The notes under the pieces are model-generated. The model did no database searches. It was given only the letters and a program-made list of their open reading frames with translations, and had not been told where the DNA came from. The translations under genes were made by a program, and so were the position numbers. From a virus, in IMG/VR virus record IMGVR_UViG_3300022074_000217, positions 1-31,663 of that record: a stretch of 31,663 nt of DNA, one strand, 5' to 3'. How positions within the stretch are numbered: the stretch's first letter is position 1; each line of letters opens with the position of its first letter. Positions 1-31,663 of the stretch are shown one piece after another.

Positions 1-45
1 TTAGTCATTCAGGTTCAACGTAAGCGCTTCGATGGCGAAGATTGA
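1..45 (+). CDS. Terminase small subunit, C-terminal fragment cut by window edge
   Basis: The window opens in frame within the last 14 codons of the small terminase (ending RKRFDGED, then TGA at 43-45). The complete gene lies at 30018-30308. The end overlaps the large-terminase start at 32 by 14 bases, the same overlap as in the second copy. The truncation is caused by the window edge and is not biological. Confidence 0.85.
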   Translation, partial: LVIQVQRKRFDGED

Positions 46-1400
46 ATATATAACCAAGCCACCCGGTAAAGTTCTCGAAGAGTTCGCCGATTGTAGGGCG
101 CGCAACTCATTCATCATGGGGCCACTAGGCTCCGGCAAGACAGTCCAAGTCATCCTTAAAATGCTAGAGCTGATGTGCGAACAAGCACCGGTCACTCGGG
201 AGACGCATCCCAACTACGGTGTACGGCTCAGTCGGATCATCGCGGCACGTAATACTTACAGCGAACTATTCTCCACGACCATCAAAGACTGGTTAGAGGT
301 GCATGGGGAGCTGGGGGAGTTCAAGCAGGGCAACAAGGAACCGCCCACGCATAAGATCCAGTTCAAGTTAGAGGATAACACGACGGTACGCAGTGAAGTC
401 ATCTTCATCGCCTTTGATCGCCCTGATCACGTTAAGAAGGCGCGGGGTATCCAGACCACATGGGTATGGCTAAACGAGGCCAAGGAGCATTCTAAGAGCG
501 TTGTGGACATGCTCGACCTTAGATGTGGCCGTTACCCGTCGATGAAGGAAGGCGTACGACCAACACACTACGGAATGATAGGGGATTCAAATGCTCCAGA
601 TGAAGATCACTGGTATTACCGATTGGCTGAAGAAGAAAGGCCGGAAGATTGGAAGTTTCATCGACAACCGGGTGGAGTCTATCGGGAGGGAGATGGTTGG
701 TATCTCAATACCAAAGCGGAGAACCTCCACAACCTTCCAGAAGACTACTACCGGCGAGGGCTACAGGGCAAAAGTGATGACTGGATTAAGGTCAATCTGG
801 CTAACGAGTATGGCTTCGTCTCAAGCGGTAAGCCGGTACATCCTCTATACACTGACTCTATTCACTGCTTGCCTGATCTTTACATTCCTAATAACGATTC
901 ACCTGTCGTATTGGGTTTTGATTTCGGTCGGACACCAGCTTGCGCGTTTCTACAACGTGATTCGCTCGGTCGCTGGATTTGCTTCGACGAATTCTGTCTA
1001 ACCGATAGCGGAGCTGTGGACTTTGCGCCAAGCCTAAAGCGATACATCGACGCTAACTATCCTCACATCAGGTTCCGTGGCTGGGGCGATCCCTCGGGCG
1101 ACAACAAGAACCAAGCGAATGCGGATACACCATTCAAGATCATGCGAGCGGCTGGGATACCCTGTACGCCAACGCTGTCCAACGACCCTGCTTTACGACG
1201 TGCGGCGCTTGAACTACCCATGAAAGAGTTGTGCATGGATGGCAAGCCTAGATTCTTGATCAGCCCCAAGGCAAAGATGATTCGCAAGGGATTACAAGGC
1301 GGGTTCTGCTATCGACGTATTCAGGTATCAGGTGAGAAGTACACCGATGAGCCTGACAAGAACGAATACAGTCACCCGGTCGAGGCGCTTGAGTACGCAT
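1..1400. repeat. First copy of the redundant terminase region
   Basis: This stretch aligns without gaps to 30264-31663, so the genome unit is 30263 bases. By eye there are about 50 substitutions (roughly 96.4% identity). Almost all fall at third codon positions; only four amino acids change in the terminase (E93D, N116G, S290T, S311A). The outer 126 bases at the left and 127 bases at the right of the repeat are identical in both copies. That is what a de Bruijn assembly with k near 127 leaves when it runs through both arms of a strain bubble on a circular genome. A true terminal repeat would be identical throughout. Confidence 0.95.
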
Positions 1401-1492
1401 TGCAGGGCGAAGGTGAAGGCAGACAGGCGCTGTCTAGCGGTCAAGTGAGGCGTCCGATACGTAAAGCGGAGATGTCATTCAGTGTCTTCTGA
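32..1492 (+). CDS. terL: Terminase large subunit (packaging ATPase/nuclease)
   Basis: This is the motor that cuts concatemeric DNA and pumps it into the prohead. At 486 aa it has the usual terminase length. The N-terminal ATPase has a Walker A motif GPLGSGKT (residues 30-37) and a Walker B-like strand WVWLNE (144-149). The C-terminal nuclease, with an RNase H-like fold in this family, shows acidic clusters FDFG (D297), FDE (D319) and GWGDPSGD (D353 and neighbours). The start ATG overlaps the end of the small terminase, as expected for translational coupling. A second, diverged copy runs off the right edge from 30295. The family assignment is secure. The packaging strategy (headful or site-specific) cannot be read from this sequence, because the window ends look like assembly ends. 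Confidence 0.93.
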   Translation: MAKIEYITKPPGKVLEEFADCRARNSFIMGPLGSGKTVQVILKMLELMCEQAPVTRETHPNYGVRLSRIIAARNTYSELFSTTIKDWLEVHGELGEFKQGNKEPPTHKIQFKLEDNTTVRSEVIFIAFDRPDHVKKARGIQTTWVWLNEAKEHSKSVVDMLDLRCGRYPSMKEGVRPTHYGMIGDSNAPDEDHWYYRLAEEERPEDWKFHRQPGGVYREGDGWYLNTKAENLHNLPEDYYRRGLQGKSDDWIKVNLANEYGFVSSGKPVHPLYTDSIHCLPDLYIPNNDSPVVLGFDFGRTPACAFLQRDSLGRWICFDEFCLTDSGAVDFAPSLKRYIDANYPHIRFRGWGDPSGDNKNQANADTPFKIMRAAGIPCTPTLSNDPALRRAALELPMKELCMDGKPRFLISPKAKMIRKGLQGGFCYRRIQVSGEKYTDEPDKNEYSHPVEALEYALQGEGEGRQALSSGQVRRPIRKAEMSFSVF

Positions 1493-1832
1493 TTGCTATG
1501 TCGTGTTTACGAATGACGACCATCATTGGTGGAGTCCGATACTACATCCGACGATCAGACATTGTTACGTGATCAAGCCCGAGAATGGTAAATGGATTGT
1601 GTTTGGCAAGACGACAAAGGGCGTGGAGATATACACAACGGATGATGTGACCCATGTTGTCGAAAATGATATCATCGTGAAGGCTGTAATTAGAGAACCC
1701 CGGCGCTGGCTGTTCATGTTGAATACTTGCGTTGGTTACACAAAGCAAATGCTGGGGATCAGTAACCCATTTATTCTGACCCCGCATCAACTGTATAGGT
1801 ATTTGCAAAATGAAATCACCGAAAGCACCTAA
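1482..1832 (+). CDS. Conserved phage protein of unknown function
   Basis: A 116 aa protein beginning inside the end of the large terminase (11-base overlap) and running 23 bases into the next gene. It has an HHWWSPILHP segment near the N-terminus, a central RHCYVIKPENGKW segment and a C-terminal TCVGYTKQMLGIS...LTPHQLYRYL segment. I recall similar proteins beside terminase genes in other podoviruses. The pattern of an early histidine and a later Cys-Val is loosely reminiscent of small papain-like folds, but no catalytic triad can be assigned. No signal peptide or membrane segment is visible. Its place between terminase and connector suggests a packaging or head-assembly accessory role, which is inference only. 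Confidence 0.75.
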   Translation: MSSDCYVVFTNDDHHWWSPILHPTIRHCYVIKPENGKWIVFGKTTKGVEIYTTDDVTHVVENDIIVKAVIREPRRWLFMLNTCVGYTKQMLGISNPFILTPHQLYRYLQNEITEST

Positions 1833-2118
1833 GCCCACAGCACAGCAAATCGCTGTTGAGCGTCGTCAAGCGGCGGCACTGGATGAAGAGATCGCGGAGC
1901 AGGAAGAGCGTTTCCGTGCTATGGCTCGCGGCAAGCTAGGAACCAAGTCACTGTTAGGCGGCGTACCTCGTAGTCGTCAAGCGGCGGCAACTGGTGGCGT
2001 TCGTGCCGCTCCAGCTCGAACTATGCTTGGCGGAGGCGGTGGAGTATCGCCATCATCACCTCGTCGTGGCGGTGGTCGTCCCGGCACCTATCCCGGCACT
2101 ATGCCCCAACTTCCATAG
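1810..2118 (+). CDS. Small basic head-region protein, unknown function
   Basis: A 102 aa protein. The N-terminal half is helical and charged (RRQAAALDEEIAEQEERF, residues 18-36), followed by MARGKLGTKSLLGG. The C-terminal half is low-complexity and rich in Gly, Arg and Pro, so probably disordered. A short protein with the motif EEIAEQEERFRAMARGK...SLL lies between terminase and portal in many podoviruses. Its job is not established to my knowledge. It overlaps the previous gene by 23 bases and ends 9 bases before the connector, so it is probably co-translated with it. Confidence 0.72.
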   Translation: MKSPKAPKPTAQQIAVERRQAAALDEEIAEQEERFRAMARGKLGTKSLLGGVPRSRQAAATGGVRAAPARTMLGGGGGVSPSSPRRGGGRPGTYPGTMPQLP

Positions 2119-2127
2119 GTAAAAGCT

Positions 2128-3693
2128 ATGAGCTTGCCCCCGCATCTAGGCTCGATCCATGACATAAAGGAACGAGAGCAAAAGGCGTTCAATACGCAGT
2201 CAATGTGGCATGACCAGCTACAGGACGTGTATGAATATTTCTTACCTCAACGCAACTTGTTTGATCGTGATGACAAGGGGCAGAAGAAGATGGACCGCAT
2301 CTTTGACTCGACTGCGTTGACAGCTATCCAACAGGGCGCGAGCAAACTACAAGAGAACATCGCACCGATCATGTCGCGCTGGGCTACCTTCCAGCCTACC
2401 GACGAAATAGTCCGATTGGTCGAGACAGGTCAGTTCGATGTGTCAGAAGAGGACATTCGGGCGAACCTAGACCAGCAATGCGAGCTGGTATTTGACTATA
2501 TCAACCGTTCTAACTTCCATACGCAGTTCTATGAAGCGGCGCTCGATCTATTGGTAGGCACTGCCACCATGAAGATCGAAGAGACGGACGACGAGACCAA
2601 CCCTATTTGCTTTAGCACGATCCCACAGAAGGGCATTGCGTTTGAAGAGGGTCCGTATGGCGGCGTTGAGACGCATTGGCGGCGGTTTGAGGTTAAGGCT
2701 CGGTTGCTAGAGCGTATGTGGCAGGGCTTTGAGGCGTCACAGAAGATCCGCAACATGATCGAGAACAGCCCCAACAGCGAAGTCCGTGTATCTGAAGGCG
2801 TCATCTATGACCCTAAAGACAAGAAGTATTACGGATGCTTATGGGTGGCAGAAGAGAGCCAATTCTCATGGACTGAAGACTTCGGGCAATCAAGCCCTTG
2901 GGTTACTGGTCGCTACACTAAGGTAGCTGGCGAGGTCCGTGGTCGTGGTCCAGCTATGCAATCACTGCCTGATGTACGCTCATTGAACAAAGCCAAAGAG
3001 TTTGTATTGCAGAAAGCCGCAATCGACCTTGCAGGTATGTACACGGCTACTGACGACGGCGTTACTAACCCGTACAATATGGTTATTGCACCGGGTGTCG
3101 TGATCCCAGTCGGATCAAACAACACCAACAACCCTTCTATTCAACGTCTCGATACAGGATCGAACCTTGCTCTCGCGCAATTCGAAATCGTGGAGCTTCA
3201 GAACGCTATCAAGTTGGCACTGTTCAACGATCTGCGTGATCCTGCTGGTCCTGTTCGTAGCGCCACTGAGGTTGCTATTGAATCCAGAGAGCTTGCAAAA
3301 CGGATCGGGTCGGCCTTTGGGCGACTTCAGACCGAGATACTCGTACCAATACTCAAGCGTGTCGTCGCTATACTGACTCGACGTGGATTGATCGTCCCTA
3401 TCGAACTAGATGGGCGTGATGTGCAGATCAAGTTCACCTCTCCACTAGCAAGGGCGCAGGATGGCGAAGATCTACTAGCCGTTCAGCAAGCCGTACAGTT
3501 CGTATTGGGTACGTCCGGCCCTGAGCAAGTACAGATTGCCTATAAGATCGAAGACTTCGGCACATGGGCGGCGAACAAGACGGGAATGCCGTCAGACTTA
3601 GTGCGATCTGATATGGAGAAACAGCAGATCATCCAAGCTGGCGCGCAGGTCAAAATGATGGAACAACAACAACCACCAATGGAAGCTGAATGA
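2128..3693 (+). CDS. Head-tail connector (portal) protein, T7 gp8-like
   Basis: A 521 aa portal, close to the 536 aa of T7 gp8. In this family twelve copies form the ring at one capsid vertex through which DNA enters and leaves and to which the tail attaches. Supporting features are the early segment MWHDQLQDVYEYFLPQRNLF, then DSTALTAIQQGASKLQENI, and a late region with GPVRSATEVAIES. All are typical of the bacteriophage head-to-tail connecting protein family. The C-terminus is glutamine-rich. The stop overlaps the start of the next gene (ATGA). The gene order terminase, connector, scaffold, capsid supports the call. Confidence 0.93.
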   Translation: MSLPPHLGSIHDIKEREQKAFNTQSMWHDQLQDVYEYFLPQRNLFDRDDKGQKKMDRIFDSTALTAIQQGASKLQENIAPIMSRWATFQPTDEIVRLVETGQFDVSEEDIRANLDQQCELVFDYINRSNFHTQFYEAALDLLVGTATMKIEETDDETNPICFSTIPQKGIAFEEGPYGGVETHWRRFEVKARLLERMWQGFEASQKIRNMIENSPNSEVRVSEGVIYDPKDKKYYGCLWVAEESQFSWTEDFGQSSPWVTGRYTKVAGEVRGRGPAMQSLPDVRSLNKAKEFVLQKAAIDLAGMYTATDDGVTNPYNMVIAPGVVIPVGSNNTNNPSIQRLDTGSNLALAQFEIVELQNAIKLALFNDLRDPAGPVRSATEVAIESRELAKRIGSAFGRLQTEILVPILKRVVAILTRRGLIVPIELDGRDVQIKFTSPLARAQDGEDLLAVQQAVQFVLGTSGPEQVQIAYKIEDFGTWAANKTGMPSDLVRSDMEKQQIIQAGAQVKMMEQQQPPMEAE

Positions 3694-3965
3694 CTTGGGA
3701 CACAATTGAGGGCGCAAGCCCAGACGCCAAGAAACAGAAAGCCAAAGCACAAGAACAGATCACCCAAATGACCAAAGCCTATGCCCGGTGCTTCAATACT
3801 GAAGACGGGCAGAAGGTCTTGGAGGATCTCACGCGTCGCTTTCTATTCGACAACGCAACATCCCTATCCAGCCAGAACGTCGCGTATGAAGCGGCGTATC
3901 ACAATGGCGAGGCGGGTGTTATTCGCATGATCATCCACTACATACAGCAGGCGGAGAGACAATGA
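3690..3965 (+). CDS. Bbp19-like phage protein
   Basis: A 91 aa protein whose core AYARCFNTEDGQKVLEDLTRRF and downstream AAYHNGEAGVIRMIIHYI match the small family named after Bordetella phage Bbp19, found between portal and scaffold genes in podoviruses. Its function is not established; the position suggests a head-assembly accessory. The start ATG overlaps the connector stop (ATGA) and its stop overlaps the next start, so it is very likely translationally coupled at both ends. The family name is from memory of the motif and was not searched. Confidence 0.78.
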   Translation: MTWDTIEGASPDAKKQKAKAQEQITQMTKAYARCFNTEDGQKVLEDLTRRFLFDNATSLSSQNVAYEAAYHNGEAGVIRMIIHYIQQAERQ

Positions 3966-4279
3966 GCGAAGAACCCAAGAAGCGAACGCGCAAAGCAAAG
4001 CCCAAGTACGAGGTCGTATGCGAGCAAACGGATCATCTTGAAAAGATTGGGTGCGAACTTGATTGGCTCAAGCCGTTACATGAGCGGTATGGCTTCGATA
4101 AGTTCGAGTATATCCACAAATTCCGTGCATTCCGGTGCTATAAGGACGGGCGACACGTTGATTGGATCGACGTAAACAACCTAGCCCTGATCAATGGCAA
4201 GCGGAGGCTGGAAGCTATCCTAATGAAACACCAACCCATAAGCCCTAAGAGGGCGATCATTAACTATCCTTGGAGATAA
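3962..4279 (+). CDS. Small basic protein of unknown function
   Basis: A 105 aa protein with a lysine/arginine-rich start (KKRTRKAKPK) followed by a folded-looking part with many aromatics (WLKPLHERYGFDKFEYIHKF) and a C-terminal KRAIINYPWR. I do not recognise the family. The start overlaps the upstream stop as ATGA, and the stop lies just before the scaffold start at 4282, so it is part of the head operon. The basic tail would suit contact with nucleic acid, but that is inference. Confidence 0.7.
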   Translation: MSEEPKKRTRKAKPKYEVVCEQTDHLEKIGCELDWLKPLHERYGFDKFEYIHKFRAFRCYKDGRHVDWIDVNNLALINGKRRLEAILMKHQPISPKRAIINYPWR

Positions 4280-4281
4280 TC

Positions 4282-5016
4282 ATGGAAGAACAGGCCGTAG
4301 AGAGCAACGATACCCTGAAATCATTAGTAGATGCCGCTGAACCCACATTAGGTGAAGGCGAATTCTTTCTAAGTGAGGGAATCAAGGGCGTAGGCGATCA
4401 ACCTGAGTGGTACAAAGCCGACAAGTACAAGTCAATTGCAGAGCAAGCCAAGGCATACACCGAGCTAGAGAAGAAGTTCGGCGGATTCACTGGCGCACCT
4501 AAAGACGGCTATTCGGTTGCTGAAGGTGTCGATGCGGATGATGCGTTGTGGGGCGAGCTGGTCGAGTTTGGCACCAAGCAGAATATGTCTCAGGCCGCTA
4601 TGAATGAGGCATGGGAGCTACTGACAGCACAAGAGCAAGCCATTGAAGAGGTTTCACTTGAGACTGAGATGGCAAAGCTAGGTGATAACGCTGTTGAGCG
4701 TATCAAGGTTGTTGAACAGTACATGAAGAACAATCTCGATGGCGATACATACGAGGAACTCCGTTACGCTGTAAACAGTGCTGAGTCTGTCCAACTGATC
4801 GAGGCGCTGATCAAGTCAACTGCCCCCGCTAAGTTGCCGATTGATGGTTACATTCAACCCGGCGGCGTTACATGGGATGACATTGAGGCTGAGATGTTCA
4901 AGAAGCATGAGAGCGGTCAGATGCTCCGTGCAGTCGATCCCAACCATGAACGTAAGATACAGCGCATGATGAAAGAGTTTGGCGGTGATAAGCCATACGA
5001 ACGCATTGTTGGCTGA
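4282..5016 (+). CDS. Capsid scaffolding/assembly protein (T7 gp9-like)
   Basis: A 244 aa, strongly acidic, probably mostly helical protein immediately before the capsid gene, the standard place for the internal scaffold that shapes the prohead and then leaves. Visible features are the N-terminal acidic stretch, the segment PEWYKADKYKSIAEQAKAYTELEKKFGGF (split motif, residues about 43-72), and a basic C-terminal tail MMKEFGGDKPYERIVG typical of capsid-binding ends in scaffolds. I place the start at ATG 4282 because GGAG at 4272-4275 is correctly spaced for it. An in-frame TTG at 4270 has no ribosome-binding site. Confidence rests on position and composition as well as sequence. Confidence 0.85.
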   Translation: MEEQAVESNDTLKSLVDAAEPTLGEGEFFLSEGIKGVGDQPEWYKADKYKSIAEQAKAYTELEKKFGGFTGAPKDGYSVAEGVDADDALWGELVEFGTKQNMSQAAMNEAWELLTAQEQAIEEVSLETEMAKLGDNAVERIKVVEQYMKNNLDGDTYEELRYAVNSAESVQLIEALIKSTAPAKLPIDGYIQPGGVTWDDIEAEMFKKHESGQMLRAVDPNHERKIQRMMKEFGGDKPYERIVG

Positions 5017-5036
5017 CACGTTTCTTGTGGTATCAT
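5009..5036 (+). promoter_or_regulatory. Candidate sigma-70-like promoter for the capsid gene
   Basis: TTGGCT (5009-5014) and TATCAT (5031-5036) are separated by 16 bases. They match the -35 and -10 consensus at 4 of 6 and 5 of 6 positions. A start near 5043 would give a leader of about 120 bases containing the structured element at 5065-5118. A separate promoter would fit the need for much more capsid than scaffold. No experimental support is possible here. Confidence 0.45.
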
Positions 5037-5064
5037 AGAGAGATCGGATACCCCTTTCACAAGG

Positions 5065-5118
5065 CCCGGTAGTTTTTAGGTTGAACGACTGACCGACTGC
5101 CGGGTACTCAGTCTAAAA
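5065..5118 (+). promoter_or_regulatory. Structured RNA leader of the capsid gene: two interlocking stems
   Basis: Stem 1 pairs CCCGGTAGT (5065-5073) with ACTGCCGGG (5096-5104), nine pairs including one G-U. Stem 2 pairs TTTTAGGTTGA (5074-5084) with TCAGTCTAAAA (5108-5118), eleven pairs including two G-U. The arms are ordered 1a, 2a, 1b, 2b, so the stems either form a pseudoknot or exclude one another. With no bases between 1a and 2a, a full pseudoknot would be strained, so switching is the likelier reading. It lies 45 bases before the capsid start. It could be an RNase processing site, a stability element or a switch; none is proven. Confidence 0.5.
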
Positions 5119-5162
5119 CCTCTTAATCATTTTTATACATTTGACATAGAGGAGACTGAATC

Positions 5163-5996
5163 ATGTCAATTAATCTCTCCGCAGTAGCGGTAACCGAATT
5201 TGACAGCATGGTAAAGCACGCTTATGCGAACGCTGGCTTGCTCAAGAACGCTGTCACACTCCGAAACAACGTCGTAGGTGATACCTACAAATTCCGTCGT
5301 ATGGGCAAAGGTCTTGCAAACCAGAAGACTAGCTCCGCTGATGTTGACCCAATGGACGTAGGACACGAGTTCAAGACTGCGACTCTCGCAAACTGGAACG
5401 CGCCTGAGTACACAGACATCTTTGACGCACAAGAAGTTAACTTTGACGAGAAGCAAGAGCTGGCAACTACAATTGCTGGTGCCTTGGGTCGTCGTTGTGA
5501 TCAGCTTGTCATCGACGCGATGGACGCTTGTACTCCACTGACAACTGCTGTTGCCGCTGGTGGTACTAACTTAACTATCGCCAAGGTTAATTCAGCTCAA
5601 GTTGAGTTGCGTGATCAAGGCGTTCCAAACACTGAGCTTTTCGCTGTAATCGAAGCTGGTGGTTTGGGTGGTCTGTTGAACGACGAGAAGGCAACTTCTG
5701 GCGACTATCAGGCGATCAAGGCTCTTGTATCTGGTGAGATCAACACTCTTGTTGGCTTCCAGTTCATCATCCTTGAGACCCGTGCCGAAGGCGGTCTAAC
5801 TGAAGCGGCTAACGTCGTTGACTCTTGGTTCTTCCAGCGTCCATCAGTTGGCCTTGCTGTCGGTATCGACATGAAGACTGAAATCAACTACGTCGCACAG
5901 AAAACCTCTTGGCTTACTAACGGTATGCTCAAGGCTGGTTCTGTTGTACGTGACGAAGGTGGTTTGGTTAAGGTCCAGTACGACAAGACTGCATAA
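5163..5996 (+). CDS. Major capsid protein
   Basis: A 277 aa protein expected to have the HK97 fold and form the icosahedral shell. It follows the scaffold gene directly. An excellent ribosome-binding site (AGAGGAG, 5148-5154, 8 bases before the ATG) and a codon pattern richer in common codons than its neighbours suggest high expression. Recognisable segments are an N-terminal AYANAGLLKNAVTLRNNVVGD, then FDAQEVNFDEKQELATTIAGALGRRCDQLVIDAMDA, and a C-terminal DMKTEINYVAQKTSWLTNGMLKAGSVV. These resemble podovirus phage-capsid family proteins. It is flanked by its own candidate promoter and a clear terminator, so it is probably transcribed both with the head operon and alone. Confidence 0.9.
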   Translation: MSINLSAVAVTEFDSMVKHAYANAGLLKNAVTLRNNVVGDTYKFRRMGKGLANQKTSSADVDPMDVGHEFKTATLANWNAPEYTDIFDAQEVNFDEKQELATTIAGALGRRCDQLVIDAMDACTPLTTAVAAGGTNLTIAKVNSAQVELRDQGVPNTELFAVIEAGGLGGLLNDEKATSGDYQAIKALVSGEINTLVGFQFIILETRAEGGLTEAANVVDSWFFQRPSVGLAVGIDMKTEINYVAQKTSWLTNGMLKAGSVVRDEGGLVKVQYDKTA

Positions 5997-6005
5997 GTCT
6001 TATCC

Positions 6006-6032
6006 GGCCCCTTCGGGGGCCATTCTATTTCT
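6006..6032 (+). terminator. Rho-independent terminator after the capsid gene
   Basis: GGCCCC (6006-6011), a TTCG tetraloop and GGGGCC (6016-6021), followed by a T-rich tail ATTCTATTTCT. The UUCG loop on a six-pair GC stem is very stable. It sits 10 bases after the capsid stop, where T7-like phages also terminate partially so that capsid mRNA is abundant and tail mRNA is less so. Confidence 0.85.
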
Positions 6033-6041
6033 AGGTGAGTT

Positions 6042-6602
6042 ATGGCGAGCAAGATCGACTTAATCAGCAATGCGCTTATTCTGATCGGGGATACTCCGAT
6101 TAATTCACTGACGGGTGGATCACGGCGCGAGACTGTCGCAAACAATCTGTACGACAACATTGTCCAGAACGAGCTAACCAAGCATCGCTGGGGCTTTGCA
6201 CGTCGTAAGGCACAGATATCTAAGCTGACAGACACCCCGATTGATCCTAATGGCTGGACATCTATCTACCAGCTACCCACTGATTTACTATTCCTAATCA
6301 CTGTTTCCCCTGATGCTAGTTATCAGGTGTACGGCGATAAGGTTTACAGCAATTCATCGCAAGCCCTGTACGCTGACTACATTGCAAACGTCACTGAAGA
6401 TGAGTGGCCCGTGTACTTTTCCAAGATGATTGAGTACGCACTGGCTATGGACTTCGCGGCAAGCATTAGAGACAGCTCTGCGGCACGAGGTGAGATGGCG
6501 TCGGCTTATGTGAATGCGTCCCGTATGGCGCGATTCACGGACTCTCAGCAACATCCTACGCAACCGATACGAAGCAACCCATTTACTAATGTGAGGTTCT
6601 AA
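6042..6602 (+). CDS. Tail tubular protein A (T7 gp11-like)
   Basis: A 186 aa protein, close to T7 gp11 (196 aa), the adaptor ring joining portal to nozzle. The opening SKIDLISNALILIGDTPINSL, then ANNLYDNIVQNELTKHRWGFARRKAQISKL and a later GWTSIYQLPTDLL are hallmarks of the family. It starts just after the capsid terminator with AGGTGAG as ribosome-binding site. Its last base is the first base of the next gene (TAATG overlap), so nozzle synthesis is probably coupled. Confidence 0.92.
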   Translation: MASKIDLISNALILIGDTPINSLTGGSRRETVANNLYDNIVQNELTKHRWGFARRKAQISKLTDTPIDPNGWTSIYQLPTDLLFLITVSPDASYQVYGDKVYSNSSQALYADYIANVTEDEWPVYFSKMIEYALAMDFAASIRDSSAARGEMASAYVNASRMARFTDSQQHPTQPIRSNPFTNVRF

Positions 6603-9133
6603 TGGCTAAGACTCGATTCATTCAGTCTAGCTTTGTAAGTGGCGAGTTATCCCCGCTTCTCAAGGGTCGCATTGATATCAACCAGTATTATCAGGCGGTA
6701 GAGACTGCCGATAATGTTGTGATCGTCCCTCAAGGCGGCATGAAGCGTCGTCCCGGTACTGAGTACATTGGGACAGTGGTTGAGAACCTGAGCCGATACA
6801 AGGGCGCTCCCACCATGCCTAACGGCGGTTCAGCGTCGATTATCAACGACGGCAATGATGCGACCACGACCTCGACAACGACTCCAATCGGCACGACTAA
6901 TCCGTACTCTGTTGTTGAGTATGACTTTGGCAGTCCTGTTTGGAGAGACTTCTTTGATCTGCGCCAGATCAGCCTGTCATCCGGCACGAGCGATGAGTTT
7001 AAGATTCAGAAGTCTACCGATGGCATTAACTGGTCAGACGTTGAAGATGTGCCACTGATTGGAACCTCTCCACAAAACATCCGGGTGACGTTGGTACAGC
7101 CCCTTGGAGAGTTTACTGAGGCGCGTTACTGGAGACTTGCGCGTGTTGGCTCATCCAACTTGGGATCTGCAACGGTCACTGCCGCTGATGTCAACGCTAT
7201 GTATCAGAACGGAACCCTTGAAGCACCCAAGCTAATCGACTTCAGTGTTGAAGATGACCGGCATTACTTGATGGAGTTCACGTCAGACAACATCAGGGTC
7301 TATCGCTCTCCCAGTACCTTCGTTGCAGATATCAAGCCAACGTATTCAAGTCTTGACGAGGCTGACGTTCTGAACATCCGAGCGGCTCAGATTGAAAACG
7401 TCATGCTGGTGTTTGGCAACTTCGAGCCAATGCGCATTGTTAATCTGGGTACAGATGCCGATTGGTTTATAGACAACATCCCTTTCATTAACATCCCGCA
7501 GTACGACTTCGACGATGCACAAAGCCCAACGCCTGTTAACGAAGTTCAGATTATGAGTCTTGGCCACTCTGGCGGGCCAAACTGGAAAAACGGCGATAGA
7601 TTTGAGATTGATATCGAGGGTGTAACCTCTAAGTCGATTACCTACGCGGGTGATACTGGCACTGACGAGCAATCCTCGACCGTCTTCAACATCCAAAAGA
7701 ACCTGCAAGAAATGCCTGTTTTTGGCGATACGGGTGTATTGGTAGAAAGAATAGCCGACGATGAATACAGGATTACGATTTCTGGCGAATCAACTAAAGA
7801 TTTCGAGTTGTTTTCTGCGTATGTAACGGAAGGTGACGCAGATCACGAGATTACTTTTACGAAAGTTGCGCCCGCAGGCTCTCCACGCAAAGAGGATGTC
7901 TGGTCGTCTACCCGTGGCTGGCCTAAAAGCGCGTGTTTTTACGAAGGCAGATTGGTACTTGGTGGCACTCAGTCAAAGCCTCAGTCGATCTTCATGTCTA
8001 AGACCGGCGCATTCTTTGACTTCGACATTGATGATGGGGATGACGACGAGGCAATCTTTGCGACTATCTCATCACGCAAGCTCAATGACATCATTGACGT
8101 GTACCCCGGTCGTAACTTGCAGATCTTTACGTCGGGCGCAGAGTTTTCAATTACCAGTAGACCCGTCACCCCGTCTAATATCAGCATCCAACCGCAGACC
8201 TCACACGGCGCAAGCAACATTGAGGTGCAAGATGTTGATGGCTCGACCATATTCATAGACCGTCACGGTAAAGCCCTGCTGGGCTTCCTGTATTCCTTTA
8301 ACGAGGACGCTTACACCACAGACGATAGGTCGGTACTGGCCTCTCATTTAATCAACCAGCCGGTCGATATGGCGCTTCTGGCGGGTACTGCGAGTGATGA
8401 TGCTAACTGGCTGTTTGTTGTGAACAGTGACGGTACGGCTACGATCCTAAATACCCTGAGAAGTCAGGACATTAACGGCTATACCAAGTGGACAACGGAC
8501 GGAAACATCAAGAGCGTTTGTGTTGTAGACGAAGAGCTGTATATATCTGTTGAGCGTGAGGTAAATGGCGCGACACTTATTTACATTGAGCGATGGGACT
8601 TCACTCATAAGCTAGATTGCTCAGTCAAAAAGACAGCCGCCCAGCTTGGTATCGGCGCAGTCACGCACTTATTCAATGAGCAAGTGCAAATTATTGTTGA
8701 TGACAAAGGATATGTATTGCCACCCAGAACTGTTGGGACATCTAATGTGATTAGCTTAGACCCTAATGAGGTATATGCCGGTGATTACGAGGTTGGTTTG
8801 TTATTCACGCCGGTAATTAAGCCCATGCCTTTAAATACCAACATCGGATCAGGCCAGAACCAGATGCGATTGAAGAAAATCGTACGCATGAACGTACGTG
8901 TCTACGAGTCTTCTGGCATAAATATTGACGGCATCCCTGTTGCTATCCGTGCATTTGGCCCTGCTGGGGATGAATCACCATTAAGTCCTGAGTCTATTGT
9001 CCCAGTCAGTGGCATAATAGAGGACGTTTACGATATTAACGGATGGAACAGAGAGGTCATGCCGACGATTACTTGTCCTGATCCTACTCCCATGCACATA
9101 CAGATGATTGAATACGAGGTCGAAGGTAACTGA
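6602..9133 (+). CDS. Tail tubular protein B / nozzle (T7 gp12-like) with discoidin-like insert
   Basis: An 843 aa nozzle protein, close to the 794 aa of T7 gp12, forming the distal tail tube and fibre platform. The N-terminus (FVSGELSPLLKGRIDINQYY, then NVVIVPQGGMKRRPGTEYIG) is diagnostic. After residue 67 there is an insert to about residue 200 with YDFGSP, IQKSTDGINWSDV and ARYWRLARVGSSN, which looks like an F5/8 type C (discoidin) jelly-roll, often carbohydrate-binding. The family core then resumes (RHYLMEFTSDNIRVYRS). The stop overlaps the next start as TGATG. The insert may touch host surface glycans during adsorption, which is inference. Confidence 0.92.
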   Translation: MAKTRFIQSSFVSGELSPLLKGRIDINQYYQAVETADNVVIVPQGGMKRRPGTEYIGTVVENLSRYKGAPTMPNGGSASIINDGNDATTTSTTTPIGTTNPYSVVEYDFGSPVWRDFFDLRQISLSSGTSDEFKIQKSTDGINWSDVEDVPLIGTSPQNIRVTLVQPLGEFTEARYWRLARVGSSNLGSATVTAADVNAMYQNGTLEAPKLIDFSVEDDRHYLMEFTSDNIRVYRSPSTFVADIKPTYSSLDEADVLNIRAAQIENVMLVFGNFEPMRIVNLGTDADWFIDNIPFINIPQYDFDDAQSPTPVNEVQIMSLGHSGGPNWKNGDRFEIDIEGVTSKSITYAGDTGTDEQSSTVFNIQKNLQEMPVFGDTGVLVERIADDEYRITISGESTKDFELFSAYVTEGDADHEITFTKVAPAGSPRKEDVWSSTRGWPKSACFYEGRLVLGGTQSKPQSIFMSKTGAFFDFDIDDGDDDEAIFATISSRKLNDIIDVYPGRNLQIFTSGAEFSITSRPVTPSNISIQPQTSHGASNIEVQDVDGSTIFIDRHGKALLGFLYSFNEDAYTTDDRSVLASHLINQPVDMALLAGTASDDANWLFVVNSDGTATILNTLRSQDINGYTKWTTDGNIKSVCVVDEELYISVEREVNGATLIYIERWDFTHKLDCSVKKTAAQLGIGAVTHLFNEQVQIIVDDKGYVLPPRTVGTSNVISLDPNEVYAGDYEVGLLFTPVIKPMPLNTNIGSGQNQMRLKKIVRMNVRVYESSGINIDGIPVAIRAFGPAGDESPLSPESIVPVSGIIEDVYDINGWNREVMPTITCPDPTPMHIQMIEYEVEGN

Positions 9134-9510
9134 TGAACCTTGCCCTACAGGATGGAATCTTTAAAGCGCAAGACTTGATGCTTCAAATGCCTCAAGTTGA
9201 GTGCGAAGTGTTCCATCATTTTTCTGACGGTCTATATGCGCGGGAATTGCACATACCGGAAGGCGTTGTTTTGGTTGGGGCGTTGCACAAAACGCGGCAT
9301 ATGTTTTTTGTTCAGAAAGGCCAATGCACTGTAATCACACATGAAGGCGAAGAAACAATCACTGCGCCATATATGGGCGAGACAGTTCCGGGTATTAAGC
9401 GAATCATTCGTGCTGATACCGATTGCGTATGGATTGGGTTTCACGTTACCGATAAAACAGAACCTGATGAGATCGGTAAGGACATATTAGAGGATTGGGT
9501 ATGTGGGTAA
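9133..9510 (+). CDS. Cupin-like protein in the tail operon
   Basis: A 125 aa protein with a single double-stranded beta-helix (cupin) pattern: YARELHIPEGVVLVGALHKTRHMFFVQKGQCTV, with histidines at the place of cupin metal ligands, then TAPYMGETVPGIKRII and VWIGFHVT. I recall such proteins between the nozzle and internal virion genes of other podoviruses. No enzymatic function is established; it may be a minor virion or assembly protein. It overlaps the nozzle stop (TGATG) and runs 10 bases into the next gene, so it belongs to the tail operon. Confidence 0.78.
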   Translation: MNLALQDGIFKAQDLMLQMPQVECEVFHHFSDGLYARELHIPEGVVLVGALHKTRHMFFVQKGQCTVITHEGEETITAPYMGETVPGIKRIIRADTDCVWIGFHVTDKTEPDEIGKDILEDWVCG

Positions 9511-9902
9511 TAACAGCGATTGCCGTAGCGGGAGCCGGTGTTTCAGCTTATGGTCAGGTGCAGGCTGGCAAGGCACAAGAGCAACAACTGAAAGAGCAAG
9601 CGAAACAAGAAGAGTTTGCGGCTCAGAGTCAGGAGCTACAGCGTCGGCAGGAATTAAACCGGGCGCTAGCGGCTAATGTGGCGGCTCAATCTGTAGCAGG
9701 AATATCTGGGGAAGGTACGCCAGCAAGTCTGGCATTAGCGAGCGCCGAGCAAGTTGGATTAAGTGAAGCCACCATTGACCTATCAGAACGCCTACGAAGA
9801 TCGGCACTAATACGTCAAGGCAAACAAGCGGCGCAACTTGGTAAAATTCAAGCGGCAAGTACTTTATTAAAAGGTGGCGTTCAAGCCTCTCAACTCAACT
9901 AG
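9501..9902 (+). CDS. Internal virion protein (T7 gp14-like)
   Basis: A 133 aa protein with an N-terminal hydrophobic Gly/Ala segment (VITAIAVAGAGVSAYGQVQAG) followed by a Gln/Ala/Glu-rich helix (QEQQLKEQAKQEEFAAQSQELQRR), then LAANVAAQSVAGISGEGTPASLAL. This is the usual shape of gp14-type proteins, which are ejected and form the outer-membrane part of the trans-envelope channel. I choose ATG 9501, preceded by GAGG at the right spacing, rather than an upstream in-frame TTG. It is the first of three ejection-protein genes in the usual order. Confidence 0.85.
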   Translation: MWVITAIAVAGAGVSAYGQVQAGKAQEQQLKEQAKQEEFAAQSQELQRRQELNRALAANVAAQSVAGISGEGTPASLALASAEQVGLSEATIDLSERLRRSALIRQGKQAAQLGKIQAASTLLKGGVQASQLN

Positions 9903-9922
9903 CGCGTACGGAATAAATAGTT

Positions 9923-11656
9923 ATGGCTCAGAAGCGCATTGATTACTACGGCAGGTTTACACCGACAGGTGTAGATACGTCTCAGGCTAAACGCTTGCAG
10001 GCGCTCTCTGGCTTGGCTGAACAGGTCGGCGACATTGCGTTTGAGGTTGGGACTAAGATCCAAACGAAGCGCGGTGCGGAAGCTGGTCTGGCGGCTGGAG
10101 CGAAGGCAATAGAGACGGGAGAAGCGCCAGAAGCAAAAGAAGGGTTTTTGTCTCAAATATCTGTATTCGATCAGGCATACAATGACGCTATGCGTGAGTC
10201 GTATATCGCTGGCGTAAACAATGACGCTAGAGAAAACATTGCTCGCATTGCCGCCGAAAATTACCGCGACATTGAAGGCTTTGAAAAGAGCGTCACGAAG
10301 TATCGTCAAGGTCTTATTAATTCGGTGGGTGAAGATTTTTCCGATTCTGTAAGCGTGTCAATGGACTCCCTTATCAGCTCTGCACGGATAGGCGTACAGA
10401 ACGAAGTCGCTACTTTTAATTTACAAAAAGCGAAGGATGAGCTAACGCAGGGCGCGGCAAACGCGCTTGATAATGCAATTAAACTTGGAATGCTTGGCGA
10501 TCAGGTCGGATCTGATGCTCAGTTGCAATCAGCGTACACGTCTATTGACGGCTTAGTGAAAGGTCGATTCTTAACAGAGACAGAAGGCCAGCAAGCAAAA
10601 AGAGAAGCAGTTGCAGGTGCGCTTACAGCTAGAGCCAGATACGGATTGCAGGAAACTATTAAGCGGGTAGAGAAGGCCGCAGAGAAGGCCGCAGAAGATG
10701 GCGATTACTCAGTAGACGGCACGGAAATAATCTCTTATATCGACAGCCTTACAAACACTCCGGTTTCAGACATGACGGCGGAAGATCAGCAAGCAATGAG
10801 TAAAGTATTGCTGTCTGACTGGGATGAGTGGTGGACTACCAAAACCAGATTTGAGGCAGACGAGGCAAAAGCCACAACCAAAATGCAAAACAACAACTTT
10901 AGATCGCTGTCTATTGGAATCGTTTCGGGTACAACCGGGCAAACAGAAATTACACGCGCGGCAAGCGCCAAGCAGATTACCGGCTCCCAGCTTAACAGTC
11001 TGGCGTCCATCCTTTCCAATCGTGGCAGTGGTTTTGATGACCCCTCAACTATCTACACAATTGAAAGACGAATGATTGATGATCCAGAGGCGGCAAGTGA
11101 GTTAATTGCAGAAACGCTTGCAAGTGACGAACCCAAGCTAACTGATAAAACCGCAATGGATTTATACAGGAAAATTGACGCCAACCCGTTGCTAACCACA
11201 CCAGATGCTAAGAAATATCGCAGAGTCTTACAGCGCACAGTGGCTATTGTCGATGACAGTGGTTTCTTTACTGGCACTGCGGCTCAACGAGAAAGAGCTG
11301 TTGTTTTAGAGCTTGCGTTTGATGACGCGATAATTGCCGGAATGAATCCAAAGGTTGCGGCATTTACATTAATAGATATTGGCAATATAAGCGCTGATTA
11401 CGAAAACCCAGAGCAAATACAATCTGCCCTAAACAGTCTGAAGGAAAAAGCGGATTCTGGAACTTATGTTTCTGAGACTCCAGATTATCAGCAAGTGACT
11501 CAGGCAGAGTACGACTTAGAAGTAAAAAATCTTCAAGAGCAATTGGCAGTGTTTCAGTCGTATGAGCGTCTTGAAAATGTGATTAGGTCAGAAGTGCCAA
11601 AGGGTATGACGATGGAAGAGTACCTTGAAGAAGAAGCAAAGAAGCTAGGAAACTAA
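9923..11656 (+). CDS. Internal virion protein (T7 gp15-like)
   Basis: A 577 aa protein, mostly helical by composition and shorter than T7 gp15 (747 aa). It begins QKRIDYYGRFTPTGVDTSQAKRLQALSGLAEQVGD and continues with GAEAGLAAGAKAIETGEAPE and then SQISVFDQAYNDAMRESYIAGV. This opening is characteristic of podovirus internal core proteins that line the ejected channel. It lies between the gp14-like and gp16-like genes with gaps of 20 and 3 bases. No enzymatic motif is visible. Confidence 0.85.
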   Translation: MAQKRIDYYGRFTPTGVDTSQAKRLQALSGLAEQVGDIAFEVGTKIQTKRGAEAGLAAGAKAIETGEAPEAKEGFLSQISVFDQAYNDAMRESYIAGVNNDARENIARIAAENYRDIEGFEKSVTKYRQGLINSVGEDFSDSVSVSMDSLISSARIGVQNEVATFNLQKAKDELTQGAANALDNAIKLGMLGDQVGSDAQLQSAYTSIDGLVKGRFLTETEGQQAKREAVAGALTARARYGLQETIKRVEKAAEKAAEDGDYSVDGTEIISYIDSLTNTPVSDMTAEDQQAMSKVLLSDWDEWWTTKTRFEADEAKATTKMQNNNFRSLSIGIVSGTTGQTEITRAASAKQITGSQLNSLASILSNRGSGFDDPSTIYTIERRMIDDPEAASELIAETLASDEPKLTDKTAMDLYRKIDANPLLTTPDAKKYRRVLQRTVAIVDDSGFFTGTAAQRERAVVLELAFDDAIIAGMNPKVAAFTLIDIGNISADYENPEQIQSALNSLKEKADSGTYVSETPDYQQVTQAEYDLEVKNLQEQLAVFQSYERLENVIRSEVPKGMTMEEYLEEEAKKLGN

Positions 11657-11659
11657 AAA

Positions 11660-14600
11660 ATGGCAGGACGAGCAAGTTTTATAGAATTATCTCGACGCGC
11701 CTTGGCTGGTGATGAGGATGCTTTAATTTCTTTGCGGACTGAAGACGCTGATGTGCCAGATGAAGACTTGTTGCGCCGCGCACAAAATCGTATTAACAGG
11801 CTTGAACAGCAAGAAGCGCGAGTCCCTATTGAAAAGCCTCAGCCATCAATCAAGGCTTATCACGGTACGCCTCATGTATTTCCAGATGCTCAGATTGTTT
11901 TAGATGTGGGGACTGGCATGGAGTATGTCAGGCGGATGGATGACCCAATTATCAAAAACTTAATGGCGAAAGAACCTGATAGGTTTGAAGTTCTTCAGCA
12001 AAATGAGCTTGGGGTTTTTGATCCTAGCAAAATTGGGACTGGCGAAGGCGCTCAAGCATACGGTTATGGCGGCTATCTTGCTGGAAACATAGAAACCGCT
12101 AGAGGTTACAGAAGTTCGCTTCTCGGACAGCATGGAATAGAAGACACGATCACCATAGATGGCAAACCGCTATCCGATTTATATACAGATTTAATGAATC
12201 AAGAAGCAAAAGGCGCATCTGATGCCATAGAAAAAATGCAGATTCTTGAAGATTTAGAATTTGGCGGCGATGTTCTTGCTGTTGAAGAAGCAATAAAAGC
12301 AAAAGACTACTCAGAAGAAACCGTTAAATGGTTCGAGTCAATTAGGCCAACGATTAAGCGCCCCGGTGCTTTATATGAAGTAAACATAAAGGCAGATAAA
12401 TCCGATCTATTAGATTGGGATGCTGAATATGCAGATCAATCCGAAAAAGTTAAGAGTGTTGTTGAAAAATATAGAGATGGCATTGAGCAGTTCTTGGAGG
12501 ATTACACAACTGTTAGTCCAGATTTGGATGCTCTTGACGGCCAGTATATCTATAACACTATGCGAAGAGCTTTAGAGTACGACTATATAGATGTGCCTAA
12601 AGACATTTTAAGCGCGATTGAACAAGGAAGCTCTGATAGAGCTGTTTCAATGTTGTTAGAGCGTGATGGCGTGTCAGGCATTAATTATCTTGATGGCGTT
12701 AGCAGAAGAAAAGGCGAGGGCGTTAATAACTATGTTATTTTCGACCCTAAAGTTTTGGAGATATCCAAGAAGTACGGAGTCAGCATTCCTCTTGCTGGTG
12801 CGTTGGTAGCCAACACAGAACAAGCTCAAGCGCAAAACCTAGACGATATAAACCTCAATGAAATAGCAGAGTTTTGGGAGCCTGAGTTTTTTCAAGACGA
12901 TTTAGACTCGCAAGTATTAGAAGCCAGAGAGCAAGCAAATGCTGATAGTGGCCCATACGCGCAACTAATGGCTGACAAGAGAGCAAGAGAAGCCGCGACA
13001 GAAACCGCCGAAGCCGATCAAATTGCAACTAGAGATTTAGCAAGGCTTGGGCCGGGCGGCACTGCGGTTGCTGGTCTTAGCAAGATTATAGATTTAGACC
13101 CTGTTGGCACGGTAATTGAGCTACCTCGTCAAATTCTAGCTGGCTCGCTTGATGCGCTTACAGAGGCGGCAACAACATTAAATGAAATGTTTCCACTAGG
13201 GCCAGAGGAAGGCTTTCAGTTTGAGATAGAAGCCGAGCCGAGGACTGTTTTGGGTGCGGGCGCTCGCGGTATAAGTCAGTTTATGACGGGCTTCATTCCT
13301 GCGCTTAAAGGCGTTAAGACGCTAAAGATTGCAGAGACAGCAAGAAAGGCGGGGAAAGCGGCGGGAGCGGCTGGGGCAATTACAGAGGGCGCTATTGCTG
13401 GCGCACTGACGGATGCGTTTGCCTTTGACCCAGATGAAGAGCGCCTATCAAACCTAATTAAAGATTTAGGAATTGAAACGCCAGTCACAGATTACCTTGC
13501 GGCCTCACCAGATGACACTCGCGCAGAGGGCAGAGTTAAAAACGCGCTTGAGGGTTTGGCGCTTGGTGGCTTAGCTGACGGATTGATGACAGCATTCCGA
13601 ATGTATAAGGCTCGTAAGCCAATACAAGAGGCGGCCCAAGAGCAAGGCAAGAGTGTTGATGAGCTGGTTAATGAAGCAATGCAAAGCTACAAAGGCGGCG
13701 CTGATTATGTAGAGCCAGCATTACGGATGCCGGAGGGCCAAGATTTTTTGCCATTCGATGAGGCTTTGGATGTTGTCCAGCCGACAATTAGGCTTGATGC
13801 ACCGTCCGGCTCTACACTGGCAGATCCAGAAGACGCGCAAAACATTAACCTTGGTCGCTTAGATACAGCCGATGACGTTAAAGACTTGCTTGATTCAGTG
13901 GCAATTGCTGACGCTGACACAATTAATGAAGCGCGCGGGCAAAAAATAACCAATGCCGAACTGGTTGAATTAGCTGATCAGGTTGGCATGACGCCCGAAA
14001 TGCTACTGAGAAGACGACCGCGTGAGGCGTTTACTGCGGAAGAAGCGCTTGCCGCCCGACAAATTCTTGTCGCCTCTGGAGAAAATATTATAAGGCTTGC
14101 AAAACAGGCCGAGGTAGGTGGAGATCTTGAGTTAGCTTTGTTGCGTAGAGCAATGGCACAGCATCAAGCGATTCAGCACCAAGTTGCTGGAATGACTGCC
14201 GAGGCAGGTCGCGCGTTGCAATCATTTAGGATTCAAGCGCAAAGCACCAAAGAACAGCAAAGGGCTATTGAGGACGCCATTAACGACAGCGGTGGCTTCG
14301 ACATTAACAAACAGCTTGCGAAACGCCTCGGTCAATTGGAAAACTCTAAAGAAGTTGGGCAAGTCCTTAGCCAAATGCACGGCAATAGATGGTGGAACGC
14401 TGGGAGCGAAATGTTCATTAACGGAATATTGTCTGGCGCACCTACGCACATGGCAAACGTGACTTCTAACTTGTTTGTTAATGCACTGACCGTAAGCGAA
14501 AGAAAAGTTGCCTCTATGTTTGGTGATTCAATTCAGCCCGGCGAAGCGGACGCAATGCTTGTTGGCATGGTTCATGGAATGCGAGATGGCTTTAGGCTTG

Positions 14601-16171
14601 GCTGGCAAGCGCTACGAACAGGCGAGCCGTCAGATCAGTTTGTAAAAATTGACACCAATAAATACAAGGCTATCGCTGGCGAAAAGTTCGGTCTTACTGG
14701 GCCGATTGGTCGAGCGGTTGACTACATGGGAATCGCAATTAGAACATCCGGTAGGCTTTTGACTGCTGAGGATGAGTTTTTTAAGGCTGTTGGCTATCGG
14801 ATGGAGCTTCATGCTCAGGCATATCGCACCGCTTTTAATGAGGGCTTAACTGGCGATAAGGCCGCCGCTAGAGTTGCGGAGATAATTAACAACCCCCCAC
14901 AAAACATCAAGATGGCGGCAATTGACGCGGCTAGGTACGGTACGTTTACTAACTCTGTCGAAGGTATGAAGATTCAGCGCGTTCAAGGATTGAGAGAGGC
15001 CGCTGAAAGAGGAAAAGCAAAAATCCCAGAATCCCGCGTTATCTTGCCGTTTATTAGTACGCCATCAAACATCATGTCGTATGGTTTAGAGCGCACCCCG
15101 ATCTCAATGTTTAGCCGTGGAGTCAAAGAAGAGCTAGAGGCTGGCGGAGCTAGAAGAGATTTAGCGTTAGCCAAAATAGCAACGGGTAGCATGATTATGG
15201 CGGTAAGTGCTGACCTTGCTTTAAGTGGTTCGATTACAGGAGGAGGCCCGGCAAATAGGGATATGAAAGCCCTTCTTAGAACAACTGGCTGGCAACCATA
15301 TTCGATAAAAGTAGGTGACAAATATTACGCCTATAACCGACTTGATCCTCTTGGTATGACGATTGGGTTAGCCGCTGACATGACTGAAATTATTGGTCAA
15401 AAAGATGAATACGACGCTCAACAAATTGCCGTCGCCGCGTCTCTTGCGGTTTTTCAAAACCTTTCAAGCAAAACGTATTTGTCTAGTTTTACAGAGTTTT
15501 TGGATGCGTTTATGAGCGCAAGCGATGATCCTGATTCTCAAAACTATAAGCTAGAAAGATGGTTCACCAGAGCGGCTGGCGGATTTATTCCTTTCTCTTC
15601 TGCTTTCAGGTCGGTGGAAAGAGTTATGGACCCGACTGTGCGTATAGGCTTCGATCAAGGAGCAATTAATAATTTCTTGCGAAGAGTGCAAACAGGCATA
15701 CCCGGATACTCAGAAGACCTTCCCCCTCGCAGAAACATATTTGGGGACATTATTGTTTTAGAAGGCGGCATTGGCCCTGATATAATGTCTCCAGTTTACC
15801 AAAGTGAGGTAAAGGACAATCCGGTCGCTGAGGAAATGGTAAGGCAACGGGCGCTTTCGGGAATGCCTCGCGCAAACATTCGCGGAGTTGATTTAGACCC
15901 GTGGCAGTATGACAGGTATGTTCAGTTAACGGCTGGAATTGATGTTGCTGGTAAGCCTACTTTGTATCGAAAGCTAGATGAGTTGATGAGAAGCCCGAGC
16001 TACAAAAGACTGTCTGACGGAAGAGATGGAAATAAGCGAAGGAAGATTTTGTCGATAATTGACAAGTACAGAATGGATGCAAGAGAGGCGTTATTGCGAG
16101 AGGATGTTAGCTTAAAACTAGCAATAGAAAACGCCGAGAAAGAAAAGCAAAAGAAAGCCAGAGGAAACTAG
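11660..16171 (+). CDS. Large internal virion/ejection protein (T7 gp16-like) with N-terminal ADP-ribosyltransferase-like domain
   Basis: A 1503 aa protein, longer than T7 gp16 (1318 aa). In T7 the N-terminus is a lytic transglycosylase. Here residues about 64-373 instead match the ADP-ribosyltransferase-like domain of phage polyvalent proteins: AYHGTPHVF (66-74), IGTGEGAQAYGYGGYLAGN (125-143), LYEVNIKAD (238-246) and GVSGINYLDGVSRRKGEG...NYVIFDPK (337-364). A Gly/Ala-rich hydrophobic stretch follows (AGKAAGAAGAITEGAIAGAL). The long helical remainder contains the segments RAVDYMGIAIRTSGRLLTAEDEFFKAVGYR and INNPPQNIKMAAIDAARYGTF, typical of phage ejection proteins. It is probably delivered into the host at infection, so the domain could modify a host target. 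The activity is inferred and unproven. Confidence 0.85.
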   Translation: MAGRASFIELSRRALAGDEDALISLRTEDADVPDEDLLRRAQNRINRLEQQEARVPIEKPQPSIKAYHGTPHVFPDAQIVLDVGTGMEYVRRMDDPIIKNLMAKEPDRFEVLQQNELGVFDPSKIGTGEGAQAYGYGGYLAGNIETARGYRSSLLGQHGIEDTITIDGKPLSDLYTDLMNQEAKGASDAIEKMQILEDLEFGGDVLAVEEAIKAKDYSEETVKWFESIRPTIKRPGALYEVNIKADKSDLLDWDAEYADQSEKVKSVVEKYRDGIEQFLEDYTTVSPDLDALDGQYIYNTMRRALEYDYIDVPKDILSAIEQGSSDRAVSMLLERDGVSGINYLDGVSRRKGEGVNNYVIFDPKVLEISKKYGVSIPLAGALVANTEQAQAQNLDDINLNEIAEFWEPEFFQDDLDSQVLEAREQANADSGPYAQLMADKRAREAATETAEADQIATRDLARLGPGGTAVAGLSKIIDLDPVGTVIELPRQILAGSLDALTEAATTLNEMFPLGPEEGFQFEIEAEPRTVLGAGARGISQFMTGFIPALKGVKTLKIAETARKAGKAAGAAGAITEGAIAGALTDAFAFDPDEERLSNLIKDLGIETPVTDYLAASPDDTRAEGRVKNALEGLALGGLADGLMTAFRMYKARKPIQEAAQEQGKSVDELVNEAMQSYKGGADYVEPALRMPEGQDFLPFDEALDVVQPTIRLDAPSGSTLADPEDAQNINLGRLDTADDVKDLLDSVAIADADTINEARGQKITNAELVELADQVGMTPEMLLRRRPREAFTAEEALAARQILVASGENIIRLAKQAEVGGDLELALLRRAMAQHQAIQHQVAGMTAEAGRALQSFRIQAQSTKEQQRAIEDAINDSGGFDINKQLAKRLGQLENSKEVGQVLSQMHGNRWWNAGSEMFINGILSGAPTHMANVTSNLFVNALTVSERKVASMFGDSIQPGEADAMLVGMVHGMRDGFRLGWQALRTGEPSDQFVKIDTNKYKAIAGEKFGLTGPIGRAVDYMGIAIRTSGRLLTAEDEFFKAVGYRMELHAQAYRTAFNEGLTGDKAAARVAEIINNPPQNIKMAAIDAARYGTFTNSVEGMKIQRVQGLREAAERGKAKIPESRVILPFISTPSNIMSYGLERTPISMFSRGVKEELEAGGARRDLALAKIATGSMIMAVSADLALSGSITGGGPANRDMKALLRTTGWQPYSIKVGDKYYAYNRLDPLGMTIGLAADMTEIIGQKDEYDAQQIAVAASLAVFQNLSSKTYLSSFTEFLDAFMSASDDPDSQNYKLERWFTRAAGGFIPFSSAFRSVERVMDPTVRIGFDQGAINNFLRRVQTGIPGYSEDLPPRRNIFGDIIVLEGGIGPDIMSPVYQSEVKDNPVAEEMVRQRALSGMPRANIRGVDLDPWQYDRYVQLTAGIDVAGKPTLYRKLDELMRSPSYKRLSDGRDGNKRRKILSIIDKYRMDAREALLREDVSLKLAIENAEKEKQKKARGN

Positions 16172-16174
16172 GCG

Positions 16175-19100
16175 ATGACAGTAGCAGACAACACAAGCCG
16201 TAACCAATATTCCGCGACTTCTGGTCAGACGGTATTCGCGTATACGTTCGAGATCGTAGACAAGGACGATATTGTCGTATTGAAGAACGGCACTACCCTC
16301 TCAGAGGGCACAGATTACGCTGTATCAGGCGTAGGCACTGATAGTGGTGGCAATGTAACCCTTACCGCTGGAGCGTCTGCAAGCGACGTACTGACCCTTT
16401 ACCGGGACATGCCCTATTCTCGCACCCAGAACTACACAAACTCTGGTGACTTCTTAGCCTCTGACGTAAACAGCGACTTCGATAATCTATGGCTGGCAGG
16501 TGAGCAGACTAATCGCTCATTCGAGCAATCTGTTCGCAAGCCTATTACTGACTCGGACTCTATCTCGATGGAGCTACCCGAAGCGGCTGATCGAGCCAAC
16601 AAGGTGCTGGGGTTTGACGAGAATGGTGCGCCATCGACAACACTCGTTACTTCGGATGCTCAGACTATCGCTAGTGTGGCGGCTGACATTGCGACCCTTG
16701 CTGACATTGAAGATGGAACCGTTGCGACTGATGCAATCACTAATGTAAATGCAATCCGAACCGACGTTACTACTGTTTCTGGGGTTTCTTCAGAAGTAAC
16801 AACTGTTGCGGGTAACACATCCAATATCAACACTGTATCTGCTGACCTAAGTGGCGACGATGATATAGGCACTGTCGCTGGTTCTATTGCTAGTGTTAAT
16901 ACAGTTGCGGGTATCTCAAGTGACGTGACAGCGGTGGCTGGTAACAATGCCAACATCACGGCGGTAGCTGATAACGAAGCCAACATCAATGCGGCTAATG
17001 GTCACGCAACTACTGCAAGCACTAAAGCGGCAGAGGCGGCAACGTCAGCGTCTAACGCCGCTACATCAGAATCTAACGCGGCTACTTCTGCCACTAATGC
17101 GGCAACATCAGAGACTAACGCATCCACATCGGAAACTAATGCCGCAACCTCTGAGACTAATGCGGCTACTTCCGCAACTAACGCGGCTACGTCTGAAACC
17201 AATGCGGCCACTTCAGAGACTAATGCGGCGGCTAGTGCAACTGCGGCGGCGGCTTCTGCGGCATCTATCGACCCCAATGATATTGATATCAATGGCGGTA
17301 CGATCGACGGTGTAGCTCTTGGCTCGACCAATACGTACAACGCTATTAATCACACTGGGACTGCGACGTTTAGCACAACCAGTAACGCAACTAACGTCGT
17401 CCTTACTTCCACAGACGGAGACAGTGGAGTTGGCCCGCTTTTAAAGCTGTATAGGAATTCTCCCTCACCAGCAAGTGGCGATATCACGGGTAGCATTCAG
17501 TTTAGAGCAGAAAACAGCGCTGACGAAGACGTTAATTATACTGATATGCAAGCCAAAATCGGCGACCCGACAGATGGCGCAGAGACAGCAGAGTTTAAAC
17601 ACCGCGCTCGTATTAATGGGTCTATGCGAGAAATCTATAGCATAGAAGAGGTAGTTGCCGACTCTGGAAATATTGAGTTTGTAGTCAATCCAAGCAACGT
17701 CGCTGATGTTGATTTTAGAGTCAAGGCTGACTCTGGAGCGGCCTTCTTTGTAGATTCTACGGCTACAGGTTATGTGGGCGTTCGTACATCGGAACCCGAA
17801 ACTGCTCTCGATGTACGTGGCACTATTCAGATTAAGGGCGGAAACCCTTCTCTCGACATAATAGACTCGACGGTTACAGGTAACCTCAGCCAATTTATCG
17901 GCGAAAACGATGGCCTACGGTTAAACCTCAAAGGCTCTGATTCTGTTAATGGAGGCGCATTTCACCTACGCCAGTATAATGGCAGTGACTATCAAACTAG
18001 GTTCCAAATCCAAAACGATGGCGACATCGAGATGCGGGACGATGCCACCCTCATTAAATTCAACTTCGATGCCAGTACCGGCAACGTAAACATAGGTGCA
18101 AGCACTGCTGACGCTGACGCTCAACTGCGTGTCGAGGGAGACGTAAGAGTCGTAGACGCAAACATTCGTGTTGATGAAAGACTGCAAATTGGCTCGCCTA
18201 ACTCTACGCAAGCAATAGATGCGGCACTGCATATCAGGGGCGGTCAACAAGGAGGGTTTGCTACTTTTACCGGCAGTGGCACTGCGGGATCTAATGTCCT
18301 GACCGTAACTGCGGTTTCTTCAGGAACTCTTGAGGTAGGCGATCATGTATTTGGCAGTACCTTGTTGCCAGCTCACATGATTATTACTGAGCAACTAAGT
18401 GGCACAACTGGCGGAGTTGGTACTTACGAGGTAAGCCAAGACTTCCCAGAAGACAAAAGCAGTGGAACATTGTTTGCCGCTAATACATCGCCAACGAGTA
18501 TTCGCATTGAAAATACAGACGGAGGCGTGTCAAATGCCCAGTCAATAGGCACCATTGACTTCTTTGACAGCGACGGCACAACAGACGGCGTTAAGGGCTT
18601 TATTGAAGCAGGGGCTTACGACTCAACGCCAGATACCTATTTAGCTTTTGGTACTAACAAGCAGACAGAAGGCACTCGTGAGACAGCCCGTGAGGTTGGT
18701 AGGTTTGACCACGGCGGCAATCTTCTCGTTGGTAAGGTTAGAAACGTAGACTTTCAAACAGGAATTGCCCTTCAGCGCACCGGTCAAGGCTCTTTCACTG
18801 CGGACGGAGATCACCCTATTGAGGTTCGCAGAAAAACAGACCACGGCGATTTGTTCTTAGGTCGAGCAGATAGCACCATCACAGCCAGAATCATGTCTGT
18901 TGCCTCAACAGATGAAGCGCCTGTATACGCTAACGGTGATGGGCATGGCGTAAAAGTCATGAACTTAGCGCTCCTGCCTTGGGACGGGGTTGACGACTTA
19001 GCCAGAGATGACAAAGTAGATCTCGGCTCTGCTACCGCTAGATATAAGCGCCTGTATTTAGGTAGCGATGCGGAGATCGACGGGAACGTGAACGCCGCCG

Positions 19101-19393
19101 CTTTTAACACCACATCAGACCAGCGTCTCAAAGAAAATATTGCTGATGCAGACGATGCCGGTGCAATTGTAGATGCTATTCAGGTTCGTAAATTCGATTG
19201 GATTGATGAAGGCGAACACCAGCGATACGGCATGGTGGCTCAAGAGTTAAACACCGTTGTACCTGAAGCGGTTACTGTCCCAGAAGACGTAGACGAAATG
19301 ATGAAGGTGGACTACTCAAAGCTAGTGCCTATGCTTGTAAAAGAAATTCAATCACTACGTGCAAGAGTTGCACAACTTGAAGGAGAAGCCTAA
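16175..19393 (+). CDS. Tail fibre protein with T7-type anchor and S74 auto-cleaving chaperone
   Basis: A 1072 aa protein. Residues 1-125 match the T7 tail fibre N-terminal anchor (NQYSATSGQTVFAYTFEIVD, then TLYRDMPYSRTQNYTNSGDF). A shaft of threonine/valine-rich repeats follows, and then a 7-residue repeat tract (17039-17248). The distal part contains a compact insert at about residues 690-775 (TFTGSGTAGSNVLTVTAVSSG and GGVGTYEVSQ), a small module seen in many phage fibres. From residue 981 (SDQRLKEN, FDW, RYGMVAQEL, VDYSKLVPML) it is a peptidase S74 intramolecular chaperone that trimerises the fibre and cuts itself off at the Ser. A terminal leucine heptad (IQSLRARVAQLEGEA) closes it. This is the receptor-binding protein. 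Confidence 0.92.
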   Translation: MTVADNTSRNQYSATSGQTVFAYTFEIVDKDDIVVLKNGTTLSEGTDYAVSGVGTDSGGNVTLTAGASASDVLTLYRDMPYSRTQNYTNSGDFLASDVNSDFDNLWLAGEQTNRSFEQSVRKPITDSDSISMELPEAADRANKVLGFDENGAPSTTLVTSDAQTIASVAADIATLADIEDGTVATDAITNVNAIRTDVTTVSGVSSEVTTVAGNTSNINTVSADLSGDDDIGTVAGSIASVNTVAGISSDVTAVAGNNANITAVADNEANINAANGHATTASTKAAEAATSASNAATSESNAATSATNAATSETNASTSETNAATSETNAATSATNAATSETNAATSETNAAASATAAAASAASIDPNDIDINGGTIDGVALGSTNTYNAINHTGTATFSTTSNATNVVLTSTDGDSGVGPLLKLYRNSPSPASGDITGSIQFRAENSADEDVNYTDMQAKIGDPTDGAETAEFKHRARINGSMREIYSIEEVVADSGNIEFVVNPSNVADVDFRVKADSGAAFFVDSTATGYVGVRTSEPETALDVRGTIQIKGGNPSLDIIDSTVTGNLSQFIGENDGLRLNLKGSDSVNGGAFHLRQYNGSDYQTRFQIQNDGDIEMRDDATLIKFNFDASTGNVNIGASTADADAQLRVEGDVRVVDANIRVDERLQIGSPNSTQAIDAALHIRGGQQGGFATFTGSGTAGSNVLTVTAVSSGTLEVGDHVFGSTLLPAHMIITEQLSGTTGGVGTYEVSQDFPEDKSSGTLFAANTSPTSIRIENTDGGVSNAQSIGTIDFFDSDGTTDGVKGFIEAGAYDSTPDTYLAFGTNKQTEGTRETAREVGRFDHGGNLLVGKVRNVDFQTGIALQRTGQGSFTADGDHPIEVRRKTDHGDLFLGRADSTITARIMSVASTDEAPVYANGDGHGVKVMNLALLPWDGVDDLARDDKVDLGSATARYKRLYLGSDAEIDGNVNAAAFNTTSDQRLKENIADADDAGAIVDAIQVRKFDWIDEGEHQRYGMVAQELNTVVPEAVTVPEDVDEMMKVDYSKLVPMLVKEIQSLRARVAQLEGEA
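17039..17248 (+). repeat. Ten-unit, 21-base tandem repeat in the fibre shaft
   Basis: Ten in-frame units of seven codons encode variants of ATSETNA; the last unit is degenerate (AASATAA). The protein repeat is near perfect, but the DNA copies use differing codons (GCA ACG, GCT ACA, GCC ACT and so on). This would hinder slippage and recombination between units. A seven-residue period with Ala/Asn suggests a coiled-coil or collagen-like spacer that sets fibre length. Confidence 0.9.
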
Positions 19394-19655
19394 TGGCTAC
19401 ATGGACTATTAGCGAGCTTGAAAGAGACGTTGCTACACTGAGGTTGACGGAGATTACTCTGCGTCAGCCTACGGTACTGTTGGGCTTACCCCCGACGCTA
19501 CCGCTGATGACTTCGTTGCCTATGACTCACTGACTGAGGATGTTGTCCTTGGCTGGGTACAGGCAGAAGTAGATCAGACTGAGATTGAGGCAGGATTGAC
19601 TGCCAACATCGCAGAGCAAAAGACACCCGCAACAGCAACAGGAATGCCTTGGTAA
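19393..19655 (+). pseudogene. Fibre-associated small protein, disrupted by a frame-shifting deletion
   Basis: The ATG overlaps the fibre stop (TAATG) and reads MATWTISELERDVAT, the usual start of a small protein found after fibre genes in many phages. That frame soon stops at 19510. From about 19437 a different frame reads TEVDGDYSASAYGTVGL...LTEDVVLGWVQAEVDQ and ends GMPW at 19655, clearly the rest of the same protein. From memory of relatives, about a dozen residues (a GG...HW-type segment) are missing between the halves, so a deletion of 3n+1 bases fits better than a one-base error. It may be a real loss, a strain variant or an assembly fault. Confidence 0.75.
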
Positions 19656-19858
19656 TGATTACAATTGATGACAAGACTTACACTGAAGAGGATCTGGACG
19701 TAGATCAGAAAGCGTTAGTGGCTCGCTTGCAGGTATTGCAACAAGAGGCTGACCGACTACAGACCAACCTATCCGACACAAACATTCTGATGAATGCGTA
19801 TGGCAATGCTTTGCGATCTAGCTTGGCTGATCCAGAGAATACCGATGTCGAAGATTAA
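19655..19858 (+). CDS. Small coiled-coil protein after the fibre gene
   Basis: A 67 aa protein starting at the ATG that overlaps the preceding TAA (TAATG), which I prefer to an in-frame TTG six bases upstream. It opens ITIDDKTYTEEDL, followed by a heptad-rich helix QKALVARLQVLQQEADRLQTNL and a second helix. Proteins with the same opening and coiled coil follow fibre genes in many podoviruses; their function is unknown. It overlaps the next gene by 14 bases. Confidence 0.78.
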   Translation: MITIDDKTYTEEDLDVDQKALVARLQVLQQEADRLQTNLSDTNILMNAYGNALRSSLADPENTDVED

Positions 19859-20132
19859 GTCTTTACTAAAGCGAGTGGGCGTATCGGCAGTTAACAAGCC
19901 GAAGCGCACCCCTAAGCACCCAAAGAAATCGCACGTCGTTGTAGCGAAAGAGGGTGATCAGGTTAGGACTATACGCTTTGGTCAGCAGGGTGTATCCGGC
20001 TCCCCGGCTAGAGAGGGAGAATCTGAATCGGCACGTAAGCGCAGGAAGTCATTTAAGGCGCGTCATGCCAAGAACATAGCCAAGGGCAAGATGTCTGCGG
20101 CTTACTGGGCAAACAAGGAAAAGTGGGCATGA
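19845..20132 (+). CDS. Small very basic conserved phage protein
   Basis: A 95 aa protein with GVSAVNKPKRTPKHPKKSHVVVAKEG, then TIRFGQQGVSGS and a C-terminal SFKARHAKNIAKGKMSAAYWANKEKWA. This pattern is widespread in tailed phages and is usually left as a domain of unknown function. The richness in Lys and Arg suggests nucleic-acid contact. I start at ATG 19845, because a longer reading frame from 19794 would overlap its neighbour without any ribosome-binding site. Its stop overlaps the next start (ATGA). Confidence 0.82.
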   Translation: MSKIKSLLKRVGVSAVNKPKRTPKHPKKSHVVVAKEGDQVRTIRFGQQGVSGSPAREGESESARKRRKSFKARHAKNIAKGKMSAAYWANKEKWA

Positions 20133-20281
20133 GAAAGCCAAAGAAAGGTTTGTACTACAACATACAAAAGAAGCGAGAGCGTATTGCGTCTGGCTCTGGT
20201 GAGCGTATGCGTAAGCCCGGTGCTAAGGGCGCGCCAACTGCTAAAGCGTTTAAGGATGCGGCTAAGACTGCAAGGAAGTAA
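20129..20281 (+). CDS. 50-residue basic phage peptide
   Basis: A 50 aa gene reading MRKPKKGLYYNIQKKRERI, then ASGSGERMRKPGAKGAPTA, then KAFKDAAKTARK. The KKGL-[YW]-x-NI-x-x-[KR]R...GSGERMRKPG pattern is a familiar tiny phage protein that travels with the preceding gene. Both boundaries are start/stop overlaps (ATGA at 20129 and TAATG at 20279-20283), which strongly supports it as a real translated gene. Its function is unknown; the charge suggests DNA or RNA binding. Confidence 0.85.
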   Translation: MRKPKKGLYYNIQKKRERIASGSGERMRKPGAKGAPTAKAFKDAAKTARK

Positions 20282-20742
20282 TGATTGATCCGGTCACTGC
20301 CGCCGCTGGATGTGCCAAAGCCTATGCCATGGTTAGAGGCATGGTCGAAGCCGGTAGATCCGCTGAGGACACGCTATCTCAAATCGGCGTTTGGTGGGGG
20401 CATTACAGTGACGCGATGGAGTGCGACAAGAAAGATCCGTCGCCCTTCCGCAAGGTGGTATTCGCTAAGAGTGTACAGGCTGAAGCCTTAGAGCGCTTTG
20501 CCAGACAGCAAAAGCTAAGAGCGCAAAGGCGCGAGATCGTTTTGCTAATCAAGTATACCTATGGCGATGACGGCCTAGAGGAGTTCAGACAGCTACAAAA
20601 GACTATCAGCCGGGAACGTGAGCTGACGATCTACAACCAAAAGAGACTGAAAGAAAAAATACTGGCAGGAATTCTTGGTATAATCGGAGTCATACCCATT
20701 GTATTTTTGATTTGGTTAATTGTTGATAAGGGCGGTAAATGA
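20281..20742 (+). CDS. Membrane-anchored protein of the lysis region, unknown function
   Basis: A 153 aa protein. The N-terminal part (DPVTAAAGCAKAYAMVRGMVEAGRSAEDTLSQIGVWWGH) and the middle (RKVVFAKSVQAEALERFARQQKLRAQRREI) match a phage family I recall from other podoviruses. A charged helix is followed by one C-terminal transmembrane segment (ILAGILGIIGVIPIVFLIWLIV), giving N-in/C-out or tail-anchored topology. It lies directly before the small TM protein, holin and endolysin, so a lysis or virion-release role is plausible but not shown. Confidence 0.75.
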   Translation: MIDPVTAAAGCAKAYAMVRGMVEAGRSAEDTLSQIGVWWGHYSDAMECDKKDPSPFRKVVFAKSVQAEALERFARQQKLRAQRREIVLLIKYTYGDDGLEEFRQLQKTISRERELTIYNQKRLKEKILAGILGIIGVIPIVFLIWLIVDKGGK

Positions 20743-20743
20743 G

Positions 20744-20941
20744 ATGGATGTGGCACAGGAAGCACTGATTAAACTAGAGGCGCACGAGAAAGAGTGCCTG
20801 ATCAGATACGAGAACATCCAGCGCCAGCTTGATGAACATAACGTCCGCTTCGATAAGCTAGATGCCGCAATGAACCGCCAGCTCATAGTTATTATGACCG
20901 TCATCCCGTTAGTCATCGGCGTCATAGAGTTCATCCGATGA
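20744..20941 (+). CDS. Small tail-anchored membrane protein of the lysis module
   Basis: A 65 aa protein. The N-terminal helix is coiled-coil-like (ALIKLEAHEKECLIRYENIQRQLDEHNVRFDKLD) and is followed by one C-terminal membrane segment (LIVIMTVIPLVIGVIEF). I start at ATG 20744, one base after the upstream stop. Its end overlaps the holin start (ATGA at 20938). The layout recalls XhlA-type accessory lysis proteins (helix plus one TM) that partner holins; that role is inference. Confidence 0.72.
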   Translation: MDVAQEALIKLEAHEKECLIRYENIQRQLDEHNVRFDKLDAAMNRQLIVIMTVIPLVIGVIEFIR

Positions 20942-21333
20942 TTGAACACCTCATAGGCCCTGTTACTGGGCTACTTGATAAGTTTGTAGAAGACAAAGAT
21001 CAGAAGGCTAAGTTAGCCCACGAGATCGCAACCCTAGCTGAGAGGCAAGCACATGAAATTGCAAAATCTCAAATCGAAGTTAACAAAGCTGAAAGCCAAA
21101 GCGGTAGCGTATTTATTGGCGGGTGGCGTCCGGCCACCGGTTGGGTATGTGTTCTCGGTTTTGGCGTCAACTTTCTTGTTATTCCTCTTACTAACTTGTT
21201 TCTTTCTGTAACTGAGAACCCCTTGCTTGTTCCGTCACTGGACGTTAGCGAGATGATGCCTGTCCTGTTAGGGATGCTGGGGCTTGGTTCTATGCGTACC
21301 GTAGAGAAAACTAAGAACGTCGCAAAGCAATGA
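20938..21333 (+). CDS. Holin, three-TM GTA-like family
   Basis: A 131 aa protein. An amphipathic, charged N-terminus (KFVEDKDQKAKLAHEIATLAERQAHEIAKSQIEVNKAES) precedes WRPATGWVCVLGFGVNFLVIPLTNLF and a C-terminal MMPVLLGMLGLGSMRTVEK. The order FIGGWRPATGW followed by hydrophobic segments is the signature of the phage/gene-transfer-agent 3TM holin family. It forms the inner-membrane lesion that lets the endolysin reach the cell wall. It overlaps both neighbours by ATGA and is directly followed by the endolysin, which supports the role. Confidence 0.85.
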   Translation: MIEHLIGPVTGLLDKFVEDKDQKAKLAHEIATLAERQAHEIAKSQIEVNKAESQSGSVFIGGWRPATGWVCVLGFGVNFLVIPLTNLFLSVTENPLLVPSLDVSEMMPVLLGMLGLGSMRTVEKTKNVAKQ

Positions 21334-21683
21334 CCTACAAGTTTTTCAGACTCGAAGAGTTCAACTGTACCCACACGAACCTCAATAAGATGGACCATGA
21401 GTTTCTTCTGAAGCTCGATGAGTTGCGTGAAAAGGTAGGATTCCCGTTTCGCATTACTTCTGGCTACAGGGATGCAACCCACCCCGCTGAAGCACGTAAA
21501 GCTGAACCCGGTACAGGCTATCATTGCCAAGGTCTCGCGGCTGACATCGCTGTCTCTAATGGCTTCGAGCGTATGAACATTGTGCATGAGGCAATCAAGA
21601 TGGGATTCTCTATCGGTGTTGCCAGAACCTTTGTACACGTTGACGATCGAAAGACCACTCCGGTCATGTGGACTTATTCATAA
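21330..21683 (+). CDS. Endolysin: peptidase M15-type DD-/LD-peptidase
   Basis: A 117 aa single-domain zinc peptidase of the M15A type. Visible motifs are ITSGYRD (residues 42-48), the zinc motif HCQGLAAD (H65, D72) and FVHVD (third zinc ligand H103). It would cut peptide cross-links of peptidoglycan. There is no signal peptide and no cell-wall-binding domain, consistent with release through a holin in a Gram-negative host. The start overlaps the holin stop (ATGA). It is the last gene of the late block; no terminator is seen before the next promoter. Confidence 0.9.
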   Translation: MTYKFFRLEEFNCTHTNLNKMDHEFLLKLDELREKVGFPFRITSGYRDATHPAEARKAEPGTGYHCQGLAADIAVSNGFERMNIVHEAIKMGFSIGVARTFVHVDDRKTTPVMWTYS

Positions 21684-21694
21684 ACATAAACTGT

Positions 21695-21723
21695 TTGCAT
21701 TCTCCTAAAACATAACGTAAAGT
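21695..21723 (+). promoter_or_regulatory. Candidate promoter of the rightward early operon
   Basis: TTGCAT (21695-21700) and TAAAGT (21718-21723) are separated by 17 bases, a weak sigma-70-like match (3 of 6 and 4 of 6). A start near 21730 would begin right at the hairpin at 21731. The 80-base gap after the endolysin is the only gap in this part of the genome, which favours a promoter here. Confidence 0.4.
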
Positions 21724-21730
21724 GTTTGGT

Positions 21731-21758
21731 GTTCCATGTGGAACTAACCAAGGGAGAA
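21731..21758 (+). promoter_or_regulatory. Leader hairpin plus shared ribosome-binding element (copy 1)
   Basis: GTTCCA-TG-TGGAAC (21731-21744) is a perfect six-base inverted repeat. ACTAACCAAGGGAGAA (21743-21758) overlaps its last two bases and contains the ribosome-binding site for the gene at 21764. The same 16-base string occurs on the minus strand at 28217-28232, and shorter versions at 24282 and 28019, each just after a hairpin. The inverted repeat could instead be a repressor operator. Confidence 0.6.
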
Positions 21759-21763
21759 GCAAA

Positions 21764-22123
21764 ATGCCAGAATTTGATTTCTACGAAATCGTTACTCAAT
21801 ACCCAGATTGGGAAGAGAACATTGATTGCATTGAAGACATGGACATTCGCCGTGACTTAATGCGTCAAGTCGAACGCGACTCATCCGAGCTTGCACCTAC
21901 CGCCGCACACCAAACCGGATCTGAACTGGAATTCGTTGACATGATTTTCAACGACCAGATGGACCCTGCTGATGTCGTTAACAAACTCCGCACAATGCTT
22001 TGGAACTACGCCAAGCCAATGACCATTGAGGCCATTGCCGATGAGCAGTCAAAGTACGCTTATGAAATGGATATCAAGCCTGAGACGGCGCTTGATCTGG
22101 GGGTACGTGACAGTGACTTTTGA
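21764..22123 (+). CDS. Acidic early protein of unknown function
   Basis: A 119 aa protein, strongly acidic (many Asp/Glu in EFDFYEIVTQYPDWEENIDCIEDMDIRRDL), with no motif I recognise. I start at ATG 21764 because it follows the AAGGGAGAA ribosome-binding element; an upstream in-frame start would lie inside the leader hairpin region. As the first gene after the candidate early promoter, with high acidity, it could be a host-takeover or DNA-mimic type protein, but nothing in the sequence proves this. It overlaps the next gene by about 11 bases. Confidence 0.7.
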   Translation: MPEFDFYEIVTQYPDWEENIDCIEDMDIRRDLMRQVERDSSELAPTAAHQTGSELEFVDMIFNDQMDPADVVNKLRTMLWNYAKPMTIEAIADEQSKYAYEMDIKPETALDLGVRDSDF

Positions 22124-22325
22124 TACCGAAGAAGTGTTGAGCAAGGGATTACGCCAGCACATGGACCCCAAGGTCCGGGCGTACAGGTGTGGTTTCGAAG
22201 ATGGCATGGCCCATGATTGGGGCAAGCGCCACATACCCGATCAGGACTACGAGGCAGGGTTTGCCCGTGGTTATGAATTAATTCAAATGATGGACGCGGC
22301 GAGTGTCGCAGGAGAAGTAGCATGA
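22113..22325 (+). CDS. Small early protein of unknown function (GTG start)
   Basis: A 70 aa protein: TFDTEEVLSKGLRQHMDPKVRAYRCGFEDGMAHDW, then YEAGFARGYELIQMMDAASVAGEVA. The repeated G-[FY]-x-x-G / FARGYE pattern is often seen in tiny phage proteins of unknown role. I choose GTG 22113 with GGGGG at 22099-22103 as ribosome-binding site; GTG 22107 is the alternative but too close to it. A longer frame from 22026 lies inside the upstream gene. The stop overlaps the next start (ATGA at 22322). Confidence 0.65.
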   Translation: MTFDTEEVLSKGLRQHMDPKVRAYRCGFEDGMAHDWGKRHIPDQDYEAGFARGYELIQMMDAASVAGEVA

Positions 22326-22915
22326 ATGGTGTCGTAAAAATCCACGGTAAAGAATATAAGACCGTGGCACTTCGGGTCGCAGAGTTTAGGGCGGCTCATC
22401 CCGATTACACAATCTCGACTGATCTGGTCGAGGCCAATGATGTACTGGTCATTATGAAGGCCAGCATCTTGGATAACGAAGGCCGTCTACTGGCTACTGG
22501 CTACTCAGAAGAGGTACGTGCCGCCAGCAAGATCAATGCAACCAGTGCGCTAGAGAACGCAGAGACCTCGGCTATTGGTCGCTGTCTATCAGCTTTAGGC
22601 TTTGGCGGTACTGAGTATGCGTCTGCCGATGAGGTTGCCAACGCTATCCAACAGCAACAAGACACCGGGCCAATCATGGCTCACAACGAAGCACTACAGC
22701 GTAACTATGCGTCTGTGTACTTCATCAAAGAACACCTCGCATTGAAGGCATGGGAGGCTGTAGCAGAAGCATGGGGCGAGATCAGTAACGACGACAAGAA
22801 GGCATTGTGGGTCGCACCTAGTAAGGGCGGCATCTTCACAACTGCCGAGCGTAGTGATCTCAAATCAAATGAGTTTAACGAAGCACGTAAGCTAATCTTG
22901 GGAGAGACAGCATGA
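22322..22915 (+). CDS. Possible single-strand annealing recombinase-like protein
   Basis: A 197 aa protein. The N-terminal domain reads IHGKEYKTVALRVAEFRAAHPDYTISTDL, then VLVIMKASILDNEGRLLATGYSEEVR, then INATSALENAETSAIGRCLSALGFGGTEYASADEVANAI. A sheet followed by an ETSAIGR-L-LGFGG helix and a trailing Gln-rich linker resembles the layout of phage Erf/Rad52-type annealing proteins. This is common in phages next to an SSB, as here (gene at 23190). I am not certain of the family. If right, it would bind ssDNA and pair complementary strands during recombination-dependent replication. It is coupled at both ends by ATGA overlaps. Confidence 0.6.
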   Translation: MNGVVKIHGKEYKTVALRVAEFRAAHPDYTISTDLVEANDVLVIMKASILDNEGRLLATGYSEEVRAASKINATSALENAETSAIGRCLSALGFGGTEYASADEVANAIQQQQDTGPIMAHNEALQRNYASVYFIKEHLALKAWEAVAEAWGEISNDDKKALWVAPSKGGIFTTAERSDLKSNEFNEARKLILGETA

Positions 22916-23193
22916 GTAAAGAAAGAAGCACCCAGTTTGAAAGGTTTTATTTGAAGGCCTGTGAAATGGTAATGATGGAAAAAATTGCAACGGGCAATGA
23001 CGTTCCAATGATCGACCCTGCAAATACAGCGAAAGAGGCCATGCCGTTGGCCGTAGAGATGCAACAGTGTTACCTAGAGAAAAAGTTTGACGATGAGCAG
23101 TGGTGGAGAGAAAACGAGGGCGAGATGAAGGCTATGTGGGAGCAAGCCCAAATCGAAAAGTGGGCAGGTATTGCAAAGGAGAAAGCGCAATGA
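22912..23193 (+). CDS. Small early protein of unknown function
   Basis: A 93 aa protein, helical and charged, ending EKWAGIAKEKAQ, with tryptophan-rich EQWWRENEGEMKAMWEQAQ near the C-terminus. I do not recognise it. It sits between the annealing-protein-like gene and the SSB-like gene with ATGA overlaps on both sides, so it is part of the recombination/replication set and may act with them. Confidence 0.68.
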   Translation: MSKERSTQFERFYLKACEMVMMEKIATGNDVPMIDPANTAKEAMPLAVEMQQCYLEKKFDDEQWWRENEGEMKAMWEQAQIEKWAGIAKEKAQ

Positions 23194-23483
23194 GCAAGGA
23201 AACAGTTTTCGCGGATGGATTGATCTGCAAGCGTAAAGAAAGCGCACCAGATTTTGTGGTGTGCAATCTGTCAATCAAGAAGTCGGAAATGATTCCCTTC
23301 TTAAACGCTCAGTCGGGCGACTGGGTAAACCTTCAAGTTCTTAAAGCAAAAAGCGGAGATAAGATTTATGCCAAGCTCGATACATGGGAACCAGACCCGG
23401 CAAAAGTTCATGCGGATGGCGTTCAGCAAGCCAGACAAGCCGTCGCAACCCCAGCCGAGCAGTTCGATGACATTCCATTTTGA
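23190..23483 (+). CDS. SSB-like protein with DDIPF tail
   Basis: A 97 aa protein opening TVFADGLICKRKESAPDFVVCNLSIKKSEM, then GDWVNLQVLKAKSGDKIYAKLDTW, a beta-rich core seen in small phage ssDNA-binding-type proteins. After a flexible Gln/Ala-rich linker it ends exactly in FDDIPF. That is the acidic tip of bacterial SSB (DDDIPF in E. coli) which recruits host replication and repair proteins. Start ATG 23190 overlaps the upstream stop (ATGA); a longer frame from 23100 lies in the previous gene. The likely job is to cover ssDNA and recruit host enzymes. The core fold is inference; the tail is direct observation. Confidence 0.75.
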   Translation: MSKETVFADGLICKRKESAPDFVVCNLSIKKSEMIPFLNAQSGDWVNLQVLKAKSGDKIYAKLDTWEPDPAKVHADGVQQARQAVATPAEQFDDIPF

Positions 23484-23688
23484 CATCGGGCAATCCATAC
23501 GCGCCGCGCAGAAGCAATGCAGTGTGTCTAATCGGCAGATGGCGAAAGACTTCGAGGTGTCAGAGATGACAGTGCAACGGTGGCGCAACAGTGAGGACTC
23601 AACCCTAACGAAGATAGTCAGGTTAGCTGATTACTTTAAGATGGACTTTGAGTCGTTTCTTGAACTGCCATATACGGAGGAAGTATGA
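23467..23688 (+). CDS. Small helix-turn-helix (XRE/Cro-like) regulator
   Basis: A 73 aa protein that is almost wholly one HTH domain: IGQSIRAAQKQCSVSNRQMAKDFEVSEMTVQRWRNSE, then KIVRLADYFKMDFESFLEL. The recognition helix EMTVQRWRN and the following helices are typical of Cro/CI-type regulators. It starts at ATG 23467, 17 bases inside the SSB-like gene, without its own strong ribosome-binding site, so it is probably translationally coupled. It is a candidate regulator of the early promoters; the inverted repeats at 21731-21744 and 28325-28351 are possible targets. No lysogeny genes were found, so it more likely sets timing. Confidence 0.85.
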   Translation: MTFHFDIGQSIRAAQKQCSVSNRQMAKDFEVSEMTVQRWRNSEDSTLTKIVRLADYFKMDFESFLELPYTEEV

Positions 23689-24044
23689 GTGATCCAAAGT
23701 ATCCAGTAGTCGATGGCAAGATGAGCCATATTGACGGGTATGTTTTGCCAGAGGATGAGCCAACAATGGTGTTTAGAGGTAAGGACATCGGCTCTTTAAT
23801 GGCTATCTGTGAGTACATTGAAATGCTGGAAGAGCAACCACAAAACCCGGTGATTGTAAGTCATCGAGTCAGTTCATTAGAGCGGCTGTTGGCGTTTTAC
23901 AACTACCAGATGCAGAACCCCGACCTGCAAAGTGTCGGCTGTTCTCGAAGGGCGCATGAAGGGGCTTCATCATTTCTTATGCGAGCGCGTCGAGTGCTAG
24001 AGCTAAACGAACCGTTTCTTGAAGAATTTGGAGACAAGGTATGA
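23685..24044 (+). CDS. Conserved early phage protein of unknown function
   Basis: A 119 aa protein: EPTMVFRGKDIGSLMAICEYIEMLE in the middle, then SLERLLAFYNYQMQNPDLQSVGC and a C-terminal helix RARRVLELNEPFLEEF. The E-P-x-x-V-x-R-x-x-D segment resembles short phage proteins with an FVLRAQD-type motif whose role is unknown. It overlaps both neighbours by ATGA. Confidence 0.68.
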   Translation: MSDPKYPVVDGKMSHIDGYVLPEDEPTMVFRGKDIGSLMAICEYIEMLEEQPQNPVIVSHRVSSLERLLAFYNYQMQNPDLQSVGCSRRAHEGASSFLMRARRVLELNEPFLEEFGDKV

Positions 24045-24247
24045 GCCAGAAAGATCGGGTGCTTCAGTACCTCAAGCAAGGTAAGGTGTTGAACAGACTG
24101 AATGCATGGGATGAGCTGGGGGTTATTGAGACTCCAGCTCGTATCTCAGAGTTGCGGCATGAAGGTCACGACATCCAAACAACCATGAAGCAAGTGTTGA
24201 ATCGTTATGGCGAGCAGGTGCGGATAGCTGAGTGGTTCATAAGATAA
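24041..24247 (+). CDS. Small helix-turn-helix protein (HTH_55-like)
   Basis: A 68 aa protein: QKDRVLQYLKQGKVLNRLNAWDELGVIETPARISELRHEGHDIQTTM. The order helix, turn, A-R-I-S-E-L-R-x-x-G-H-x-I is the signature of the small winged-helix family seen in many phages and prophages. These are predicted DNA-binding proteins, sometimes Cox-like. It overlaps the previous stop (ATGA). It is followed by a hairpin at 24253-24270 and a 300-base stretch with no confident gene, so it closes a sub-operon. Confidence 0.82.
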   Translation: MSQKDRVLQYLKQGKVLNRLNAWDELGVIETPARISELRHEGHDIQTTMKQVLNRYGEQVRIAEWFIR

Positions 24248-24252
24248 AAAAA

Positions 24253-24290
24253 GGCCCCATCACTGGGGCCATGTCACTTGTCCAAGGGAG
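24253..24290 (+). promoter_or_regulatory. GC hairpin followed by CCAAGGGAG (leader copy 2)
   Basis: GGCCCCA-TCAC-TGGGGCC (24253-24270) is a perfect seven-pair stem, followed after 11 bases by CCAAGGGAG (24282-24290). Seven A residues (24246-24252) precede the stem, so on the minus strand it would read as an intrinsic terminator with a U tract; on the plus strand no T run follows. It is thus either a terminator mainly for antisense transcripts or the 5-prime hairpin of a new leader like those at 21731 and 28233. Confidence 0.6.
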
Positions 24291-24297
24291 GGACTAC

Positions 24298-24575
24298 GTG
24301 ATATCTTCAAGGGGTCAACTAAGAAGATGAATGGATTATACACTACAATACTCATTCGTATCCTCCCTTATCTACTTTTTTGTCAGAGATTACTGGGCGT
24401 TAGGCCGACGAACCTAAGAACGTCGGAGACGGAGTTGACCCTCTCCATGATGCGCCCCGCAGGCCGAGAGCTGGTCAAGCGGATAGATGTCAAGATTCGA
24501 TACAGTAATCATAGCTCGTCATTACTAATTAACTGATTTGTCGGAGCTTGCTCCGGCATTAAAAGGGAAGTGTGG
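24298..24575 (+). other. Intergenic stretch rich in possible RNA stems
   Basis: This stretch has no confident gene. After the CCAAGGGAG element, GTG 24298 opens a ten-codon frame whose TGA overlaps ATG 24327. Further on, CCGACG (24405-24410) pairs with CGTCGG (24421-24426), while the overlapping TTAGG (24400-24404) pairs with CCTAA (24413-24417), so the two hairpins exclude each other. GGAGA (24425-24429) could pair with TCTCC (24442-24446). CGGAGC-TT-GCTCCG (24542-24555) stands just before the next ribosome-binding site. It may be a small RNA, a leader or just spacer. Confidence 0.4.
24327..24536 (+). CDS. Doubtful 69-codon reading frame
   Basis: The frame gives a 69 aa basic product with a hydrophobic start (LYTTILIRILPYLLFCQRLLGV). 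In its favour is the ATGA overlap with the ten-codon leader from 24298. Against it, the composition is unlike the neighbouring proteins, it matches no family I know, and it covers the segment with paired hairpins, whose bases seem to be shaped by RNA structure. I list it so it is not lost, but consider it more likely non-coding. Confidence 0.2.
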   Translation: MNGLYTTILIRILPYLLFCQRLLGVRPTNLRTSETELTLSMMRPAGRELVKRIDVKIRYSNHSSSLLIN

Positions 24576-24800
24576 ATGAAATTAAGTAATCAAATAAGGC
24601 TAAGGCTAGACTCATGGGCTGGCGAGGGCGATATCGTTATATCTGATACATGGGAAGAACACGATGCGCTATGGCGGGCTGATATTCTTAAGGACTGGAT
24701 TCTTCATTTAGGCGAGCTGTATAGCGATGCTTGTGAGGACATGGGCAGGGATGGACCTACCGCAATTGAATTCGTGAAGGTCTCTTATGATCATTCTTAA
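24576..24800 (+). CDS. Small early protein of unknown function
   Basis: A 74 aa, acidic, tryptophan-rich protein (LDSWAGEGDIVISDTWEEHDALWRADILKDWILHL) with no motif I recognise. I start at ATG 24576, seven bases after AGGGA (24564-24568); an in-frame GTG at 24570 is too close to it. A hairpin (24542-24555) lies directly upstream and might affect translation. It overlaps the next gene by 14 bases. Confidence 0.68.
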   Translation: MKLSNQIRLRLDSWAGEGDIVISDTWEEHDALWRADILKDWILHLGELYSDACEDMGRDGPTAIEFVKVSYDHS

Positions 24801-25170
24801 TGACGGTACTTACTACGAACCCGATGATGAATACCTGATCCAACTGCAACAGGCTTATTCAACTGTCGATGTCTTTGCCGAGCTAAATGCGATGGCTATG
24901 TGGTGCGATGCCAACCCCAAGAAACGTAAGACCCCGCGAGGTATTAAGCAGTTCATTACCTCATGGCTCAAACGTGCCGCCGACATGGAAAAGGGTGTGT
25001 CCCCATTTGCCGAGAAAATGCAGACAACTTCTGGTAAAATCGGCTTGAAGAGTTGGAGCTTCCTAGACGATTGCACCCATGACTTTCTTAAATCCGAGAA
25101 GTATCGAGCGCACTGCCTTGAGAAGTATGGGCAGTACGTCACCTTCGAAGGCGAGCGGGTAACTGCATGA
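24787..25170 (+). CDS. Replication-protein C-terminal-domain-like protein
   Basis: A 127 aa protein. The segment YLIQLQQAYSTVDVFAELNAMAMWCDANPKKRKTPRGIKQFITSWLKRA resembles the C-terminal domain found on many phage replication initiators and helicase-loader partners (pattern V-D-x-x-x-E-L-x-x-M-x-x-W-x-x-x-N-P-x-K-R-K-T-x-x-G-I-x-x-F-I-x-x-W-L). Here it stands almost alone, with no N-terminal winged-helix. The C-terminal part is not recognised. It may help load the host replisome, since no phage helicase is encoded. The stop overlaps the next start (ATGA). Confidence 0.65.
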   Translation: MIILNDGTYYEPDDEYLIQLQQAYSTVDVFAELNAMAMWCDANPKKRKTPRGIKQFITSWLKRAADMEKGVSPFAEKMQTTSGKIGLKSWSFLDDCTHDFLKSEKYRAHCLEKYGQYVTFEGERVTA

Positions 25171-25295
25171 GTATCCCCCGTGCAAACCGAAAACCATACA
25201 AACCTTACCAACCATGCAAACCCCGTACCTATGCGGTTTGTTCGCTTTGTTCGCTTTTCTCGGTTTTCGCTTTGTTAGGGGGAGTGGTCCGATGA
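25167..25295 (+). CDS. 42-residue peptide over the repeat-rich segment
   Basis: The frame reads SIPRANRKPYKPYQPCKPR, then TYAVCSLCSLFSVFALLGG, i.e. a basic Pro/Tyr-rich head and a hydrophobic tail. Both ends are ATGA overlaps (start 25167 in the upstream stop; stop 25293-25295 in the NinB start), which is the style of this operon. However, the DNA here is also a set of short repeats and a long inverted repeat, so the peptide could be a by-product of selection on DNA or of keeping translation coupled to ninB. I recognise no family. Confidence 0.45.
   Translation: MSIPRANRKPYKPYQPCKPRTYAVCSLCSLFSVFALLGGVVR
25179..25222 (+). repeat. Three iteron-like direct repeats
   Basis: CGTGCAAACC (25179-25188), CATACAAACC (25195-25204) and CATGCAAACC (25213-25222) share C-R-T-R-CAAACC and are spaced 16 and 18 bases apart. 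The strand is C/A-rich here and then G/T-rich after 25230. CGAAAACC (25188-25195) pairs with GGTTTTCG (25262-25269). Iterons plus strand asymmetry beside a replication-type gene are what a replication origin can look like, but three short copies are limited evidence. Confidence 0.45.
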
Positions 25296-25687
25296 GCGAG
25301 CGATGGTTTGTTAACAACAAATTCCAAGCCGATCAGTTCTGTGAATACATTCGGGCTAACCAAGACAAGGGGAATATCTACGAGATCATTCCTGTCACCC
25401 GAACCGGAAAGCAGAACGATGCGATCCATGCTTATTGCCGAGAAGTCGCAAGTGTTATGGCGGCGCACGGTATGGACATGAAGACCGTCATCAAGGAAGG
25501 CGTCCCCATTGATCCCACTATGTACCTGATTAAAGATTATATGTGGCGTCCAATTCAAAAGGCTGTAACAGGCGTTGAGTCCACCAGAAAGATTAATCCC
25601 GTGGAGGTCAACGAAATTTATGAGGTCTTGAGTAGACTACTTGTCGAAAAATGGTCGATCAACGTGCCATTCGGGAGGCGCACTTAA
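25292..25687 (+). CDS. ninB: NinB/Orf-family recombination protein
   Basis: A 131 aa protein, close to lambda NinB/Orf (146 aa), which binds ssDNA and SSB and helps recombination mediators. Visible features are a PVTRTGKQNDAIHAYCREVASVMAAHGMDMKTV segment, then YLIKDYMWRPIQKAVTGVESTRKINPVEVNEIYEVLSRLL and a C-terminal SINVPFG, the family pattern. I start at ATG 25292, overlapping the stop of the small peptide before it; a longer frame from 25214 covers only the repeat segment. Together with the SSB-like and NinG-like genes it forms a lambda-like recombination set. Confidence 0.88.
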   Translation: MSERWFVNNKFQADQFCEYIRANQDKGNIYEIIPVTRTGKQNDAIHAYCREVASVMAAHGMDMKTVIKEGVPIDPTMYLIKDYMWRPIQKAVTGVESTRKINPVEVNEIYEVLSRLLVEKWSINVPFGRRT

Positions 25688-25707
25688 CATCTATCCGGGG
25701 GGAGATG

Positions 25708-26871
25708 ATGTCATTACTTGAGTATTGTACTACCGACAGACAACGACAAATCGTGGAGCTTTACGAACAGGGCTTGGGTTATACGAAGATCGGCCAGCAG
25801 GTAGGTATTGGCCGTCTTAGTGTTAGAGATTGTATTAAAGGCGTAAAAAATAAAGCCGCCGCCCAAGGCTATTCACCCGAGCATGACATGACTCGCACTG
25901 TCCCCGACACCTTCAAGGTTAAAGGGGTGTCAACCTACTACAACGAGGACGGAAAACCCGTCGGTCAGTGGGTTAAGTCGATGGCTGATAGAGAGGCAAT
26001 GCTTGAGGCGGCGCTTGAGTCATTCAAGGCTGGATTCCTTGAAGAGATAGATGGCCTCTACAAGCCCATAGAAGCCCCAGAAGCGGCAAAGAACGAGGAC
26101 AGACTATCGGCCTACCTCGTAGGAGATCATCACCTGAACGCCCTCTGCTGGTCCCCTGAGACGGGTGGCGATGACTGGGATACAAACATTGCTCAAGACG
26201 TACTGATCAAGGCCGTCGATAAGCTGGTATCTGCGGCAGGTGACTCAGAAGTAGGTGCGCTAATCAATCTCGGAGATTTTTTGCATGCAAATACGTCAGA
26301 AAATAAGACGGGAAAAGGGACCGCCGTCGATGTTGATGGAAGATTAGGCCGGGTCATTCGTATTGTCGGGAACCTATTCAAAGTCCTAATCACTCGGATG
26401 TTGGAGACGCACAAGGAAGTGTGGCTGATTAACGTAAGGGGTAACCATGATCCCGATGCAAGCCTCTGGCTAAACGAAATGATGCGCCTATACTTCCATG
26501 ATGAACCACGGGTGAAAGTGTTCGACAATTTCTCCAAGTGGATACATTTTGAATGGGGCAAGACTCTTGTGGTTATGCACCACGGGGACCGGGTAAAGAC
26601 TCAGGCGCTTTATGAGGCTGTGACGCGAGACTACGCGGAGGAATGGGGCCGGACGACTAACCGATACTTATATCACGGGCATATCCACCACCGGACTGTG
26701 ACGGAGATGGGCGGCTTGCACCTCGAATCGTTTGGCGTGTTATGTCCACCGGATGCGTACCATTCAGCATCGGGCTATGGGTCTGCAAGGTCCATGTCGT
26801 GCGTTATACTTGATAAGAACTATGGCGAGCACAGTCGATTCAAAGTTGGCATTGATGAGGTTAAGGCATGA
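25708..26871 (+). CDS. HTH plus calcineurin-like metallophosphoesterase
   Basis: A 387 aa two-domain protein. Residues about 8-55 are a sigma region 4/LuxR-like HTH (RQIVELYEQGLGYTKIGQQVGIGRLSVRDCIK). The segment VPDTFKVKGVSTYYNEDGKPVGQWVKS follows. From residue 135 there is a binuclear metallophosphoesterase with all its motifs: GDHH (139-142), GDF (189-191), GNHD (245-248), HHGD (291-294) and GHIHH (324-328). Strong GGGGGGAG before ATG 25708 decides the start; an upstream ATG at 25651 lies inside ninB without such a site. It probably acts on nucleic acid or nucleotide phosphoesters; the substrate is unknown. The same HTH-phosphoesterase fusion occurs in other phages, as far as I recall. Confidence 0.85.
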   Translation: MSLLEYCTTDRQRQIVELYEQGLGYTKIGQQVGIGRLSVRDCIKGVKNKAAAQGYSPEHDMTRTVPDTFKVKGVSTYYNEDGKPVGQWVKSMADREAMLEAALESFKAGFLEEIDGLYKPIEAPEAAKNEDRLSAYLVGDHHLNALCWSPETGGDDWDTNIAQDVLIKAVDKLVSAAGDSEVGALINLGDFLHANTSENKTGKGTAVDVDGRLGRVIRIVGNLFKVLITRMLETHKEVWLINVRGNHDPDASLWLNEMMRLYFHDEPRVKVFDNFSKWIHFEWGKTLVVMHHGDRVKTQALYEAVTRDYAEEWGRTTNRYLYHGHIHHRTVTEMGGLHLESFGVLCPPDAYHSASGYGSARSMSCVILDKNYGEHSRFKVGIDEVKA

Positions 26872-27113
26872 TCCCAATTATTAGCTGTCCGTTACCGGGC
26901 GGAGGTCAAGCACTTATCAAGACGCAGGATATTGGCGGCGCAACCAGCACCAAGAACCCGAAAGAGTGCGACGTTTATGTGCTAAATTGGGCGGTTACCG
27001 GGATCACAGTCGATTTAAGTTTGGATGACTTCGCGGAGATATGGGTCTCTGCTTTATTTGATGAGGGATCAAATGACATTGAAATCATATTTACCCCAGA
27101 TGAATTGCACTGA
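26868..27113 (+). CDS. Small acidic early protein of unknown function
   Basis: An 81 aa protein: PGGGQALIKTQDIGGATSTKNPKECDVYVLNWAVTG, then an acidic C-terminal half (SLDDFAEIWVSALFDEGSNDIEI). I do not recognise it. The start overlaps the phosphoesterase stop (ATGA) and the end overlaps the next gene by 41 bases. Confidence 0.65.
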   Translation: MIPIISCPLPGGGQALIKTQDIGGATSTKNPKECDVYVLNWAVTGITVDLSLDDFAEIWVSALFDEGSNDIEIIFTPDELH

Positions 27114-27276
27114 ATGCTTCAAGATCATGGTGCCGCAGTTCAGGAAAGAGTATCCCCATAAGCTGGAAGGCTGGTCATGTGACTGCGGGAACAGCGAGAA
27201 GGCAATACTTCGAGAGCGTCAATACACGAGGGCCGATGATGGCAGTCAAGAGAGATCAAGCGGACATTTGGTTTAG
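27073..27276 (+). CDS. Small zinc-ribbon-like protein
   Basis: A 67 aa protein with CTEC (C-x2-C) near the start and CDCG (C-x-C) about 30 residues later, the spacing of a small zinc ribbon. I start at ATG 27073 because TGAGGGA (27062-27068) precedes it at a good distance; the upstream start at 27025 has no such site. It lies between an unknown gene and the NinG-like gene, overlapping both by about 40 bases in different frames. It may bind DNA or protein; this is not shown. Confidence 0.6.
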   Translation: MTLKSYLPQMNCTECFKIMVPQFRKEYPHKLEGWSCDCGNSEKAILRERQYTRADDGSQERSSGHLV

Positions 27277-27622
27277 CAAAGCAGTAAGGCTACGCGATGG
27301 GAAGTGTATGCACTGCCACAAGACTGATCGGCTCGAATGCTCACATATCTATGGCAGGGCCAACAAGCGAGTACGCTGGGCCATGTCAAATTGTATAGCC
27401 CTCTGCCACGCTTGCCACAGATACATGACGTCCAATCCCGTGGCGCACTTCGACTTTCTGAATGACCTGCTTGGCGAGGAACACATGGATAAGTTGCGGA
27501 TGGATCGCAATGAGATATACAAGACTAATAAACTATTGAGGAAGGATATCGCGGCGCATTACCGCGATGAGGTCAGGCGTAAGGAACTTGATCCTGATTA
27601 CGAGATTCAGAGCTGGAACTAA
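27239..27622 (+). CDS. NinG/Rap-like HNH-type zinc protein
   Basis: A 127 aa protein. CMHC, then LECSHIYGRANKRVRWAMSNCIALCHACHRYMTSNP, gives two C-x2-C pairs, an S-H and R-W-x-x-x-N-C core, as in HNH nucleases and in lambda NinG (Rap), which cuts recombination intermediates. The C-terminal half is helical and charged. I prefer ATG 27239 over ATG 27236 because GAGGG (27228-27232) is better spaced for it. It ends the rightward early operon and runs 50 bases past the end of the convergent gene at 27573. Recombination nuclease is likely; plain HNH endonuclease is the alternative. Confidence 0.75.
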   Translation: MAVKRDQADIWFSKAVRLRDGKCMHCHKTDRLECSHIYGRANKRVRWAMSNCIALCHACHRYMTSNPVAHFDFLNDLLGEEHMDKLRMDRNEIYKTNKLLRKDIAAHYRDEVRRKELDPDYEIQSWN

Positions 27623-27776
27623 CATAGTCCAGATAATACTGCCTAAGAATGAAACGATCCCGGAGCTTAGTCAGGGCGCTCTTTTCTAACTGAGCCACCC
27701 TACTCCGGGTGATACCTAGCTCATCGGCAATCTCTTGATGGGTCATTAGGTAATCGTCATTAATTGCTCTTGTCAT
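27573..27776 (-). CDS. Sigma-70 region 4-like HTH protein
   Basis: A 67 aa protein on the minus strand. YLMTHQEIADELGITRSRVAQLEKSALTKLRDRF is a textbook sigma region 4 helix-turn-helix (compare the E. coli sigma-70 [28 protein letters not shown] region). Regions 2 and 3 are absent, so it cannot be a full sigma factor. AGGGGA four bases before the ATG is a good ribosome-binding site. It may compete for or redirect host RNA polymerase at -35 elements, or act as a simple repressor. It is the last gene of the leftward unit, beyond the terminator at 27786-27814, so its expression would depend on read-through. Confidence 0.85.
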   Translation of the reverse strand: MTRAINDDYLMTHQEIADELGITRSRVAQLEKSALTKLRDRFILRQYYLDYVSSSSESRNQDQVPYA

Positions 27777-27785
27777 TATTTCCCC

Positions 27786-27814
27786 TAAAAGAAAAGGCCG
27801 CTTATGCGACCTTT
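27786..27814 (-). terminator. Intrinsic terminator of the leftward unit, stop codon in its loop
   Basis: Read on the minus strand: AAAGGTCGC, loop ATAA, GCGGCCTTT, then a T-rich tail (TTTTCTTTT including the stem end). It is a nine-position stem with one A-C mismatch. The loop contains the TAA stop of the gene at 27802-28011, so gene end and terminator are merged. It resembles the hairpin at 28029-28049. Confidence 0.7.
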
Positions 27815-28011
27815 CTGTTGCTTCGCTTGAGGATGTGAACGCGATGCTGATACTGCGGCATTTCGCACTCAGGGCAGTAGCCCGGATTCAAGATGATCGG
27901 GTCTACGTAGACGTACAGATCGCCGTCATCGTTCATATACACAGCGTGGTTAATGCCATCAGACATAACCTTGTTATCAACCCACTTTTCGCCAGTAGTG
28001 TTAAAGTTCAT
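27802..28011 (-). CDS. Small leftward protein of unknown function
   Basis: A 69 aa minus-strand protein: NTTGEKWVDNKVMSDGINHAVYMNDDGDLYVYVDPIILNPGYCPECEMPQYQHRVHIL. It has an acidic, beta-rich core and a C-P-E-C...H...H tail that may hold zinc. I do not know the family. It begins after ACCAAGGGAGAAAGGAA, the same leader as the gene at 28038-28211, and ends within a hairpin terminator, again like that gene. The shared flanks, strong ribosome-binding site and codon pattern make it a confident gene. Confidence 0.78.
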   Translation of the reverse strand: MNFNTTGEKWVDNKVMSDGINHAVYMNDDGDLYVYVDPIILNPGYCPECEMPQYQHRVHILKRSNRKVA

Positions 28012-28028
28012 TTCCTTTCTCCCTTGGT

Positions 28029-28049
28029 AAAGACCGCTTATGCGGCCTT
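28029..28049 (-). terminator. Hairpin with embedded stop codon, end of first leftward gene
   Basis: On the minus strand AAGGCCGC, loop ATAA, GCGGTCTTT: a stem of eight positions with one mismatch and only three T residues behind it, so probably a weak terminator or mRNA end-protector. The TAA of the gene at 28038-28211 lies in the loop. It runs straight into the leader ACCAAGGGAG of the next gene. Confidence 0.6.
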
Positions 28050-28211
28050 GACTTGATCTAAGGCTTTCTTTGCGGCGTTCATTGCCTCGTCAAAAGTCAC
28101 TTCCTTTACGATTGTTTTTAGCACCTTCCACTTATCCCCAGCCATAACTGTATAAGTGCCAGTGCCGCCTGTTGCTGTTGAAACTTCGAAAATTTGCATT
28201 TCAAAACCCAT
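28038..28211 (-). CDS. 57-residue leftward protein
   Basis: A 57 aa minus-strand protein: GFEMQIFEVSTATGGTGTY, then TVMAGDKWKVLKTIVKEVT, then FDEAMNAAKKALDQVKAA. It reads as a small beta-hairpin followed by an amphipathic C-terminal helix. I recognise no family. AGGGAGAAAGGAA stands before the ATG, a strong ribosome-binding site. It is the first gene of the leftward unit, 40 bases from the candidate start site of the promoter at 28258-28287, so probably the most highly expressed early leftward product. Confidence 0.75.
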   Translation of the reverse strand: MGFEMQIFEVSTATGGTGTYTVMAGDKWKVLKTIVKEVTFDEAMNAAKKALDQVKAA

Positions 28212-28216
28212 TTCCT

Positions 28217-28248
28217 TTCTCCCTTGGTTAGTGGCTGTGTCCCCAGCC
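28217..28248 (-). promoter_or_regulatory. Leader hairpin plus shared ribosome-binding element (copy 3)
   Basis: On the minus strand GGCTG-GGGACA-CAGCC (28248-28233) is a perfect five-pair hairpin beginning at about the predicted mRNA start. It is followed directly by ACTAACCAAGGGAGAA (28232-28217), identical over 16 bases to 21743-21758 on the plus strand. A shorter version (TACCAAGGGAGAA) precedes the gene starting at 28011. Confidence 0.65.
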
Positions 28249-28257
28249 GATGAACAG

Positions 28258-28287
28258 AGTAAACCATACCTAAAAATACAATGTCAA
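28258..28287 (-). promoter_or_regulatory. Leftward sigma-70-type promoter
   Basis: On the minus strand a perfect TTGACA (28287-28282), 18 bases, then TTTACT (28263-28258, 4 of 6). The mRNA would start near 28251, at the base of the leader hairpin. An A/T-rich tract lies upstream (28288-28322), which could act as an UP element. This is the best -35 match seen in any intergenic region here. Confidence 0.6.
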
Positions 28288-28351
28288 ACACTTTTTGTTT
28301 GTTTTTTAAAATTAATTTAATGAGCGGACACAAAGACCCCATGTATGTCCG
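28288..28351. promoter_or_regulatory. A/T-rich tract and inverted repeat between divergent promoters
   Basis: Bases 28288-28322 are almost all A and T (CTTTTTGTTTGTTTTTTAAA and on), suited to strand opening or to RNA polymerase alpha contact. Next to it CGGACA (28325-28330) and TGTCCG (28346-28351) form an inverted repeat with 15 bases between, about 20 bases ahead of the rightward -35. It is a candidate operator for one of the small HTH proteins. Confidence 0.4.
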
Positions 28352-28370
28352 TGACAAAACACAAAAATAG

Positions 28371-28397
28371 TTGCAAACAGACAAATTGTGTTATACT
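28371..28397 (+). promoter_or_regulatory. Rightward candidate promoter
   Basis: TTGCAA (28371-28376) and TATACT (28392-28397, 5 of 6) are 15 bases apart, a little short. Transcription would start near 28404 and read through the methyltransferase and small terminase into the head genes. It is divergent from the promoter at 28258-28287. Confidence 0.45.
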
Positions 28398-28427
28398 AAT
28401 CGAATGTGTACTACAGTGAAGCGAGCC

Positions 28428-28598
28428 ATGTTCTGCACTCGTAACGGCTATAAGCACATTGAGAACCTCGATCAGGTCTGCGTACTTGTCGGGCGTTTGA
28501 AAGGACTTACGGAGTCCGAGTATCTCGATCTGTGTGCTATCAACAAGCTAGAGAATGCACGAGCGTTAGAGATGGCGAAACATTACCCCAGTCACTAG
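28428..28598 (+). CDS. Small protein of unknown function
   Basis: A 56 aa protein: FCTRNGYKHIENLDQVCVL, then VGRLKGLTESEYLDLCAIN, then KLENARALEMAKHYPSH. It is helical and not recognised. The start is uncertain: ATG 28404 would coincide with the predicted mRNA start (leaderless, adding eight residues), whereas ATG 28428 leaves a short leader with a weak GAAGCGAG site. It is the first gene after the rightward promoter, and a GC hairpin follows at 28630. Confidence 0.6.
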   Translation: MFCTRNGYKHIENLDQVCVLVGRLKGLTESEYLDLCAINKLENARALEMAKHYPSH

Positions 28599-28629
28599 GC
28601 ATGGGGATATAACAGGCCGAAAAGGTCAC

Positions 28630-28644
28630 GGGGCTTCTTGCCCC
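28630..28644 (+). promoter_or_regulatory. GC hairpin between two small genes
   Basis: GGGGC-TTCTT-GCCCC is followed by TCAAAAAAAGGG. There is no T run on the plus strand, so it is probably not a plus-strand terminator; it may stabilise the mRNA end of the gene at 28428 or the start of the next message. The AAAAAAAGGGATGGG behind it supplies the ribosome-binding site for the gene at 28664. Confidence 0.4.
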
Positions 28645-28663
28645 TCAAAAAAAGGGATGGGTC

Positions 28664-28876
28664 ATGTACGAACAAGAAATGTTTAACAGGAATCCGGGCT
28701 TAGTAATTGGCGCGGTTATCTTATTTATCACTGTGTTGGGCATCGTAGGTAATGCCGACATGGAAGAAGAGATTAGCCAATACGAGTTTTATTGTGAGAA
28801 CGTCGCCATGTGGATTGATTCCAATGGTGAGAACGGGCATCCAAACTTTCGAGGTGTAGATTGTGAAAGTTCTTGA
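28664..28876 (+). CDS. Small single-TM membrane protein
   Basis: A 70 aa protein with one membrane segment (LVIGAVILFITVLGIVGNA) and a C-terminal outer part EEEISQYEFYCENVAMW...GHPNFRGVDCESS. The Y-C-E-x-V-A-x-W...G-x-P-x-[YF]-R-G pattern is common to a widespread tiny phage membrane protein of unknown role. It has an AGGGATGGG ribosome-binding site and overlaps the methyltransferase start by 14 bases. Confidence 0.75.
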   Translation: MYEQEMFNRNPGLVIGAVILFITVLGIVGNADMEEEISQYEFYCENVAMWIDSNGENGHPNFRGVDCESS

Positions 28877-29717
28877 TCTATTCGCTGGGATCGGTGGCTT
28901 TACCATCGGTCTTGAGCGAGCAGGATTCGAGACAGCGGCTTTCTGTGAGATAGATCCTTATGCTCAGAAAGTCTTGCGCAAGAATTGGCCCGGAGTACCG
29001 ATCTATGACGATGTACGAACAATCACAGCAGAGCGACTGGCTTCAGACGGAATTGGAGTCGATGTCATTACCGGAGGTTTCCCCTGCCAAGACATTTCAG
29101 TCTCAGGAAACCAAGCAGGAATACGAGACGGAACACGGAGTGGCTTATGGTCAGAGTGCGCCCGTCTTATTGGGGAGCTTCAGCCCCGATACGCCATCTT
29201 TGAAAACGTCACAAACTTGCTTAATGGAGAACGGGGAGCTTGGTTTAAGCGAGTACTTTGGGACATTTCCGCGCTCGGGTATGATGCGGAGTGGCACTGT
29301 ATACCAGCTTCCGAACTTGGCGCGCACCATCACAGAGATCGGATCTGGATTATTGCCTACCCCAGTGGCGTCGGACATGGGCAGTGCATCGCAGAAACGA
29401 ATCAATCAAACGGGGCATCCGAAGGCGGCGTTAAGGGAAGCGATATTCTGGCCTACGCCGAACGCAAGCCAAGGCGGGACAACGGGAAACTGGAAGCCGG
29501 TGAGAGACAGTGGTCACACAGTACAACTGAGTCTCGCCCAATCTGTCAGAAACTTACGAATACAGCAGGGCAAGCCTTTTGGTGGACTGAACCCGACGTG
29601 GGTCGAGTGGCTAATGGGATTCCCTCTAGGTCACACAGACTTAAATGCTTAGGCAATGCAGTAGTGCCGCCAATACCAGAGCTGATAGGAAGGGCGATAA
29701 ATGAAGCTAACGTATAA
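28863..29717 (+). CDS. dcm: DNA cytosine-5 methyltransferase
   Basis: A 284 aa enzyme that moves a methyl group from S-adenosylmethionine to cytosine C5. The motifs in order are I (LDLFAGIGGF, residues 4-13), IV (GGFPCQDIS, catalytic C75), VI (ENV, 114-116), VIII (HHRDRIWI, 156-163), a short target-recognition region (about 170-245) and X (GNAVVPP, 264-270). There is no partner endonuclease nearby, so it is probably an orphan enzyme that shields phage DNA from host restriction. Nearly all of its length after residue 33 is covered in another frame by a second family-like reading frame (28960-29652), which must constrain both. It overlaps the genes on both sides. Confidence 0.93.
   Translation: MKVLDLFAGIGGFTIGLERAGFETAAFCEIDPYAQKVLRKNWPGVPIYDDVRTITAERLASDGIGVDVITGGFPCQDISVSGNQAGIRDGTRSGLWSECARLIGELQPRYAIFENVTNLLNGERGAWFKRVLWDISALGYDAEWHCIPASELGAHHHRDRIWIIAYPSGVGHGQCIAETNQSNGASEGGVKGSDILAYAERKPRRDNGKLEAGERQWSHSTTESRPICQKLTNTAGQAFWWTEPDVGRVANGIPSRSHRLKCLGNAVVPPIPELIGRAINEANV
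28960..29652 (+). CDS. Overprinted methyltransferase-associated phage protein, nested in the dcm gene
   Basis: A 230-codon frame, +1 relative to dcm and wholly inside it. It is not random: SPAKTFQSQ (41-49), LKTSQTCL (81-88), FPRSGMMRSGTVYQLPNLA (103-121), GLLPTPVASD (130-139), FWPTPNASQGG (163-173) and LNPTWVEWLMGFP (210-222) are the ordered motifs of a phage protein family I know from annotations beside or within cytosine methyltransferase genes, of unknown biochemical role. Both frames thus keep family motifs over the same 690 bases. The start is unsure: ATG 28960, 29011 or 29062, the last just before the conserved SPAKT motif. Expression is not proven by sequence. Confidence 0.7.
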   Translation: MLRKSCARIGPEYRSMTMYEQSQQSDWLQTELESMSLPEVSPAKTFQSQETKQEYETEHGVAYGQSAPVLLGSFSPDTPSLKTSQTCLMENGELGLSEYFGTFPRSGMMRSGTVYQLPNLARTITEIGSGLLPTPVASDMGSASQKRINQTGHPKAALREAIFWPTPNASQGGTTGNWKPVRDSGHTVQLSLAQSVRNLRIQQGKPFGGLNPTWVEWLMGFPLGHTDLNA

Positions 29718-29883
29718 GGACGTGCAGGAAGCATCAAAGCTGAATAACAGTGGCGTTACGTTCGACAGCCTAGCCACTATCTTTGATGTAAGCCCAACAA
29801 CTATTCGCCGATATATTCGGGCGTTTGAGCGTTACGGGAAATCATTCTGGGGACCCTATCCAACTGAGGTCAACGATGCCTGA
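29701..29883 (+). CDS. Small helix-turn-helix protein
   Basis: A 60 aa protein: KLTYKDVQEASKLNNSGVTFDSLATIFDVSPTTIRRYIRAFERYG. This is a simple HTH (TFDSLATIFDVSPTTIRRYIR) like those of sigma-like or resolvase-type tails, followed by a short tail. It starts inside the end of dcm (17-base overlap) and its end overlaps the next gene by 8 bases. It could help recognise the packaging region just before the terminase genes, or be a regulator. Confidence 0.75.
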   Translation: MKLTYKDVQEASKLNNSGVTFDSLATIFDVSPTTIRRYIRAFERYGKSFWGPYPTEVNDA

Positions 29884-30043
29884 TCAACGTGGTAAACTAG
29901 ACAAGGAAACGCGGGACAGACACTTCCCCGAGTGGAATGGCGGGAAAGGATCAAGAGCGCGTAAATCAACACAGGCAAGCCGGAAGGCATACGCTGATAA
30001 CTGGGATAGGATATTCGGTGGCAAAGACAAAGGCACAGCTTAA
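29876..30043 (+). CDS. Small basic protein before the terminase genes
   Basis: A 55 aa basic protein: PDQRGKLDKETRDRHFPEW, then NGGKGSRARKSTQASRKAY, then ADNWDRIFGGKDKGTA. No family is recognised. I start at ATG 29876, which overlaps the stop of the HTH gene; a longer frame from 29825 would lie within it. The end overlaps the small terminase start. A charged, probably disordered protein in this place could aid packaging, which is inference. Confidence 0.62.
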   Translation: MPDQRGKLDKETRDRHFPEWNGGKGSRARKSTQASRKAYADNWDRIFGGKDKGTA

Positions 30044-30308
30044 TAGACAGATGCGACAAGAGGGGTTGAGAGACTTCCTTGCCCAGCAGAAGCTAATTGA
30101 GCAAGTCATTGAAATTTCTAATAAATTGATTGAGCCAGAGGAAGAATATGACGCTCTGGACATTCAACGTATGCGTACAGCGGCAGAGCTGAATCTAAAG
30201 CTGACATCAAAGTTCCTGCCAGACCTCAAATCGACCGAGCTAACCGGCCCAGAAGGTGGTGATTTAGTCATTCAGGTTCAACGTAAGCGCTTCGATGGCG
30301 AAGATTGA
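30018..30308 (+). CDS. terS: Terminase small subunit
   Basis: A 96 aa protein that recognises phage DNA and hands it to the large subunit. LNRQMRQEGLRDFLAQQKLIEQVIEISNKLI, then YDALDIQRMRTAAELNLKLTSKFLPDLKSTELTGPEGGDLVI is the pattern of podovirus small terminases (helical oligomerisation core, then K-x-x-E-L-T-G-x-x-G-G). I start at GTG 30018, with AGGAT about seven bases before it; a longer frame from 29937 lies mainly in the upstream gene, so the N-terminus is uncertain. Its stop overlaps the large terminase start by 14 bases. Confidence 0.82.
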   Translation: MAKTKAQLNRQMRQEGLRDFLAQQKLIEQVIEISNKLIEPEEEYDALDIQRMRTAAELNLKLTSKFLPDLKSTELTGPEGGDLVIQVQRKRFDGED

Positions 30309-31663
30309 ATATATAACCAAGCCACCCGGTAAAGTTCTCGAAGAGTTCGCCGATTGTAGGGCGCGCAACTCATTCATCATGGGGCCACTCGGCTCCGGCA
30401 AGACAGTCCAAGTCATCCTTAAAATGCTAGAGCTGATGTGCGAACAAGCACCAGTCACTCGGGAGACGCATCCCAACTACGGCGTAAGGCTCAGTCGGAT
30501 CATCGCGGCACGTAATACTTACAGCGAACTATTCTCCACGACTATCAAAGACTGGCTCGAGGTGCATGGGGATCTAGGTGAGTTCAAGCAGGGCAACAAG
30601 GAACCGCCAACGCATAAGATCCAGTTCAAGTTAGAGGATGGCACGACCGTACGCAGTGAAGTCATCTTCATCGCCTTTGATCGCCCTGATCACGTCAAGA
30701 AGGCACGGGGTATCCAGACCACATGGGTATGGCTAAACGAGGCCAAGGAGCATTCCAAGAGCGTTGTGGACATGCTCGACCTTAGATGTGGCCGTTACCC
30801 GTCAATGAAGGAAGGTGTACGACCAACACACTACGGAATGATAGGGGATTCAAATGCTCCGGACGAAGATCACTGGTATTACCGACTTGCTGAAGAAGAA
30901 AGGCCAGAAGATTGGAAGTTTCATCGTCAACCCGGTGGAGTCTATCGGGAGGGAGATGGTTGGTATCTCAATACCAAAGCGGAGAACCTCCACAACCTTC
31001 CAGAAGACTACTATCGGCGAGGGCTACAGGGCAAAAGCGATGACTGGATTAAGGTCAACTTGGCTAACGAGTATGGCTTCGTCTCAAGCGGTAAGCCGGT
31101 ACATCCTCTATACACTGACTCTATCCATTGCTTGCCTGATCTTTACATTCCTAATAACGATACACCTGTCGTATTGGGTTTTGATTTCGGTCGGACACCA
31201 GCTTGTGCGTTTCTACAACGTGATGCGCTCGGTCGCTGGATTTGCTTCGACGAATTCTGCCTAACCGACAGCGGAGCTGTAGACTTTGCTCCGAGCCTAA
31301 AGCGATACATCGACGCTAACTATCCTCACATCAGGTTCCGTGGCTGGGGCGATCCCTCGGGCGACAACAAGAACCAAGCGAATGCCGACACACCATTCAA
31401 GATCATGCGAGCGGCTGGGATACCCTGTACGCCAACGCTGTCCAACGACCCTGCTTTACGACGTGCGGCGCTTGAACTGCCGATGAAAGAGTTGTGCATG
31501 GATGGCAAGCCACGATTCCTAATCAGCCCGAAGGCGAAGATGATTCGCAAGGGATTACAAGGCGGGTTCTGCTATCGACGTATTCAGGTATCAGGTGAGA
31601 AGTACACCGATGAGCCTGACAAGAACGAATACAGTCACCCGGTCGAGGCGCTTGAGTACGCAT
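30264..31663. repeat. Second, diverged copy of the terminase region
   Basis: It matches 1-1400 gap-free at about 96.4% identity. Differences begin at 30390 (copy 1 base 127) and end at 31536 (copy 1 base 1273); outside these the copies are identical. The changes are nearly all silent, as expected of two related strains under selection rather than of sequencing error. Confidence 0.95.
30295..31663 (+). CDS. terL: Terminase large subunit, second copy, cut by right window edge
   Basis: An open reading frame of 456 codons without a stop inside the window, corresponding to residues 1-456 of the protein at 32-1492. It keeps Walker A (GPLGSGKT), Walker B-like WVWLNE and the FDFG, FDE and GWGDPSGD acidic clusters. 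Against the first copy it has D93, G116, T290 and A311. The remaining 30 codons lie beyond the edge. It is the same locus from a second strain or arm of the assembly, and is not a true gene duplication, as far as can be judged. Confidence 0.88.
   Translation, partial: MAKIEYITKPPGKVLEEFADCRARNSFIMGPLGSGKTVQVILKMLELMCEQAPVTRETHPNYGVRLSRIIAARNTYSELFSTTIKDWLEVHGDLGEFKQGNKEPPTHKIQFKLEDGTTVRSEVIFIAFDRPDHVKKARGIQTTWVWLNEAKEHSKSVVDMLDLRCGRYPSMKEGVRPTHYGMIGDSNAPDEDHWYYRLAEEERPEDWKFHRQPGGVYREGDGWYLNTKAENLHNLPEDYYRRGLQGKSDDWIKVNLANEYGFVSSGKPVHPLYTDSIHCLPDLYIPNNDTPVVLGFDFGRTPACAFLQRDALGRWICFDEFCLTDSGAVDFAPSLKRYIDANYPHIRFRGWGDPSGDNKNQANADTPFKIMRAAGIPCTPTLSNDPALRRAALELPMKELCMDGKPRFLISPKAKMIRKGLQGGFCYRRIQVSGEKYTDEPDKNEYSHPVEALEYA

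Follow-up and report, generated by a model that had tools for sequence, protein, structure and literature searches.

ADP-ribosyltransferases (ARTs) are the commonest protein-modifying domains of injected polyvalent proteins (PMC5512222), and injected ARTs have been predicted for phages, in most cases as fusions with MuF or portal domains or with giant virion RNA polymerases (PMC5512222, PMC9503650). Members of the ART-PolyVal (PF18760)/Tox-ART-HYD2 group have an H-Y-D layout, with His on strand 1, Tyr on strand 2 and Asp by strand 5, and are fused within large proteins in a phage virion-gene context; polyvalent proteins also often use a metallopeptidase for processing (PMC5512222). T4 Alt embodies the idea of an injected ART, and is a separate head protein with an R-S-E active site and a known target, RNA polymerase (PMC5512222). 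AcrIF11 is a small, separate phage ART, and it inactivates a CRISPR complex (PMC12421852). For the proteins that accompany phage DNA into the host, a point of comparison is gp16 of T7, an internal virion protein with an N-terminal transglycosylase; its N-terminus is periplasmic and its C-terminus cytoplasmic (PMC8954989).

Here, we describe P0001, a gp16-position protein from a marine phage in which an ART-like domain of the H-Y-D type is joined to an ejection core. Both injected ARTs and polyvalent proteins are already known; what appears to be new is an exchangeable slot on the gp16-like core of compact marine phages, and in the open-licence literature we found no description of an ART or an exchangeable slot on a gp16-like protein.

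Genome and virion genes

The window, by which we mean the whole stretch of DNA analysed, is an entire IMG/VR virus record of 31,663 bases. Its ends (1-1400 and 30264-31663) are copies of each other with 50 mismatches over 1400 bases, and because of this terminal overlap the record probably represents a complete genome of about 30.3 kb, with little missing. The end copies look like one circularly permuted genome assembled across two strains.

The genes follow a short-tailed phage order, comprising terminase, a portal-like head-tail adaptor, capsid (PF19821, E 7.5e-62), tail proteins, the gp14-like and gp15-position proteins, P0001 and the tail fibre (Table 1). P0001 therefore occupies the third position of a gp14-gp15-gp16-fibre series, and resembles T7 gp16 both in gene order and in its role of internal virion protein. 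The sequence-only reading that had drawn attention to this locus noted the lack of a phage RNA polymerase, and as far as the list of open reading frames goes this is borne out, all unassigned frames encoding at most about 250 residues. Rfam and tRNA scans of the window found none. Outside the virion genes, a likely lysis pair lies at 20938-21683, consisting of a holin-like gene (GTA_holin_3TM, E 1.6e-18) and, next to it, a gene for an M15 peptidase (E 1.6e-8), and a C5 cytosine DNA methylase at 28863-29717 (PF00145, E 2.9e-50) possibly serves self-protection.

Table 1. Features of the virion gene region and of P0001 (window coordinates).
Feature	Coordinates	Strand	Basis
Tail tubular protein B	6602..9133	+	phrog_376, E 9e-111
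gp14-like internal virion protein	9495..9902	+	phrog_418, E 4.7e-5
gp15-position protein, 577 aa	9923..11656	+	Gene position alone; nothing of note in PHROG or Pfam
gp16-position ejection protein P0001, 1503 aa	11660..16171	+	Open reading frame, translation; phrog_6651
Three-helix leader, residues 1-56	11660..11827	+	AlphaFold2 helices 7-15, 19-28, 34-52
ART-like domain, residues 57-392	11828..12835	+	Hold-out HMM, model, ART structure matches
H68, putative catalytic His of H-Y-D	11861..11863	+	57/58 in ART alignment; strand 64-70
Residues about 73-118, inserted between the His and GTGEG motifs	11876..12013	+	Alignment
Y139, putative second triad residue	12074..12076	+	58/58 in ART alignment; strand 138-141
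D362, putative third triad residue	12743..12745	+	52/58 in ART alignment; just after strand 356-360
Linker YGVSIPLAGALVANTEQAQA at the junction, residues 372-391, with a short hydrophobic run before AQA	12773..12832	+	Pattern count
gp16-like ejection core, residues 393-1503	12836..16168	+	Identity to marine relatives; phrog_6651
Tail fibre with S74 chaperone	16175..19393	+	PHROG tail fibre; PF13884, E 7.3e-12

The ART-like domain and its putative active site

A profile HMM built from 57 relatives, with the window left out, recognised residues 57-392 of P0001 at 187.8 bits (E 1.9e-53, with the database size set to 1e6), and none of 200 shuffled copies of P0001 was reported by it at E <= 100. 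One limit of this test is that, although the relatives were fetched with gp5 of Sulfitobacter phage phiGT1, they were trimmed according to BLAST matches with both gp5 and P0001. The ART alignment referred to below comprises 58 distinct domains of at least 70 bits and 170-480 residues in length, drawn from the loci found with gp5 and from L001-L004, window included. An ART-like domain had earlier been placed at residues 64-373, corresponding exactly to 11849-12778; the domain is real, and its edges lie nearer 57-392. It contains the motifs AYHGTPH (66-72), IGTGEGAQAYGYGGYL (125-140) and GINYLDGVSRRKGEGVNNYVIFDPK (340-364), the usual GHGLYFA reading GYGGYLA in P0001. The short leader that precedes the domain is resembled in L086, L117, L120, L128, L139 and L141 (70-93% identity).

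By single-sequence search the domain is remote. At E <= 10, tblastn of the domain matched only 3 of 50,697 phage records, with phiGT1 gp5 (QLB38217.1) the best at E 4e-13, and a scan of viral contigs with P0001 alone gave 13 stretches, none of them confirmed. PDB sequence searches with P0001 and with the ART profile A3 gave no match of note, and the same search with phiGT1 gp5 returned one ADP-ribosylating toxin (9qe9, E 0.023). Pfam found no ART in P0001 or in its isolated domain, the cut-off of PF18760 not being reached; this family scores phiGT1 gp5 at 30.0 bits (E 1e-6), and L155 and L207 at 29.0 and 30.4, all just under its cut-off of 31.2 bits. An hhalign comparison of profile A3 with the PF18760-positive part of L224 gave a probability of 12.2%.

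The domain's closest relative, at 36% identity, is a protein of 374 residues in L069. The insertion that follows the His motif is common to these two and, in the alignment, absent from phiGT1 gp5. The latter, the closest annotated phage relative, has the same motifs and is encoded in a head gene cluster, but is a separate protein of 387 residues without an ejection core, annotated as hypothetical. P0001 shares with ART-PolyVal the H-Y-D layout, the virion-gene context and the fusion within a large protein, and differs from it in being unrecognised by PF18760, in its long insertion and in its fusion to an ejection core.

The putative triad H68-Y139-D362 is intact in the window copy. In the predicted structure, His and Tyr lie in strands 1 and 2 and Asp at strand 5, and the role given to D362 is taken from the published H-Y-D description (PMC5512222). 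The conserved residues of P0001 and its relatives are H, Y and D, and not the R-S-E set; N357 is kept as well, in 56 of the 58 domains, window included. Assignment of the domain as ART-like, with the H-Y pair and of the type known from phage polyvalent proteins, holds up, and so does its fusion to a gp16-position ejection protein. Retention of the H-Y pair in close relatives, on which the sequence-only reading had made its proposal depend, is complete for Tyr (16/16 of the gp16-position ARTs having the column), as it is for Asp (14/14), but not for His (15/17): Thr takes the place of the putative catalytic His in two gp16-position ARTs, L103 (10565-14758) and L139 (4818-5714). Ala replaces the Gly that follows the His in L086, L120 and L128.

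The ART domain is under purifying selection in these relatives. Among pairs at least 80% identical, pairwise dN/dS is 0.05-0.23 (values were reported for pairs above 55% identity, and some dS were undefined); it is about 0.05-0.13 among the domains of L103, L139, L086, L120 and L128, and 0.11 over 227 codons for the Thr pair L103/L139. Constraint on the fold therefore persists even where the His is gone, and a non-catalytic role is conceivable in the Thr branch.

An AlphaFold2 model of residues 1-413 has a mean pLDDT of 83.2 and a pTM of 0.73, with pLDDT mostly 80-98 across residues 61-370. As modelled, its top four matches among 179 aligned chains are ARTs or ART-like: the cyanophage A4 pre-ejectosome (PDB 9k3a chain B, ranking first among solved structures with Z 9.4 across 171 residues), MbcT (Z 5.9), tankyrase-2 (Z 5.6) and AcrIF11 (6kyf, Z 5.0), although values of 5.0-5.9 fall in the range in which the tool may be reporting only a common arrangement. 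The proposed comparison with ART folds accordingly found a modest resemblance to solved ARTs by alignment, whereas Foldseek alone gave no PDB match to the model at E <= 0.001. In BFVD, 24 models matched at E <= 0.001, and four of these are named ART-PolyVal or PolyVal ADP-ribosyltransferase (E 2.3e-10 to 1.3e-5). By structural match, the P0001 domain may be counted as ART-PolyVal-like kin in the wider sense.

The pre-ejectosome match concerns cyanophage A4 (Anabaena phage A-4L), and from its size and numbering we infer that chain B is ORF27 (L227, 20116-25269), in which LYHGT...GSGTYFS can be read by eye; neither the ART HMM nor Pfam matched ORF27. An ART-like fold seems to be present in this pre-ejectosome, with the difference that the ART-like region comes late in the protein and not, as in P0001, near its start. 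ORF28, beside ORF27, contains an M23 peptidase.

An ejection core with an exchangeable N-terminal slot

The carrier of the domain is, by sequence similarity, homologous to internal virion proteins. The family phrog_6651, 'internal virion protein', matches residues 1030-1501 of P0001 (E 2.8e-40), and residues 751-1503 are 46-57% identical to marine relatives. Of 50,697 phage records, 87 have a match to residues 414-1503, mainly those of phages of Pelagibacter, Synechococcus, Prochlorococcus and Roseobacter; among the 60 of these matches listed, many are annotated as internal virion protein or internal virion protein D. Scanning with the tail tubular protein as query yielded 80 marine loci, and with the core 61. 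Of ten gp16 relatives from bacterial genomes (L228-L237), eight have alphaproteobacterial titles, a hint at the host of the window phage; the ART HMM found nothing in these ten. Among plasmids, tblastn of P0001 matched 1 of 72,556 records: NZ_CP132331.1 (Bordetella bronchiseptica), recorded as a plasmid and possibly a phage genome, has a gp16-core relative of 36% identity at 16303-19103. As to kinship with T7 gp16 itself, the core profile A2 searched against PDB sequences matched only designed repeat proteins and no ejection protein, and there was no ejection protein among the fold matches of a low-confidence core model (pLDDT 63.3). A relative of the window phage, L088, has a gp16-position protein of another type (10224-14855) with LPD38 (E 8.3e-37); hhalign of the core against this protein gave 1.3%, so that LPD38 could not be linked to the window-type core.

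The domain had been thought to replace the T7-type transglycosylase, a reading that we set aside as unsupported. Pfam found no transglycosylase in P0001, nor in any of 35 gp16-position proteins or N-terminal parts of relatives, although a diverged one could escape such a scan. The 35 scans cover 34 loci, being made up of seven proteins from six loci (both large frames of L110 included), the vir555 protein described below, and sets of seven, ten and ten. Moreover, 8 of 44 related cores are bare, having no extra N-terminal module.

These 44 form a census of gp16s with an intact 5' end, a core match over at least 600 residues and a distinct core. This ART is present in 12 of them; L207 has an ART together with a second module, and L224 a PF18760 domain (E 3.2e-15). 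Modules of unknown kind are carried by ten (eleven with L197, which shows the signature of the V-module in the junction comparison), ParB-C-like modules by two (phrog_2579, E about 1e-34) and a GNAT-like module by one (Pfam E 0.016; phrog_1249 E 0.0018). Polyvalent proteins combine several disparate domains in one injected polypeptide; P0001 has an ART and its core, and some relatives have more: L225 (1579-8328) has RelA_SpoT, ddrB-ParB and RadC domains ahead of the gp16 core. Apart from these and the eight bare cores, the remainder are unclassified. A second common slot module, at the N-termini of L091, L093, L156, L166 and L169, has no Pfam match above cut-off, and those of L093 and L156 have no PHROG match.

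Modules are exchanged between phages. L210 (4606-8235) and L211 (114-3908) are a clean cassette swap: their core DNA is 96-100% identical in all 29 printed blocks of 25 codons, and the first five blocks are only 39-67% identical, with a GNAT-like module in one and a ParB-C-like module in the other. On a quick core tree the ART label (12 rows) needs 3 changes and all labels together 16, and L169, with its other module, falls within the ART clade of cores. This exchange, and the near-identical cores with different modules, make the ART look like optional, exchangeable cargo and not a transglycosylase substitute.

The junction between cargo and core has a recurrent linker, which looks like the end of a signal peptide or a processing linker. 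A hydrophobic run followed by A-x-A occurs there in 12/13 ART-bearing gp16s versus 20/339 control windows from the same related proteins; this count is post hoc, the pattern (run of 8) and the window having been changed after a first count, with a run of 9 and a window too far downstream, had given 1/14 versus 38/710. The pattern is found also at the junction of L091, L093, L166, L169, L170, L197, L202, L203 and L204, while in L156, L190, L192 and L193 it stands close to the N-terminus. It was missed in L173, L212, L215, L210 and L211, the last two of which have a similar stretch by eye. Polyvalent proteins often use a metallopeptidase, and P0001 is without one, as judged by Pfam.

An ART in gp16-like position is found elsewhere too. 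In Caudoviricetes sp. vir555, gene 00054 (DBA35080.1) encodes an ART domain, with a weak PF18760 match (E 0.0072), after a phrog_418 gp14-like gene and a gp15-position gene. The protein differs in its size (1974 residues) and in its predicted host, Methanomicrobiales, and since it has no match to the window-type core it represents an independent ART fusion.

Possible roles of the ART-like domain

It is slightly more probable than not, in our judgement, that P0001 brings a virion-borne H-Y-D ART into the host as ejection-protein cargo, and that a host protein, most likely one with a part in defence, is modified early by this ART. P0001 would be packed in the virion and ejected together with the gp14- and gp15-like proteins, its C-terminal ~1100 residues acting as the gp16-like core that enters the host envelope ahead of the DNA and its N-terminal ~390 residues being the cargo, an ART of the polyvalent-protein type. 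The ART would thus reach the host before phage genes are transcribed, would perhaps be cut free at the hydrophobic-AQA linker, and would use host NAD+ to ADP-ribosylate a host protein within the first minutes, the most likely target being part of a system that sees incoming DNA. AcrIF11 offers a precedent for counter-defence by ADP-ribosylation (PMC12421852). Close relatives differ in whether they have the module, and this makes a variable opponent, for instance a defence system, a better candidate than RNA polymerase.

Delivery is the weak step in this scheme. NAD+ resides in the cytoplasm. Since the N-terminus of T7 gp16 is periplasmic (PMC8954989), access of the P0001 ART to NAD+ is not given, and either the topology of P0001 differs from that of T7, or its cargo is cleaved off and transferred, or the domain is non-enzymatic. 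The last of these, an ART-fold module that binds a host or virion partner or aids ejectosome assembly without transferring ADP-ribose, is a possibility to which we give clearly less weight. The T7 topology speaks for it, as do the relatives with Thr for His or Ala for Gly whose domains are still constrained; against it, H, Y and D are all present in the window copy and in most gp16-position relatives, and a part in assembly sits poorly with the absence or replacement of the module in many of them, assembly being independent of it. An extension of the cargo reading addresses the same step: the gp16-like ejectosome protein of this marine phage group would be a general delivery chassis whose N-terminal slot takes exchangeable effectors (ART, GNAT-like, ParB-C-like or other modules) or stays empty, the cargo lying on the cytoplasmic side and being released by cutting at the signal-peptide-like linker, perhaps by host signal peptidase. 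We hold this to be rather doubtful.

Two further readings concern what the enzyme would act on. With no unassigned frame big enough for a phage RNA polymerase, the phage must use that of the host, and T4 Alt is the very model that has been proposed for polyvalent ARTs (PMC5512222), so that ADP-ribosylation of host RNA polymerase in favour of phage promoters deserves consideration. It is nevertheless unlikely: Alt has an R-S-E and the polyvalent-protein ARTs an H-Y-D active site (PMC5512222), related phages that probably also depend on host polymerase have bare cores, replacement of the slot by unrelated modules suits counter-defence better than a core need, and none of the evidence points to RNA polymerase as the target. 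Less probable still is an NADase or other NAD+-directed activity, by which the domain would hydrolyse or alter NAD+ and so blunt NAD+-based immune signalling. The fold match to MbcT, an NAD+-consuming toxin of the ART group, is in keeping with such an activity. Free ADP-ribose is also a possible product of ARTs, and NAD+ systems of phages take part in conflicts of this sort (PMC9503650). Early depletion of NAD+ would, however, harm the phage, and no partner gene for NAD+ chemistry was noticed among the window frames scanned.

On the preferred reading, of an ART as ejection-protein cargo directed at defence, the setting is what sets this locus apart: a compact marine phage of 30 kb bears the ART on its DNA-ejection protein, and the content of the slot is swapped between near relatives while the core stays unchanged. 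A testable question is raised by this arrangement, namely whether the N-terminus of a gp16-like protein can reach the host cytoplasm. If the delivery chassis is real, the topology would be inverted relative to T7, and these phages would have a modular counter-defence arsenal that acts before phage gene expression. With such swapping of the slot's content, ejection proteins are a place to seek early counter-defence effectors in uncultured phages.
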